64,000 nt of DNA, taken from Nitrosospira sp. Nsp14. Its GTDB lineage: Bacteria > Pseudomonadota > Gammaproteobacteria > Burkholderiales > Nitrosomonadaceae. The position numbers and the translations under genes were made by a program. Location: the NCBI RefSeq assembly GCF_900113575.1, contig NZ_FOPV01000008.1:62001-126000 (forward strand). Direction: 5' to 3'. Of the stretch, positions 1 to 64,000 are shown piece after piece. The notes beneath the pieces were generated by a model, which was not told where the DNA came from, searched no databases, and was given only the letters and a program-made list of their open reading frames with translations. Each line of letters starts with the position of its first letter. Positions within the stretch are counted from its first letter, which is position 1.

Positions 1-714
1 GTGAAGCAAACCGCGCAGCATGCAAGCCAGAAAGCGAAGTACGTTTCCGACAGCGCGCAGAAAGCTTCCAACGTCTCCCAAGCGGGGCGCCGATCGGTTG
101 AAGAGGCTCTTCATGTGATGCACCGCATCAGGGAACAAATGGGCTCCATCGCGGAAAGCATCGTCCAGCTATCTGAGCAGAGTCACGCCATCGGTCAGAT
201 TATCGCCACGGTCAACGACCTCGCTGAGCAATCCAACCTCCTCGCGGTTAATGCCGCGATCGAGGCGGCCCGGGCCGGCGAACAAGGCAAGAGTTTTGGC
301 GTGGTGGCGCATGAGATCAGAAGTCTTGCCGAGCAATCCAAGCAGGCGACGGGCCAAGTGCGCACCATTCTTGGCGACATTCAGAAGGCCACCAACGTCG
401 CCGTTCTCGCTACCGAACAGGGCAATAAGGCAGTTGAAGCGGGGGTAAAGCAGTCATCCGAAACGGATGAAGCAATCCGGCTTCTGTCTGCGAGCATCAA
501 CGAGGCGGCGCAGGCGGCCACACAGATCGCGGCGTCCAGTCACCAGCAAATGGTTGGCATGGATCAGGTGGCGGTGGCGATGAATAATATCAAGGAGGCA
601 AGCGAGCAGAACGTTGCAGGCACGAGGCAGGCCGAGCTGGCCGCACAGGGGCTTCATCAGATGGGAGTCAGGCTGAGATTACTGGTCGGCGGCAAGGATT
701 TCCATACCGACTGA
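1..714 (+). CDS. Methyl-accepting chemotaxis protein, C-terminal part (cut by window edge)
   Basis: This is the cytoplasmic signalling end of a chemoreceptor, which passes ligand or surface signals to CheA. The reading frame is open to the first base, so the real start lies upstream and the GTG at position 1 is probably an internal valine codon. The 237 visible residues are almost all coiled coil. They include the conserved hairpin tip around residues 75-115 ([20 protein letters not shown] followed by [18 protein letters not shown]), the CheA/CheW contact region. The gene ends 12 bp before cheA and so heads or joins the chemosensory operon. Sensor and membrane segments cannot be seen. Family identity is certain; the stimulus is unknown. 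Confidence 0.95.
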
Positions 715-726
715 TGGGCGATATCC

Positions 727-3069
727 ATGAAAAGCAAGCATGATGAGCTCCTGAAAAAACTCCTTGCCACGTTTCGACTTGAAGCGGATGGGCATCTGCA
801 AAACATGGTTGCGGGTCTGCTATCCCTGGAAAAAACACCTGTAGCTGAGCAATCTGCTCTGGTTGAAGTGATTTTTCGAGCCGCACACAGCTTGAAAGGG
901 GCCGCCCGAGCGGTAAATCTTACACACGTCGAAGCCGTGTGCCGATCTTTGGAAAATGTGTTTTCAGCAACGAAAGAGCGTCGCTTGGTCATTTCATCGG
1001 ACTTGATCGACCTGCTGCTCCAGGCAACAGACGTGCTGGAGCGTCTTGTTAACATGAATGATGCCGATGCCAGCGCGCTCAAACTGCCGGCAGCCACGCT
1101 CACTCGGCAGCTCGACGACGCATTGATAAGCCCGGCGCATGAATTTCCGGTGCCGAAGCCGCCACGTCAGATTGCGCCAGTACCCTCCGATAATACGCCC
1201 GCCGGGTCCGGCGCGAATACGACTCCGAGTCCCGCTCCTACCCGGGCATCGGCCACGGTAAGGGTTTCCGCGGAAAAACTCGATATGGTGATGCGCCAGG
1301 TTGAGGAGCTTTTGCTACCACGTCTGACGGTCGGCCATCGCGTCGAGGAGATTGGCCATGCCGCGACAACACTTGCGGCCTGGAAGAAGCAACGGCTTCA
1401 AATTCAATCCGTATTGCGAGTCGTTGATCGTGAGCTTACGCACGGTATTCGGGACGGCAATCATCATTCCCTTGCGGCGCATGAGCTCCCCAAGCTCCTC
1501 AAATATCTTGATGCCGAGCAAGTTCAGATGAAAATGCTTGAGGATCAGCTCGCCCGGTTGCAGCAGGCCGCAGCGCAGGATCAGCGCATGCTTGCGAGCA
1601 TGACCGATTCCCTGCGCCAGGATGTCAAGGAAATGCAGCTATTGCCATTTTCGTCGTTGCTGAACATCCTCCCGCGATTTTCGCGTGAGCTGGCACGGGA
1701 GCAGGGCAAAAGCCTGGAAATGACAATTCAGGGAAGCGAGCTTGAGATGGATCGCCACATCCTGGAAGAGATGAAAGACCCGCTCATTCACCTCGTACGT
1801 AACTGCATCGACCACGGCCTCGAGCCATCGCCTGTACGTGTAGGCAAGGGCAAACGGCCCCAGGGAACCATCACCATAGCGTGCTCCCAAAAAGACAGTA
1901 GTACGATTGAAGTGCTCGTCGCTGACGACGGTGCCGGCTTTGACATCCCCATGATGAAAGAGGCGGCCTATAAGCTCGGTGTCGTTTCCGCCGACGAGGC
2001 GGAGCAGTTGGGTGAAGCTGAAGCCACCGCCCTAGCCTTTCAATCTGGGGTCACAACCAGCCCCATCGTCACGGATATATCGGGACGCGGACTCGGGCTC
2101 GCGATTGTCCATGAAAAGGTCGAACACCTCGGCGGCAGTATAGTCGTTAAGACAAAATCTGGCGTCGGGACTGCTTTCCATATTTCACTTCCACGGGCAC
2201 TGGCGAACTTCCGCGGCGTCCTTGTTCACGCTAGCGAGCAGCTTTTTGTTATTCCCTCTACGAGTGTGGAGCGCGTAGTCAGGATTTCCCGTAAGGAAAT
2301 CCTGACCGTGGAAAACCGGCCGACCATCCTGGTGGATAAGCAGCCGGTTTCTCTCGTATGGCTGAGCGATGTGCTTGAATTGCCTCGCCGCGCGGCACCC
2401 CTTGAACCGACGGATGATGCGACAGCAGTCGTGCTCGGATCAGGGCTTCTTCGGGTAGCGTTTTTAGTGGACGAAATTGTCGGTGAACAAGAGGTACTGG
2501 TTAAAGCGCTAGTTCGACCTTTGACCCGAGTGCGCAACATTGCAGGGGCGAGCGTGCTGGGCTCCGGTCGCGTGGCGCCCGTGCTCAACACAACCGATTT
2601 GCTCAAGTCGGCCGTGAAGCGCCCGAGCGCAACGCGGAAATTTACCCACCCGTTATCGCCCCCAAAGGATAAAAAAGAAAAAAAACAATCGATTCTTGTG
2701 GTGGAGGATTCGATCACTTCGCGCGTATTGCTCAAAAACATCCTGGAGTCGGCAGGCTATCGTGTCAGCACGGCAGTGGATGGAGTAGATGGATACACCC
2801 TGCTCAAGACTGCCGCCTTCGATTTGGTCGTCTCGGATGTGGAAATGCCACGCATGGATGGCTTTGGCCTCACGGCACAAATTCGTGCCGAGAAGCAGTT
2901 TGCGGGGTTGCCTGTCGTACTGGTAACGGCACTGGAATCGCGCGAACACCGTGAGCGCGGCATTGACGTGGGTGCCAATGCCTACATTGTCAAAACCAGC
3001 TTTGATCAGAGCAACCTGCTGGAGGTTATCCGGCGACTTATTGGTAGGTCATCAACTTCGCTCGCATGA
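727..3069 (+). CDS. cheA: Hybrid chemotaxis histidine kinase CheA with C-terminal receiver (WspE-like)
   Basis: This is a 780-residue chemotaxis-type kinase that autophosphorylates in response to the adjacent receptor and phosphorylates response regulators. The N-terminal Hpt domain carries the phospho-accepting His54 in HSLKGAAR. The HATPase domain has an N box (HLVRNCIDHGLE) and glycine boxes (DDGAGFD, GRGLGLAIV). A CheW-like coupling domain follows. A receiver domain at about 655-775 has the phospho-acceptor Asp704 in SDVEMPRMDG. The CheA-receiver fusion is typical of alternative-function systems such as WspE and of Pil-Chp kinases, more than of flagellar CheA. The stop overlaps the cheB start (ATGA), showing translational coupling. 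The family is certain; Wsp-like assignment is inferred from architecture and order. Confidence 0.95.
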   Translation: MKSKHDELLKKLLATFRLEADGHLQNMVAGLLSLEKTPVAEQSALVEVIFRAAHSLKGAARAVNLTHVEAVCRSLENVFSATKERRLVISSDLIDLLLQATDVLERLVNMNDADASALKLPAATLTRQLDDALISPAHEFPVPKPPRQIAPVPSDNTPAGSGANTTPSPAPTRASATVRVSAEKLDMVMRQVEELLLPRLTVGHRVEEIGHAATTLAAWKKQRLQIQSVLRVVDRELTHGIRDGNHHSLAAHELPKLLKYLDAEQVQMKMLEDQLARLQQAAAQDQRMLASMTDSLRQDVKEMQLLPFSSLLNILPRFSRELAREQGKSLEMTIQGSELEMDRHILEEMKDPLIHLVRNCIDHGLEPSPVRVGKGKRPQGTITIACSQKDSSTIEVLVADDGAGFDIPMMKEAAYKLGVVSADEAEQLGEAEATALAFQSGVTTSPIVTDISGRGLGLAIVHEKVEHLGGSIVVKTKSGVGTAFHISLPRALANFRGVLVHASEQLFVIPSTSVERVVRISRKEILTVENRPTILVDKQPVSLVWLSDVLELPRRAAPLEPTDDATAVVLGSGLLRVAFLVDEIVGEQEVLVKALVRPLTRVRNIAGASVLGSGRVAPVLNTTDLLKSAVKRPSATRKFTHPLSPPKDKKEKKQSILVVEDSITSRVLLKNILESAGYRVSTAVDGVDGYTLLKTAAFDLVVSDVEMPRMDGFGLTAQIRAEKQFAGLPVVLVTALESREHRERGIDVGANAYIVKTSFDQSNLLEVIRRLIGRSSTSLA

Positions 3070-4127
3070 TCAAGGTCCTGGTAGTGGATGATTCGCCCGT
3101 AGTGCGTGAATTCCTTGTTCACATCCTAAGTTCCGACCCTGTTATTACCGTTATAGGTACAGCAGATGACGGCGAGGAAGCACTCGACATTGTGCGTCGC
3201 CAACGGCCGGACGTAATCACAATGGACATTCATATGCCCAAAATGAACGGGCTTGACGCGACACGCCTGATCATGGAGACGGACCCGACACCAATTGTTA
3301 TCGTCAGCGGTACTGAAGATCCCACTGAAGTCGCCACTACGTTTAATGCAATGGACGCCGGCGCATTGGCGGTGCTGCGCCGCCCGGCTGGCATAGGCCA
3401 TCCCGACCACGAGGCGATGGCTCAAGACATGATACAAACGGTAAAACTGATGTCCGAGGTGAAGGTAATACGACGCTGGCCACGCAAGCGGCCCGCGGCG
3501 CCGACTCCCCGCACAGGAAACATGGGATTGGCGCGCGCATCAGCCCGAATACGGGTTGTCGCCATTGGCGCTTCCACGGGAGGGCCACCGGCGCTCGAAA
3601 CAATCCTGGCGGCGCTTTCCAAAGATTTTCCGGTGCCAATTTTAATCGTCCAGCACATGGCGCCCGGCTTTATCAAGGGCTTCGCCCGCTGGCTGGCGAC
3701 TTCAACGGGCATGCCCGTCCATGTCGCAACACACGGCGAGTCCCTGCTGCCCGGGCATGTCTATGTAGCGCCCGATGATCACCAGATGAAAGTGGAGCGC
3801 GAAGGAAAGATTGCACTGACAAAAAACGATCCCGAGCATGGACTACGGCCTTCGATTTCATACCTCTTCCGTGCTGTTGCCGCTGTATATGGCGCAGATG
3901 CCGTGGTTGGATTATTGACGGGAATGGGGCGCGACGGAGCAAGCGAACTGAGACTGCTCAAGGAGCATGGCGCCGTTACTTTTGCGCAGGACAGGGACAG
4001 TTCTGTGGTGCACGGCATGCCTGGTGAAGCTATCAAGCTGGATGCCGCGATGCTGGTCCTGCCGCTGGAGAAAATCGCCGCCGTCCTAACCAATCTTGTG
4101 AATCATAGGGGAGAAATTAGAGCGTGA
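3066..4127 (+). CDS. cheB: Chemotaxis response regulator / protein-glutamate methylesterase CheB (WspF-like)
   Basis: CheB removes methyl groups from receptor glutamates and so resets signalling after phosphorylation by CheA. The 353-residue protein has an N-terminal receiver with the predicted acceptor Asp54 (MDIHMPKMNG), a linker, and a C-terminal methylesterase. The catalytic triad is visible as Ser170 (GASTGG), His197 (QHMAPGF) and Asp290 (LLTGMGRDGA). The start codon overlaps the cheA stop, and the cheB stop overlaps the next gene start by 4 bp. The partner methyltransferase CheR is not in the window and may lie upstream of position 1. In the Wsp system the CheB protein (WspF) acts as a brake on the pathway. 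Confidence 0.95.
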   Translation: MIKVLVVDDSPVVREFLVHILSSDPVITVIGTADDGEEALDIVRRQRPDVITMDIHMPKMNGLDATRLIMETDPTPIVIVSGTEDPTEVATTFNAMDAGALAVLRRPAGIGHPDHEAMAQDMIQTVKLMSEVKVIRRWPRKRPAAPTPRTGNMGLARASARIRVVAIGASTGGPPALETILAALSKDFPVPILIVQHMAPGFIKGFARWLATSTGMPVHVATHGESLLPGHVYVAPDDHQMKVEREGKIALTKNDPEHGLRPSISYLFRAVAAVYGADAVVGLLTGMGRDGASELRLLKEHGAVTFAQDRDSSVVHGMPGEAIKLDAAMLVLPLEKIAAVLTNLVNHRGEIRA

Positions 4128-7096
4128 GCGCGACGAGCGACATTCAGAGTAAACCCAGCCATGCGGAGATTTTGATCGCGGAGGACAGCCCGACTCAAGC
4201 GGAAAAACTGCGCTACCTGCTGGAGGAGCATGGCTATTCCGTTATCGCCGTGTCAAATGGCAGACAGGCCCTCGCAGAAGCTCACCGACGCAAGCCCACC
4301 CTGATCGTGAGTGACGTAGTGATGCCCGAGATGGATGGATACATGCTCTGCCGGGAGATCAAACGGACTGAAGAGCTCAAGGATATACCTGTCGTACTGC
4401 TCACCTCGCTGTCCGACATCAGGGACATCATGAAAGGGCTGGAATGCGGGGCGGATAATTTCATCCGCAAGCCTTATGACAACGAGTATCTCCTCTCCCG
4501 CATCAGCTATCTGCTCATGAATCTGACGTTACGAAAGAATCAGAAGATGCAGATGGGAATGGAAATTTTCCTGGGTGGACAAAAGCATTTCATAACGGCC
4601 GAACGCCAGCAGATATTGGACTTGCTGATTTCAATCTATGAGGATGCAATCCGCCTCAACAATGAGCTTCATGCGCGGCAACTGGAGTTGGCCCACTCGA
4701 ATCACTTGCTCAACGGTCTTTACCGCATCGCCGAGGGGTTGAACCAGGCGGTAACCGAACGCGAGGTTTGTGAAAAAGCGCTTGAGTATGCAATGGAGCT
4801 ACCGGGGCTGCGAGCAGGATGGCTCTACCTCGAAAACAACAACACTTTCAGGCTGGCTGCGGCGCGCAATGCGCCCCCCACATTGTTGGCAGTGCCAACG
4901 GCAGATGGACCATGCCATTGTCAACGCCTTTTCCTCGACGGAGAGCTAGCCCAGGTTACCAATATTATCGGTTGCAGGCATCTCGTGGAACCGGAAGCGG
5001 ACGCCACCAGCCCGAGCTGCCATGCCAGCGTCCCGCTGCGGAATGGCAATCGAAACCGGGGCATTCTCAATCTGGTGGGGAACGAAAGAGCTCTGTTCAG
5101 CGATAACGAACTGGAAATGTTATATGGTATCGGCCATCAGGTAAGCATTGCGCTCGAGCGCGCCTGGTTGCATGAAAACATGGAACAACTGGTTGCGCAG
5201 CGGACTGCGGCGCTCACTGCGGAAATCTCCCTGCGTAAAGAGTACGAGGCCAGGATTGTCCGGCTCAACCGTCTTTACAGCGTGTTAAGTGGTATTAACA
5301 CCACTATCGTGCGCGTCCGGGGAACGCAAGAGCTTTTTGACGACGCGTGCCGTCTTGCAGTCGATCACGGACGATTCGTGTTTTGCTGGATCGGCATGTT
5401 CGACGCAGACACAAGGAACATCACCCCCATGGCCAAGGCCGGTCGCGACGACGGTTACCTGTCACAGCTAAGCCTGGATAATGTGCTCGAATCTCCAGGA
5501 AACTCATTCCTGATTGCGCAGGCGATAACGCAGGCCCAGCCAGCAATTTGCAACGATCTTACCGACCAGCGCCTGCGGCTCACCCATGCGGCAGCGGTGG
5601 AGCGCGGCTATTATTCCACTGTGGTACTGCCGCTGACGCTTGAAGGCCATGTAATCGGCATGTTCGCGCTCTATGCGTCCGAAATCGGGTTCTTCGATGA
5701 GGAGGAAATGGCCCTGCTTAGCGAGATGGCGGGGGATATTTCGTTCGCCATGGATCACTTGAAAAAAGAGGAACGCCTTAATTATCTGGCTTTCTTTAAT
5801 GCGGTCACGAATCTGCCTAATCGAGCGCTTTTTCTAGACCGCGTCGATCAGCGCATCAGAACGAGCGAACACAATCATGAAGTGCTTTCCGTGATCATTC
5901 TCGACCTCGAGCGCTTCAGCAGTATAAACGAGTCGCTTGGGCATCAGGCGGGAGATAGCCTGCTGCGCCAGCTCGCGCAACGACTGAAGCAGCTACTCGG
6001 GGAAACTGACATTTTGGCCCATCTTTCCGCGGATCATTTTGCCATTGCCACCACGCATGAAGGAGAAAGTACAATCATTGCCCATGTTCTGGATAAGCTT
6101 TTACTCGGAATCCAGAACCAACCTTTCCTGATAGGTGGGCAGGAGCTGCACGTTTCCGCCAGAGCCGGTACATCGTCGTATCCCGGCGACGGGCGGGATA
6201 CCGATACACTTTTGCGGCACGCTGAAACAGCGCTGAAAAGGGCCAAGGTTTCTTGCGACAGACACCTGTTCTATGCCCCTGAGTTCAATGCCCGCATAAC
6301 CGAGAAGCTCAAGCTTGAAACCAAGTTGCGGCAGGCCCTGGAGCAGGAACAGCTGGTGCTGCACTACCAGCCGAAAATCAATCTCAAAACCGGACAGATC
6401 AGCGGCCTGGAGGCCCTGATGCGCTGGCGCGATCCGGAAATCGGCCTGATACCGCCGCTGAGTTTCATTCCTTTGCTCGAAGAAACGCGGATGATACTCG
6501 AGGCGGGTCGCTGGGCGTTGGGCAAGGCAATATCCGATTACAGGAAATGGCAAGCCATGGGATTGAATCCACCCAAGATAGCGGTAAATGTCTCGCCAAT
6601 ACAATTACGACAGAGTGATTTCGTCGATATGGTTGCCAGCGTTTTGAATGCCGCAAACAACGTCGACATCGGCCTTGAGTTTGAGATTACCGAAAGCGTG
6701 ATCATGCAGGACATAGAAGCGAATATAAAAAAGCTCAGGTGCATACGCGACATGAATATCGAAGTCGCGATAGATGATTTTGGTACTGGCTACTCCTCGC
6801 TCAGCTACATCGCCAAGTTGCCGGTCAATGTGCTTAAAATCGACCGCGCTTTCATTATTAATATGACCACGAACCCCGACGACTTTACGATCGTTTCCGC
6901 CATCATATCCTTGGCCCATTCCCTGCATCTGCAGGTGATCGCGGAGGGAGTGGAAACCCATGAGCAGGCAGCGCTTTTGCGGGCGCTCGAATGTGATGAA
7001 ATGCAGGGATACTTGTTTAGCCCCGGCGTCACCTGCGACAAGGTTGAAGAGCTTCTGCGGCAAAATAAATCGCTTTCCCCGCAGCCCACCCACTGA
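4124..7096 (+). CDS. Response regulator with receiver, two GAF, degenerate GGDEF and EAL domains (cyclic di-GMP phosphodiesterase)
   Basis: This 990-residue protein is the probable output of the chemosensory operon. A receiver domain with Asp64 (SDVVMPEMDG) is followed by GAF-like domains at about 195-345 and 385-545. A GGDEF-type domain at about 560-715 has SADHF (635-639) in place of GGDEF, so cyclase activity is not expected. The C-terminal EAL domain (about 730-975) keeps EAL (763-765), NVSP, the ITES glutamate, DDFGTGYSS, KID and AEGVET, the residues needed to hydrolyse cyclic di-GMP. It starts with GTG overlapping the cheB stop. In Wsp operons this position is held by the cyclase WspR, so the output here appears reversed. 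Domain calls are from motifs; activity is inferred. Confidence 0.92.
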   Translation: MSATSDIQSKPSHAEILIAEDSPTQAEKLRYLLEEHGYSVIAVSNGRQALAEAHRRKPTLIVSDVVMPEMDGYMLCREIKRTEELKDIPVVLLTSLSDIRDIMKGLECGADNFIRKPYDNEYLLSRISYLLMNLTLRKNQKMQMGMEIFLGGQKHFITAERQQILDLLISIYEDAIRLNNELHARQLELAHSNHLLNGLYRIAEGLNQAVTEREVCEKALEYAMELPGLRAGWLYLENNNTFRLAAARNAPPTLLAVPTADGPCHCQRLFLDGELAQVTNIIGCRHLVEPEADATSPSCHASVPLRNGNRNRGILNLVGNERALFSDNELEMLYGIGHQVSIALERAWLHENMEQLVAQRTAALTAEISLRKEYEARIVRLNRLYSVLSGINTTIVRVRGTQELFDDACRLAVDHGRFVFCWIGMFDADTRNITPMAKAGRDDGYLSQLSLDNVLESPGNSFLIAQAITQAQPAICNDLTDQRLRLTHAAAVERGYYSTVVLPLTLEGHVIGMFALYASEIGFFDEEEMALLSEMAGDISFAMDHLKKEERLNYLAFFNAVTNLPNRALFLDRVDQRIRTSEHNHEVLSVIILDLERFSSINESLGHQAGDSLLRQLAQRLKQLLGETDILAHLSADHFAIATTHEGESTIIAHVLDKLLLGIQNQPFLIGGQELHVSARAGTSSYPGDGRDTDTLLRHAETALKRAKVSCDRHLFYAPEFNARITEKLKLETKLRQALEQEQLVLHYQPKINLKTGQISGLEALMRWRDPEIGLIPPLSFIPLLEETRMILEAGRWALGKAISDYRKWQAMGLNPPKIAVNVSPIQLRQSDFVDMVASVLNAANNVDIGLEFEITESVIMQDIEANIKKLRCIRDMNIEVAIDDFGTGYSSLSYIAKLPVNVLKIDRAFIINMTTNPDDFTIVSAIISLAHSLHLQVIAEGVETHEQAALLRALECDEMQGYLFSPGVTCDKVEELLRQNKSLSPQPTH

Positions 7097-7481
7097 AGAT
7101 TGGCTCAACCCGCTCCATATGATGCTTGGTCCTTCGGCACCGTGCCCTTCGATGCCCATTGTTGAGTAACCTGCTTCCTCGCCCTAGCGTGCCACCTATA
7201 AGGGTCCCGATGATGCCGCTGCGGAGATGCGGCCTGTTGCGCCTCTGACGCCTACGCCAAGGGATTTGCGAAAAACAATATCGCGGCAAATGCAAATATC
7301 ACTGTTCTGATGATATTCGAGAAATAATCGGATTTGCATTGCGCGGACTGAAATGGATGAGCGAAGGCTGGTTACTATTCCTGCTCCCGTAACAATGCGC
7401 ATCTCCTGTTGACCACTGCGGGTCTACTAAGAGTACTATTGAAAATCATTACGGCGATCAGATTTGGGATTTCCAGAACCC
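7097..7481. other. Intergenic region after the chemosensory operon
   Basis: About 385 bp separate the phosphodiesterase gene from the DHH phosphoesterase gene. I see no convincing gene, no strong hairpin followed by a T-tract, and no repeat. The region presumably holds the operon's 3' end and the promoter of the next gene. Confidence 0.4.
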
Positions 7482-8435
7482 ATGAATTATGATGTATTCA
7501 ACGGCGATGCCGACGGCTTGTGCGCCTTGCATCAGCTCCGACTGGCAAATCCGGCGTTGGCGGAACTGGTTACCGGCGTCAAACGAGACATTAAGCTGCT
7601 TGACCGGGTGAAAGCCGGCGCGGGGGACCACGTAACCGTGCTTGATATCTCACTCGACAGTAACCGTGTCGGACTCATGCGATTGTTGGAGGCGGGCGCA
7701 AGCGTTGATTATTTCGACCATCATTATGCCGGAGAGATACCGCTGCATCATAATCTTGCCGTTCATATCGATTTATCCGCGGACGTGTGCACCAGCATCC
7801 TTGTTGATCGGCACTTGCATGGACGCTTTCGCCTGTGGACCATCGTCGCCGCCTTTGGTGACAACCTTGGGCAGAATGCTCGCACCCTTGCGAAAGACGC
7901 GGGACTCGCAAAACCTCAAATAGAAAAGCTCGCGTCTCTTGGCGAATACCTGAATTATAACGGCTACGGCGACCGTCTTCAGGACCTGCATTTCGATCCC
8001 GTCAAACTGTATAAGGAAATGCAGCCCTATCCCGATCCATTCGACTTCATTGCCAAATCACCCGCCTTTGATCGGCTTGCGGAGGGATTCAATCATGACA
8101 TAAACATGACTGTTTCGCTACGCCCGATACAGGCACGAGGACACCACGCAGCCTATCTGTTACCCGACGAGGCCTGGGCGAGGCGAGTAAACGGGATTTT
8201 TGCAAACAAGCTGGCTAACGATGATCCGATGCGCGCTCATGCCGTAATCACCTCGAACCGGTTTGGCGAGTATACGATCAGCGTGCGCGCCCCAGTCGCA
8301 AATCCACAAGGCGCCGACGCGCTTTGCCTCAAGTTCGAAACGGGGGGCGGACGCCGCGCCGCCGCCGGCATCAACCGTCTCCCCGCAGATGCTCTTGACG
8401 GATTCCTCGCAATGTTCGCTGAACAGTTTCCCTAG
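7482..8435 (+). CDS. DHH/DHHA1 family phosphoesterase
   Basis: This 317-residue protein belongs to the DHH superfamily of metal-dependent phosphoesterases, whose members cleave nanoRNA, cyclic dinucleotides or related phosphodiesters. Metal-binding motifs are visible as GDADG (Asp9, Asp11), LDIS near residue 55 and DHH (79-81). The C-terminal DHHA1-like region carries GGGRRAAAG, where most relatives have a histidine (GGGH) that binds substrate. I chose the ATG at 7482 because the protein then begins directly at the core strand; a TTG 18 bp upstream is also open. It lies alone between the chemosensory operon and a kinase fusion. The substrate cannot be read from the sequence. Confidence 0.8.
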   Translation: MNYDVFNGDADGLCALHQLRLANPALAELVTGVKRDIKLLDRVKAGAGDHVTVLDISLDSNRVGLMRLLEAGASVDYFDHHYAGEIPLHHNLAVHIDLSADVCTSILVDRHLHGRFRLWTIVAAFGDNLGQNARTLAKDAGLAKPQIEKLASLGEYLNYNGYGDRLQDLHFDPVKLYKEMQPYPDPFDFIAKSPAFDRLAEGFNHDINMTVSLRPIQARGHHAAYLLPDEAWARRVNGIFANKLANDDPMRAHAVITSNRFGEYTISVRAPVANPQGADALCLKFETGGGRRAAAGINRLPADALDGFLAMFAEQFP

Positions 8436-8492
8436 ACGATGTTGGTCGCCCGTACTGCCGGGGCATGCCGTGCTGTCGGCTGAAAGCATGCA

Positions 8493-10109
8493 ATGGTAAA
8501 GCATTCAAAACCCCATCCTCGTACGCCGCAATCCGATGACAATCGTCAGGTCAGGCTGGTCACTGCCTTGCTGGACCCGGGGCGCTATCCTCATGCGGCG
8601 AAACGTGTGCATCTGATCGAAACGCATATTTCCTGGGTGCTGCTGGCAGGACGCTATGCATACAAAATCAAAAAATCGGTTGATCTCGGCTTCCTGAATT
8701 TTACCAGCCTCGCATTGCGTCGCGATTATTGCAAAGAAGAAATCCGGCTGAACCGCCGGCTGGCGCCGCAGCTATATCTCGATGTCATTCCCATCGGCGG
8801 TACGTCGGAATCGCCCCTATTTGGCGCGAAGCCTGCGATTGAATATGCCGTTAGAATGAGACGCTTTCCCACATCCAGGCAATTGGATCGCCTTGTCGCG
8901 CGCAACAAGCTTCTGCCCGCACATATCGATACCCTGGCGGTCACCATTGCTCATTTTCATAACGGATTACCCGCGGGGGAGACCGCAAGCCAGTTTGGTA
9001 CAGCCGCTGCCACGCATTCAGCAGTATCGAAAAGTTTCGAGCAATTGCAGGCTGCCCTAGCCGGTGGGGAAGACGAAACCAGCGTAGTCGCGCTGCACCA
9101 GGCGCTGCAGGCCGAATATGACAAATGTAAATATCGACTTGAGCAGCGCCATATGCGGGGCTTCATACGCGAGTGCCATGGTGATCTGCATCTTGGCAAT
9201 ATTGCACTCATCCGCAATCAACCCACCCCCTTTGACTGTATCGAATTCAACCCGGCGTTGCGCTGGATTGACGTGATGAATGAAGTTGCCTTTACAGTCA
9301 TGGATCTGTTGCATTACCAGCGGCCTGAGCTCGCCTTCCGTTTCCTGAACGCTTATCTGGAGTCTACTGGAGATTATAGCGCCGTCCCGTTGCTGCGATA
9401 TTATGTTGCCTATCGCGCAGTTGTGCGCGCCATGGTCAATGCCATTCGCGCCGGACAGACGAGCTTGGGCGAGCGGGCGCGGACGGAAGCAATTGCACAT
9501 TGCCGCGATTTCGTCGCTCTGGCCGCGCAGCGCCTCGCATGGGACCGGCCAGCGCTCATCATTACCCACGGGTTGCCCGGGTCGGGCAAAACCACTTTTT
9601 CGCAGGTCGCGCTGGAACGCCTGCAGGCAATCCGCATCCGTTCCGACGTGGAGCGCAAACGTTTATTTGGACTCGCGCCGCTCGCGGACAGCGGCGCGCT
9701 TGCGGAGCCCATCTACACTGCCAACGCGACGCAACAAACCTACGCACGCCTTTATGAACTCGCACGCGAACTGCTGACGGCAGGCATCGCCGTGATCGTG
9801 GATGCCGCCTTTCTCAGGCGGCATGAACGTGAACTTTTCCGTGGTTTGGCGCATGAACTCGCGGTACCGTTTGCCATCGCGTCGCTGCAAGCCAGTACGA
9901 CGGCCTTGAAGGCGCGCATAACCCGACGGCGGAACGAGTCGAACGACGCTTCCGAAGCAGATCTCGCCGTGCTGAAATCATTGCAGGCACAACAGGAAAT
10001 GCTGACACCCGCTGAGCAACATAACACCATAGAGTTTTTCAATGAAGGCAAGGAATTTGCTGCCGATGCATACACTTGGGAGAAGATCGATCGGCTGATA
10101 CCACGCTGA
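8493..10109 (+). CDS. Fusion of aminoglycoside-phosphotransferase-like kinase and P-loop kinase
   Basis: This is a 538-residue two-domain protein. The N-terminal part (about 1-330) resembles APH/choline-kinase-type phosphotransferases and has the catalytic loop CHGDLHLGN and a following DCIEFN segment. The C-terminal part (about 355-520) is a P-loop kinase of the AAA_33/zeta-toxin-like group with Walker A GLPGSGKTT. Such fusions are widespread in proteobacteria and usually annotated as bifunctional aminoglycoside phosphotransferase/ATP-binding protein, but real substrates are not established. It follows the DHH gene by 57 bp on the same strand and may be cotranscribed. Resistance to aminoglycosides should not be assumed. 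Confidence 0.8.
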   Translation: MVKHSKPHPRTPQSDDNRQVRLVTALLDPGRYPHAAKRVHLIETHISWVLLAGRYAYKIKKSVDLGFLNFTSLALRRDYCKEEIRLNRRLAPQLYLDVIPIGGTSESPLFGAKPAIEYAVRMRRFPTSRQLDRLVARNKLLPAHIDTLAVTIAHFHNGLPAGETASQFGTAAATHSAVSKSFEQLQAALAGGEDETSVVALHQALQAEYDKCKYRLEQRHMRGFIRECHGDLHLGNIALIRNQPTPFDCIEFNPALRWIDVMNEVAFTVMDLLHYQRPELAFRFLNAYLESTGDYSAVPLLRYYVAYRAVVRAMVNAIRAGQTSLGERARTEAIAHCRDFVALAAQRLAWDRPALIITHGLPGSGKTTFSQVALERLQAIRIRSDVERKRLFGLAPLADSGALAEPIYTANATQQTYARLYELARELLTAGIAVIVDAAFLRRHERELFRGLAHELAVPFAIASLQASTTALKARITRRRNESNDASEADLAVLKSLQAQQEMLTPAEQHNTIEFFNEGKEFAADAYTWEKIDRLIPR

Positions 10110-10316
10110 GGACAATGAACATGAACAGTCGACCAGGAAACGCCGACTAGGCCCAGTTCGAACTATCGAATTAATTAAGGTCTTCCCCGGCTTATCTATA
10201 TTTCAGGGAAACGGCATTCCACTTCAACCCATCTCCGTGATAACCTTTCTTTAAGAAATCCTCGAGGCGAGTGCCCAGAGATTCAGAATCAGCCCAGTCC
10301 CCACCCACTAATTGCC

Positions 10317-11042
10317 ATGCTAAGGACAACAGTACGCTTACCGGTCAGAAGCCTGCCACAGCCGGATGAAACAACCTGCGGCCCTACCTGCCTGCATGCC
10401 ATGTACAACTATTGGGGCAAGACTGAACCACTCAAGAGCGTCATCATCCGCACCCGGAAACTGGAAAGCGGAAGCGGTACCTTTGCAGTGTTTCTGGGTT
10501 GCGATGCCCTGCGCAATGGTTTTCAAGCCACCATATATACATATAACCTTATGATGTTCGATCCGACCTGGTTCGCACCGGGGATGGACATCGCCGAACG
10601 GCTGAGGCAGCAGCGCGAGCTAAAGCGGGAACCGCGATTGCGGCATGCCACCGAGGGCTATCTGGAGTTCCTCCGCCTAGGCGGAAGGTTGCGCCTGACC
10701 GACCTATCGCAATCGCTCGTCCACGGCCTCTTGCGCCGCGGCCTTCCGATTCTGACCGGATTGAGCTCAACATACCTTTACCGCGCCGCGAGGGAATACG
10801 GGCCGGACGACACGCCCGATGACGTCCGGGGGTTCCCCGCGGGACATTTCGTAGTCTTGACCGGCTATGACCGCCGCAAGCGCACCGTGCTTGTGGCCGA
10901 TCCTTATGGTCCTTTTCAGGAGTACTGGTGCAATATCGACCGCGTGTTGGGCGCGGTGCTGCTGGGAATTGTTACGCATGACGCCAATTTGCTGGTAATC
11001 CATTCTCGCGGGCATCAGGATCATCCTGACGAAGGAGGATGA
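10317..11042 (+). CDS. C39-like papain-fold cysteine peptidase
   Basis: This 241-residue protein looks like a C39-type papain-fold cysteine peptidase. The triad is visible as Cys21 (TTCGPTCL), His177 (GHFVVLTGYD) and Asp195 (VADPYG). There is no signal peptide, transmembrane segment or ABC domain, so it is not a standard bacteriocin-processing exporter and should act in the cytoplasm. Its stop overlaps the start of the GCS2 ligase gene (ATGA), so the two are translationally coupled. C39-like proteins are known beside RimK-type ATP-grasp ligases and GCS2 proteins in other proteobacteria, but no RimK gene is visible here. The substrate is unknown. Confidence 0.72.
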   Translation: MLRTTVRLPVRSLPQPDETTCGPTCLHAMYNYWGKTEPLKSVIIRTRKLESGSGTFAVFLGCDALRNGFQATIYTYNLMMFDPTWFAPGMDIAERLRQQRELKREPRLRHATEGYLEFLRLGGRLRLTDLSQSLVHGLLRRGLPILTGLSSTYLYRAAREYGPDDTPDDVRGFPAGHFVVLTGYDRRKRTVLVADPYGPFQEYWCNIDRVLGAVLLGIVTHDANLLVIHSRGHQDHPDEGG

Positions 11043-12283
11043 GCCTCACGTTGTCCGCTTTTTCGGGCTATGGCATCGAACTGGAGTACATGATCGTGAA
11101 TCGCACGACGCTGGCGATCCTGCCCATCGCCGAAAAGGTACTGCAACGGATTTCCGAAACGTGCGCTTCCGGGCTCAGATGCGACGAGCTGGCATGGTCC
11201 CACGAGCTGGTGCTGCATCTTATTGAGCTCAAAAACGTTGAACCCGATAACGATATAGACGCGCTCGCGGCCGGGTTTCAAAGCGAGATTCAGCGGATAA
11301 ACGACTTGCTCGAACCGATGGGGGCTCGGCTCATGCCCACCGCCATGCACCCATGGATGAACCCGCGAATCGAGACGCGGATATGGCAGCGTGAAAACGC
11401 GGAAATTTACACTGCATACGACCGGATTTTTGACTGCAGTAGGCATGGCTGGGCCAATCTGCAAAGCATGCAGCTCAACGTGCCGTTCGCGAATGATCAT
11501 GAGTTCGCCCGTCTTCACGCTGCCGTCCGGCTGTTGCTGCCCATCCTCCCCGCGCTCGCAGCAAGCTCCCCGATTGTTGAGGGTGGCGATGCCGGTTGGA
11601 TGGATTTTCGGATGGAAAGCTATCTTACCCATCAGGCAAGGGTGCCCCTGACCATGGGGAAAGTGATTCCGGATACCGCCAGCAGTCGCGCGGCCTACGA
11701 GCGCGACATTCTGGCACCGATGTATCAAGAGGTCAGGGCGCTCGATGCACAGAGAATTTTGCAGCACGAGTGGCTCAATGTTCGCGGGGCCGTCCCCCGC
11801 TTTGACCGCAATGCAATCGAAATCCGTGTTATTGACACGCAGGAATGTCCCCAGGCCGACCTCGCCATTGCTGCCGCTACGACCGATATTCTGCGTACGC
11901 TCTATGATGAAGTAAACGCGCCCCTCCCCGAGCAGCAGGCCATGGAGACCGATGTGCTTGTCGAGATCATGCACGCGTGCATCCGTAGTGCGGAGGAGGC
12001 GGTAATCACCAACGCCGAGTATCTGCGGCTGCTGGGCTTTCCGGATCACCGATGCGATGCCGGTGAGCTCTGGCGCCATCTGATCGGGTCAATCGCGTGG
12101 AATCAACCAGAACAGCGCGAACACGCGCGCCCACCGCTACAGGTTATGCTGGATTATGGTCCGCTTGCACGCCGAATCAAAGGTGCCGTGGGGCCGGAGT
12201 GCAGTAAAAAGCGGCTGATGGAAGTGTACAAGAAACTATGCGATTGCCTCGAAGCGGGCACGATGTTTTTGGGATTGGATTAG
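11039..12283 (+). CDS. Glutamate-cysteine ligase family (GCS2) carboxylate-amine ligase
   Basis: This 414-residue protein is of the GCS2 family, which joins the gamma-carboxylate of glutamate to an amine using ATP. It begins with the core FSGYGIELEYMIV, whose glutamates bind metal, and carries the later signatures MQLNVPF, MDFRMES and FDRNAIEIRVIDTQECPQAD. It is more distant from housekeeping GshA than from orphan GCS2 proteins such as the YbdK group. A strong AAGGAGG directly abuts the ATG at 11039, an unusually short spacing, and the start overlaps the C39 peptidase stop. An N-formylglutamate amidohydrolase gene follows within 75 bp. The trio suggests making or remodelling a glutamyl-containing compound, which is inference. 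Confidence 0.8.
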   Translation: MSLTLSAFSGYGIELEYMIVNRTTLAILPIAEKVLQRISETCASGLRCDELAWSHELVLHLIELKNVEPDNDIDALAAGFQSEIQRINDLLEPMGARLMPTAMHPWMNPRIETRIWQRENAEIYTAYDRIFDCSRHGWANLQSMQLNVPFANDHEFARLHAAVRLLLPILPALAASSPIVEGGDAGWMDFRMESYLTHQARVPLTMGKVIPDTASSRAAYERDILAPMYQEVRALDAQRILQHEWLNVRGAVPRFDRNAIEIRVIDTQECPQADLAIAAATTDILRTLYDEVNAPLPEQQAMETDVLVEIMHACIRSAEEAVITNAEYLRLLGFPDHRCDAGELWRHLIGSIAWNQPEQREHARPPLQVMLDYGPLARRIKGAVGPECSKKRLMEVYKKLCDCLEAGTMFLGLD

Positions 12284-12356
12284 CGTGCGCTCATTCTGCT
12301 GAGTTCTAAAAAGGGGCAAAACGGGCGAAGAAGGCGCTTCAAGATAAGGTACCAGC

Positions 12357-13127
12357 TTGTCTGCCAAAATTCATTTTGTCGTCACCTGCGAGCACGGAGG
12401 AAACCGGATTCCGCGTCGCTACCAGCAACTCTTCGGCGGATACCAACGCCTGTTGCACAGTCACCGAGGGTACGATGCCGGCGCGCTGCAACTGGCGCGG
12501 CAAGTAGCGGACATGTTGCACGCCGACTTTTTTTCCGCCACGGTATCTCGGTTGCTGATAGACCTTAACCGTTCCATCGGGCATCCCAAGCTGTACTCGG
12601 AGGCGACACGCCCAGCCCCGGCCACAGTCAGGAGTGAGATTCTGAAATGCTACTATCTGCCTTATCGCAACAGAGTCGAAACGAACATCTCCCAGGCGAT
12701 TCGGGGCGGACAGAGTGTGATTCACATCTCCTCGCACAGCTTCACACCCGAATTGAACGGAGAGGTTCGCAATGCGGACATCGGTCTGCTTTATGATCCT
12801 TCACGCGCGCTGGAGCGCGACATTTGCAACCGCTTGCGCGCCAGCTTCAGAGCAAACAGTCCGGCGCTGATAGTGCGTCGCAACTACCCATATTTCGGCA
12901 AGGCTAATGGTTTTCCCGCCTACCTGCGCCGGCGGTTTCCTGTCGATGCTTACGTCGCTATCGAGCTCGAAATCAACCAGAAACACGTACTCAAGGGCGG
13001 CCGCCAATGGCGCTTGCTACGTAGCGCCATCCTCAAATCCCTCGCCGAAGCAGTAGTACCAAACATATCAGGGCTGCCTGATGGCGTGCTGCAAGGTGCA
13101 ACGCCATCAAATAATAGCGCGTCATGA
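12357..13127 (+). CDS. N-formylglutamate amidohydrolase family protein
   Basis: This 256-residue protein belongs to the FGase family, which hydrolyses N-formyl-glutamate or similar N-acyl amino acids. The zinc-binding signature begins near the N terminus as TCEHGGNRIP. Further conserved elements are HRGYDAGA, LLIDLNRS, VIHISSHSFTP and IELEINQK. It appears to start at a TTG at 12357, preceded by GATAAGG, because no ATG or GTG fits the conserved N terminus. No histidine-degradation gene (hutU, hutH) is nearby, so a role in histidine use is unlikely. It sits behind the C39 peptidase and GCS2 ligase and overlaps the pncB 3' end tail to tail by 6 bp. Confidence 0.8.
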   Translation: MSAKIHFVVTCEHGGNRIPRRYQQLFGGYQRLLHSHRGYDAGALQLARQVADMLHADFFSATVSRLLIDLNRSIGHPKLYSEATRPAPATVRSEILKCYYLPYRNRVETNISQAIRGGQSVIHISSHSFTPELNGEVRNADIGLLYDPSRALERDICNRLRASFRANSPALIVRRNYPYFGKANGFPAYLRRRFPVDAYVAIELEINQKHVLKGGRQWRLLRSAILKSLAEAVVPNISGLPDGVLQGATPSNNSAS

Positions 13128-14501
13128 TGCTCGCGCCTGCAACGATTGTGCTCCTGTTTCCGCGTCCAATCGGGTGGCCAGGGCCTGTAACCGGGCCGAA
13201 ATCTCCACTGGATAACTTGGCGACGCTGCGTCAAGTATGGTCAACGGTTTCGGCAAACGGGCATAACTTGCCAACGTACGCTTGCGTATCTCGTCAAGCT
13301 TGACGCCTTCGTCAATACGCTTTCCCTTCAGCATCACGGGAACGATGAGCGGCTCCCCGCGATGAAAACCTTCCCCCTCCAGCGTCACGATGTCGCGCGC
13401 CATCCGCCCCTCGGCCGTGTCATATTCGCGGTAAACCTGCTTTCTTCCCGGCCAGGTTGCCTTTCCTTCCGAACGCTTGCGGCGCGCCTTGCCGGCGTAT
13501 TCCTGCAACTTGTAGGCGCAGTCAAGAGACGGGGCATCGCTTGAGACATCCAGCGCGGTACCGACGCCAAAACCATCTATTGGCGCTGGTGGTGATCCGA
13601 CGGGTGACAATAGCGCACGCAGGCGGTATTCGTCCAGGTTTCCGCTGGCAAAGATGGTCGTGTTCTCGAGTTCACCTTCGTCAAGTATGCGGCGCACGCG
13701 GCTGGCATGCATGGCAAGATCGCCGCTGTCCAGCCGAACACCCTTGATGCCAATCCCATCCACGCGAAGTTTGCGCGCCAGCGTCACCACCTTCCTAGCA
13801 GCCGCTTCGGTGTCGTAAGTATCGATCAGCAGAACTGCATTGTCCGGATAAGAACGTGCAAAATGCTCGAGCGCCGTGGCTTCGTCTGGATGCGCCTGGA
13901 TGTAGGAATGAGCGCTGGTACCGAATAGCGGGATTCCATACAGCGTCCCGGCCAGCACAGTGGCGGTGCCGGAAAATCCGGCAATATAGCTCGCCCGCGC
14001 GGCGAGGAGGGCTGCTTCAGCGCCATGGGCACGACGCATGCCGAAATCCACCAGCAGCTTGCCCGGCGCCGTCAACACCGACCGCGCGGCCTTGGTTGCA
14101 ATCATGCTCTGGAAGTGCAGCAGATTCATGACTCGCGATTCGACCAGCTGGGCCTGTGGCAGCGGTGCGGTTATCCTCAGGATGGGCTCCTCCGGAAAAA
14201 AAAGGCTCCCCTCTGGCATGGCATGTACGTCGCCCTCAAAATGGAATCGTTCCAGGTAATCAATGAAATGAGGTCGAAAACGCGTGGCCAGCCATGCCAG
14301 CTCGTCCGGAGAGAACGTAAGGTTCTCCAGAAAATCCAGGACCTGCTCCAGACCCGCTGCGAGCATGAAATTGCGGCACGATGGAAGCTTACGTACAAAA
14401 AGCTCAAACACTGCAGTTTCTTCCATCCCCTGCTCCAGATAGCTCTGCATCATCATAAGTTGATAATGGTCGGTCAGAAGCGGACTGGAACCGGGATTCA
14501 T
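13122..14501 (-). CDS. pncB: Nicotinate phosphoribosyltransferase
   Basis: This 459-residue enzyme makes nicotinate mononucleotide from nicotinate and PRPP, the entry step of NAD salvage. Family elements are visible as LTDHYQLMM at the N terminus, DFGMRRAHG, FSGTATVLAG, FGTSAHS, DTYDTEAAA, and GIRLDSGDLA-like residues (GVRLDSGDLA). The start overlaps the stop of the upstream nicotinamidase gene by 4 bp, so the two salvage steps are translationally coupled. Its 3' end overlaps that of the N-formylglutamate amidohydrolase gene on the other strand by 6 bp. In related bacteria this gene is often found among stress genes such as uspA and rtcB, as here. Confidence 0.93.
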   Translation of the reverse strand: MNPGSSPLLTDHYQLMMMQSYLEQGMEETAVFELFVRKLPSCRNFMLAAGLEQVLDFLENLTFSPDELAWLATRFRPHFIDYLERFHFEGDVHAMPEGSLFFPEEPILRITAPLPQAQLVESRVMNLLHFQSMIATKAARSVLTAPGKLLVDFGMRRAHGAEAALLAARASYIAGFSGTATVLAGTLYGIPLFGTSAHSYIQAHPDEATALEHFARSYPDNAVLLIDTYDTEAAARKVVTLARKLRVDGIGIKGVRLDSGDLAMHASRVRRILDEGELENTTIFASGNLDEYRLRALLSPVGSPPAPIDGFGVGTALDVSSDAPSLDCAYKLQEYAGKARRKRSEGKATWPGRKQVYREYDTAEGRMARDIVTLEGEGFHRGEPLIVPVMLKGKRIDEGVKLDEIRKRTLASYARLPKPLTILDAASPSYPVEISARLQALATRLDAETGAQSLQARAS

Positions 14502-15097
14502 GCGTCAAGCATTTCAAGGTGAATGGGAATCGCGCCCAGGGTTTTCATCTGCTCACTGGCGCCGCCGTGGTTCAGGCTGGTGTCAATGGCGCGGATCGCG
14601 TCCTCGAGAACAAATGTTGTGTAATGGTAACGCAGGGCATCCTTCACGGTATTGAGCACGCAATACTCCGTCGCCAAGCCGCCTATGAATACGCGCACGG
14701 CGCCGGCGGATTTTAGTAATGAATCGAGCTGGGTGTTATCAAAGCCCGAATAGGCGTCCCTCTCCCGTGCGGTCGCCTTGGATATGACAAAAGTATCAGC
14801 GGGAAGGCGAAGGCTGGCGGGAAAGGCCGCGCCCTGGGTTGCCGCAATGCAGTGAGGCGGCCATGGACCGCCCTGATGCTGGAAGGAGCAGTGATCAGGG
14901 GGATGCCAGTCGCGGGTGGCGAAAACAGGCAAACGATGCGAATGGAATAGCGTGAGATAGCGATTGAGCACCGGGACGACCTCGTCACCGGCGGGTACGG
15001 CGAGACTGCCGCCGGGAAGAAAGTCATTTTGCACGTCCACCAGAATCAGGGCATCGCCAGCCTGAAGACCGATTTTCGCGTGCCGACCCTCACTCAT
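14498..15097 (-). CDS. pncA: Nicotinamidase / isochorismatase-family cysteine hydrolase
   Basis: This 199-residue protein converts nicotinamide to nicotinate, which the coupled pncB product then uses. The isochorismatase-fold triad is visible as Asp21 (DVQNDF), Lys107 (ISKATARERDAYSGF) and Cys146 (LATEYCV). The metal-site region DWHPPDHCSF is also present. A GLATEYCV motif with the following VKDAL is typical of PncA proper rather than of other cysteine hydrolases. It is the first gene of a two-gene operon with pncB (ATGA overlap). The preceding 165 bp to the next gene upstream probably hold its promoter. Confidence 0.92.
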   Translation of the reverse strand: MSEGRHAKIGLQAGDALILVDVQNDFLPGGSLAVPAGDEVVPVLNRYLTLFHSHRLPVFATRDWHPPDHCSFQHQGGPWPPHCIAATQGAAFPASLRLPADTFVISKATARERDAYSGFDNTQLDSLLKSAGAVRVFIGGLATEYCVLNTVKDALRYHYTTFVLEDAIRAIDTSLNHGGASEQMKTLGAIPIHLEMLDA

Positions 15098-15262
15098 AGG
15101 ATTTACTCACTGCTTGTGCTGTCGACCGAAACTTCGGTGTCGACGCCGGCACCCGTGAGAATCGCGTGACTAGCGTCGGCATAAGCGCCTCAGGCTGGGC
15201 ACTCATGGAACAGAGAAAAAGCGGGGGAGACCTCGGGCGAAGAGCGCAACGGCCAGGACTCA

Positions 15263-15829
15263 TCACTCCTGTTCTGCTTCGCCCTCCGAGATGTGGCGCT
15301 TGGCAGCGCTTACACGCTTCGCCTGAGGACCTTCGCCACCAATATCTTCAAGAAACTTGACTTCGCTGCCCTCTTCCAATTTCTCGAAGTTATTTTCAGC
15401 CAGGTTATCGCGGTGAAAATAGAGTTCCTCTCCTTCCGGGGTTTCAATAAACCCGTAGCCTTCCTCGGTTATGAGACGCACTATCTTCCCATGCAATACC
15501 GGCGTGTGTGCCTTAATACTGCCGCGCTGCCGCCGGCCATAATCCTCCAACTGGCGTTTGGCCGCATCAAAGGCATCGCGGACCGCGACATATACGTCCT
15601 CATGCGCTTCATGATTCACCACCAGTTCCTTGCCAGGCACTGTAATATCGAGACGCACGTTAAACGTGCGCCCTTGATGTTTATGCTTGTGCGGAACGTC
15701 GACCACCACTCGGCAGCCCATGACTTTCGGGTAGAACGTTTCGAGCTTTTCCACTTTCTGCCGAATGTGAGTCTCCAGCGCTTCAGAATGGGGAACGTCC
15801 CTGGTGGTAATCTGCAGTTGTAATTTCAT
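15263..15829 (-). CDS. Hibernation-promoting factor (HPF/RaiA) domain fused to a cold-shock domain
   Basis: This 188-residue protein joins a ribosome-associated HPF/RaiA domain (about 1-105) to a C-terminal cold-shock domain (about 115-180). The HPF part shows the beta-alpha-beta fold pattern and the conserved HEDVYVAVRDAFDAAKRQLEDY helix. The cold-shock part carries GKIVRLITEEGYGFIETPEG and YFHRDNL, close to the RNP1 and RNP2 RNA-binding motifs. HPF domains bind the 30S decoding centre and stop translation in stationary phase. The added cold-shock domain should bind RNA or DNA. It lies downstream of uspA on the same strand with an 89-bp gap. Such fusions are known in other proteobacteria but their function is poorly described. 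Confidence 0.9.
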   Translation of the reverse strand: MKLQLQITTRDVPHSEALETHIRQKVEKLETFYPKVMGCRVVVDVPHKHKHQGRTFNVRLDITVPGKELVVNHEAHEDVYVAVRDAFDAAKRQLEDYGRRQRGSIKAHTPVLHGKIVRLITEEGYGFIETPEGEELYFHRDNLAENNFEKLEEGSEVKFLEDIGGEGPQAKRVSAAKRHISEGEAEQE

Positions 15830-15918
15830 GACGATATCCTCCGATGTTTACGTTGCAAGGCCCATCGAAAAAAAACAGGACTTTCACGATATGGGCACAA
15901 ATTTCAATTTGACGCGGA

Positions 15919-16371
15919 TTATGCCCCGCGGATCAATAACACGGGGACATCAGCGGTATGCACAACGCCTTCGGCCACACTTCCAAAAAGAATACGGCTG
16001 AAACCGGAACGGCCGTGGGTGCCTATGACGATCAAGTCGGCGGGCCAACGCCGGGCTTCTTCGACGATGACGTTGGCGATGCGCTCTCCATCAGCCTGGA
16101 GCAATCTTTTCTGCACTGCGACACCCGCCTGTCGGACCATTTTTTCGGCCTCCGCCAGTATTTTTTCGCCGCTGTTTCTCATGATTTTCTGAAGCTCAGC
16201 ATAGTTGAAGTAAATCTCACTGTCGGGAAAAAGGATTATCTCGACAACATGCAACAATTCCAGTTGCGTGCCCTTCCCCGCTTGCCGGGCGAGGCCAAGC
16301 GCTTCCTCAAGTGCCCGTTGGGAAGTTGGACTCCCGTCAATGGGCACCAGAATACGCTGATACATGGCCAT
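15919..16371 (-). CDS. Universal stress protein, UspA family
   Basis: This 150-residue protein has the UspA fold: YQRILVPIDGSPTSQ at the N terminus and the ATP-binding signature GTHGRSGFSRILFGSVAE near the C terminus (G-2X-G-9X-G-S pattern). ATP-binding UspA proteins act in stress tolerance through mechanisms that differ between species. I chose the ATG at 16371, which gives a standard N terminus; a longer frame would run into rtcB. The start is 7 bp from the rtcB stop, so rtcB and uspA form an operon, probably with the HPF-cold-shock gene downstream. Confidence 0.92.
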   Translation of the reverse strand: MAMYQRILVPIDGSPTSQRALEEALGLARQAGKGTQLELLHVVEIILFPDSEIYFNYAELQKIMRNSGEKILAEAEKMVRQAGVAVQKRLLQADGERIANVIVEEARRWPADLIVIGTHGRSGFSRILFGSVAEGVVHTADVPVLLIRGA

Positions 16372-16378
16372 TTCGAAA

Positions 16379-17806
16379 TCATCCCTTGACGCAAACTTTG
16401 GGACGAAGGAAAGCAACTCGCCGCGCCAGCCCTGCCTGTTCCGTTGCCTCGGCGACAAGATCAACATCCTTATATGCGCCGGGAGCTTCTTCCGCTACGC
16501 CCCGCATGGATCGGGTCCGTATCAGTATGCCCTGTCGCGCCAGTTCATCAATCAACGCACGGCCTTTCCACCGTGCCAGCGCTTGATGCCTGCTCATGGC
16601 GCGGCCGGCGCCATGACTGGACGAGGCAAACGCCGGGTTTCCGCTGGCGCCGGCCAAAATGTACGACCCCGTTCCCATGCTGCCGCCGATGACGACCGGT
16701 TGGCCCACGGCTCGATAACGCTCCGGCAGCATCTCGTGCCCCGGGCCGAATGCGCGTGTGGCGCCTTTGCGGTGCACGTGAAGGGATCTGAGTTCGCCGT
16801 CAATGTCATGCGTTTCGACCTTGCAGGTATTGTGCGAAACATCGAACAGGGTTTCAAGTTCGGCATGGGGATATACTTGCATGAACGTGCTGCGCGCTAG
16901 GTGAGTAAGGATTTGCCGATTCGCAAGCGCACAGTTGATAGCAGCGTTCATGGCGCCAATATATTGCTGGCCTTCCGGTGATTTGATTGGCGCGCAGGCC
17001 AGTTCACGGTTGGGTAAATGGATGCCGAAGCGGTTGGCTGCTTTGGCCAACAGGACCATATAGTCAGTGCCGATCTGGTGTCCGAGGCCACGGGAACCGC
17101 AGTGTATCGAAATGATGATCTGCCCTTCGGATAAGCCGAAAGCCTGCGCGGCAGCCGCATCGTACACATGTTCCACTACCTGAACTTCGAGATAATGATT
17201 GCCCGAACCGAGCGTACCCATCTCGCCTCGCTGGCGTTTTTTTGCAAGCTCTGAAACATGATCGGTAACAGCGCCTATGACGCGACCGCGTTCTTCTATG
17301 TACTCGAGATCTGCCGCATCGCCATAACCGTGTTTGACCGCCCATTGCGCGCCGTCTTGCATCACCTCATCGAGCTGCGCGGGGGTCAGCTTGATCTCGC
17401 CCTCTTCCCCGACGCCTGCCGGTATCGCATGAAATAGCGCATCGGCGAGCCGAGCGAACTCGGGCGCAGCATTGTTTATATCCAGATTACTGCGCAGGCA
17501 GCGTATTCCGCAGGAAATATCGAACCCCACTCCCCCGGCCGAAATCACTCCACCCCGTTCCGCATCGAACGCGGCAACACCGCCGATTGGAAACCCATAG
17601 CCCCAATGCGCGTCGGGCATGGTCATGGCAGCGCCCACCAAGCCGGGCAGAGAAGCGACATCGGCAATCTGCTCCAGCACCTTGTCATCCATGCTCACCA
17701 GCAACGGAGCGCTTCCGTAGAGCAAAACCTCTGCCCGCTTCTGGCCGGGCAACCTGGGCAGGCTCCACAGATAAGGTTGCAGTTGCTGTAGCTGCTGTAG
17801 ATTCAT
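16379..17806 (-). CDS. rtcB: RNA-splicing ligase RtcB
   Basis: This 475-residue protein is the GTP- and manganese-dependent RNA ligase RtcB, which joins 2',3'-cyclic phosphate or 3'-phosphate ends to 5'-hydroxyl ends. Active-site elements are PDAHWGYGFPIGG, VGFDISCGIR with metal-binding Cys99, GSGNHYLEVQ, IHCGSRGLGHQ, and SHGAGRAMSR, which holds the histidine that is guanylylated. The archease gene lies 63 bp upstream on the same strand, matching its role as RtcB activator. No rtcA or sigma-54 regulator rtcR is visible, so control here differs from the E. coli rtcBA operon. The gene is followed by uspA after 7 bp. Confidence 0.95.
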   Translation of the reverse strand: MNLQQLQQLQPYLWSLPRLPGQKRAEVLLYGSAPLLVSMDDKVLEQIADVASLPGLVGAAMTMPDAHWGYGFPIGGVAAFDAERGGVISAGGVGFDISCGIRCLRSNLDINNAAPEFARLADALFHAIPAGVGEEGEIKLTPAQLDEVMQDGAQWAVKHGYGDAADLEYIEERGRVIGAVTDHVSELAKKRQRGEMGTLGSGNHYLEVQVVEHVYDAAAAQAFGLSEGQIIISIHCGSRGLGHQIGTDYMVLLAKAANRFGIHLPNRELACAPIKSPEGQQYIGAMNAAINCALANRQILTHLARSTFMQVYPHAELETLFDVSHNTCKVETHDIDGELRSLHVHRKGATRAFGPGHEMLPERYRAVGQPVVIGGSMGTGSYILAGASGNPAFASSSHGAGRAMSRHQALARWKGRALIDELARQGILIRTRSMRGVAEEAPGAYKDVDLVAEATEQAGLARRVAFLRPKVCVKG

Positions 17807-17869
17807 TACGTGCCGATCATCCTATCGCTCAGATACCATCTGCATAGCAAGACCACTGCCGTGCGCGTC

Positions 17870-18319
17870 TCATACGTCGACTACACAACGCGCTTCCCAC
17901 GTTGCGCCGGCTTTCTTGACAGCGAGCATGGTCAGCGTGGCGCCTTTCACTTCGACGCCGCGCTCCAGACCCGGGTGCCACTTCTCGCCCGACGCTTCCG
18001 TATGCCAATGATTGCCCTGATGCTGAACCCGGAAACGGCAAAACACCATGCCAAGCTCTCGGGCCTTCCCTAGCAACAGATTCAACCATGTGACCAGCGC
18101 GAACTCCGGATCGGGCTCTTCGAACTCGATCATCACTACGCTCGAGGCCTCGACCGAGTCCAGGTTGGTAACAATGCCAAATACCGCCTCTGCCGCTGCC
18201 TCAAACGCCTGCTCAACACTGGTTCCCCCACCGATAATGCCAATATCGGCGTCGTGATCGAAATATCCTCGAGTTTGACCAAGCCCAACACGCTCAACAT
18301 GCGATACCGGTGGATTCAT
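17870..18319 (-). CDS. Archease (RtcB activator)
   Basis: Archease is a small metal-binding protein that helps RtcB become guanylylated and turn over. The 149-residue product shows the family core: YFDHDADIGI near the N terminus, a central WLNLLLGKARE helix, and the carboxy-terminal ARCVVDV, whose aspartates and those of DHDAD form the metal site. I chose the ATG at 18319 because a GGGGTGAGG purine run precedes it; an ATG 12 bp upstream is also open. It lies directly upstream of rtcB on the same strand. The gene is divergent from polX, with about 206 bp between the two starts. Confidence 0.9.
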   Translation of the reverse strand: MNPPVSHVERVGLGQTRGYFDHDADIGIIGGGTSVEQAFEAAAEAVFGIVTNLDSVEASSVVMIEFEEPDPEFALVTWLNLLLGKARELGMVFCRFRVQHQGNHWHTEASGEKWHPGLERGVEVKGATLTMLAVKKAGATWEARCVVDV

Positions 18320-18525
18320 CCTCACCCCCATGCGTGTTTCTGTACAGTTATTGATTATAGGTGCGCAGCGCAAAGCTGCTAATGGAGCACACCTGGCAGC
18401 GACTAGGCGCTGAGGTTTACAGCCTCCATGATTATCAGGATAGACTAAACTGGGAGCGGTAACGTCAAAACTGCCGCTGCGTCCTTACTCCCGCCGTGTA
18501 AAAAAATCGAACGTGGACGATCTGC

Positions 18526-20250
18526 ATGCCGAGCCATAATGCTGATATTGCCGCGATCTTTGAAGAGATTGCAAATCTGCTCGAAATAGAGGGGGCAAAT
18601 CCGTTTCGAATTCGCGCTTACCGTAACGCGGCGCGCACTATTGGCGAGCTTTCCACCGAAGCATACGCGATGGTGGAAAAGGACGAGGATTTGACACGGT
18701 TTCCTGGAATTGGCCACGATCTTTCCGAAAAGATAAAGGAAATCACTTCCACTGGTCATTGCGCTTTATTGGACCGTCTGCGCACCGAGCTTCCGCCGGC
18801 CGTCACTGAACTTTTAAGGGTTCCAGGGCTTGGTCCCAAACGGGTGAGGCATCTCTATCACGACTTAGATGTACAAACCGTCGAACAGCTCTACTCTGCT
18901 GCGCGCCAGGGGCGCATACGCGCCTTGGCCGGGTTCGGCGAAAAAACCGAACTCAATATTCTCCAGGCCGTTGAACTTCATGCTGAACAGATCCGTCGCT
19001 TCAAGCTGGCCGTGGCGGCACAATATGCGGAAGCATTACGATCTTATCTTGCAGCTGTGCCCGGCGTAAAACAGGTAACAGTCGCCGGAAGTTTCAGGCG
19101 CATGCGCGAAACAGTGGGCGACCTCGATATCATCGTAACCGCTGCGCCCGGTAGCAACGTGATGCAGGATTTTACCGCCTATGATGAGGTTGCCGAAATA
19201 CTTGTAGTGGGTCCAACGCGTGCCAGTATCCTCCTCAAGTGCGACTTGCAGGTCGACCTGCGGGTCGTGCCGGAAGAAAGCTATGGCGCAGCGCTGCACT
19301 ACTTCACGGGCTCCAAGTCACATAACATCGCCGTCCGCCAAATTGCGCAGAAGCGCGGGTTAAAGATTAATGAATACGGCGTGTATCGGGGAAAAACACG
19401 CATCGCGGGAGAAACCGAGGAATCGGTCTATCGGGCAGTGGACCTGTCCTACATTCCGCCAGAGCTTCGCGAAAACCGCGGCGAAATCCCGGCGGCCCGC
19501 TCCGGCCGGCTCCCGCGTTTGCTGGAACTCAGCGATCTCCAGGGCGATCTGCACGTCCACACCAGCGCTACCGATGGCCACAATACCTTGCTTGAGATGG
19601 CAATCGCTGGCCGGTCGCATGGTCTGCAATATCTTGCGATCACCGATCATTCACGCCACCTAACCGTTGCGAGAGGTCTCGATCCGCTGCGGCTGGCGCG
19701 TCAATGCGACGAAATCGATGCGCTTAACGAAAACCTGGAAGGCATAACGTTGCTCAAGGGGATCGAGGTGGATATCCTGGAAGATGGGAGTCTGGACTTG
19801 CCGGACCGCGTCCTTGCCAAACTGGACCTGGTGCTCGGCGCTGTACACAGCAAATTCGACCTGTCGCGAGCAAGGCAAACGGAACGCGTTCTGCGTGCAA
19901 TGTCGCACCCGCACTTTACCATGCTTGCTCACCCTTCCGGTCGAATCATCCATGAGCGTCCGCCCTACGATATCGACATGCCGCGGATTATTCGCGAAGC
20001 CGGGCGCCGCGGTTGTTTTCTTGAACTTAACGCGCATCCCGACCGGCTCGACCTGCTCGACATTTATTGCCAAATGGCAAAGGAAGAGGGAGTCCTGATC
20101 GGCGTCGACTCGGACGCGCACAGCACATTTGAATTTGAAAACCTGCGCTTCGGTATTGGACAAGCACGCCGCGGCTGGCTGGAAAGGCAAAACGTGCTCA
20201 ACACGCGCCCGCTGGGCGAACTCCGCACACTCATCAGTCGCACGATGTAG
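18526..20250 (+). CDS. polX: DNA polymerase/3'-5' exonuclease PolX with PHP domain
   Basis: This 574-residue protein is a bacterial family X polymerase, which fills short gaps in base-excision repair and whose PHP domain trims 3' ends. An N-terminal helix-hairpin-helix part (IEGANPFRIRAYRNAARTI, FPGIG) precedes the nucleotidyltransferase motif GSFRRMRETVGDLDI with its DxD pair. The C-terminal PHP domain (about 340-570) carries DLHVHTSATDGHN, ITDHSRH, EVDIL, AHPSGR, NAHPDRLD and DSDAHS, the metal ligands for nuclease activity. Length is normal for the family. It is divergent from archease-rtcB, and a phosphoribosyltransferase gene follows after 185 bp. Confidence 0.95.
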   Translation: MPSHNADIAAIFEEIANLLEIEGANPFRIRAYRNAARTIGELSTEAYAMVEKDEDLTRFPGIGHDLSEKIKEITSTGHCALLDRLRTELPPAVTELLRVPGLGPKRVRHLYHDLDVQTVEQLYSAARQGRIRALAGFGEKTELNILQAVELHAEQIRRFKLAVAAQYAEALRSYLAAVPGVKQVTVAGSFRRMRETVGDLDIIVTAAPGSNVMQDFTAYDEVAEILVVGPTRASILLKCDLQVDLRVVPEESYGAALHYFTGSKSHNIAVRQIAQKRGLKINEYGVYRGKTRIAGETEESVYRAVDLSYIPPELRENRGEIPAARSGRLPRLLELSDLQGDLHVHTSATDGHNTLLEMAIAGRSHGLQYLAITDHSRHLTVARGLDPLRLARQCDEIDALNENLEGITLLKGIEVDILEDGSLDLPDRVLAKLDLVLGAVHSKFDLSRARQTERVLRAMSHPHFTMLAHPSGRIIHERPPYDIDMPRIIREAGRRGCFLELNAHPDRLDLLDIYCQMAKEEGVLIGVDSDAHSTFEFENLRFGIGQARRGWLERQNVLNTRPLGELRTLISRTM

Positions 20251-20435
20251 ATTAGAGAAAGGCAAACAGTGCGAGAGCCTGTGCCTCCGCTGTTCTTAAA
20301 CAATGCTTTAGCATTCCGAAGGCAATAAAATTGAAAAAACGGCGCGACCGCCTATACTTCAAGCGAGCACAGGTATCATGCCCAGCTTTTAATACGATGG
20401 ATTCCGCATAACCAAGATTACGACGGACGTTAACC

Positions 20436-21074
20436 ATGATATTTGCCAACCGGGTCACGGCGGCAAGACAACTTGCCGCGGCTCTTTCCGAATACCGCGG
20501 GAAGCACCCGCTGGTGCTGGCTATTCCGCGGGGCGCCGTGCCGATGGCAAAGATCATTGCGGCCGAGCTGAGCGGAGAAATGGATGTGGTGCTGGTGCGC
20601 AAGTTGCGCGCCCCCGGTAATCCTGAATTCGCCATCGGTTCCATCGATGAAAGTGGCTGGGTGTACCTCGCGGACTATGCTTCCCAAGTTGGCGCCAGCG
20701 ATGAATACATCAGGAAGGAAGTTGCCACGCAACTTGAGGCGATAAGACAGCGCAGAGCCCAATATACCCCTGTGCGAGAACCGATCGATCCTGCCGGGCG
20801 TGTAGTCATCGTAATAGACGATGGACTTGCTACCGGTGCAACCATGATTGCTGCATTGCATGCGCTTAAGGCGAAACAGCCCAAGGAACTGATTTGCGCA
20901 GTACCCGTGGCGCCTCCCGATACGATCGAAAAAGTAAGCGCGAAAGCGGATCGGGTAGTATGCCTTTCAGCGCCGATGAACTTTGGCGCGGTGGCTCAGT
21001 TCTACATGGATTTTCCGCAAGTTTCGGACGACGAAGTTATCGCCGCCCTGTCCGCTTCCGGCGACGGCCATTGA
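20436..21074 (+). CDS. Phosphoribosyltransferase-fold protein
   Basis: This 212-residue protein has the type I phosphoribosyltransferase fold. The PRPP-binding loop is VVIVIDDGLATGATMIAAL near the middle, and VLAIPRGAVPMAKIIAAEL forms the earlier conserved part. It is of the group often annotated as predicted phosphoribosyltransferase near stress genes and occasionally fused to hydrolases. No purine or pyrimidine pathway gene is adjacent, so the base substrate is unknown. The start ATG at 20436 has no strong ribosome-binding site. Its position between polX and an acidic hypothetical gene fits the stress district. Confidence 0.85.
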   Translation: MIFANRVTAARQLAAALSEYRGKHPLVLAIPRGAVPMAKIIAAELSGEMDVVLVRKLRAPGNPEFAIGSIDESGWVYLADYASQVGASDEYIRKEVATQLEAIRQRRAQYTPVREPIDPAGRVVIVIDDGLATGATMIAALHALKAKQPKELICAVPVAPPDTIEKVSAKADRVVCLSAPMNFGAVAQFYMDFPQVSDDEVIAALSASGDGH

Positions 21075-21301
21075 TCGAACCCGTATTTGAAAGTACCTGC
21101 TTTTGAGCGTTAGCGTAGTACAACGCAAAACACAATCTGGTCGAACAGCACCTCTGATTCACCGGAACCCACCAATTGTGCCATTCAATTTCGTTGGACG
21201 CGACCTCGACTAAAAATTGAATAATGCCCATAAGTAGCCGTGCATTCCAGTCGCGGCTTGAAACAAGGACCGCGCTCCAAAGCTTCCAAAAGGACATTGC
21301 C

Positions 21302-21802
21302 ATGATTCGAAATCCAATCGATATTTCCACCCGTATCAGCCCCAACCTCTCCGCGCTTATCGAAAGCCGTGTCAACGATCCAGACGCGGATGAACCCCCA
21401 ACGCTGGGCTCGGTTCGCTCCTTTGTCGCCGACCTGGTACCGCCATCCTTGAGCGAGACCGAGCACTTACACCATTTTGATATCGACGCATCGCTTCTGG
21501 ATGAACTGGATGCGCTGATTGAAGAATTTGGAGAAACAGCACTCGCGATTGACTTTGCCCGCAGCGACGCCAGCGAGCCGCTCTCGCGAGTAATCGAGGC
21601 GGTAATGAATGACGAGAATCGGGAATATCCGCCAACCCTTGAAACGATAAAAGAGGCAATCATTTCGGGTCTGCCTGCAAGGCTGATCGGCGATGGTGTG
21701 CTGGAGGATGATGAAGATGACGCCTTGCTGGCGGAGCTTGAAGGGCTGATCAGGCGCCACGGCGGGGACTCGCTCGCGGAAGAGTTCTTGCGTTATGAAT
21801 AG
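21302..21802 (+). CDS. Acidic hypothetical protein with an internal duplication
   Basis: I do not recognise this 166-residue protein. It is strongly acidic and predicted helical, with no signal peptide or membrane segment. It contains two related halves of about 65 residues. The first includes DEPPTLGSVRSFV and LLDELDALIEEFGETALAIDF; the second includes REYPPTLETIKEAI and LLAELEGLIRRHGGDSLAEEF. I chose the ATG at 21302 because AAAGGAC precedes it at a good distance; the frame is open 78 bp further upstream. It follows the phosphoribosyltransferase gene and converges with the NrtS-like gene. Function is unknown. Confidence 0.75.
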   Translation: MIRNPIDISTRISPNLSALIESRVNDPDADEPPTLGSVRSFVADLVPPSLSETEHLHHFDIDASLLDELDALIEEFGETALAIDFARSDASEPLSRVIEAVMNDENREYPPTLETIKEAIISGLPARLIGDGVLEDDEDDALLAELEGLIRRHGGDSLAEEFLRYE

Positions 21803-21856
21803 CCGCAAGCCCGGGTCGGCTTAGCTTCCCTGCACTCAGCTAAATCCGCCCCAAAC

Positions 21857-22084
21857 TTATCCGTTTCTCCTCATTCCCTGCCCGTGACAACTGACGAAGA
21901 AGGGAACGATTGGGGTAATAATAGCTGAAACCCAGCGCCCAAATGTCATCGGTTCACCCAAAAGCAGAGGAATGCCCTGATTGATCGCGTTGAGGCATAA
22001 ACCCACCACCAGCGCAACGGAAAGTGCAACCAGTCGCGCGTTTCGGTCTTGAATAGAGGACTTGATCGCGTGTAAATGGCGCAT
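21857..22084 (-). CDS. Small membrane protein resembling nitrate/nitrite transporter NrtS
   Basis: This 75-residue protein has two predicted membrane segments, VALSVALVVGLCLNAINQG and WVSAIITPIVPFFVSCHG. The pattern ALVVG...NAINQG...PFFVS resembles the short NrtS family, described as a two-helix nitrate/nitrite transporter that works as a multimer. I chose the ATG at 22084 because AGAAGGGAGAAGG lies 7 bp upstream; a longer frame to 22111 lacks this. It stands alone and converges with the acidic hypothetical gene. In an ammonia oxidiser a nitrite-moving protein would be relevant, but the family call rests on memory of the motif and should be held with moderate confidence. Confidence 0.6.
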   Translation of the reverse strand: MRHLHAIKSSIQDRNARLVALSVALVVGLCLNAINQGIPLLLGEPMTFGRWVSAIITPIVPFFVSCHGQGMRRNG

Positions 22085-22391
22085 CGTTGACCTTCTCCCT
22101 TCTAGTAACAAATTCGAATATAGAATCTCGGTCAGTAGCCGTCCAGCCCGGGGCCAATTTTTTTTGCGAGCCGTTCAGCGCCTACGCACTTTCTAGCCCA
22201 AACATATCAAGCACAGCACCCTTTCGCAGGCTTGGCGGGGACTATCGCATTTGCAATAATAGTTTTTTCTCGTGTTTATTTCCATGCATACTCTCGTTAT
22301 CGCACGTTCTGCCTGCTCTGTTGCCGAGACAAAGTTCCCCTCGAGGAATAGCCGCCCTATACGGTGCCACAGAATTTGCTAACGAAACCAC
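22085..22391. other. Divergent intergenic region between the NrtS-like gene and the ABC transporter operon
   Basis: This stretch of about 307 bp lies between two divergently transcribed genes and must hold both promoters. I see no hairpin with a T-tract and no further gene. The ribosome-binding site of the leftward gene is at its left edge. Confidence 0.4.
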
Positions 22392-23099
22392 ATGCTCGAA
22401 CTACGCAATATTGACAAAGCCTATGCAAGCGGCCGCAAGGTCTTCGCCGGTTTATCCTACGCTCTGGAAGATGGCGCGTATGTAGCCATCATGGGAGAGT
22501 CTGGCGTAGGAAAATCAACATTATTGAATCTCATTGCCGGACTCGACGCGCCGGATACAGGTGAGATAGTCGTCGACGGGGTCGCCGTATCGTCCCTGGA
22601 TGATGATGCGGCCACCCGCCTGCGCCGGGAAAAACTTGGGTTCGTTTTTCAGGCTTTTCACGTCCTGCCGCATCTGACACTCAATCAGAATGTTGCCCTG
22701 CCTCTGCTGCTAAATGGGGCCCAGCCTGGGTTCGCGTCAGAGCGGGCCGAGCAAATGTTGACAGCCGTCGGGCTTCGCGGTAGGGGAGCGCATTTTCCCC
22801 GGCAACTTTCTGGCGGCGAACTGCAGCGTGTGGCCATCGGCCGTGCGTTGATACACCACCCCAAACTGATCCTGGCCGACGAGCCGACGGGCAACCTTGA
22901 CCCGGATACCGCGCGGGATATACTCATGCTGATGCGTGATGAAATAAGGAGCAATGGCGCATCCGCCATCCTGGTCACCCATTCACGCGCGGCCGCCGCG
23001 ACGGCGGACTATGTGCTATTGCTGACAAAAGATGGATTGCACCCGCTCCCGGCAAATTCGGGAGATCGACCCCGAGCCGGTGATGCCGGTGGGTCATAA
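22392..23099 (+). CDS. ABC transporter ATP-binding protein (LolD/MacB type)
   Basis: This 235-residue ATPase powers the FtsX-type permease encoded next. Walker A is GESGVGKST, the signature is [15 protein letters not shown], and Walker B is [12 protein letters not shown]. The class pairs with permeases that move lipids, lipoproteins or peptides across or out of the inner membrane rather than small-solute importers. The permease gene overlaps its 3' end by about 17 bp, and an AttH-like exported protein gene follows. This order matches the attE-attF/G-attH type loci described in Agrobacterium. Confidence 0.93.
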
Positions 23100-25647
23100 G
23101 CGGACACTGTCGCGCTGGCTGCTGTTGGGCGAGTGGCAGGCTCACAAGGTGCAGGCTGCCACGGCCATCATCTCCATTGCGCTCGGGGTCGCGCTCGGGT
23201 ATGCAATTCATCTGATCAATGCGGCTGCCTTCAACGAGTTTTCCGCTGCGGCCCGGAGTCTGTCCGGCCAGTCCGATCTTCAGGTTCGGAGCGCGCAATC
23301 CACCTTTGATGAGTCGATCTATCCGCTGCTGGCCCGGCACAAAGGTGTCGAGCTCGCCAACCCCGTGCTGGAAATCGATGCCGCCCTCCCGGGAGGCGAT
23401 GAAGAAAGAAAGAGGGCCCCGCTGAAAATTCTCGGCCTGGACATCTTCCGCGCTTCGGTCATGGCCCCGGACCTCATCGGCATTCCGGCTGAGGATAAGC
23501 TGTTCGATATCCTGGCGGATGACGCGATTTTCCTTTCGCCTGCGGCCATGGAATGGCTGGAGGTAAAACAGGGCGACCTTTTGCAGCTTCGCGTTGGAAC
23601 TCAACCGATAACCCTGCGGGTGGCTGGCGGCTTGGCACGAGTCCGGGCGGGACAGCGTCTCGCGGTCATGGACGTTGGCGCCGCACAATGGCGCTTCCAG
23701 CGTTTAGGCCAATTGTCACGCATTGAACTCAAGCTGGTACGGGGAGTCGACCGCAGCGCATTCAAAACGGAACTGGGGCAGGAACTAGCGGCACGGGGCC
23801 ATTTCCTCATCAGCGAAACGGCCGACCAGGAGGTCCGCGTTGCCAACATGTCGCGCGCCTACCGCGTCAACCTGAACATGTTGGCCATGGTTGCATTGTT
23901 TACCGGCGCGTTCCTGGTATTCTCGACGCAAGCGCTATCGGTTGTTCGACGGCGACATCAGTTCGCCCTATTGCGTGTGCTCGGCTTTACCCGCAGCCAA
24001 CTGCTGCGGCAGATCCTGGTGGAGGGAAGCGTGCTCGGCGCGACCGGTTCAATAGCCGGGCTCATGCTCGGGTATTTGACGGCTGCGGTGGCGCTGCACT
24101 ATTTTGGAGGCGATCTGGGAGGCGGGTTTTTTCCGGGTATAAAGCCCAGCGTCAATTTCGATACGTCGGCGGCGATGGTGTTTTTTATTCTGGGATTGGG
24201 CGTGACCTTGCTGGGAAGCGCAGTTCCGGCGTGGGAAGCGGCCAACACCCGGCCAGCTCCCGCATTAAAAGCGGGCAGCGAAGACGTCGCATTAGCAAAA
24301 CTTGCCAGGCCTTGGCCCGCACTGCTCTGCCTGGCCCTGGGCGGAGTTCTTACCCGATTGCCGCCCATTTTCGACTTGCCCCTCTTTGGGTACCTCGCCG
24401 TGGCGCTCCTCTTGATCGGTGGCATCGCGCTCATGCCCCGTGTTTCTGCGCTGATTTTCTCTGCAATATCCGTTGCGGCATCCCGGCATGGTTCCGCAGC
24501 CACGCCCGTATTGGCATTGGCCCGTCTCGCCAACGCTCCCAACCAGGCTTCGGTCGCACTTGGGGGAGTCCTTGCCAGCTTTACCCTGATCGTGGCCATG
24601 GCCATCATGGTGAACAGCTTCCGGGTTTCCGTGGACGACTGGCTGAAACATGTCTTGCCAGCAGATTTGTACGTGCGGACCGCAGTGAGCGGAGACACGC
24701 GAGGCCTTACGCCGGACGAAAAAAACGGGATTGCAGCTGTCCCCGGCATTTTGCGAGCTGATTTCTTCCGCTCATCCCAGCTGATGCTCGACGCCGGCAG
24801 GCCTGCGGTCGCGCTCATTGCCCGACCCATCGATATTACCGACCCTGGCAACACGCTCCCCTTGACCAGCGACGTGGTTCCTGCAGCGCAGCTCCCGATG
24901 GAGGCGATACCCATATGGGTATCCGAGGCAATGGTGGATCTATATGGCTTTACACCAGGCAAACGGATTACGCTGCCCATAGCAGTTCCCGCACCTGATT
25001 TCGTCGTTGCCGGCGTGTGGCGTGACTATGGGCGCCAGTTCGGCGCAATACAGATGCGGTTGAAGGATTATCAAGCGCTCTCGGGTGATCTGAAGGTAAA
25101 TGATGCTGCACTTTGGCTGGAAGCCGGGATTACACCAGAGGAAGTAATCGCATCTTTGCGGCTCTTTCCGTTCGGCCAGGCACTGGAATTCGCGGAACCC
25201 GGTCAAATACGCGCGCTGAGCCTGAATATCTTTGACCGCAGTTTTGCCGTCACGTATCTGCTGGAGGCCGTCGCGATCATAATTGGGCTACTAGGTGTGG
25301 CTTCGAGTTTTTCGGCGCAAGCCCTGGCGCGTAGGAAGGAGTTTGGCGCGCTACGTCATATCGGGGTGACACAGCGCCAAATCCTAGGTATGCTGGCGGT
25401 GGAAGGCGCACTCCTGACTTCGTTGGGCATTATGCTTGGCTTCGGGCTCGGCTGGTGCATCAGCCTGATCCTTGTCTTTATCGTAAACCCGCAATCGTTC
25501 CACTGGACCATGCAGCTCGCCCTGCCATGGAAGGCTCTTATAGCTGTTGCCATTGCGCTACTACTTTCCGCCGCGCTCACCGCGGTGGCGTCGGGTCGCC
25601 ATTCGGTCTCCGGCAGCGCGATTCGTGCGGTACGCGAGGACTGGTAA
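23083..25647 (+). CDS. FtsX-family ABC transporter permease
   Basis: This permease of about 854 residues has an N-terminal membrane helix (ATAIISIALGVALGYAIHLI), a large periplasmic region, three central helices, further central hydrophobic segments, a second periplasmic region, and three C-terminal helices. This is the double MacB-core/FtsX arrangement of long single-chain permeases. I placed the start at the ATG at 23083; a frame opening 51 bp earlier would overlap the ATPase gene more deeply. The stop overlaps the next gene's start (TAATG). The likely cargo is a lipid or lipoprotein, inferred from the family. Confidence 0.9.
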   Translation: MPVGHKRTLSRWLLLGEWQAHKVQAATAIISIALGVALGYAIHLINAAAFNEFSAAARSLSGQSDLQVRSAQSTFDESIYPLLARHKGVELANPVLEIDAALPGGDEERKRAPLKILGLDIFRASVMAPDLIGIPAEDKLFDILADDAIFLSPAAMEWLEVKQGDLLQLRVGTQPITLRVAGGLARVRAGQRLAVMDVGAAQWRFQRLGQLSRIELKLVRGVDRSAFKTELGQELAARGHFLISETADQEVRVANMSRAYRVNLNMLAMVALFTGAFLVFSTQALSVVRRRHQFALLRVLGFTRSQLLRQILVEGSVLGATGSIAGLMLGYLTAAVALHYFGGDLGGGFFPGIKPSVNFDTSAAMVFFILGLGVTLLGSAVPAWEAANTRPAPALKAGSEDVALAKLARPWPALLCLALGGVLTRLPPIFDLPLFGYLAVALLLIGGIALMPRVSALIFSAISVAASRHGSAATPVLALARLANAPNQASVALGGVLASFTLIVAMAIMVNSFRVSVDDWLKHVLPADLYVRTAVSGDTRGLTPDEKNGIAAVPGILRADFFRSSQLMLDAGRPAVALIARPIDITDPGNTLPLTSDVVPAAQLPMEAIPIWVSEAMVDLYGFTPGKRITLPIAVPAPDFVVAGVWRDYGRQFGAIQMRLKDYQALSGDLKVNDAALWLEAGITPEEVIASLRLFPFGQALEFAEPGQIRALSLNIFDRSFAVTYLLEAVAIIIGLLGVASSFSAQALARRKEFGALRHIGVTQRQILGMLAVEGALLTSLGIMLGFGLGWCISLILVFIVNPQSFHWTMQLALPWKALIAVAIALLLSAALTAVASGRHSVSGSAIRAVREDW

Positions 25648-26813
25648 TGCCATTCTATACACACCGTCCCATGCACATTGGCTTTCTTCGCCATGCTGGT
25701 GGAACAGCAGTGATGGGTATTCCCCTGCGGTCGAGGTTGATAGCGCTATTGCTGGGTTTGCTCGTCGCTTGTTTCGCCGCCACCCCTCCCGTTGCCGCTT
25801 CCCCTCCCACGTTCCCCCATGTACGCCAAGGCGTTCCGCTTGCCTTTCCACGCGATTACGGCGCCCATCCAGGGTTCCGTACCGAATGGTGGTATGTAAC
25901 CGGCTGGCTGGAAACCCGGGATAAAAAACCGCTTGGGTTTCAGATCACTTTTTTCCGCTCTGCCACCGACCACGATCCCTCCAATCCAAGCCGTTTCGCA
26001 CCGCGGCAGCTCATCATTGCCCACGCCGCATTGTCAGACCCAGCCGCTGGCAAGCTGCTGCACGACCAAAAAAGCGCGCGCGAGGGTTTCGGCCTCGCCT
26101 ACGCCAAACAGGGCGATACGGATGTCAAACTGGACGACTGGAACATTCTGCGCCAAGAGGATGGGCGTTATCAAACCAGCATAACAGCCGATAACTTCGT
26201 CGTGCGCTTTTCGCTTACTCCCACCCAGCCACCCATGCTGCAAGGCGATAATGGCTTTTCACGCAAGGGGCCGCACGCAGTGCAGGCGAGCTATTACTAC
26301 AGCGAGCCGCACCTGCGAGTGGCGGGAACCGTTTTTCATAATGGCGAGGAAAAAGCTGTGACCGGCACGGCTTGGCTCGACCACGAGTGGTCAAGCGAAT
26401 ATCTCGATCCCGATGCCGACGGATGGGATTGGGTTGGCGCCAATCTCGACGATGGCTCCGCTTTAATGGCGTTTCAAATACGCGGCAAGGACGGAACCAA
26501 AGTGTGGGCCTACGCGGGATTACGGGATGCCAACGGGCGATTCACGAAGTTCGCGCCGGAACAGGTTAATTTCGAGCCCCAGCGCACATGGCGTTCTCCG
26601 CGCACCGATGCCACCTATCCTGTGGGCATTCGGATTCATGTTGGCTCGACTGTTTGGTCCCTCAGCCCCCTGTATGACGATCAGGAGCTCGACTCGCGGC
26701 AGACGACAGGCGCGGTCTACTGGGAGGGCGCGGTTACTATCACGCGCGACGGCAATCCAGCCGGTCGCGGCTATTTTGAAATGACAGGATATGTCAAACC
26801 ACTTCGGCTCTAG
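25647..26813 (+). CDS. Exported AttH/CrtC-like (carotenoid 1,2-hydratase family) lipocalin-fold protein
   Basis: This protein belongs to the AttH/CrtC group, built of two lipocalin-like halves, and includes relatives annotated as carotenoid 1,2-hydratase. Family motifs are GFRTEWWYVTGWLE near residue 70 and GTAWLDHEWSS, followed by DGWDWVGANLDDGSALMAFQIR. A signal peptide is visible (RLIALLLGLLVACFAA with an A-A-S cleavage region). The first ATG at 25647 overlaps the permease stop; an alternative ATG at 25713 would give a more usual signal-peptide length. No other carotenoid gene is nearby, so with the ABC exporter it more likely handles a lipid in the envelope. That role is inference. Confidence 0.85.
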   Translation: MPFYTHRPMHIGFLRHAGGTAVMGIPLRSRLIALLLGLLVACFAATPPVAASPPTFPHVRQGVPLAFPRDYGAHPGFRTEWWYVTGWLETRDKKPLGFQITFFRSATDHDPSNPSRFAPRQLIIAHAALSDPAAGKLLHDQKSAREGFGLAYAKQGDTDVKLDDWNILRQEDGRYQTSITADNFVVRFSLTPTQPPMLQGDNGFSRKGPHAVQASYYYSEPHLRVAGTVFHNGEEKAVTGTAWLDHEWSSEYLDPDADGWDWVGANLDDGSALMAFQIRGKDGTKVWAYAGLRDANGRFTKFAPEQVNFEPQRTWRSPRTDATYPVGIRIHVGSTVWSLSPLYDDQELDSRQTTGAVYWEGAVTITRDGNPAGRGYFEMTGYVKPLRL

Positions 26814-26829
26814 ATCGCGGCTCTAGTGA

Positions 26830-27606
26830 TCAGGTCATGTTGCGGCTTTTTTTGATCAAATCATATGCAGTCTGGATCTCCTGAGCTTGGGCGGTCGCCA
26901 TCTTGATCATGTCCTCAGGAACGCCCTGACCCATCAGCTTATCGGGGTGATACTGGCTCATCAGTTTCCGGTACGCCCGCTTTATCTCGTGATCGCTGCT
27001 TTCCTTGCTCACGCCCAACGCCTTATAAGCATCCTCCAGAGCATCGGTGGTTGTTACCTGACCGCCCGCGAAATGAGATTGATTCAAAATCATCTCGAGC
27101 AGATGCCTGAATGCGGGCTCGTCGTACCCAAGGTGAATCGCAATGCCTCTCAACAAGCTCTCCTCGGCTGAATCGAGGCGTCCATCAGAAATCGCCATAA
27201 CGACAAGGTAAACCAGCAGCATCTGCTTCAGGCTGTGCGTATGTCCGCATACGCTCATGAATTCGTTCAGCTTGGGCGAAATATCATAATCCGGCACAGC
27301 ACCCTGCTTGAACAGCGCAATTGCAAGCCGCCGGTGTTCAGGCGTCATGCCCAGCTTTTGCATGAACGTTTCGACGTGGGTGATCTCATCCTCGGAAATA
27401 CGCCCATCCGCCTTGGCGAGCTTACCCATGAGAATAAAAACGGTTTCAAGAAAAACCGTTTGGCGATGCGCGCTGGTGAGGGGATTGATTGCGCCCGGGC
27501 CGTAGGCCCTATAGCGGTCGATAACACTTCCGACAATATAGCCGAGAAATGCGCCAAAAATACCGAAGAGATAGTAGCCCAATAAGGCTAGAATTATTTT
27601 AAACAA
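26830..27606 (-). CDS. djlA: Membrane-anchored J-domain co-chaperone DjlA
   Basis: This 258-residue protein is a DnaK co-chaperone anchored by an N-terminal hydrophobic segment (ILALLGYYLFGIFGAFLGYI). A TerB-like helical domain (about 45-170) follows, and a C-terminal J domain starts at DAYKALGVSKESSDHEIKRA with the diagnostic HPD in QYHPDKLMGQG. This order of anchor, TerB and J domain is that of DjlA, although the protein is slightly shorter than the E. coli one. It converges with the AttH-like gene with only 16 bp between stops. J domains stimulate DnaK ATP hydrolysis, here at the membrane. Confidence 0.92.
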   Translation of the reverse strand: MFKIILALLGYYLFGIFGAFLGYIVGSVIDRYRAYGPGAINPLTSAHRQTVFLETVFILMGKLAKADGRISEDEITHVETFMQKLGMTPEHRRLAIALFKQGAVPDYDISPKLNEFMSVCGHTHSLKQMLLVYLVVMAISDGRLDSAEESLLRGIAIHLGYDEPAFRHLLEMILNQSHFAGGQVTTTDALEDAYKALGVSKESSDHEIKRAYRKLMSQYHPDKLMGQGVPEDMIKMATAQAQEIQTAYDLIKKSRNMT

Positions 27607-27793
27607 GGCAAGTTCCTGAAGAAGGGATGGGAAAGCAAGGCCCCAGGTTTATGGCGCCGCCATGTAAACGGCGCAGCAAGATCATATCAGTAATTTTTTA
27701 TGCTATCCCCCGCTCCCTGCGCCAGCGCGCCAGGCATCTTTTATATACGTGAACCGGAGCATCAACAAGATTGCGGGTACCAAAGGAGGAATC

Positions 27794-28525
27794 ATGATTG
27801 AATTGCATTCGAGTCCAACTCCAAACGGCCAGAAGGTGATGATCATGCTGGAAGAAATCGGGATCGAGTGGAAGCATATCGACGTCAATATCCAGCTTGG
27901 GGAACAGTTCCAGCCTGAATACCTGAAGCTCAATCCCAATAACAAAATTCCTGCGATTATCGACACGGACGGCCCGGACGGGAAATCATACGCAATGATG
28001 GAATCCGGTGCGATACTCGTTTATCTGGCGGAGAAGACCGGAAAGTTTCTGCCCGCCGATGTGCGCAAGCGCTTCGACACGCTTCAATGGCTTTTTTTTC
28101 AGGTGTCACATATCGGACCCATGTTCGGCCAGGCCAATCACTTCAATCGGCAGGCGAGGGACAACCAATATGCTAGGGATAGATATAACAACGAGGTGCT
28201 GCGGCTGTACCACGTGCTGGAGAACCGCCTGGGCGAAGTGCCCTGGATCGGGTGCGATGAATACACCATCGCCGACATTGCCACCTACCCATGGTGCAAA
28301 AGCCATGCGGAGCGCGGCATTGATGAGACTGCTTTTCCGAATTTCCTGCGCTGGTCCGAGCGCATGGAGGCCCGTCCAGCGGTGCAACGCAGTAATCGGA
28401 TGGCGGCAGAGATTCGCACGCGCATGGCGAAGACTGCAGAAGGTCGAGCGTTGATCGACATCTACGATACCAAGGATAACACTGAGCGACTCACTCGGGC
28501 GACATCGCGAGACAAACCGTGCTGA
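27794..28525 (+). CDS. Glutathione S-transferase-like disulfide reductase (YfcG/YghU type)
   Basis: This protein of 243 residues has the thioredoxin-fold N-terminal domain (MIELHSSPTPNGQKVMIMLEE, NPNNKIPAIIDTDGPDG, MESGAILVYLAEKTG) and the all-helical C-terminal domain of glutathione transferases. The NGQKV and ESGAIL signatures point to the nu-class YfcG/YghU group, which reduces disulfides or peroxides with glutathione. I chose the ATG at 27794, preceded by AAAGGAGGAATC, over an upstream start. The gene stands alone, divergent from djlA. Confidence 0.9.
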   Translation: MIELHSSPTPNGQKVMIMLEEIGIEWKHIDVNIQLGEQFQPEYLKLNPNNKIPAIIDTDGPDGKSYAMMESGAILVYLAEKTGKFLPADVRKRFDTLQWLFFQVSHIGPMFGQANHFNRQARDNQYARDRYNNEVLRLYHVLENRLGEVPWIGCDEYTIADIATYPWCKSHAERGIDETAFPNFLRWSERMEARPAVQRSNRMAAEIRTRMAKTAEGRALIDIYDTKDNTERLTRATSRDKPC

Positions 28526-28911
28526 GTTCTGAAGTTTTCTGAAGTTTCACGAGCCACGGCCTGTGGAAGAACTTGCGAGGTTGGCTAAAGGGGTGAAAAC
28601 ACGCGGAAGCGCCAGTCAAACCCGAGAATAACCCGGGGAGCGCATCCCCAAAAACACGTGCAAAAAGTTTTCCCTGAAGAGCCGTCCGAAATTCCGCGCA
28701 CTTCCTCCGAAGGTCCTGGGTATTCTGTCAATACCTGTCTGCAGTTGTACGCTGCGAGTGGCCGAAGTTGAGGACGAGCGCGACAATCTGCTCGTCCCGC
28801 TCCATACCGTCGGGGAACTGGCTTTTATGACCTGGAACACACGGACGTAAAGAGCTTCTTGCGGCGCAGCCCATGAGTTAAACTTGACCAATTTCATTTT
28901 TCAATAAATTT
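28526..28911. other. Intergenic region before ettA
   Basis: About 386 bp separate the glutathione transferase gene from ettA. A 10-bp tandem repeat sits at its left end. An open frame on the minus strand (28616-28897) has no recognisable domain and is probably not a gene. I see no clear terminator or RNA gene. Confidence 0.4.
28527..28546. repeat. Two tandem copies of a 10-bp unit
   Basis: TTCTGAAGTT occurs twice without interruption just after the glutathione transferase stop codon. It looks like a small slippage duplication with no evident function. Confidence 0.85.
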
Positions 28912-30576
28912 ATGGCTCAATATGTGCTAACGATGAATCGCGTGGGCAAAATCGTTCCGCCCAAGCGTACGATCCTCAAGGATATTTCCATCAGTTTCTT
29001 TCCCGGGGCAAAGATAGGATTGCTGGGACTGAATGGTTCCGGCAAATCCACGGTGCTTAAAATCATGGCGGGGGTAGACAAGGATATTGAAGGCGAGGTT
29101 ACGGCGATGCCTAACCTCAAAATTGGATACTTGCCGCAAGAACCCGAGCTTGAGCCTGCCCAGACGGTGCGAGACGCTGTACAGGAAGGGCTGGGTGACG
29201 TGTTCAGCGCGCAGCGGCGTCTTGACGAAGTCTACGCGGCTTATGCCGAACCTGACGCGGACTTCGACGCGCTCGCCTCCGAACAGGTCCGACTGGAGGC
29301 GATACTTGCTACGGGAAACGGAGACGCTACTCAGCAGATGGAGATCGCCGCAGATGCGCTGCGTTTGCCTGAGTGGGATGCCGTAATTAGGAATCTTTCC
29401 GGGGGTGAAAAACGCCGGGTGGCGTTGTGCAAGCTTCTACTATCCAAACCTGACATGCTGTTGCTCGACGAACCCACCAATCACCTTGACGCCGAATCGG
29501 TGGAATGGCTCGAGCAATTTCTGACACGCTTTCCCGGCACTGTCGTGGCGGTCACCCACGACCGTTACTTTCTCGATAATGCTGCTGAGTGGATATTGGA
29601 GCTTGACCGCGGCCATGGTATTCCATGGAAGGGAAATTACAGCTCATGGCTCGAACAGAAGGAAACCCGTTTGAAACAGGAAGAATCCAGCGAATCCGCT
29701 CGTCAAAAATCGCTGAAACAGGAACTCGAATGGGTACGCCAGAATGCGAAGGGACGCCAGGCGAAATCCAAAGCGCGTATTGCCCGGTTCGAAGAACTCA
29801 ACTCACAGGAATATCAGAAGCGCAATGAGACGCAGGAAATATTTATTCCCGTTGCGGACAGGCTGGGCAATGAAGTAATTGAGTTCAAAGCAGTTTCGAA
29901 AGCCTACGGCGAACGTCTGCTGATCGACAACCTGAGCTTCAAAATCCCACCCGGGGGGATCGTAGGCATCATCGGACCCAACGGCGCCGGCAAATCCACA
30001 CTGTTCCGTATGATCACGGGAAAGGAACAGCCGGACGCGGGTGAAATAGCAATCGGCTCGACCGTCCAAATAGCGCACGTGGATCAGGCGCGCGATGCTT
30101 TGGAGGGTGATAAAACCGTATTCGAGACGATCTCGGACGGGCACGACATGCTGACAGTTGGCAAATACGAGACCCCCGCGCGCGCATATCTCGGACGTTT
30201 CAACTTCAAGGGCGGAGACCAGCAGAAGATCGTGGGAAATCTTTCAGGCGGCGAGCGCGGGCGCCTTCACCTGGCGAAAATGCTCATCTCCGGTGGAAAC
30301 GTGCTTTTGCTGGACGAGCCCTCCAATGACCTTGACGTCGAAACTCTGCGCGCCCTGGAAGACGCGTTGCTGGCATTCGCCGGTTGCGTACTCGTGATAT
30401 CCCATGATCGCTGGTTCCTCGACCGCATCGCTACCCATATTCTGGCCTTTGAAGGCAACTCTCAGGTCACATTCTTCGACGGCAATTATCAGGAATATGA
30501 AGCCGACAAGCGCAAGCGGCTGGGTGAGGAAGGCGCTAAACCAAAACGGATCAGATTCAAGCCGATCAGTCGGTGA
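28912..30576 (+). CDS. ettA: Energy-dependent translational throttle protein EttA
   Basis: This 554-residue ABC-F protein gates entry of the 70S ribosome into elongation according to energy status. It has two ABC domains in one chain and no membrane segment. Domain one has Walker A GLNGSGKST, signature LSGGEKRRVAL and LLLDEPTNHLD. A linker rich in charged residues (about 240-310) follows. Domain two has GPNGAGKST, LSGGERGRLHLAK and LLLDEPSNDLD. Length and layout match EttA closely. It is a single gene with its own upstream region. Confidence 0.96.
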   Translation: MAQYVLTMNRVGKIVPPKRTILKDISISFFPGAKIGLLGLNGSGKSTVLKIMAGVDKDIEGEVTAMPNLKIGYLPQEPELEPAQTVRDAVQEGLGDVFSAQRRLDEVYAAYAEPDADFDALASEQVRLEAILATGNGDATQQMEIAADALRLPEWDAVIRNLSGGEKRRVALCKLLLSKPDMLLLDEPTNHLDAESVEWLEQFLTRFPGTVVAVTHDRYFLDNAAEWILELDRGHGIPWKGNYSSWLEQKETRLKQEESSESARQKSLKQELEWVRQNAKGRQAKSKARIARFEELNSQEYQKRNETQEIFIPVADRLGNEVIEFKAVSKAYGERLLIDNLSFKIPPGGIVGIIGPNGAGKSTLFRMITGKEQPDAGEIAIGSTVQIAHVDQARDALEGDKTVFETISDGHDMLTVGKYETPARAYLGRFNFKGGDQQKIVGNLSGGERGRLHLAKMLISGGNVLLLDEPSNDLDVETLRALEDALLAFAGCVLVISHDRWFLDRIATHILAFEGNSQVTFFDGNYQEYEADKRKRLGEEGAKPKRIRFKPISR

Positions 30577-30600
30577 CTCTGCGGTTGACGCCAAACGCTC

Positions 30601-30624
30601 ACCTCTTCACCTCTTCACCTCTTC
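30601..30624. repeat. Three tandem copies of an 8-bp unit
   Basis: ACCTCTTC occurs three times head to tail between ettA and the retropepsin-like gene. The unit length is not a multiple of three, but it lies outside any gene, so copy change would not shift a reading frame. It could affect spacing in a promoter or 3' region. Confidence 0.9.
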
Positions 30625-30727
30625 CAAGGTGTAGTAAAGCATTGGCAATTCCTTACAGTCGCCACTCTTTTCGTGCTTCCGAAGCAAAACTGAGCTTGGC
30701 CCAGGACCTATCTGACTGCATTTTATT

Positions 30728-31219
30728 GTGATGAGTACCCGTCTCGCCTGGGGCCACGTGACTGCTCTCGCAATATGGATCGCCATCTCTGGTGCAGCTT
30801 ATCTATATTTCGACGCCCGGCAGAAACCTACCATTATCACCGCTAGGGCGGATCTGGCGGGCGGCCAGGTGGTCATTCCTCGATCGAGGGATGGGCATTA
30901 TTACATACGGGGTGCCATCCGCGGTCAGACTGTCGATTTCATGGTGGATACGGGGGCCAGCATTGTATCGGTCAGCCGGGCTGTTGCACGTAAAGCCAAC
31001 CTGCCTGCCGGAATACCAGCCAATTTCTCCACCGCGGGGGGGATGGTCGCCGGCGAGGTCGTGGCGGAACAGAGCGTTGAAGCAGGCGGCATTGTGGTGG
31101 AGGGCATTAGTGTCGGGGTGGGTATACACGGCGATGTGGGATTGCTGGGGCAAAACTTTTTACGGAACGTCGATGTCCTTCAACTGGAAGATAAAATGGT
31201 GTTAAGGATGAGGCCTTAG
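30728..31219 (+). CDS. Membrane-anchored retropepsin-like aspartic protease (clan AA)
   Basis: This 163-residue protein starts with a membrane anchor (VTALAIWIAISGAAYLYF) and continues with a single retropepsin-like domain. The catalytic motif is MVDTGASIVSVS, and a later hydrophobic GLLGQNFLRN completes the pattern. It matches the single-domain bacterial family often named TIGR02281. Such proteases must form dimers to be active. The domain should face the periplasm. GTG at 30728 and ATG at 30731 are adjacent start choices. No partner gene is evident; substrates are unknown. Confidence 0.85.
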   Translation: MMSTRLAWGHVTALAIWIAISGAAYLYFDARQKPTIITARADLAGGQVVIPRSRDGHYYIRGAIRGQTVDFMVDTGASIVSVSRAVARKANLPAGIPANFSTAGGMVAGEVVAEQSVEAGGIVVEGISVGVGIHGDVGLLGQNFLRNVDVLQLEDKMVLRMRP

Positions 31220-31465
31220 AGTACGAATTCGGGGCCATGCATACGCAGCCCCGCGTCCTCATCCGAGTTGCATGACTTTTCGTCTATTAATATTTTATCG
31301 ACATCCCCCGCGCTCGGGAATCCTGCTACTCCACTGCCCCTTTGCGGCAAGCCCGCTGCGCTTCGGAAACACCTGTTCCTCGCCATCGAGATCAGCATCG
31401 GCTACCATGGCGCTTTTATCAATAATGTTCCGAAAGGAAGCGGGGGAGATGAGTGCAACGCATCC

Positions 31466-31484
31466 ATCCCGCTCACAGCGGGAT
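31466..31484. other. Perfect inverted repeat, possible hairpin in a leader
   Basis: ATCCCGCT and AGCGGGAT form an 8-bp perfect stem with a 3-nt CAC loop, 35 bp before the start of the formylglycine-generating-enzyme-like gene. A GGTTTTTT run follows about 17 bp later. It may be a weak terminator or a leader hairpin. Confidence 0.45.
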
Positions 31485-31518
31485 CGCTGATATTCGGATT
31501 GGTTTTTTAGGTAATTTC

Positions 31519-32457
31519 ATGAAGTCAGCATGGCTACTTTTTCTGTTTTTGTTGAGCCCTTCGGCGCTGGCTAATTTGGGCGCGTCCCCATCCAGTCTTA
31601 CCTTGAAGGGTGAAAGCAGCACCCTGATCGCACGAACGCCTGCTATCAGCCGGGAACAGAACCAAACCATCCCGGACGCTCGTGACCGTATTGAAAACGA
31701 AAACGGCACCGGAAGCGATTTATTAATAAAGGCAGTTCCTAAAGACACAGCGGACGTAGCCGCTTCTTTGAGTGGAAGACATCTGGCCGCCCAACATGAA
31801 TCAGGCAAGCAGCAGGTCACTGTTCCACAACCCTCAATTGCCCCCGCCGATGTGGGTACCCGCCAGTGCGGCGCCTGCCCGGAAATGATACCCATCCCGG
31901 GTAATAAATTTGCAATTGCGAAATACACTGTCACCTTCGCCGAGTGGGATGCCTGCGTGGCTGATGGTGGCTGTGGTGGCTACCAGCCACCGGATAATGG
32001 CTGGGGGCGGAGCAACAGGCCGGTAATCAACGTAAGCTGGAACGATGCTCAAGCCTACGTTCAGTGGCTGTCACAAAAAGCCGGCAAGACATATCGTTTG
32101 CCTACCGCGGAGGAATGGGAAATTTCCGCACGCGCAGGCTCTGCCACAAACTATTACTGGGGTAACGATGTTGGACGCAACAATGCCAATTGCGATGGTT
32201 GCGGGAGCGAGTGGGATAACAGGAAAACAGCACCTGTCGGCAGCTTTAAACCGAATCCTTTCGGCCTTTACGACATGATGGGTAACGTCTGGCAATGGAC
32301 GGACAGCTGCTGGAAGGATAATTGCTCAAGACGCCTGTTCTACGGCGGATCATGGAATCACAGGCCGGAAGATATGCGCGCTAGTACTCGGAACTGGTTC
32401 GACACCAACAAGCGCATGCGTTACCTTGGATTCCGCGTTGCGATGACACTTCCTTGA
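31519..32457 (+). CDS. Secreted formylglycine-generating-enzyme-like (SUMF1/FGE-sulfatase domain) protein
   Basis: This protein of 312 residues has a clear signal peptide (MKSAWLLFLFLLSPSALA), a low-complexity stretch of about 100 residues, and a C-terminal FGE/SUMF1 domain. Domain motifs are IAKYTVTFAEWDACV, RPVINVSWNDAQAYVQWL, YRLPTAEEWE, GLYDMMGNVWQWT, GGSWNHRPEDMR and YLGFRVA. Many bacterial members do not make formylglycine and serve other oxidase or binding roles. No sulfatase gene is nearby. The ATG at 31519 was chosen because it opens the signal peptide. Several cysteines (CVADGGCGG, CDGC, CWKDNC) may form disulfides. Confidence 0.88.
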   Translation: MKSAWLLFLFLLSPSALANLGASPSSLTLKGESSTLIARTPAISREQNQTIPDARDRIENENGTGSDLLIKAVPKDTADVAASLSGRHLAAQHESGKQQVTVPQPSIAPADVGTRQCGACPEMIPIPGNKFAIAKYTVTFAEWDACVADGGCGGYQPPDNGWGRSNRPVINVSWNDAQAYVQWLSQKAGKTYRLPTAEEWEISARAGSATNYYWGNDVGRNNANCDGCGSEWDNRKTAPVGSFKPNPFGLYDMMGNVWQWTDSCWKDNCSRRLFYGGSWNHRPEDMRASTRNWFDTNKRMRYLGFRVAMTLP

Positions 32458-32616
32458 CGACACCGAGGCTGAAGGAGTCCACTACTTGCCCTTCCTGCAA
32501 GCAGGGAACTGGAACGGATGAGATGGGTGCGTGAACTGTGTGTAAGGTGCACGTTCCCATCGTGGCTCCAGACGTTCCACCTGCTTAAACTGTTGAAGCT
32601 TCGCGAAACAACGAAA

Positions 32617-32648
32617 AATTGCCCCGCGGCGCAGGCCGTGGGGCAATT
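32617..32648 (-). terminator. Rho-independent terminator of the RTX gene
   Basis: A 14-bp stem (AATTGCCCCGCGGC with GCCGTGGGGCAATT, one wobble pair) encloses a GCAG loop. Read on the minus strand it is followed by TTTTT. It lies 75 bp past the RTX stop codon and is well placed to end that transcript; it may also stop readthrough from the convergent gene. Confidence 0.85.
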
Positions 32649-32722
32649 CTATTACTGGTTCAGGCTATGTTTCTCAAGTACAAACCTCATACCTTCCATA
32701 GCCTGTTTGCTTCTCAAACGCC

Positions 32723-34474
32723 TTAGACCAACACGATATCGTGTGCATTAACATCAGGGTGACCGACTATCGTTGCCAGCTCAACGGCATGACCCCGTCC
32801 GCTTCCATCGGCATCGAACGACAGAACGCCCGTCTTTTCGTTGTAGACAAAGTAATCGTCCCGCTCCTCTGCTCTACCCCATCTGTTACTGGCGAAATTG
32901 TCATCATCGAGCTTGCCAGCGTCCAAATCGTTCCGGGTGCCCCATATTGCATCGTTCACATCTTTCAGGCTGAATTGCAAGGTATCGTCCTTCGACTCGA
33001 ACCCTTCTATCGTATCCCGGCCGTTGGACGATGACGTCACTCCGCTGAACACGATGGTATCGTCACCTTCGCCGCCGTTGATGGTGTCATTGCCCTTTCC
33101 ACCTACGAGGAGGTCGTCGCCTTTGCCCCCATAGAGCTTGTCGTTGCCATCGTCGCCGTAGAGCTTGTCGTTGCCCTTGCCGCCGTCCAGGTAGTCATTC
33201 CCATCGCCGCCATAGAGCACGTCGTTATTCCGGCCATAGGACCCCTTGTCGTCGTCCTTGTGGTCGTCCTTCTTTTCTTCTTCATCGTCGCCAAAGAGCC
33301 GGTCATCGCCTTTGCCCCCGTACAGCGTGTCGTTGCCGTCGCCGCCGTACAGTTTGTCGTTGCCCTTGCCGCCGTCCAGGTAGTCATTCCCGTCGCCGCC
33401 ATAGAGCACGTCGTTATTCCGGCCATAGGACCCCTTGTCGTCGTCCTTGTGGTCGTCCTTGTGGTCGTCTTTGTCGTCGTCCTTCTTTTCTTCATCATCG
33501 CCAAAGAGCCGATCATCGCCTTTGCCCCCGTACAGCGTGTCGTTGCCGTCGCCGCCGTAGAGTTTGTCGTTGCCCTTGCCGCCGTCCAGGTAGTCATCGC
33601 CATCGCCGCCGTAGAGCACGTCGTTATTCCGGCCATAGGACCCCTTGTCGTCGTCCTTGTGGTCGTCTTCGTCGTCGTCCTTCTTTTCTTCATCATCGCC
33701 AAAGAGCCGGTCGTTGCCATCGCCGCCATAGAGCGTGTCATTGCCGTCGCCGCCGAACAGCTTATCGTTGCCCTTGCCGCCGTCCAGGTAGTCATCGCCA
33801 TCGCCGCCGTAGAGCACGTCGTTATTCCGTGCATAACGCCCCTTGTCGTCCTTATCGTCCTTGTCGTCTTTGTCGTCCTTCTTCTCATCGTCGCCAAAGA
33901 GCCGGTCGTTGCCATCGCCGCCATAGAGCGTGTCGTTGCCGTCACCGCCGAACAGCTTATCGTTGCCCTTGCCGCCGTCCAGGTAGTCATCGCCAGCGCC
34001 GCCATAGAGCACGTCGTTACCATCCCCGCCGAAGAGCTTGTCGTTGCCCTTGCCGCCGTCTAGGTAGTCATCGCCCTTGCCGCCGTACAGCGTGTCATTG
34101 CCATCCTCGCCGAAGAGCTTGTCGTTGCCCTTGCCGCCGTCCAGGTAATCATTGCCATCGCCGCCATAGAGCACGTCGTTATTCCTGGCATTACTCCACT
34201 TGTCGTCCTTGTCGTCTTTGTCGTCCTTCTTCTCATCGTCGCCAAAGAGCCGGTCGTTGCCGTCGCCGCCATAGAGCTTGTCGTTGCCGTCACCGCCGTA
34301 CAGCTGATCGTTGCCCCTGCCGCCGTATATGGTGTCGTTGCCATCGTCGCCGAAGAGTTTATCGTTGCCATTTTTTCCATCGATGCGATCATTTCCGTCC
34401 CGTCCGCGGATCGTATCGCCGTAGGGAGTACCGTTAAGAACGTCGTTGCGGCGGGTGCCTGTGATAATAGCCAT
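32723..34474 (-). CDS. RTX-repeat calcium-binding protein, type I secretion substrate
   Basis: This 583-residue protein is built almost wholly of glycine- and aspartate-rich RTX nonapeptides (GGDGNDxLY type), which fold into calcium-bound beta rolls outside the cell. It has no N-terminal signal peptide and no enzymatic domain. Five Asp/Lys/His spacers of varying length (EKKDDKDDKDDK, EEKKDDDEDDHKDDDK and similar) divide the repeat array into nearly identical blocks of about 70 residues. The C-terminal 90 residues leave the repeat pattern (DTIEGFESKDDTLQF, VLSFDADGSG, HDIVLV) and look like a type I secretion signal. The start has a good AGGAG. It is divergent from a permease-HlyD-TolC operon that probably exports it. 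Confidence 0.9.
   Translation of the reverse strand: MAIITGTRRNDVLNGTPYGDTIRGRDGNDRIDGKNGNDKLFGDDGNDTIYGGRGNDQLYGGDGNDKLYGGDGNDRLFGDDEKKDDKDDKDDKWSNARNNDVLYGGDGNDYLDGGKGNDKLFGEDGNDTLYGGKGDDYLDGGKGNDKLFGGDGNDVLYGGAGDDYLDGGKGNDKLFGGDGNDTLYGGDGNDRLFGDDEKKDDKDDKDDKDDKGRYARNNDVLYGGDGDDYLDGGKGNDKLFGGDGNDTLYGGDGNDRLFGDDEEKKDDDEDDHKDDDKGSYGRNNDVLYGGDGDDYLDGGKGNDKLYGGDGNDTLYGGKGDDRLFGDDEEKKDDDKDDHKDDHKDDDKGSYGRNNDVLYGGDGNDYLDGGKGNDKLYGGDGNDTLYGGKGDDRLFGDDEEEKKDDHKDDDKGSYGRNNDVLYGGDGNDYLDGGKGNDKLYGDDGNDKLYGGKGDDLLVGGKGNDTINGGEGDDTIVFSGVTSSSNGRDTIEGFESKDDTLQFSLKDVNDAIWGTRNDLDAGKLDDDNFASNRWGRAEERDDYFVYNEKTGVLSFDADGSGRGHAVELATIVGHPDVNAHDIVLV
32993..34446. repeat. Tandem repeat array encoding RTX nonapeptides and Asp/Lys spacers
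   Basis: The coding DNA repeats at two scales: 27-bp units for single nonapeptides and blocks of roughly 200 bp that each hold a spacer plus about six nonapeptides. Blocks toward the C-terminal end are almost identical at the DNA level, and the spacer hexamer-to-dodecamer units coding for DDK or DDHK vary in number. This is a signature of recent duplication and slippage. Boundaries are approximate. Confidence 0.8.
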
Positions 34475-34867
34475 TTGAATCTCCTGTAAGTATATTTTTA
34501 AAAAGTAATTGCCCGGATGGGCTCTGCCTTAAAGCTTTAAGCTTTTTATTTTTTTTAAACGACAGTTACTGGAGTTCAACGGAATATAGGCTGCTCCCTC
34601 ACAACTTTATAACTACCCCGTTATGCCGCCCTTTCGAGCTGCAATTCCATAGATAGCATTTCCCGTGCCACCGATTTACGCTGCCTCATATAAACAATAG
34701 TTTGTTTGAGATGATGCTCAGCCGTTTATATTGCATAAACCGAATACCCAAGCAAATACCCATCAAGAAAGGTGGATCGCGTCGCTGAAGAACGACATTT
34801 CCCTACTTGTAAGAAAAAAAACCCTTCTTTTAGAACGGGAAATCGGCCCTGCCTATATAGATAGAGT

Positions 34868-34889
34868 CTTGTCTCCATTTGGAGACAGG
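34868..34889 (+). other. Hairpin followed by a T-rich stretch
   Basis: CTTGTCTCC and GGAGACAGG form a 9-bp stem with one wobble pair and an ATTT loop. CATTTTAATTTTCTT follows. It could be a weak terminator or the 3' end of a small RNA. Confidence 0.4.
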
Positions 34890-34949
34890 CATTTTAATTT
34901 TCTTAAGGTAAATTTATCTCTAAGGCGTTAAACCACGCATAATTTATTT

Positions 34950-34973
34950 TGTCGTCAAAAAACGACAGTTTTT
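34950..34973 (+). terminator. Terminator-like hairpin in the RTX/T1SS spacer
   Basis: TGTCGT and ACGACA form a 6-bp stem with a CAAAAA loop, followed by GTTTTTC. Its short stem gives modest support. It would end a rightward transcript starting inside the spacer, for which no gene is evident. Confidence 0.4.
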
Positions 34974-35406
34974 CGACGATCGTTGTGCAGTAGTCCAGCC
35001 TCGACTCGCTTAACGGAGGCGGTATTGAAACAAAACCAGGTTCTAATGACCTGCTCACCTAAACGCATAGTTAAGTTTGCGTGCGCCAACGAACAGACGA
35101 AATGTTTTTCATTCATATAAGTTAGACCATAGGCTCACCGTTTGCTGGAACTGTCGGAATGTTGGGAACGTTGGTATGGATAAGTAAATAACGTTGCATA
35201 AAAATAAACGTGAACGGGCCCACGCTGCTGCTTATGGAATATCGGACTCGCAGGTAGGCAAGCTGCAAATGCTGTTTGGCGGGAAAACACCCAGATAGCG
35301 TCCCGCATGTGACTCACGTCAGACCCTTAAACTTCAGACGGATTACTCGTAACCGACTATTCAGGACAAGAATAATAACAATGATATTTACGAGGCCGTC
35401 CTTTAG

Positions 35407-37140
35407 ATGAAGCCCGGATACAAGCTTCCCGAAACCGAACTTGCACGAGTCCTGGTTGGATTCAAGCGAATATTCGCAACGGTTGGCGTCTTTAGCGCAA
35501 TCATCAACATGCTGTTGCTCGTCCCAGCCCTGTACATGCTGCAGGTCTACGATCGGGTATTGGCCAGCCGCAACGAGACCACGCTATTGATGCTGACACT
35601 GATGATCGTCGGCGCATATCTATTGATGGGCTCGCTTGAATTCGTGCGCAGCTTCGTGCTGATCCGGGTCGGCGCCCAATTCGACATGAGGATGAATAAG
35701 CGCGTATACACAGCGGCGTTCGAGCAAAACCTGAAACGCGGTGGCGGCAATGCCGGGCAAGCCTTGCAGGATTTGACAAATATCCGGCAGTTTTTGACTG
35801 GCCATGGATTATTCGCATTCTTCGATGCGCCCTGGTTTCCGGTGTACCTGATCGTTATTTTTCTATTCCACCCGCTATTGGGTTTCTTTGCCCTAGGGGG
35901 GACAATTATTCTGGTAGCCCTCGCGTTCCTTAACGAATCAATCTCCAGGAAACCGTTGAGCGAGGCCAACACCATGGCTGTTGCTTCGAGCAACCTCGCG
36001 ACCAATAACCTGCGCAACGCGGAGGTGATAGCCGCCATGGGCATGTTGCCCAACTTGATGTCGCGGTGGTTTGGGTTACACAGCCGCTTCTTGCAATTGC
36101 AAGCGGAAGCGAGCGAAAAGGCGGGAACCATCGCTGCGGTCACAAAGTTCGTGCGCATGTCGCTGCAATCGCTGATACTTGGCCTGGGCGCCCTGCTCGT
36201 GCTGGATGGGAGAATTACGCCTGGCATAATGATTGTCGGATCGATTCTGATGGGTAGAGCGCTAAGTCCTGTTGAGCAGCTGATTTCCGGCTGGAAAAAC
36301 TGGAGCGGTACGCGCAGCGCATACCAGCGCTTGAACGATCTGCTGGAAGCCAACCCGCCGCGCGAGCCGGGAATGTCTTTGCCAAAACCAATTGGCAAAC
36401 TCTCTGTGGAAGGCGTCACTGCCGGCCCGCCAGGGGCGACGCGCCCCGTGCTTAGAAACCTGAGTTTTGCCATTGCGCCGGGAGAGGTGCTGGGCGTTAT
36501 CGGGCCGAGTGGAGCGGGGAAATCCACTCTCGCGCGGCTCCTGGTCGGGATATGGCCCACGATGGGAGGAAAAGTCCGACTGGATGGGGCCGACATTTAT
36601 CAATGGAACAAGGACGAATTGGGCCCCTATGTTGGTTATTTGCCGCAGGATATAGAGCTGTTCGCGGGGACGGTCAGCGAAAACATCGCCCGTTTCGGAG
36701 AAGTCGATGCAGAGAAGGTGATTATCGCAGCCCAGCGTGCCGGCGTTCATGACCTGATTCTGCGTTTTCCTCAAGGGTACGATACCCCACTGGGCGAGGA
36801 CGGCGCCGGACTTGCCGGCGGGCAGAAACAACGCCTTGGTCTGGCTCGCGCAATTTACGGAGATCCATCCCTGATCGTACTGGACGAGCCCAATTCGAAC
36901 CTCGATGAAACCGGAGAATTGGCGCTGATTGCAGCGATCAACGATCTGCGCAATCGCGGCAAAACCATTGTAATGATCACTCATCGGGAAAGCACGCTCG
37001 GAACCACCACCAGACTGCTGGTTCTTCGCGATGGCGTAGCTCAATTGTTTGGCCCCAGCGATCAGGTAAAACGAGAATTGATCAGGATGAGTCAACAATT
37101 ACCGAAACGGGTAGAAGATGCAAAACAAGCTTCAGCCTAG
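35407..37140 (+). CDS. Type I secretion permease/ATPase (PrtD/LapB-like)
   Basis: This 577-residue protein is the inner-membrane ABC component of a type I secretion system. An N-terminal membrane domain (about 1-320, helices near residues 25-50, 60-85, 130-180 and 245-290) precedes the ATPase domain. Walker A is GPSGAGKST, the signature is LAGGQKQRLGLARA (Ala replacing the usual Ser), and Walker B is LIVLDEPNSNLD. There is no N-terminal C39 domain, so it belongs to the PrtD-like group that exports RTX proteins without cleavage. The gene overlaps the adaptor gene by 23 bp. The divergent RTX gene is the obvious substrate. Confidence 0.94.
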   Translation: MKPGYKLPETELARVLVGFKRIFATVGVFSAIINMLLLVPALYMLQVYDRVLASRNETTLLMLTLMIVGAYLLMGSLEFVRSFVLIRVGAQFDMRMNKRVYTAAFEQNLKRGGGNAGQALQDLTNIRQFLTGHGLFAFFDAPWFPVYLIVIFLFHPLLGFFALGGTIILVALAFLNESISRKPLSEANTMAVASSNLATNNLRNAEVIAAMGMLPNLMSRWFGLHSRFLQLQAEASEKAGTIAAVTKFVRMSLQSLILGLGALLVLDGRITPGIMIVGSILMGRALSPVEQLISGWKNWSGTRSAYQRLNDLLEANPPREPGMSLPKPIGKLSVEGVTAGPPGATRPVLRNLSFAIAPGEVLGVIGPSGAGKSTLARLLVGIWPTMGGKVRLDGADIYQWNKDELGPYVGYLPQDIELFAGTVSENIARFGEVDAEKVIIAAQRAGVHDLILRFPQGYDTPLGEDGAGLAGGQKQRLGLARAIYGDPSLIVLDEPNSNLDETGELALIAAINDLRNRGKTIVMITHRESTLGTTTRLLVLRDGVAQLFGPSDQVKRELIRMSQQLPKRVEDAKQASA

Positions 37141-38482
37141 CTCAGGCGCAGCATCTGCCGCTGTCGTCTACGGCGAAGAAATCAAACCTTACGCGGTCAA
37201 CACGGACCCGCGGGTGTATACAAGGATCGGTTGGTGGATTGTCATTGCCGGGGTCTGTGGATTTTTATTGTGGGCTTCTCTCGCACCGTTGGACAAGGGT
37301 GTCCCGCTCAGCGGCACGGTCACTGTATCGACGAACAGAAAGGCCGTACAGCATCCGACCGGTGGTACCGTGGAAGCCATCCTGGTGAAGGAGGGAGACC
37401 ATGTCCAGGCGGGCCAACCGCTGGTTCGCTTTAATGCCGTGCAGGTGACCGCCAGCGCGGAAATGGCGCGGGTCAGATATTTCACGGCGCGCGCGGCCGA
37501 GGCGCGCTTGATTGCAGAGCGTGACGGAACGGATGAGATCGTTTTCCCCCCGGACCTCTCCCACGAAAAAGACGACCCGCGCGTGGCAAATAATATGCGC
37601 ATGCAGGAACAGCTATTGAATTCACGATTAATGGCGATTAAAAGCGAGTTGGCCGCGATAGACGAAAATATTTCGGGATTGAAGTTGCAAACGAGCGGAT
37701 TGGAGGAATCGCGAGACAATAAAAAGGCGCAAATGGCGCTTTTGAAGGAACAGCTCGACGGGATGCGGGAGCTTGCCAAAGAAGGCTACGTTGCGCGTAA
37801 CCGATTGTTGGATTTAGAGCGGACCTACGCTCAAATCAGCGGCGCGATTTCGGAGGATATTGGCAATATTGGCCGGGCACAGCGCCAGATTGCGGAATTG
37901 AAACTGCGCCGTATACAGCGGCAACAGGAATACCAAAAGGAAGTCCGTTCCCAACTCTCCGATGTGCAACGGGAAGCGGAAGCACTTGGCAATCAGCTCA
38001 AAGGGCTCGATTACGATATGGCGAACGCCATAATAAAAGCCCCGGTGGACGGCACCGTTGTGGGCTTGGCAATATTTACCCAAGGGGCCGTCGTCAGTCC
38101 GGGTTTCAAAATGATGGATGTCGTACCAAGCGGCGACTCATTGGACGTGGAAGGACACCTGCCAGTGCATTTGATCGATAAGGTCCACCCAGATCTTCCG
38201 GTAGAACTGATCTTCTCCGCGTTTAATCGAAATCTCACTCCGCATATTCCTGGCGTCGTTACGCATGTCTCCGCCGATCGGTTTGTTGACGAACAGACGG
38301 GGGTTCCCTACTACAAGGTACGAGCCAAAGTTGCACCTGAAGGAATGAAAATGATCTCCGATTTGCAAATCCGTCCGGGCATGCCCGTGGAATTATTTGT
38401 AAAAACCGGCGAACGGACCATGATAAACTACATTTTGAAGCCGATACTTGACCATTTAAAGATGTCAATGACAGAAGAATAA
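37118..38482 (+). CDS. Type I secretion membrane fusion protein (HlyD/PrtE family)
   Basis: This 454-residue adaptor links the inner-membrane ABC protein to the outer-membrane channel. One membrane helix (IGWWIVIAGVCGFLLWASL) near residue 40 anchors it. A lipoyl-like half-motif (GTVEAILVKEGDHVQAGQPL), a long coiled coil (about 130-300), and a second half-motif (IIKAPVDGTVVGL) follow in the usual order. It starts inside the end of the permease gene and is followed by the TolC-like gene after 1 bp. The three proteins form a complete type I exporter. Confidence 0.94.
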   Translation: MQNKLQPSSGAASAAVVYGEEIKPYAVNTDPRVYTRIGWWIVIAGVCGFLLWASLAPLDKGVPLSGTVTVSTNRKAVQHPTGGTVEAILVKEGDHVQAGQPLVRFNAVQVTASAEMARVRYFTARAAEARLIAERDGTDEIVFPPDLSHEKDDPRVANNMRMQEQLLNSRLMAIKSELAAIDENISGLKLQTSGLEESRDNKKAQMALLKEQLDGMRELAKEGYVARNRLLDLERTYAQISGAISEDIGNIGRAQRQIAELKLRRIQRQQEYQKEVRSQLSDVQREAEALGNQLKGLDYDMANAIIKAPVDGTVVGLAIFTQGAVVSPGFKMMDVVPSGDSLDVEGHLPVHLIDKVHPDLPVELIFSAFNRNLTPHIPGVVTHVSADRFVDEQTGVPYYKVRAKVAPEGMKMISDLQIRPGMPVELFVKTGERTMINYILKPILDHLKMSMTEE

Positions 38483-38483
38483 A

Positions 38484-39818
38484 ATGCGTGTGGTCCCATA
38501 CCGCCTCTGGATAATCCTGACCTTTTTCATAGCGCTACTTCCAATCAACACGGTTTCGGCTCTCGGGCTCATGCAGGCGTATGAGGCCGCGTTGAACAAT
38601 GACGCGTTGTACCAGGCTGCGATACATGAAAACGAAGCCGGACAGCAATTCAAGACAATTGGCCGCGCCAGCCTGCTGCCCGTTTTGTCCGGCAGTTATT
38701 CAACCAATTACGTCGATGCAGATCGTACCTTTACTGGCAGAACCGACCAGTTAACCTACCGCAACGAAACCGCTTTACTCCAGCTGCGTCAACCAGTGAT
38801 CAACTTTGAATCATTCGCCCGCTATAAGCAGGGGCAGGCGCAAACCAGCGCGGCGGACGCCCAGTTTCTGGTGCAAAACCAGGACTTGATCGTCCGGCTT
38901 GCCGCAGCCTATATGGACACTCGATTCGCAGAAGACCAGCTGGCGATTACGTCTTCCCAGATGAGTTCGTTTGCGGAACAGCGTTTAACCAACGAACGTC
39001 TGTTCGAGAAGGGAGAGGGAACCCGGACTGAGATGCTCGAAACGCAGGCACGCTTCGATCTGGCCGAAGCACAGGTGATTGAAGCGCGGGATAATCTGAC
39101 TAATGCGCGCAATGTGCTGGCATCGATCGTGGGGGAGGAAGTAAAACTGCTGAATCCGTTGCTGGATGACTTCCGCGTAAAGCCAATGCAGCCGCCGAGC
39201 TTCGAGGAATGGAAAGAGATTGCCCTTGAGCAAAATCCTGAGGTAGTCTCGCAACGGCACGCGGTAGAGGTCGCGCGCCAGGAGATAAACAAGCAGCGCG
39301 CCGGACACGCACCCCGTGTTGATCTTGTGGGCGCCATCAACAAATCCATGTCGGACAACGTCCTTTTCGTAGGTCTGGATACGTTTACCCGCAGCATCGG
39401 GGTGCAGGTAAATGTACCTATGTACGCCGGCGGCCTGGTCAACGCAATGACGAGCCAGGCGGTATCCAATCACGAAAGAGCAAAGGCTCAGCTGGAATCG
39501 AGAACGAATCAGGTTTTGATCGAATTACGGAGACAATTCAACCTGAACCTTAGCAGCGCCCGGCGTATCGACGCCCTGGTGTCATCCGTCAATTCCAGAA
39601 GCATTCTTCTCGATGCAACCAGGAAAAGCGCCATTGGCGGCACGCGGACCAACATTGATATTCTGAATGCCAAGCAACAGTTCTTCGAAGCAACCCTTGA
39701 CCTGACGCAGGCGCGCTACAATTACCTCCTCAGCTATTTGCGGTTGCGCAAGGCGGCAGGCACTGTGGACATACGCGACCTGCAAGATGTGGCGCGTTAC
39801 TTTGTTTCCCGTGAATAA
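38484..39818 (+). CDS. TolC family outer-membrane secretion protein
   Basis: This 444-residue protein is the outer-membrane channel of the type I system. It begins with a signal peptide (LWIILTFFIALLPINTVSA) and has the TolC pattern of AYEAALNNDALYQAAIHENEA followed by two long helical hairpin halves. Typical repeats are seen at LLQLRQPVINFESFARYKQ and VQVNVPMYAGGLVNAMTSQA. The start lies one base after the hlyD-like stop. Having its own TolC inside the operon suggests a dedicated exporter. Confidence 0.93.
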   Translation: MRVVPYRLWIILTFFIALLPINTVSALGLMQAYEAALNNDALYQAAIHENEAGQQFKTIGRASLLPVLSGSYSTNYVDADRTFTGRTDQLTYRNETALLQLRQPVINFESFARYKQGQAQTSAADAQFLVQNQDLIVRLAAAYMDTRFAEDQLAITSSQMSSFAEQRLTNERLFEKGEGTRTEMLETQARFDLAEAQVIEARDNLTNARNVLASIVGEEVKLLNPLLDDFRVKPMQPPSFEEWKEIALEQNPEVVSQRHAVEVARQEINKQRAGHAPRVDLVGAINKSMSDNVLFVGLDTFTRSIGVQVNVPMYAGGLVNAMTSQAVSNHERAKAQLESRTNQVLIELRRQFNLNLSSARRIDALVSSVNSRSILLDATRKSAIGGTRTNIDILNAKQQFFEATLDLTQARYNYLLSYLRLRKAAGTVDIRDLQDVARYFVSRE

Positions 39819-39870
39819 ATTAGAAAGGCATGAAAGCGACGTCGATTCACTGAAGAACTTCCTACTGGAA

Positions 39871-41169
<1,299 letters not shown>

Positions 41170-41242
41170 TCATCATATCGCAAAGCCTACCTTTACGGTT
41201 TCATTTCGAGCCCCTGCCGGGATGTCAATTCAAGGAGATCAC

Positions 41243-41632
41243 ATGAAAAAAAGAACAGTTCAGACGTCGGATGCACCCCAGGCCATCGGCCCCTATTCTC
41301 AGGCCATACTGGTTAGTGGGGGGAGCACGGTTTATTTGTCCGGCCAGATCGGGCTGGACCCTGTATCCATGGAGATGGTAACGGGAATCGATGAACAGAT
41401 TCACCGCGTATTTCAAAACCTGGCCGCTGTTGCAAAGGCAAGCGGCGGAAATCTGAGCGATATTGTGAAACTGAACGTCTACCTGACTGACCTTGGCAAC
41501 TTCCAGAAGGTCAACGAGATCATGGCAAGCTACTTCACGACTCCCTACCCAGCCCGCGCCGCGATAGGGGTTGCAGCGCTACCGCGCGGGGCCCTTGTGG
41601 AAATGGATGCGGTGCTGGTATTGGCTGACTGA
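41243..41632 (+). CDS. ridA: RidA family reactive intermediate deaminase
   Basis: RidA hydrolyses reactive enamine/imine intermediates from PLP enzymes such as threonine dehydratase. The 129-residue protein shows [21 protein letters not shown], the central [14 protein letters not shown] and the C-terminal [21 protein letters not shown], whose arginine binds the carboxylate. I chose the ATG at 41243, preceded by AAGGAG, rather than the ATG 21 bp upstream. recG follows on the same strand and its apparent N terminus begins directly after the ridA stop, so the two may be coupled. Confidence 0.95.
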
Positions 41633-41716
41633 CTGAGAGGCAATATCAAAGCGACGCCAATATCCCACACCACCGATCGTCCTCGCAACAGCGCGATTCA
41701 GGAAAAACTGGCCAGA

Positions 41717-43756
41717 TTGGGTATCGCCGATGAGTTCGATCTGGTGCTGCATTTGCCCTTGCGTTATGAAGATGAAACGCATCTTTATCCCATCCGCGAC
41801 CTTCCTGCACAAAAAACCGCACAAGTTGAAGGCATTATCATTGACAATAAAGTCATGTACCGCCCACGGCGGCAACTGGTATGCCAAGTCGATGACGGTA
41901 GCGGGGTGCTATGCATGCGCTTCCTCAATTTTTATGGCAGTCAGGTGAAAGCATATGCCAATGGTACGCGTGTGCGCTTGCTGGGTGAAGCGCGTCCGGG
42001 TTTTTTTGGCATTGAAATGGTTCACCCCAAATGCCGCGTTGTGGGTGAACAGGAACCGCTGGAAGACACACTCACGCCGGTTTATCCCGCCACCGCGGGG
42101 CTTTCCTCGGACACCCTTCGTAAACTGATTTATCGAACGCTACGGCAGCTGCGAGAGGCGGGGAACCAGCCTTGTTTATCGGAGACCCTTCCAGAAGAAG
42201 TTCTAAGGCGACATCACCTTCAAGGTTTTGCCGACAGTGTGTTTTTTTTGCATCAGCCGCCCCCGGATGCGCCAGCCGATTTACTGCAGGAACGTACCCA
42301 TCCCGCGTGGCGGCGCGTCAAGTTCGATGAATTGCTGGCGCAACAGCTATCCATGCGCTTGCATTACCAGCAGCGGCGCCACGGTAGCGCGCCGGCTATG
42401 CCGCCAAAGAACAGATTGACCAGCGCACTGCTGGCGTCCTTGCCCTTCGAACTGACCAGAGGTCAGAAGAAAGCCTTCTTCGAAATCAGCCGCGATCTGG
42501 CGGCCGTCCATCCCATGCAGCGGCTATTGCAGGGCGATGTCGGCAGCGGTAAAACGATTGTGGCTGCCCTGGCGGCGTTGCAGGCGATCGAAAATGGTTA
42601 CCAAGCCGCACTACTGGCGCCTACCGAGATCCTGGCCGAACAGCATTATCAGAAACTCCGCGCCTGGCTTGACCCGTTATTGACCCCTTTAAACGCATCA
42701 ATTGCCTGGTTGACCGGCACCCAGAAAAAGAAGCAGCGAGAAATCATACTTGCCAATATTGCTTCAGGCAACGCCATGCTTGCGATTGGCACCCATGCGT
42801 TGTTTCAGGAACAAGTGGAATTCAACCGGTTGGGGCTGGCTGTGATTGACGAGCAGCACCGCTTCGGCGTTCACCAGCGCATGGCGTTAAGAGAGAAAGG
42901 GGCGAAGAAAGATACGGCGAACACTGCGAGCTCGATACCGCATCAGTTGATGATGAGCGCCACGCCTATTCCACGCACGCTATCGATGAGTTACTTTGCC
43001 GACCTTGATGTGTCGGTGATCGAAGGCCTGCCGCCGGGCAGAACTCCTGTGGTAACCAGACTGGTCGCGGATACCCGCCGCGATGAGGTCACCGCACGCA
43101 TCCGCGAAGCCTGCTTGGTCGGGAAACAGGCTTACTGGGTCTGCCCGTTGATTGAAGAATCCGAGGCTTTGCAACTTAAGACAGCTCTTCATACCTATGA
43201 AACGCTGACTCTGATTTTTCCTGAATTGAAAATCGGCCTGATTCATGGGCGGCTAGCACCCGGGGAAAAATCGTCGGTTATGGAATCGTTTGCACAGGGA
43301 GAGATTCAGTTGTTGGTGGCCACTACGGTAATCGAGGTCGGCGTGGATGTGCCAAATGCCTCGCTGATGGTTATCGAGCATGCGGAACGCATGGGCCTGG
43401 CGCAATTGCATCAGCTGCGTGGCCGCGTCGGACGCGGCACGACAGGCGGGATATGCATACTGCTGTACCAGAAACCCCTGTCGGCAACCGCACAGGAAAG
43501 GCTCAAGGTCATATACGAACAAACCGATGGTTTTGAAATAGCAAGACATGACCTACATCTTCGCGGCCCTGGCGAATTTTTGGGCGCGCGCCAGAGCGGC
43601 CTCCCCATGCTACGCTTTGCGGACCTGGAAAAGGATGAGGCGTTGCTTGAGGCCGCCCGCGCTGCCGCGGAGCAGCTTTTGCGCGACTACCCGGAACATG
43701 CACAACGGCATGTGCAGCGATGGCTGGGAAACAGGAGCGAATACCTGCGGGTATAA
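41717..43756 (+). CDS. recG: ATP-dependent DNA helicase RecG
   Basis: RecG remodels stalled replication forks and branched DNA. The 679-residue product from the TTG at 41717 has the wedge domain (LVLHLPLRYEDETHL), Walker A LLQGDVGSGKT, Walker B VIDEQHRFGV, the MSATPIPRTL motif and late helicase motifs (ATTVIEVGVDVPNA, QLRGRVGRG). Homology-like residues (NSAIQEKLARLG) continue in frame upstream of this TTG as far as 41633, directly after the ridA stop. No ATG, GTG or TTG exists there. The true start may be a non-standard codon, with AUC at 41645 following GAGAGG, or CTG at 41633. Confidence 0.95.
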   Translation: MGIADEFDLVLHLPLRYEDETHLYPIRDLPAQKTAQVEGIIIDNKVMYRPRRQLVCQVDDGSGVLCMRFLNFYGSQVKAYANGTRVRLLGEARPGFFGIEMVHPKCRVVGEQEPLEDTLTPVYPATAGLSSDTLRKLIYRTLRQLREAGNQPCLSETLPEEVLRRHHLQGFADSVFFLHQPPPDAPADLLQERTHPAWRRVKFDELLAQQLSMRLHYQQRRHGSAPAMPPKNRLTSALLASLPFELTRGQKKAFFEISRDLAAVHPMQRLLQGDVGSGKTIVAALAALQAIENGYQAALLAPTEILAEQHYQKLRAWLDPLLTPLNASIAWLTGTQKKKQREIILANIASGNAMLAIGTHALFQEQVEFNRLGLAVIDEQHRFGVHQRMALREKGAKKDTANTASSIPHQLMMSATPIPRTLSMSYFADLDVSVIEGLPPGRTPVVTRLVADTRRDEVTARIREACLVGKQAYWVCPLIEESEALQLKTALHTYETLTLIFPELKIGLIHGRLAPGEKSSVMESFAQGEIQLLVATTVIEVGVDVPNASLMVIEHAERMGLAQLHQLRGRVGRGTTGGICILLYQKPLSATAQERLKVIYEQTDGFEIARHDLHLRGPGEFLGARQSGLPMLRFADLEKDEALLEAARAAAEQLLRDYPEHAQRHVQRWLGNRSEYLRV

Positions 43757-43843
43757 ACCGATCGATACTCAATCCCTTTCAATTCAGGTTCGTCTATTCC
43801 GGACGTGCTTGTCTATCCGGCGAAATTTTGCCGGGTACGATGA

Positions 43844-44629
43844 ATGATTCTACAAACCAACAATCTAACTCTGGAGTATCCCGGGAAGCTGCTCTGTCGT
43901 AACTTGAGCTTCACCGTTTATCCAGGCGAATGCTGGGCGATACTCGGCCAAAATGGTTGTGGCAAGAGCACTTTGTTACACGCGCTGGCGGGTCTGAATC
44001 GCGGCTGCGAAGGCGATGGAGCGTCGATCATGGTGTCGGGGAAAGCGCCCCGAGCCTGGGCGCGGCGCGACCTCGCACGTTATCTCGGCGTTCTACTGCA
44101 GGAAGAAACGGGAGATTTCTGGAGCAATGTGTATGAATACGTGTTGCTCGGGCGGCATCCGCATTCAGGCAGCCTGTTTGGCTTTCGACCCCTGGACCAC
44201 GAAATGACGACGCAAGCGATCGAGCGCATGGAACTAGCGGCCCTCGCCGCGCGTCCCCTCGTCACGCTTTCCGGGGGCGAGCGTCAACGCGCGCGTATTG
44301 CACTGTTGCTTGCCCAGTCGCCACAATGCCTGTTGCTTGACGAACCTCTGCAATATCTCGATTTGCGCCACCAAGTGGGCACGATGGCGTTGTTCAGGGA
44401 GTTGGCAACGCGGGGTAAGGCAGTGGTAATGGTGCTGCACGACCTCGGCTGGGCAAGCCATTTCTGCGATCATGTGCTCATGCTGTTCGATGACGGCCGC
44501 ACGATTGCCGGCCCGGTGGCGGCGGTACTCAACCGGGATAATCTTGAAGCTTTATATCAGTGCAGGATAAACGAACTCCAGGTGGGAAGCGGGCGTCATT
44601 TCATGCCAGACGTGACGTCAAGTGTATAA
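43844..44629 (+). CDS. ABC transporter ATP-binding protein, iron/cobalamin (FecE/BtuD) type
   Basis: This 261-residue ATPase resembles those of siderophore, heme and cobalamin importers. Walker A is GQNGCGKST, the signature is LSGGERQRARIALLL and Walker B is CLLLDEPLQYLD, with a switch histidine in VLHDLGWA. No permease or substrate-binding protein gene adjoins it: recG is 87 bp upstream and pcnB is 30 bp downstream. It may serve a permease encoded elsewhere, so the substrate cannot be named. Confidence 0.9.
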   Translation: MILQTNNLTLEYPGKLLCRNLSFTVYPGECWAILGQNGCGKSTLLHALAGLNRGCEGDGASIMVSGKAPRAWARRDLARYLGVLLQEETGDFWSNVYEYVLLGRHPHSGSLFGFRPLDHEMTTQAIERMELAALAARPLVTLSGGERQRARIALLLAQSPQCLLLDEPLQYLDLRHQVGTMALFRELATRGKAVVMVLHDLGWASHFCDHVLMLFDDGRTIAGPVAAVLNRDNLEALYQCRINELQVGSGRHFMPDVTSSV

Positions 44630-44659
44630 TTGGCAACTTGATGCTCTTCTTGGTATGTA

Positions 44660-46066
44660 ATGATCCGTCAACTTCTCGACCGCGTTTTCGGCCGTAACTC
44701 GTCCACCCCTGCTTCTGCCAAGGGTGTCTCATCCTCCAGCCCGCGCATCATCACTCGTGAGCAACACGGCATCGCGCGCGACCATATCCACCCGTGCGCA
44801 CTGAAAGTCACTTCGGGATTGCAGGAAGCGGGATATGCGGCTTTCATTGTCGGCGGAGCAGCGCGGGATCTGCTCCTGGGGCTGGAACCAAAAGATTTTG
44901 ACGTAGCAACCGATGCCACCCCTGAGGAAGTACGATCGATTTTCCGCCGCTCCCGTATTATCGGCCGGCGCTTCCAGTTGGTCCACGTAATGTGCGGGGC
45001 CGAGACCGTGGAAGTATCGACCTTCCGCGGCGGTCCCTCAGGTAGCGATGAAAACGGCAATTCGCTTCATGCTCACGCCGACGAGCACGGAAGGCTGCTG
45101 CGTGACAACGTGTTTGGCAGTCAGGAGGAGGATGCAAAACGGCGCGATTTCACTGTGAATGCACTATTTTTTGATCCCGTCCGGGAAGAGCTGTGGGATT
45201 ACCTGAACGGCTATGAAGATATCAAGGTACGCCACCTCAGGATTATTGGCGATCCGGTGCGGCGCTATCGGGAAGATCCGGTACGCATGCTGCGCGTGGT
45301 TCGGCTTGCCGCCAAGCTAGATCTGCAGATAGACCGCGATACGGCAGCGCCGATTGGTGATCTTGCTCCACTGTTGCGGAATGTACCCCCCTCCCGATTG
45401 TTTGAAGAGATGTTGAAGCTGCTCCTATCCGGCCATGCATTATCCTGTGTCGTGGATTTGCGTACCAGAGGGCTGCACCACGGTCTGCTACCAATGCTGG
45501 ACGTGATCTTGGAGCAACCCCTTGGCGAACGCTTTATTACGCTCGCGCTCAAAAATACCGACGAGCGCGTACGCCAGGAAAAACCGGTTTCCCCCGGATT
45601 TCTTTTCGCGGCGCTGCTCTGGCATGAGGTGCTGGCGACCTGGAACGCACGCCAGTCCGCTGGCGAGAAACCAATCCATGCGTTGCATCAGGCGATGAAC
45701 GACGTGCTTGCGGTACAGAACGAGAATTTGGCGATTCCGCGCCGCTACGATGCCATCATGAAAGAAATCTGGGCAATTCAACCGCGCTTTACCGGCCGCT
45801 CCGGGCGCAGGCCATTTCGATTGCTGGAGCATCCGCGCTTTCGCGCCGCGTATGATTTCATGTTGCTGCGATGCCAAAGCGGCGAGATCGATATGGAGCT
45901 GGGTAAATGGTGGGAAGCATTCCAGCATGCGACTGCCGGAGAACGGGAAGCCATGTTGCTCAAGGACGACATGCCCAGAAAGCGCCGGAGGAGCCGTGGA
46001 CGAAAAAAATCAGTTCCCGTCGATACGGCCGCCATCGATGATACCGCTGCTGAGGCTCCGGAATAG
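44660..46066 (+). CDS. pcnB: Poly(A) polymerase I
   Basis: PcnB adds poly(A) tails to RNA 3' ends and promotes decay. The 468-residue protein has the class II nucleotidyltransferase head with GGAARDLLLG, the metal-binding DxD in DFDVATDATPEE and the adjacent RRSRIIGRRFQLVHV, which separates PcnB from CCA-adding enzymes. RRDFTVNALFFD and DPVRMLRVVRLAAKL follow. The basic C-terminal tail (RKRRRSRGRKKS) fits RNA binding. The folK gene follows within 7 bp, the usual order in beta- and gammaproteobacteria. Confidence 0.96.
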   Translation: MIRQLLDRVFGRNSSTPASAKGVSSSSPRIITREQHGIARDHIHPCALKVTSGLQEAGYAAFIVGGAARDLLLGLEPKDFDVATDATPEEVRSIFRRSRIIGRRFQLVHVMCGAETVEVSTFRGGPSGSDENGNSLHAHADEHGRLLRDNVFGSQEEDAKRRDFTVNALFFDPVREELWDYLNGYEDIKVRHLRIIGDPVRRYREDPVRMLRVVRLAAKLDLQIDRDTAAPIGDLAPLLRNVPPSRLFEEMLKLLLSGHALSCVVDLRTRGLHHGLLPMLDVILEQPLGERFITLALKNTDERVRQEKPVSPGFLFAALLWHEVLATWNARQSAGEKPIHALHQAMNDVLAVQNENLAIPRRYDAIMKEIWAIQPRFTGRSGRRPFRLLEHPRFRAAYDFMLLRCQSGEIDMELGKWWEAFQHATAGEREAMLLKDDMPRKRRRSRGRKKSVPVDTAAIDDTAAEAPE

Positions 46067-46072
46067 TTGGCA

Positions 46073-46573
46073 ATGTCACAACACGGCATCAATCATAAGG
46101 CATATATCGGCCTGGGCAGTAATATGGCGGATCCGGTGGCGCAAGTCAGGGAGGCGCTGGATGAGTTGGCACACCTCCCATCAAGTCGTCTGCTGGCAGT
46201 TTCCTCACTCTATCGCAGCGCCCCCGTGGGAAAACTCGACCAGCCCGATTTCATCAATGCGGTGGCTCTGATAGAAACAGAGTTGACCCCGCAAGACCTG
46301 CTCAAATCCCTGCTTGAAATCGAGCATTATCACGGGCGGGTGCGCGAATACCGCAACGGTCCCCGGACCCTCGATCTCGACATCCTCTTATATGACGACC
46401 TGCAATGCAACGACGCCCACCTCACCCTGCCGCACCCGCGCATGCATCAACGGGCGTTTGTTTTGCAGCCGCTTTGCGAAATTGCCCCTGACTGCCGCCT
46501 TGCCGGTCATGGCACCCTTGCGGAACTGCTCAAGGAATGCTCTGGACAGCAGCTCGAACGAGCGCTGGAATAA
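46073..46573 (+). CDS. folK: 2-amino-4-hydroxy-6-hydroxymethyldihydropteridine pyrophosphokinase
   Basis: FolK transfers pyrophosphate from ATP to the pterin in folate synthesis. The 166-residue protein shows YIGLGSNM, SSLYRSAPVG, FINAVALIETEL, the catalytic-loop RNGPRTLDLDILLYDD and LPHPRMHQRAFVLQPL. I chose the ATG at 46073; a TTG lies 6 bp upstream. It sits between pcnB and the deoxynucleoside kinase gene, whose start comes directly after the folK stop, so this is one operon. Confidence 0.95.
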   Translation: MSQHGINHKAYIGLGSNMADPVAQVREALDELAHLPSSRLLAVSSLYRSAPVGKLDQPDFINAVALIETELTPQDLLKSLLEIEHYHGRVREYRNGPRTLDLDILLYDDLQCNDAHLTLPHPRMHQRAFVLQPLCEIAPDCRLAGHGTLAELLKECSGQQLERALE

Positions 46574-47215
46574 ATGAATCTCGCGGATTATCGTTACATC
46601 GTTATCGAAGGACCAATCGGCGCTGGCAAGACAAGCCTGGCGCGGCGCCTGGCCGCTCGCCTGGGAAGCGGACTCCTGCTTGAAAGACCGGCCGAAAACC
46701 CGTTTCTCGAAAAATTTTACGAGGATATTCCTCGTTATGCACTTTCCACACAGTTGTTCTTTTTATTTCAGCGTGCCAATCAGTTACAGGAACTGGCTCA
46801 GATCGATATGTTTGACAATACGACCGTGAGCGACTTCATGCTGGACAAGGACCCGCTTTTTGCCAGACTTACGTTGAGTGACCCTGAATACGATCTGTAC
46901 CGTAAAATTTATAACCATTTGCAACCGAAAGCTCCCCTCCCCGACTTGGTGATTTATTTGCAGGCAGCACCTTCCACGCTAGTCGAACGCGTAAAGCGGC
47001 GCGCCAGCGCTTTTGAAAATCGCATTTCGGAAGACTACTTGCGGCAACTGGCTGACAGTTACACGCGCTTCTTCCATCAATATGAAGATGCGCCGGTGAT
47101 GATCATAAATAGCGAAAATTTGAATTTCGCCGATAGGCAGGAGGATTTTGATTTGTTGTTGCAGCAGGTGGAGCAAATGCGCGGTCCCCGGGAATATTTT
47201 AATTTCGGAGCTTAG
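46574..47215 (+). CDS. Deoxynucleoside kinase (deoxyadenosine/deoxyguanosine kinase family)
   Basis: This 213-residue kinase phosphorylates deoxyribonucleosides for salvage. The P loop is IEGPIGAGKTS at the N terminus. LLERPAENPFLEKFYED and ALSTQLFFLFQRANQL match the dAK/dGK family, and RRASAFENRISEDYLRQL forms the lid region. A kinase of this family between folK and panB is common in betaproteobacteria. The start is adjacent to the folK stop, with the SD inside folK. Which deoxynucleoside it prefers cannot be read here. Confidence 0.93.
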   Translation: MNLADYRYIVIEGPIGAGKTSLARRLAARLGSGLLLERPAENPFLEKFYEDIPRYALSTQLFFLFQRANQLQELAQIDMFDNTTVSDFMLDKDPLFARLTLSDPEYDLYRKIYNHLQPKAPLPDLVIYLQAAPSTLVERVKRRASAFENRISEDYLRQLADSYTRFFHQYEDAPVMIINSENLNFADRQEDFDLLLQQVEQMRGPREYFNFGA

Positions 47216-47634
47216 GGAATTTCGCAACTTCTGAACAAATCCTCGGCCGAGCATGTTGCTGGTAAAATCGGCTTGACCATAGGTGGGCCCGTCCTCTGAG
47301 CGGCCGTGGCTCGGACCACGATGCCCAGGAGTGCGGGCGGTAATATCTTTAGCGTTTAGTTTTGCACTAAGCGGAAAGAAGAGGCTTTTGGAGCAGGATT
47401 GCTTTGTCGTCCTCCTGGAAAGAGAGCGCTCATTGGATAAACCGTCTGCGCTGTCACCTGTCGAGCATCCATCCCGTGGCCCAGATGACTTATTCAACGT
47501 TCCTGGCATCAGTTCTACTTGCATGATCCGCACCCACGTAATGCCGACTTTGCGATTAAATATACGAAATTGAAGGCGCACGGCATGCGCATATTGATTC
47601 AATCATCCGATGCACTACAGTAGGGAGTTCAGGC
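47216..47634. other. Intergenic region before panB
   Basis: About 420 bp hold no convincing gene. A rightward frame at 47283-47573 and a leftward frame at 46979-47602 have no recognisable feature. A GGGAG ribosome-binding site for panB is at the right end. The length suggests that panBC have their own promoter. Confidence 0.4.
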
Positions 47635-48426
47635 ATGCGAACCACACAAGACGCCATACAAAAGATGCGGGATGACGGCGAGAAGATTGCCGTCCTCACC
47701 TGCTACGACGCAAGCTTTGCGGTATTGCTCGAAAATGCCGGCGTGGATATCCTGCTGGTGGGCGATTCCCTCGGCAACGTGCTCCAGGGGGAAGAAAGCA
47801 CCCTGCCTGTTACGCTGGATGACATGATCTACCACACCCGTTGTGTGAAGCGGGGTTCGAGCAAGGCACTCATCATGGCGGACATGCCGTTCGGGACATC
47901 TCAGGTAAGCCCCGAGGCAACCTTCGAAAATGCCGCAGCGCTACTCGCGGCGGGGGGAAACATGGTCAAGCTGGAAGGCGGCGCCATTATGGCTGAAACA
48001 GTCGAATTCCTAACCCAGCGCGGCATACCTGTCTGTGGTCATATCGGATTAACACCCCAATCAGTGCATCAGTTAGGGGGATACAAGGTGCAGGGCACGA
48101 CCGACTACCAGGCTCGACAGCTTCTTGAGGACGCAGTTGCCTTGGAAAAAGCGGGGGCAAGCATGCTCTTGATGGAGGTCGTTCCTGCCGCGCTGGCCGA
48201 AAAGGTTACCCGAACCCTATCTATACCCACCATTGGCATTGGGGCAGGCGCCAATTGTTCCGCCCAGGTACTGGTACTTTATGACATGCTGGGCATCTAC
48301 TCCGGCAAGAAAGCGAGATTCATGAAGAACTTCATGAGCGGCGCAAACAGTATCCATGAGGCGGTAAAAACCTATGTGCGGGCAGTCAAGAGTGGAGAAT
48401 TCCCCGGCCCGGAGCATGCATTTTAG
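47635..48426 (+). CDS. panB: 3-methyl-2-oxobutanoate hydroxymethyltransferase
   Basis: PanB makes ketopantoate from alpha-ketoisovalerate and methylene-tetrahydrofolate, the first step of pantothenate synthesis. The 263-residue protein has the standard length and motifs: [48 protein letters not shown], the catalytic glutamate in LLMEVVPA, and [15 protein letters not shown]. panC follows after 12 bp, so the two are an operon. No panD is visible in the window. Confidence 0.97.
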
Positions 48427-48438
48427 TTTGGGCTGAGG

Positions 48439-49287
48439 ATGGAAGTCGTAACCGATATTTCGTCCTTGCGGGCACGGCTTAAGCACGAATCTTCCGTCGC
48501 TTTTGTACCCACCATGGGCGGTTTGCACGAAGGTCATCTGTCGCTGGTGCGCATCGCCCGGGAGAGGGCGGGCTGCGTGGTGGCGAGCATTTTTGTCAAT
48601 CGACTGCAATTCGCGCCAACCGAAGATTTCGAACAGTACCCGCGGACCTTGGCGGATGACTGTAGACTCTTGGCGCAGCAGGACGCAACCGTGGTCTTTA
48701 CTCCCGCAGAGCGCACGCTCTATCCCGTCCGGCAGGAATTCATGGTAGAACCTGCGCCAGCGGCGAACACGCTGGAAGGCAAATTCCGCCCTGGATTTTT
48801 CCAGGGCGTGGCAACGGTAGTGCTAAAGCTTTTCAATATTGTGCAACCTCAGATCGTAGTGTTCGGCAAAAAAGACTACCAGCAGTTGCACCTCATGCGC
48901 GAGCTGGTGAAGCAGTTCAATTATCCTGTCGAAATTGTGGCGGGGGAAACGGTGCGAGCAGCCGATAATCTGGCGCTGAGTTCCCGCAACCGCTATCTTT
49001 CGACCGAGGCGCGCGTCGAGGCAGCGCGGCTGTATCAAGTCCTTACCCAAGTGAAGCGTCAAATAGAAGACGGCAATACATGTTTTCATGATCTGGAGCA
49101 AAATGCGGCACGAATTCTCTCTCAACATGGCTGGAAAACGGATTACGTGGCCGTGCGGCACGCACATACCCTTGCCCCGGCCAAGACGGAAGATGAGGAC
49201 ATGGTGGTACTGGGCGCCGCCCGGCTGGGGACAATCCGGTTAATAGACAATGTGGAATTGCGACGCGAATCGTGCGCGAAGGAATGA
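48439..49287 (+). CDS. panC: Pantothenate synthetase
   Basis: PanC ligates pantoate to beta-alanine using ATP. The 282-residue protein shows the HIGH-like VPTMGGLHEGHLSLV, SIFVNRLQFAPTEDF, the GKKDYQQL motif, and SSRNRYLS. Length is normal. The KMSKS-like loop region is present as LSSRNRY. It ends the pan operon and is followed by a 730-bp gap. Confidence 0.97.
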   Translation: MEVVTDISSLRARLKHESSVAFVPTMGGLHEGHLSLVRIARERAGCVVASIFVNRLQFAPTEDFEQYPRTLADDCRLLAQQDATVVFTPAERTLYPVRQEFMVEPAPAANTLEGKFRPGFFQGVATVVLKLFNIVQPQIVVFGKKDYQQLHLMRELVKQFNYPVEIVAGETVRAADNLALSSRNRYLSTEARVEAARLYQVLTQVKRQIEDGNTCFHDLEQNAARILSQHGWKTDYVAVRHAHTLAPAKTEDEDMVVLGAARLGTIRLIDNVELRRESCAKE

Positions 49288-50018
49288 TCGCCCGCAAGCC
49301 CCACTCTCACTCTTCCAGGTCATTTTGCATCACATCACACCTTCCCAATATAAGTTCCGCCCATAATAGCTTGGGCAAGCGACACTCTCGGTGGGGGAAA
49401 GTCGTCTTCGACCTCGCAATGAGCTTGGTATAACGATCAAGCTCGCAGCTGCTCCATAATCCTTCGTCGCACACCAGAGCCCGATGCTGATTCATGTTCC
49501 GACGTGGTTTCGTGCACCAGCATTGGTTAGACACGGGAATATGAGCGTCCTGTCGTCAAACCGACCTCTTACTCTACCGATTTTTTTAACCTCACAACTC
49601 CTTGATTTAAATACTCTATTTTTCGTCTCTACCTGACGACACGCAAAAACACTTATCTTTCAGGCTCTTAAATCCACCGATTGGTTTTTCGTTGCTGGAA
49701 GGCAACAATCAGCAACCGGGAAAGACTTAAATCACCGCCTCATGCACGGATAAGTACCTGTTATAACGTGTATATAAATATTGGCATGGAAAATGCTTAC
49801 TTGAAGCAGGGACTCGCCGTGGGATGCTGTTCTCCAAAACGAGCACATCAAACCCACCATGAGTCTGTAGAAAAAAAGCCCAGCCATGACAACTGGCCCG
49901 GCTACAAAAGCATGACGCACATCGAGTTGAGGCAATCCCCTTCGGACACCTGCTTTGATGGCGTCGCAACGAGACATGGATTTGGCGACACAGCCCAATA
50001 CAAGGAGGTATGTTCATT
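49288..50018. other. Long intergenic region upstream of the Crp/Fnr regulator
   Basis: About 730 bp lie between panC and the regulator gene. AT-rich stretches near 49560-49630 and 49750-49790 could hold promoters. A stem-loop at 49877-49903 has a T7 run on its minus-strand side. Open frames here (for example 49681-50337 on the plus strand) overlap the regulator and have no recognisable domain. A long leader for the regulator is possible. Confidence 0.4.
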
Positions 50019-50810
50019 ATGTTTTCCCTGCATAGCCCGAAGCAAAACCGGATTCTTGCCGCACTGCCGGCGGAGGATTATGCACGGCTTCTACCTTATC
50101 TGGAATTTACGCCGATGCCGCTGGGCCAAACAATTTATGAGCCGGGCTCGCCTATTACCCATTTGTATTTTCCGACGAACAGCATCGTTGCCCCCTTGTA
50201 CGGAATGCAGAACGGGGCCTCGGTGCGGCTTGCGATTATCGGTAATGAGGGACTTACCGGCATTTCGACGTTGTTGGGTGGCGGCGGCACTCCGGCCGGC
50301 GTTGTGGTGCAAACCTCGGGCAATGGATACAGGGTAAAAACGAATGTCATAAAGAAGGAGTTCGATTTTAAGGGAAAGCTGCAATACCTGGTATTGTCCT
50401 TCACACAGGCGCTGATGACGCAAACGGCGCAAAATGCCGTTTGTAACCGGCACCATAATATCGAGCAGCAACTGTGCCGTTTTTTGCTGATGAGCCTCGA
50501 CCGTTTGCCCGGACATGAGTTGCAGATGACACACGAGCAGATCGCCGTCATGCTGGGTGTTCGCAGGGAAAGCGTAACGCAGGCGGCCCTCAAGTTGCAA
50601 ATGATCGGCGCCATTCAATACAGCCGCGGTCATATCGCCGTGCTGGATCGCGAAGAACTGGAAAATACAGTGTGCGAGTGTTATTCAGTGGTCAATAATG
50701 AGTACGAACGGTTGCTCTGCAGCAATACCTGCGCAACTGCAGGCGCCGCCGTTCGTCCCGTTACGCAAAAAACCCAAAAGACAAGCGAAGAGTTGTGGTC
50801 ACTGAGCTGA
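50019..50810 (+). CDS. Crp/Fnr family transcriptional regulator
   Basis: This protein of 263 residues has an N-terminal cyclic-nucleotide-binding-like domain (LEFTPMPLGQTIYEPGSPI, LAIIGNEGLTG), a dimer helix and a C-terminal winged helix (MTHEQIAVMLGVRRESVTQA). The four N-terminal cysteines of oxygen-sensing FNR are absent, and the phosphate-binding cassette of CRP is not evident, so the signal is unknown. The GNEGLTGIS segment is typical of a widespread group of orphan regulators. The ATG at 50019 is placed 10 bp after AAGGAGG; an ATG at 50010 is too close. A strong terminator follows. Confidence 0.88.
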   Translation: MFSLHSPKQNRILAALPAEDYARLLPYLEFTPMPLGQTIYEPGSPITHLYFPTNSIVAPLYGMQNGASVRLAIIGNEGLTGISTLLGGGGTPAGVVVQTSGNGYRVKTNVIKKEFDFKGKLQYLVLSFTQALMTQTAQNAVCNRHHNIEQQLCRFLLMSLDRLPGHELQMTHEQIAVMLGVRRESVTQAALKLQMIGAIQYSRGHIAVLDREELENTVCECYSVVNNEYERLLCSNTCATAGAAVRPVTQKTQKTSEELWSLS

Positions 50811-50823
50811 GGAGAGCCCCGGG

Positions 50824-50890
50824 CTACTCAGCGAGCACCAGGTTTTCCCCCTCCCCTAACCCTGGTGCACGTTGAGTAGACCGGTTTTTT
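50824..50890 (+). terminator. Rho-independent terminator after the Crp/Fnr gene
   Basis: CTACTCA pairs with TGAGTAG and GCACCAGG with CCTGGTGC, with a 4-nt internal loop on each side and an 18-nt apical loop. GGTTTTTT follows. It lies 14 bp after the regulator stop and between convergent genes. Confidence 0.85.
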
Positions 50891-50908
50891 ACGGGCGAAA
50901 GCTCTGTT

Positions 50909-53749
<2,841 letters not shown>

Positions 53750-53869
53750 GGATGCTCCCGAGATATTGAAAAAGGACTTATACGATGGGCGCAGCTGAGC
53801 TGATACAGCCGTCGAGGGATACTGGACGAATTATGCGATTCATAATGAAAACCACGTAACCGTTCATAA

Positions 53870-54628
53870 TCAGTTATTTTTATATTCCGAAAGTTCCGCT
53901 TCGATTACGCTGTGCGCAAAACTCTGGTACGCACTACCGATGCGTTGGGCCATGGTATCGGGAAAAAGATGGAACACTCCGGATTCCAGCGCAGCGATGA
54001 TCCCCTCCGCGACAACCGACGGAGGCTCGGCATGCCCCCGCAGGGCGGCGGCATTGCTCATATCGGTCGCGATGAGACCGGGGTGCACGCTCAGCACTGC
54101 CGTACCCTGCTGATTCAGCAAGTCACGCAGGGCTTGAGTAATCGAGTAACTCGCGGCCTTGGTGGCGGAGTGCGTCGCAAAACTGGACGAGCATTTCAAC
54201 GATGCGATAGAGTTCATCTGGACGAATGCCCCTCCCCCATTTTTCCGGAGAATGGGCGCAAACGCTTGCGCCATACGCATGAGACCGAACACGTTGATTT
54301 GCATGCCAAGCTCAAGCGCATCTAGCGAGGATGCATCAAACGGCGTACAAGCCTTGAAAACAGCTGCGTTGTTAACCACTACTTCCACATCGTTCGTCCT
54401 GTCCGCTGCGGCCGTGATCGTTTCGGGCTTGGCAAGATCCAATTGGACAATGGCCACCCTCTCGCCGTAGCACTCGACAAGGGCGTCCGCAGAAGCTGGG
54501 TTACGAACTGCCGCGTACACTTTCGCCACGCCGCGACGCAGGAACGCTTCGACAATTGCCTTGCCAATGCCCCTGTTCGCGCCAGTTACTAGCGCGATCT
54601 TGCCTTCAATATTGCACGTTATCTTCAC
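53870..54628 (-). CDS. Short-chain dehydrogenase/reductase with His replacing the catalytic Tyr
   Basis: This SDR-family protein of about 252 residues has the cofactor-binding GANRGIG near residues 16-22, an aspartate in QLDLAKP and NNAA at 86-89. The usual catalytic YxxxK reads His153-S-A-T-Lys157, so the active-site tyrosine is replaced by histidine. A tyrosine lies four residues after the lysine. The serine before it is in QMNSIASL. I placed the start at the GTG at 54628, which matches the usual SDR N terminus; TTG codons 24-27 bp upstream are open. The substrate is unknown, and activity may be altered or lost. Confidence 0.88.
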   Translation of the reverse strand: MKITCNIEGKIALVTGANRGIGKAIVEAFLRRGVAKVYAAVRNPASADALVECYGERVAIVQLDLAKPETITAAADRTNDVEVVVNNAAVFKACTPFDASSLDALELGMQINVFGLMRMAQAFAPILRKNGGGAFVQMNSIASLKCSSSFATHSATKAASYSITQALRDLLNQQGTAVLSVHPGLIATDMSNAAALRGHAEPPSVVAEGIIAALESGVFHLFPDTMAQRIGSAYQSFAHSVIEAELSEYKNN

Positions 54629-54919
54629 TTCGTCGGGGTCGCGGCCCACCAACAACTGGTTTAACCGTTTGCAAGTGGTTAAATTATAGTCTGCTTACGC
54701 GACATCTCTACCCATTGCCGGAAAATTATTCCGCCACCCCGTGCCCACTCCCTGCCCTGGCCGAATACGCACAGTTAAAATGTTCACTGCATCATTTCCT
54801 CATGAAGTAAGAAAGTCATGTAATATTAACGACATGTATGCTTAAAGCGGCGGACGGCGTGAATCGCGATTTAGGTAAGGAGCGCCGTCCGGTATCAATT
54901 TTATTGTTGAGCATGTGTC

Positions 54920-55648
54920 ATGGACTCTCCTACTATCGTCCTCATTCATGGCTTCCTTGGCTTCTCCCGTTGGGGACCCATCGAGTATTTTCGTGGGATA
55001 CGAAAGATGCTGCTGCGCTCCGGTATTCGCCCGCTCATACCAAAACTGCCGTCCGCGGGCTCGATAGCCGTGCGCGCAGAGGCGCTTGCGCGAGAACTGT
55101 TCAGCACCGATGCATCTGCCTTTGCTTTGGTGGGGCATAGTATGGGTGGACTGGACGCGCGTTATTTGATCACCCACCTCGATCCCGACAAACGCGTCAA
55201 GAGCCTCCTTACCATCGCCACGCCGCACCGCGGCTCGCCTCTGGCCACGTGGTTCCTCAAAGCACGGGGGCCCATTCCCGCCTGCGTCCGGTACATCGGC
55301 AGGCCTGGCCTGTGCGAGCTGACACCCGAGGCACGCGCAGCGATGCCGATCCCGGACCGCGATGATGTGGACTATGCTTCCTACGCGAGCTGTCGGGGGC
55401 TTGATGAGCTTCCATTCTGGCTTCGCCCCTACGGGCGCGTCATTCGCGAAGACAGTGATGGAATGGTCCCGGTGAGCTCAACAAAATGGGGCCAGTTTCG
55501 CGGCATCATGAGAGCGGATCACCTGGAACTTATCGGCTGGAGTATTGATTTGCCAGATGCCCGGTCAAAACGGCCCTTCGATCACCTCGCTTTCTGGAGT
55601 GAAGCAGCTGCAGTGGTTATAGCGGGAGCAGCAAATAAAATAAGCTAA
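54920..55648 (+). CDS. Alpha/beta hydrolase, lipase-like
   Basis: This 242-residue protein has the alpha/beta-hydrolase fold of the lipase/PGAP1-like group. Conserved parts are VLIHGFLGFSRWG, the nucleophile Ser74 in VGHSMGGLDA, ATPHRGSPLATW, the acid in EDSDGMVPVSS and the histidine in ADHLELIGW. No signal peptide is visible, so it is probably cytoplasmic. The ATG at 54920 has no clear ribosome-binding site, and the frame does not extend usefully upstream. The membrane-protein gene follows after 11 bp and is probably cotranscribed. The ester substrate is unknown. Confidence 0.85.
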   Translation: MDSPTIVLIHGFLGFSRWGPIEYFRGIRKMLLRSGIRPLIPKLPSAGSIAVRAEALARELFSTDASAFALVGHSMGGLDARYLITHLDPDKRVKSLLTIATPHRGSPLATWFLKARGPIPACVRYIGRPGLCELTPEARAAMPIPDRDDVDYASYASCRGLDELPFWLRPYGRVIREDSDGMVPVSSTKWGQFRGIMRADHLELIGWSIDLPDARSKRPFDHLAFWSEAAAVVIAGAANKIS

Positions 55649-55659
55649 CGGGAAAGAGC

Positions 55660-57123
55660 ATGGATCAAAACGATACGAAAAAATACGACATGCCATGGTA
55701 CGACTGGTTGGTATTCGCAGTACCAGCACTCTTTATCATTGGCCTTGGCGTGGAGTCCGCACTGGGTCCAGGCCCAGCCGACGGCGTCATACATCGCGAC
55801 TTTCGCGCCATTGCCCACTGGTTTGACCCAATAGTTTTCCAATATAACCTTGTCATGGCGCTGCTCACGGTGCTGGTGGTGCCGTCGCTTGCCTTGAGCT
55901 ATATCCAGACAATGGCCACCCGCAAGGAACGTCGCCTCCAGCATGAGGTGCCATTTGAGCGACGCGCCGAGGTCCGCAGGCGGATGATGCGCCGAGCATC
56001 GTTTAGCACATACCGTGGCAGTGTCTGGCTGACGACAACGGTCGTTCTGCTTGGCACCTCGATCCTGTTGCTGTTCAAGCCCGTCTTTACCGATGGCGGA
56101 GTAGGCGTGGATTTCAGTCTCGGCGCAAATATGTTGACCATGGGGCCTTTTGCCGAGCTGTATGCGAAAAATCCCGACGCGTATTATTCCCATCTTATAC
56201 GCAATCTGACTGCGTTCCAGTTCGGTTTTCTGGGTGCTTACGTGTACTTCATCGGTGCTGTTGTCCGCGCATACTTCACAATGGATTTGACCTCCCACAC
56301 GTTTGTGGACGGCGCTATCCGCATGATCGTGGCGAGTATACTCGCGCTCGTGCTCTCCTTTGGCTACGACTTCCTCCTTCTTGGCGATATTGCATCCGAC
56401 CCGGGTCCTGTCGCTGCGGCAGGCACGGGTTCAACGGAATCGTCCTCCGCTGCCAGCCCGGTTAGCGAACAAACGGAGAGACAAGACCTCGCACAAGAAA
56501 TGAACCGGGTGTTACCCGCAAGCCTGAGCCTGCTGCCGATCGTGGCTTTTTTCTTTGGCTTTTATCCGAAGCGCGCAGCACTGGCACTTGAACGTGTTGC
56601 ACTCAAGGTCATGAGGAATATTATTCCAGGTGACGGATACCGCGCGCTGCCGCTTTCCATGCTCGCCGGCATGAGCTATGCGCACGAATTGAGATTGGAA
56701 CGAGAAGGCTTTGACAACGTCGAAAACTTGAGTAATGCCGACGCTGTGGACCTCGCGGTACGCACCTGCTTCAGCTATCCCCAGTTGAAACAATGGATAG
56801 ACGAGGCTTGGCTGGCCTCTCATCTGCGGGAGGATTACCCATACTTTGTCCGGCGTTCAGGCCTTTCGACGGGAGAAGAGTTGCGGTACTTCCTGTCTGC
56901 CTGCGATGCAAATAACGTCGATGGGGTGCAACAGTTGGTCCCTGCCTTATCCGTAGAACCGGCCGACAGCGCATCATGGAAGCTCAGGCTCGCCGCGCTG
57001 AAAATACTGCTGGATAAAAACGCCGGGGAAGAAGAGTGTGGAAAGGCGGAAGAAAGCGAGCCCAAGCAACGTCACATCGTTTCGCTTGGCGTTGGCCTTG
57101 GGGTGGGAGAGCGTTCCCCTTAA
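55660..57123 (+). CDS. Unrecognised multi-pass membrane protein with a C-terminal helical cytoplasmic domain
   Basis: I do not recognise this 487-residue protein. Hydrophobic segments lie near residues 16-34, 66-85, 125-145, 188-210, 222-245 and 285-305. The loop after helix two is very basic ([25 protein letters not shown]), so it should face the cytoplasm. A Ser-rich linker (about 252-270) precedes the fifth-sixth helix region. The C-terminal part (about 330-450) is helical and contains [21 protein letters not shown], which recalls a helix-hairpin-helix-like pattern. It probably shares an operon with the lipase-like hydrolase. Its stop overlaps the prpD 3' end by 4 bp. Confidence 0.8.
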
Positions 57124-58571
57124 ATCATAAACAAATCGACGAATTCGTTAACGGGGCTTGACGCAAGTTTTTGTTGATCCTGCCAGAGGGCGATTATCGT
57201 TTGCTGACGTTTTTGCGAAAAACGGCGCGCAATATTTGCACGGAATTTTTCTTCCAAAAACGGGAGCCCTTCTTCCCGACGCAACCTGTGACCGATCGGG
57301 TACTCGATGACCACTTCGTCCAGCCTACCGCCATCCTCGAACTCGACGGTGAGTCCGTTGGCAATGGCGCGTTTTTCCTGGTCGTGATAAGCCCGAGTGA
57401 ATCCCGGGTCTTCAAAGCACGTCATCTTGCTTCGCAACTCGTCGATGCGCGGGTCGGCGGCAACGGCATCCTCGTAATCGTCAGCAGTAAGCCGACCAAA
57501 AATAAGCGCAATAGCGACAATGTATTGCATACAGTGATCGCGGTCGGCAAAATTGTTGAGCGGCCCTTTCTTGTCGATAATCCGGATCGCAGCTTCATGA
57601 GTTCGAATGGTGATGTTACGGATATCGCCGAGTCGCTCCCTCACCTGGGCATGAAGCCGCATCGCGCACTCCGCTGCCGTCTGCGCATGGAACTCCGCCG
57701 GAAAGGAAACCTTGAACAAGACGTTTTCCATTACGTACGAGCCCCACTGCGCGACCGGCCGCTGGAGAACGAAGGGCTTTCCCTGGAACAGCACATCGTA
57801 AAATCCCCATGTTCTCGCAGTCAGCGCAGTAGGGTAGCCCATCTCCCCGCGGAGCGTGAGAAGCGCCAGCCATACTGCCCGGCTCGTGGCGTCGCCCGCG
57901 GCCCAGGATTTCCGAGAACCGGTATTCGGTGCATGCCGATAAGTGCGCAACGGTTGCCCGTCCACCCATGCCTGCGATAGGGCGTCGATGATCTGGCTGC
58001 GACTGCCCCCCAGCAAATGCGTCACGACTGCAACAGATGCAACCTTCACCAGCACCACGTGGTCCAGCCCCACCTTGTTGAAACTGTTTTCCAACGCAAG
58101 GCAACCTTGAATTTCATGAGCCTTGATCATCGCTGTCAGGACTGCCTGCATTGTAAGCGGCTCTTTTCCTTCCGCAACGGCCTTGCGTGAGAGCCAATCC
58201 GTCACCGCCAGAATGCCCCCCAGGTTGTCCGACGGATGTCCCCACTCGGCTGCCAGCCAGGTATCGTTGAAATCCAGCCAGCGAATCATGGTTCCGATAT
58301 TAAAGGCGGCCTGAACCGGATCAAGCACGAACCGAGTTCCAGGAATTCGAGCGCCGTGGGGCACCTCTGTGCCGACCGCGATGGGTCCCAGCAGTCGGGT
58401 GCAAGCGGGGTAAGTAAGCGCTTGCATCGCGCAACCTAGCGAATCCATCAGGCAATGACGCGCCGTCGCGTAAGCCAGGTCGCTTCGAATCTCGCGATCG
58501 ATGACGTAGTCGGCAATGTCCGCTAATAATTGATCAGGTTGGGAAAGAAGATCAGGCAGACGGAGGGTCAT
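57120..58571 (-). CDS. prpD: 2-methylcitrate dehydratase (MmgE/PrpD family)
   Basis: PrpD converts 2-methylcitrate to 2-methyl-cis-aconitate in propionate breakdown. The 483-residue length equals that of E. coli PrpD. Family elements include [76 protein letters not shown] and AGDATSRAV. The 20-residue blocks match true PrpD more closely than MmgE-type relatives. It lies apart from prpBC, with a small exported-protein gene on the other strand between them. AcnA could hydrate the product. Confidence 0.92.
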
Positions 58572-58806
58572 GTTTCGTATTATTTTGAGTAGAGCATGAT
58601 TCAGAAAGCCTATTCTGTAAAAGCGGCAATCGTAAACGGGTACTCGCGGATGGCATACTAAGGATGAACCTAACGTGGCGTGGTGAATGGAATGCGCTAT
58701 ATTGGGTCATATGAGGAACCATGCTGCCGATCCGGTCTTGCGACGCTCGAAGTATGTAAACGGTCGATTAATCACCCCCAGGTTAACTGCCGGAGAGCAG
58801 TTTCGA

Positions 58807-59217
58807 ATGAATAAAAACGCTCGAACCTCCATTGCTCTCGTTGTGCTCGGGTCGATTTTGGTCAACCCGGCAACCGCGTGGGGCCAATCTGACTCTGGAC
58901 TTGCCTTTGTACTCGGCTTTTTAGGTGGCTATGGATCGGGGTATTACGGCAGAGCGCCTTATGCGCCACGCTACGGATTTTTGCCCTGGTACGGTTTTGT
59001 ACCTAACTATAGCTATGGTTACAGCTACCCGCCGGCGCCGGTTATTGTGCCGGCACCACCTCCCGTTTATATACAGCAACCACAGCCCTTGCCATCTCAG
59101 CCTGAAGCACCAAGCAGCTATTACTGGCATTATTGCCGCGAATTCGAAGGGTATTATCCCTATGTCAGGAAGTGCCCAGGCGGCTGGCTTCGGGTGGCAC
59201 CCCAGCCGGCTCAATAA
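58807..59217 (+). CDS. Exported Tyr/Pro-rich small protein
   Basis: I do not recognise this 136-residue protein by function. It has a signal peptide (ARTSIALVVLGSILVNPATAWG), then a Gly/Tyr-rich part, a proline-rich stretch (PPAPVIVPAPPPVYIQQP) and a conserved-looking end with HYCREFEGYYPYVRKCPGGW. The CREFEGYYPYVxxCPxGW ending recurs in many small exported proteobacterial proteins of unknown role. I chose the ATG at 58807 because it opens the signal peptide and GGAGAG lies upstream. It sits between prpD and prpC on the opposite strand. Confidence 0.8.
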   Translation: MNKNARTSIALVVLGSILVNPATAWGQSDSGLAFVLGFLGGYGSGYYGRAPYAPRYGFLPWYGFVPNYSYGYSYPPAPVIVPAPPPVYIQQPQPLPSQPEAPSSYYWHYCREFEGYYPYVRKCPGGWLRVAPQPAQ

Positions 59218-59263
59218 GCCTGATTCTCGACTACGCTTTTCCTATTTCCACGCTTCATAATGC

Positions 59264-60424
59264 TCAACCATCGCGTACCGCAATGGGCACAAACTCCCGT
59301 TTCTCCGGCCCAATGTAATTTGCTGATGGCCGGATGATCTTGTTATCGATCCTCTGCTCGATGATGTGTGCCGCCCAGCCGCTGGTACGGGCAACGGCGA
59401 ACAGCGGGGTGAACATGGCTGTGGGCACGCCCATCATGTGATAGCTGACCGCCGAAAACCAGTCGAGATTGGGAAACATTTTCTTGATGTCCCACATCAC
59501 TGCCTCCAGACGTGCCGCAATATCAAACATTTTCGTGTCTCCCGCCTCCATCGACAGCTTCCTCGCCACCTCACGAATGACCCGGTTGCGCGGATCGGCA
59601 ACCGTATAGACTGGATGGCCAAACCCGATTACGATTTCCTTGTTCGCCACACGGCGGCGAATATCTGCTTCGGCTTCCTCCGGGGTGTCGTAGCGCTTCT
59701 GGATATCGAACGCAGCTTCATTAGCGCCACCGTGCTTGGGCCCGCGCAATGCGCCGATAGCTCCGGTAATGGCGGAATAGAAGTCCGAGCCGGTGCTGGC
59801 AATGACGCGCCCGGTAAAAGTGGACGCATTGAACTCATGCTCCGCGTAGAGCACAAGAGAGGTGTGCATCGCTCTCACCCAGGACGCGGGCGGAGGCTTG
59901 CCATGGAGCAGGCGCAGAAAATGCCCACCAATGGAATCCTCATCGGTTTCAAGATCAAGGCGGCGAAGGTGGTGGGAATAGTGGTACCAGTAAAGCAATA
60001 TGGAGCCCAGACACGCAAGCAGCCTGTCGGCCAGGTCCCGGGTGCCTTCTATGGAATGGTTCTCCGCTTCGGGCAACACAGTGCCGAGCACGGAAACGCC
60101 GGTGCGCAGCACGTCCATCGGATGAGCAGTTGCAGGTATTGTTTCCAGGACCGTCTTAACGCGACCGGGCAAGTCGCGCAGGCTTTCGAGCTTTTTCTTA
60201 TATGCAACCAGTTCCTTCAAGGTGGGCAATTTTTCATGCACCAGCAGATAGGCGATCTCTTCGAATTCGCAACTATCCGCGATGTCCAAAATGTCGTAGC
60301 CGCGATAGTGGAGGTCGTTTCCAGTCCTGCCCACGCTGCAAATGGCAGTATTGCCCGCGACCACGCCCGACAGTACGACCGACTTCTTGGTCCTGAAAGG
60401 AGTGCTCTCCACAGCTTTACTCAT
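59264..60424 (-). CDS. prpC: 2-methylcitrate synthase / citrate synthase family
   Basis: PrpC condenses propionyl-CoA and oxaloacetate to 2-methylcitrate. The 386-residue protein has the citrate-synthase triad: His in [12 protein letters not shown], His in [13 protein letters not shown] and Asp in [16 protein letters not shown]. The short length, lack of an N-terminal extension and [16 protein letters not shown] start match methylcitrate synthases. Its start overlaps the prpB stop by 8 bp. Such enzymes often accept acetyl-CoA too, so it could serve as a citrate synthase if no other is encoded. Confidence 0.93.
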
Positions 60425-61316
60425 TTTCGGCTTTTCCCTGGGGTCCTGAAAACAGCGTGTTCAGTTTTTCTTCGTACGAATGGTAATCGAGAAAATCGTA
60501 TAGCTCGCCACGAGTCTGCATGTCGGCGATCACATTTTTCTGGGACCCTTCGCTGCGGATGGTCCGATACACGTTCAGGGCGGCAGCGCTCATCGCGCGA
60601 AATGCAGAAAGCGGATACAGAATCAGAGAAACATCTACCCTTGCCAATTCCTCGACGGTATAAAGAGGGGTCGCGCCGAACTCGGTGATGTTGGCAAGAA
60701 TGGGTGTCTTCGTTGCTGCGGCAAACGCCTTGTACATGTGTAGTTCCGCCACCGCTTCGGGAAAGACCATGTCCGCGCCCGCCTCCACATATGCGCACGC
60801 GCGGTCGATGGCGGATTGCAATCCTTCCATGGCCAGCGCATCCGTTCGCGCCATGAGCACGAAGTCGGGATCGGCTCTGGCATCGACCGCAGCCCTGATA
60901 CGGTCGACCATTTCCGATTCGCTGACAAGCATCTTGCCCGGGCGGTGGCCACAGCGCTTGGCCTGCACCTGATCCTCGATATGCATCGCACCGGCGCCAG
61001 ATTTAATCAAGGATTTCACCGTGCGTGCGATATTGAAAGCGCTTGCGCCGAAGCCGGTATCTGCATCCACCAGCAAGGGCAGGTTCGTCGCGTCGGTAAT
61101 CCGCCGTACATCGGTCAGCACATCGTCAAGCGTTGAAATACCCAGGTCCGGAAGGCCCAACGACGCGGCCGACACGCCCCCGCCGGACAGATAGAGCGCC
61201 CTGAAGCCAATACGCTCGGCCAGAAGCGCCGAATAGGCATTAATACAACCAGCCACCTGTAAAGGCTTTTCCTGACCAAGCGCGGCGCGGAAACGATAAC
61301 CTGCGGAGCCGATCAT
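60417..61316 (-). CDS. prpB: 2-methylisocitrate lyase
   Basis: PrpB splits 2-methylisocitrate into succinate and pyruvate. The 299-residue protein has the isocitrate-lyase-superfamily signature KRCGH (120-124), DADTGFG with its metal aspartate, [14 protein letters not shown] and [12 protein letters not shown]. Length matches PrpB and excludes AceA. It lies between mdh (37 bp upstream) and prpC, all on the minus strand, and probably forms an mdh-prpB-prpC operon. Confidence 0.95.
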
Positions 61317-61353
61317 TGACTAAACCTGGTGGAAACGCCGAAAGAGATGTTGA

Positions 61354-62334
61354 TCAGAGCAAATGCCTCACGGAATCGCGCTCTTCAACCAGCTCCCGGT
61401 AAGTGATTTCCATTTTTTCCCGGCTGAACGGGCTGATTTCCAAATCGGGCACGATCGAGTACTGCCCACCCCTGCATACGACAGGAAAACCATACATGAC
61501 GCCGTCAGGAATGTCATAGCTCCCATCAGAAGGAACGGCCATCGATACCCAGTCATTCTCTCGCGTGCCGAAAACCCAGTCGTGGACATGTCCGATGGCG
61601 GCATTTGCGGCGCTGGCTGCGCTCGACGAACCCCGCGTCCGGATAACGTCGGTACCGCGATTCTGCACCACAGGTATGAAGTAGCTTTCGATCCATGCAG
61701 GGTCATCAATGAGGTCTATAGCTTTGTCCCCATCAAGCTCTGCATGCGTCAGGTCAGGATATTGTGTCGATGAGTGATTGCCCCATACGATCATCTTTCT
61801 TACAGTCAAAACGGGACGCCCGACCTTGACCGCGAGCTGCCACAAAGCACGATTGTGATCCAGCCGCATCATTGCGGAAAAATTAACGGGCTTCAGCCCC
61901 GGCGCATTCTTCATGGCAATGTAGGCGTTGGTATTGGCCGGATTTCCCACTATGAGGATCCTGACGTCGCGCCGTGCGGCTTCATCAAGAGCCCTGCCTT
62001 GGGCGCTGAATATGGCGCCGTTCGCCTCCAGCAGATCCTTGCGTTCCATATCTTTGCTGCGCGGACGCGCGCCCACGAGCAAGGCGATTCCCACGTCGCG
62101 GAAAGCCACTTTGGGATCGTCAGTCATGGTAACGCCGGCTAATAGCGGGAAGGCGCAGTCTTCCAGCTCCATTACCACGCCCTTGAGCGAGGGCAGCAAT
62201 TGGGGTATGTCCAGCAATTGCAGGATGACCGGCTGATCCTTGCCGAGCATCTCCCCTGCCGCAATGCGAAACAACAGGCTATATCCGATCTGACCAGCGG
62301 CGCCGGTAATCGCGACGCGAATGGGATGACGCAT
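61354..62334 (-). CDS. mdh: Malate dehydrogenase
   Basis: This 326-residue NAD-dependent enzyme oxidises malate to oxaloacetate. The nucleotide loop is [13 protein letters not shown]. Catalytic Asp and His are seen in [10 protein letters not shown] and [13 protein letters not shown], and substrate arginines in [15 protein letters not shown] and the LDHNR region. Length and motifs place it in the cytosolic-type MDH group common in betaproteobacteria. It supplies oxaloacetate to prpC next to it, which fits the shared operon. Confidence 0.96.
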
Positions 62335-62673
62335 TCTTGCGCTCCTGTAGGAGATGCCACTACAGAAAAATTCCGGGTGGTGTCCGGAGACCGGCGTTCC
62401 CCGCCAAGGTTATTGATTTGCAACCGGTAGAATGCGCTCAAATTTCATTCGTCATTCATACTGGAAACGATGTTCAGCAGCGGCAAATGAACCGGACTAT
62501 AAAAACATTCACCTTCGCTGTCAAATTGCCATCACGTGGATATCCCATATCATTTCGGGCAGAATTCGAAAGAGATCACCTACGGGGCTTTCTTTTAGCT
62601 CAGCTTGGTTGAATCGCCCGATATTACCGTCTAAACTAAACCAGCGCCGAATGGAACCCGGGAAAAGCTAAAA
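62335..62673. other. Divergent promoter region between mdh and sdhC
   Basis: This region of about 339 bp separates the leftward mdh-prpB-prpC genes from the rightward sdhCDA genes. Both promoters must lie here. I see no terminator hairpin or further gene. A tRNA-like phrase occurs at 62594-62608 but has no tRNA fold. Confidence 0.5.
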
Positions 62674-63051
62674 TTGCCGAAAAACCGCCCCAAGTACCTT
62701 AATCTGTTTCAAATCAAGCAACCAATGCCGGCGGTGGTATCGCTGCTGCACCGCATAAGCGGCGCCCTTCTATTCTTCCCGGGTATCCCTGCCCTTCTTT
62801 GTGGCCTGGACATGGCCCTGAGTTCTCCTGAGAAATATGCTCGATTACAAGCTATTTTGACCAGCCCGTTGGCCAAGGTGGGGCTACTGCTATCCTTGTG
62901 GTTCTTCGTACATCATTTCTGCGCCGGCATTCGTTTTGTTGCGCTTGATCTCCATTATGGCATCGAACTCGAGCAGGCCCGTCTGACCAGCAAAGTAGTA
63001 TTGGTTGCAGGTGTCATAATTACCGTCCTAATTGGCGTCGTGACATGGTAA
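62674..63051 (+). CDS. sdhC: Succinate dehydrogenase cytochrome b556 subunit
   Basis: SdhC anchors succinate dehydrogenase in the membrane and binds heme b and quinone. The 125-residue protein has three hydrophobic helices and the signature LHRISGALLFFPGIPALL, whose Arg and Ser contact quinone. The heme-ligand histidine is in FVHHFCAGIRFVALDLHYG. It appears to begin at a TTG at 62674, as no ATG fits the conserved PKYLNLFQI N terminus. sdhD overlaps by 7 bp. Confidence 0.94.
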   Translation: MPKNRPKYLNLFQIKQPMPAVVSLLHRISGALLFFPGIPALLCGLDMALSSPEKYARLQAILTSPLAKVGLLLSLWFFVHHFCAGIRFVALDLHYGIELEQARLTSKVVLVAGVIITVLIGVVTW

Positions 63052-63401
63052 AGCGCACAGTGCGGCTGACCACCGGCGCCAATTATGGGTTGCGCGATTG
63101 GCTCGGGCAGCGAGTCACCGCGGTGGTGATGGCGGTCTTTATCCTCTGCCTGGCGGGAGCGCTACTCGTTGCTCCGCCCCAGGGTTATGCCGGGTGGAAG
63201 GCAATATTCGCCAATCAATGGATGCGTATTGCCGCATTTCTGTTTCTTGTCAGCCTCTTCTGGCATGCGTGGATCGGCGTTCGCAATATCCTTATGGATT
63301 ATGTCCACGCCACGGGCGTGCGCCTTACGTTGCAGATACTCGTCATTCTATCCCTGCTGTTTTATACCGTGTGGTCGGCTGAAATTCTATGGAGTGCGTG
63401 A
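63045..63401 (+). CDS. sdhD: Succinate dehydrogenase membrane anchor subunit
   Basis: SdhD is the second membrane anchor of complex II. The 118-residue protein has three membrane helices (VTAVVMAVFILCLAGALLV, IAAFLFLVSLFWHAWIGV, LTLQILVILSLLFYTVW). The conserved SLFWHAWIGVRNILMDYVH includes the heme histidine and the quinone-site Asp-Tyr pair. The start overlaps sdhC by 7 bp, and sdhA follows after 6 bp. Confidence 0.94.
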   Translation: MVKRTVRLTTGANYGLRDWLGQRVTAVVMAVFILCLAGALLVAPPQGYAGWKAIFANQWMRIAAFLFLVSLFWHAWIGVRNILMDYVHATGVRLTLQILVILSLLFYTVWSAEILWSA

Positions 63402-63407
63402 GTTAGC

Positions 63408-64000
63408 GTGGCGATCGTTACAAGAAAATTTGATGCGGTAATCGTTGGCGCTGGCGGCGCGGGTATGCGAGCCGCATTGCAACTATCGGAAGCGGGACTA
63501 AAGGTCGCGATATTATCCAAGGTATTCCCCACCCGTTCGCATACCGTGGCGGCCCAGGGGGGGATAGCGGCGGCGCTCGGCAACGTTACCGAGGATAACT
63601 GGCACTGGCACATGTATGACACGGTAAAGGGCTCGGACTATCTCGGCGACCAGGACGCGATTGAGTTCATGTGCCGCCAAGCCAGCGAGGTGGTGTATGA
63701 ACTGGAGCATTTCGGCATGCCGTTCGACCGCCTCGACAACGGGAAAATTTACCAGCGCCCGTTTGGAGGGCAGTCGCAAAATTTCGGGGGCGCGCAGGCA
63801 ACGCGCTCATGCGCGGCGGCGGATCGTACCGGCCACGCCATGCTGCACACGCTCTACCAGCGCAATGTGCAAGCGAACACCCAGTTTTTCATAGAATGGA
63901 TGGGGCTGGACCTGATTCGCGATGAGGACGGCGACGTTTGCGGCGTGACGGCGCTGGATATTGAAACCGGTGAAGTCATGGCGATGCAGGCACGGGCCAC
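63408..64000 (+). CDS. sdhA: Succinate dehydrogenase flavoprotein subunit, N-terminal part (cut by window edge)
   Basis: SdhA carries covalent FAD and oxidises succinate to fumarate. About 197 residues are visible from a GTG start at 63408. They include the FAD-binding [13 protein letters not shown], the flavinylated histidine in [30 protein letters not shown] and [17 protein letters not shown] with [10 protein letters not shown]. The reading frame runs off the right edge, so sdhB probably lies beyond. It closes the sdhCDA order of the operon. Confidence 0.96.

Follow-up and report, generated by a model that had tools for sequence, protein, structure and literature searches.

The window analysed here, a stretch of 64,000 nucleotides from Nitrosospira sp. 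Nsp14, opens inside a chemosensory operon encoded on the forward strand. The 3′ part of a chemoreceptor (MCP) gene occupies positions 1..714, with the full gene beginning at window position -752 (locus L004, 9248-10714), and is followed by genes for a CheA with a C-terminal receiver (Hpt, HATPase, CheW-like and REC domains; 727..3069), a CheB methylesterase (3066..4127) and a 990-aa output response regulator (4124..7096) that starts at a GTG codon overlapping the cheB stop. A search of the contig upstream for cheW and cheR, as the initial annotation had proposed, found cheW, cheR-TPR and cheW directly adjoining the window, giving the full gene order cheW, cheR-TPR, cheW, receptor, cheA-REC, cheB and REC-GAF-GAF-GGDEF-EAL. 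The four genes which that annotation had placed in series (receptor, CheA-receiver hybrid, CheB and a receiver-bearing cyclic di-GMP protein) were all located, and every named domain of their products gave a Pfam match above cut-off. The MCP signalling domain lies at approximately 46-597; the receptor's sensor domain, encoded upstream of the window, gave a weak 4HB-type match, and the Pfam search returned no HAMP match in the receptor. CheA contains H54, the N box, the G1 and G2 boxes and receiver residue D704, and CheB contains the receiver residue D54 together with S170, H197 and D290, which we take to be its catalytic residues. The genes that Pfam names around the operon include phosphoribosyltransferase, alginate-export, GreA/GreB-Rnk and GCS2 genes, among others.

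The output protein comprises a receiver domain (4169..4504) in which E20, D21, D64, T94 and K116 are present, two GAF domains (4763..5155 and 5324..5755), a degenerate GGDEF domain (5801..6247) and an EAL domain (6323..7024). The GAF pair between receiver and GGDEF was absent from the initial annotation. Residue-level analysis bore out the earlier reading of an intact EAL domain with SADHF in place of GGDEF: the substituted motif occupies residues 635-639 (6026..6040), where a diguanylate cyclase would carry a GG(D/E)EF loop, and the EAL domain holds the complete catalytic set expected of a phosphodiesterase (E763, N822, E854, D884/D885, K905, E941 and Q961). The best four solved-structure matches listed, three chains of the 'motility regulator' MorA and MucR, have the same EAL residues, except that the DD pair is altered in one of the MorA chains. 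A phosphodiesterase output is a well-supported prediction from these residues, and the proposal of a chemosensory pathway ending in such an enzyme finds support in the genes, domains and residues of the operon.

We analysed the distribution of the operon in the genus holding Nitrosospira, where it is present in 18 of 23 genomes. The seven-gene order is identical in all 18, indicating that the arrangement reflects more than chance. The active residues of the receiver and EAL domains are kept in 18/18 operon-bearing genomes, the GG of the GGDEF loop in 0/18. Every genome with the operon has the output gene, and no orthologue was found in the five genomes lacking the operon (one of which is merely 80% complete). 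A single in-frame stop had been reported in the output genes of G002, G006, G007 and G008; the stop seems to fall right where the match begins and a 991-aa frame is open in each, so we rejected the suggestion that these genes are broken. GAF domain 1 is the least conserved domain of the output protein within the genus. The output gene is also present in a neighbouring genus, where the operon does not lie beside it; all three readable copies of this kind have lost the acidic pair and lysine of the receiver and kept the EAL residues. These copies come from three related draft genomes, 82-95% complete, so the receiver decay is probably one event.

The operon falls in the 'alternative cellular function' (ACF) class, a known class of chemosensory systems with varied outputs. 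CheA is fused to REC, as the class requires; CheR is fused to TPR and the cluster includes a multidomain response regulator, two features that it has in common with the ACF clusters treated in the available part of a 2012 survey (PMC3447774). Named ACF loci likewise have two CheW proteins, CheA-REC and the Nitrosospira gene order. Searches of the Nitrosospira genome for FliG, flagellin and PilT gave no tie to flagella or type IV pili, the sole match to the PilT model scoring 151 bits, below the cut-off of 319. Flagellar and Pil-Chp systems are marked by a single-domain CheY output and by flagellar or pil neighbours; here the output is multidomain and the upstream genes are of neither type, which removes one of the two alternatives under which the initial reading would have failed. 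The output most often seen among the 80 nearest named loci is a histidine kinase (38), and an EAL protein occurs in 17. Outside the family, a further 13 REC-GGDEF-EAL outputs lie next to CheW-first CheA relatives, and 12 of these outputs lack GGDEF. Five operons that form a related group (L107, L108, L110, L111 and L112) have intact GGDEF with EAL, as does the output of L093. The close CheA relatives L130 and L134 have a histidine kinase output, and L090 has GGDEF proteins, with no EAL protein within the 17.7 kb read. The same survey counts, in the part available, cheR-TPR clusters with one REC-EAL and two REC-GGDEF-EAL receivers, and there neither describes such a pathway as a dedicated phosphodiesterase system nor discusses a degenerate GGDEF (PMC3447774). 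Outputs of the REC-EAL and REC-GGDEF-EAL kind are thus already known in such clusters, and the Nitrosospira operon is a new variant.

We propose, with a probability of about 0.72, that the operon encodes an ACF-class array that serves to reduce cyclic di-GMP through an EAL output activated by phosphorylation. The array would combine a membrane receptor, its periplasmic domain of 4HB type, with CheA-REC and the two CheW proteins, and methylation by CheR-TPR and demethylation by CheB would set its gain. CheA would autophosphorylate on H54 and phosphorylate CheB, the receiver of CheA itself (likely a sink or another output) and D64 in the output protein; this last step would switch on the EAL phosphodiesterase and cause cyclic di-GMP to be hydrolysed. 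The two GAF domains may further gate the output protein through additional signals, and the SADHF domain would make no cyclic di-GMP, acting as a regulatory or dimerization part. In favour of the proposal we count the genes and motifs of the operon, their conservation in the genus, the co-occurrence of operon and output gene, the receiver decay in the neighbouring genus, the degenerate GGDEF of most outputs outside the family, the lack of FliG and flagellin matches and the CheA-Pch precedent described below; the intact GGDEF of L093 and of the five-operon group and the other outputs of L130, L134 and L090 count against it. The genome of the window gives 16 EAL and 16 GGDEF matches, so any effect on the total cyclic di-GMP pool may be local, and no gene for a known cyclic di-GMP target adjoins the operon. 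A receiver coupled to an EAL phosphodiesterase is also found in RocR and PvrR, and RocR (3SY8) matches the output EAL domain by sequence. Regulators of the RocR/PvrR type are driven by two-component sensor kinases and are not known to have GAF or GGDEF parts. The Pseudomonas aeruginosa phosphodiesterase Pch, another point of comparison, is encoded away from the che genes.

The sign of phosphorylation control is not readable from sequence, and receivers can act either way on their outputs. Phosphorylation could instead inhibit the phosphodiesterase, in which case receptor signalling would raise cyclic di-GMP as in Wsp, by relief of breakdown. We regard this version as unlikely, since one precedent goes the activating way: cyclic di-GMP rises in a Pseudomonas aeruginosa CheA H49N mutant, which the authors, in the part of their paper available, read as CheA-P promoting the phosphodiesterase Pch (PMC3861689). 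As in our proposal, a chemosensory CheA there acts through a phosphodiesterase to lower cyclic di-GMP. The pair offers an analogy only, since Pch (PA5017) is part of flagellar chemotaxis; it is complexed with that CheA at the pole (PMC3861689).

A motility role follows a different pattern across the genus. The lack of FliG and flagellin matches in the genome of the window makes it unlikely that the pathway serves swimming there, and we dropped a flagellar role for that genome. FliG and the operon occur together in 17 other genomes of the genus, 16 of which have no CheW-domain match outside the operon. No stand-alone CheY was seen near the flagellar genes in 36 kb of G022 or 19 kb of G008, where the receiver frames are larger only (246 and 238 aa). 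In flagellated members the operon, as the only CheA pathway, could in effect be a motility pathway acting on flagella through cyclic di-GMP. As a general account this is improbable: the genome of the window retains the operon without FliG or flagellin, and PilZ, a candidate link that we tried with nothing firm resulting, gave one match each in only 10 of 23 genomes (E 4.7e-11 to 1.5e-5), that in the genome of the window being weak. Motility may be one role of the operon rather than its sole one, and is compatible with, not opposed to, an array that lowers cyclic di-GMP.

Large GGDEF-EAL proteins include non-enzymatic ones, and the output GGDEF domain is degenerate. That the protein is a non-enzymatic sensor of cyclic di-GMP or GTP is nevertheless very improbable, given that the EAL catalytic positions are kept in all 18 genomes and that mean pairwise identity in the genus is 0.81 for EAL versus 0.73 for the whole protein.

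The initial annotation had labelled the operon Wsp, and the protein set does match that system (WspABCDEFR, of Pseudomonas and betaproteobacteria): two CheW, CheR-TPR, CheA-REC, CheB, a receiver-type cyclic di-GMP output and a 4HB-type receptor. We dropped Wsp membership after tests of gene order, receptor domains and the CheA tree. In Wsp the receptor gene comes first in wspA-wspF synteny, according to the accessible part of one study (PMC8552884), and the order MCP-CheW-CheR-CheW-CheA-CheB-REC/GGDEF occurs in 8 of 9 Wsp-type loci; the Nitrosospira receptor gene is fourth, in the order CheW-CheR-CheW-MCP-CheA, which is also that of 33 among the 42 named ACF loci whose upstream sequence was long enough. 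A HAMP match was obtained for 3/3 Wsp receptors tested and none for the Nitrosospira receptor. The comparison of CheA with WspE also went against the label, as the nine CheAs of Wsp type group in a clade with 100/100 support and the Nitrosospira protein falls outside it. The CheA tree has 53 rows, near-copies L053, L058, L065, L066 and L067 being left out; a 115-row tree omits L126-L129 (named loci repeating other genomes), many earlier rows and L182, in which a single frame covers both CheA and receptor. The outputs differ as well: WspR (REC-GGDEF/GGEEF) is a diguanylate cyclase, the aligned WspR-type outputs (L116-L120 and L123) read GGEEF and one of the nine Wsp-type loci carries WspR (match to 3BRE, E 2.4e-133), whereas the Nitrosospira output, REC-GAF-GAF-SADHF-EAL, is neither WspR nor WspH. 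A true Wsp system in which an EAL protein replaced wspR, so that surface contact lowers cyclic di-GMP, is therefore highly improbable, and we place the operon beside the Wsp surface-sensing system, as a relative, rather than within it. The accompanying claim, that this output was not known for any Wsp pathway, agrees with the available part of one study, in which all 794 wsp clusters found carry wspR or wspH (PMC8552884). It understates what a survey of cheR-TPR clusters (PMC3447774) had already counted for the ACF class as a whole.

Wsp is the model for a chemotaxis-like array that promotes biofilm by making cyclic di-GMP, and an array of the same general design that removes it would show that cyclic di-GMP can be driven up or down by receptor arrays. 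Tentatively, and with more doubt than confidence, we suggest that a widespread proteobacterial ACF branch is dedicated to removing cyclic di-GMP as the mirror image of Wsp, and that in flagellated members of the genus, most of them showing no second CheA, behaviour is under chemosensory control by this array alone, exerted via cyclic di-GMP only, with no CheY-motor link. The output gene that has outlived its array in the neighbouring genus offers a ready comparison for receiver specificity. Ammonia oxidizers live partly as biofilms and micro-colonies, and an array of this kind would point to a possible dispersal sensor in these organisms.

The receptor, CheA-receiver, CheB and EAL-protein genes on which the initial annotation had built its proposal were all recovered in place. 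Because the genome contig extends beyond the window (positions 62,001–126,000 of contig C39), the sequence upstream is available too, and the cheW and cheR genes that had been sought there are present. In locus L004 (a stretch that begins upstream of the window; window positions are L004 positions minus 10,000), the operon comprises a first cheW (6598–7050; Pfam CheW), cheR-TPR (7057–8505; CheR and TPR), a second cheW (8505–9149; CheW), a receptor gene (9248–10714; 4HB_MCP_1 and MCPsignal, the former at 28.6 bits against a Pfam cut-off of 27), cheA-REC (10727–13069; Hpt-HATPase-CheW-REC), cheB (13066–14127; REC-CheB) and an output gene (14124–17096; REC-GAF-GAF-GGDEF-EAL). Adjacent genes overlap or lie at most 12 bases apart, except for a 98-base gap 5′ of the receptor gene. 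The whole genome (G000; a 3.36-Mb draft in 54 contigs, 99.98% complete) yields only three CheW-domain matches, all inside the operon. Identical order of the seven genes is found in 18 of 23 genomes of the genus (L004 and L051–L067), with CheB split over two frames in L054. The seven-gene operon is real, conserved and complete.

Upstream, an alginate-export-type protein (PF13372; L004 3073–4773) is encoded about 1.8 kb from the first cheW, from which a phosphoribosyltransferase gene separates it; any link of this protein to the operon would be hypothetical. Downstream (window 7464–12283) lie a 323-residue frame with no Pfam match, an AAA_33 protein, a C39-like peptidase and a GCS2-type glutamate-cysteine ligase.

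The output protein bears the degenerate GGDEF and intact EAL domains that had been described for it: SADHF occupies residues 635–639, and E763, N822, E854, D884/D885, K905, E941 and Q961 are all present, as are E20, D21, D64, T94 and K116 of the receiver. The roles of these EAL and receiver residues and of the GGDEF loop are well established. The EAL domain matches solved EAL domains, among them MorA, MucR, DosP, RocR and YahA; the alignments examined were those with MucR and with three chains of MorA, which we take to be the protein in entries titled 'motility regulator'. Receiver and EAL residues are intact in 18 of 18 operon-bearing genomes, where the motif in the GGDEF loop is SAD(H/Y)F (16), SGDHF (1) or SSDHF (1). 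Mean pairwise identity among these 18 proteins is 0.73 overall, 0.78 for REC, 0.81 for EAL, 0.55 and 0.65 for the GAF domains and 0.84 for linker 345–400. Conservation of the degenerate GGDEF domain also remains good, at 0.77, which speaks in favour of its having a structural or regulatory role. Judged from its sequence, the operon likely has a phosphodiesterase as its output. No orthologue of the output protein was seen in the other five genomes (G001, which is 80% complete, G005, G012, G013 and G019): the best match is a paralogue, 37–41% identical, in the last four and has an E value of 8.4e-98 in G001, and CheW-domain matches number two each in G001, G005 and G019 and zero in G012 and G013.

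The proposed identity of the operon as Wsp was not borne out. A CheA search of 300 genomes across the order gave matches at E ≤ 1e-75 in 90, and neighbourhoods were examined for 35 CheA matches in 35 genomes of other families, in addition to repeats for two genomes (G134 and G101) and to a pair of flagellar-type clusters from the window's own family; matches in long frames (about 1,600–2,600 residues) were mostly left out. Nine of the 35 are Wsp-type loci, and eight of the nine read MCP, CheW, CheR, CheW, CheA, CheB, REC-GGDEF. One such output (L119) matches WspR (PDB 3BRE, E 2.4e-133) and also 3I5B and 3I5C, which carry the same name. In a tree of 53 CheAs, the nine Wsp-type proteins form a clade with 100/100 support that excludes the window's CheA, which falls in a 98/98 group with operons of the CheW-first order. 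HAMP is present in all three Wsp receptors tested, and the window's receptor has no Pfam match to it. With CheA placement, receptor domains and the gene order of Wsp-type loci all differing, we reject the assignment and recommend that the operon no longer be called Wsp. According to PMC8552884, each of the 794 wsp clusters detected there has wspR or wspH. In the ninth Wsp-type locus (L122), a REC-HK gene precedes the receptor gene and no REC-GGDEF was seen; this layout resembles the arrangement with WspH in Burkholderia.

Outside the family, 13 CheW-first relatives carry REC-GGDEF-EAL outputs (L072, L073, L075, L087–L089, L091–L093, L097, L098, L101 and L102; EAL is only partly covered in L091 and L102, each split over two frames, and in L098, which exceeds its stretch); 12 lack GGDEF, and L093 has it. 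A separate group of the alternative cellular function (ACF) class (L107, L108, L110, L111 and L112) has GGDEF intact in five of five, with EAL and a second receiver (REC-GGDEF-EAL-REC). Histidine-kinase outputs occur in L094, L095 and L096 (by Pfam) and in L100. L090, whose CheA is 59% identical to the window's, has GGDEF proteins and no EAL protein seen. At least one GGDEF gene lies between cheA and cheB in L072/L128, L089, L135 and L136, and after cheA in L090; paired cyclase and phosphodiesterase outputs are possible there.

A CheA-alignment scan found at least 572 stretches encoding relatives, of which the best 80, from many phyla and often interrupted by contig ends, were used for the counts of outputs and gene orders that follow; four (L126–L129) are from genomes also in the order-wide set. 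Outputs were labelled with our own small domain models from receiver proteins within 9.5 kb downstream of the CheA start, EAL taking precedence. Among these best 80, outputs were histidine kinase in 38, EAL in 17, other REC in 10 and GGDEF without EAL in 5; 9 had no receiver protein seen, and in 1 CheA was not separable. Where 6.5 kb or more of upstream sequence was available (42 loci), 33 have the order CheW-CheR-CheW-MCP-CheA, counting adjacent receptors as one. In 10 of the 17 EAL loci, no other receiver protein stands between CheB and the EAL protein; in the other seven (L131, L137, L138, L142, L146, L154 and L195), a kinase-bearing one comes first. Fourteen EAL outputs are REC-GGDEF-EAL and three are REC-EAL. 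An exact GGDEF occurs in just one of the 14, L196 (L142 has GGDQF and L154 GGNTF), and the EAL residues are intact in 13, the exception being the degenerate L154. In L131, L137 and L138 the output is double, REC-HK-REC and REC-EAL on separate proteins. Mapped on a CheA tree of 115 rows, the EAL label requires 9 changes, compared with 28.9 for shuffled labels; in the 31-row group that includes the window, 24 rows are labelled EAL and 4 kinase, and 3 carry no label. Outputs are clustered on the CheA tree yet exchanged repeatedly.

Four genomes of a neighbouring genus (L068–L071) carry the output gene, 52–54% identical, and none of the other six operon proteins has a match in the stretch read beside it (only 4.4 kb in L069; the gene is broken in L071). 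The three readable receivers (L068–L070) have Gly-Ser for the acidic pair and Arg for the lysine; D64, T94 and the EAL positions are kept, and QGY has become QGD. CheW-domain matches occur in three of the four genomes, on contigs other than the output gene's, and in the one cluster examined (L125) no receiver is fused to CheA. Array loss and receiver decay thus coincide, as expected if the window-type CheA was the phosphodonor. Since L068–L070 are three related drafts, 82–95% complete, the decay was probably a single event.

FliG and flagellin have no match in the G000 genome, so the operon persists there without a flagellum; the other genomes of the genus have FliG in 22 of 22 and flagellin in 21 of 22, so that one species appears to have lost its flagella. 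The only PilT-model match in G000, at 151 bits, falls short of the cut-off of 319. FliG and the operon co-occur in 17 other genomes, 16 of which have no CheW-domain match beyond the operon's three; the exception, G003, has two more. By the same CheW-domain search, no flagellar CheA was seen in the FliG-bearing G002, G004, G006–G011, G014–G018 and G020–G022.

PMC8846402 assigns chemosensory systems that act on cyclic di-GMP to ACF and Tfp, and the surface-sensing systems that it tabulates have diguanylate cyclase outputs only. Excerpts of other papers describe a Pch phosphodiesterase promoted by CheA phosphorylation (PMC3861689), a WspR-RpfG complex in Lysobacter, which likewise connects Wsp with the turnover of cyclic di-GMP (PMC9758175), and Geobacter CheA/Y clusters closest to M. 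xanthus Frz, P. aeruginosa cluster 3 and R. centenum cluster 3 (PMC2577667). Open-access literature, searched by title and abstract start, yielded no paper with experiments on an ACF operon whose output is an EAL protein and no work on one in Nitrosospira. ACF is one class among 19 in the part of PMC9239204 consulted. The Nitrosospira operon, the Wsp name being excluded, is a variant within the already known ACF class.
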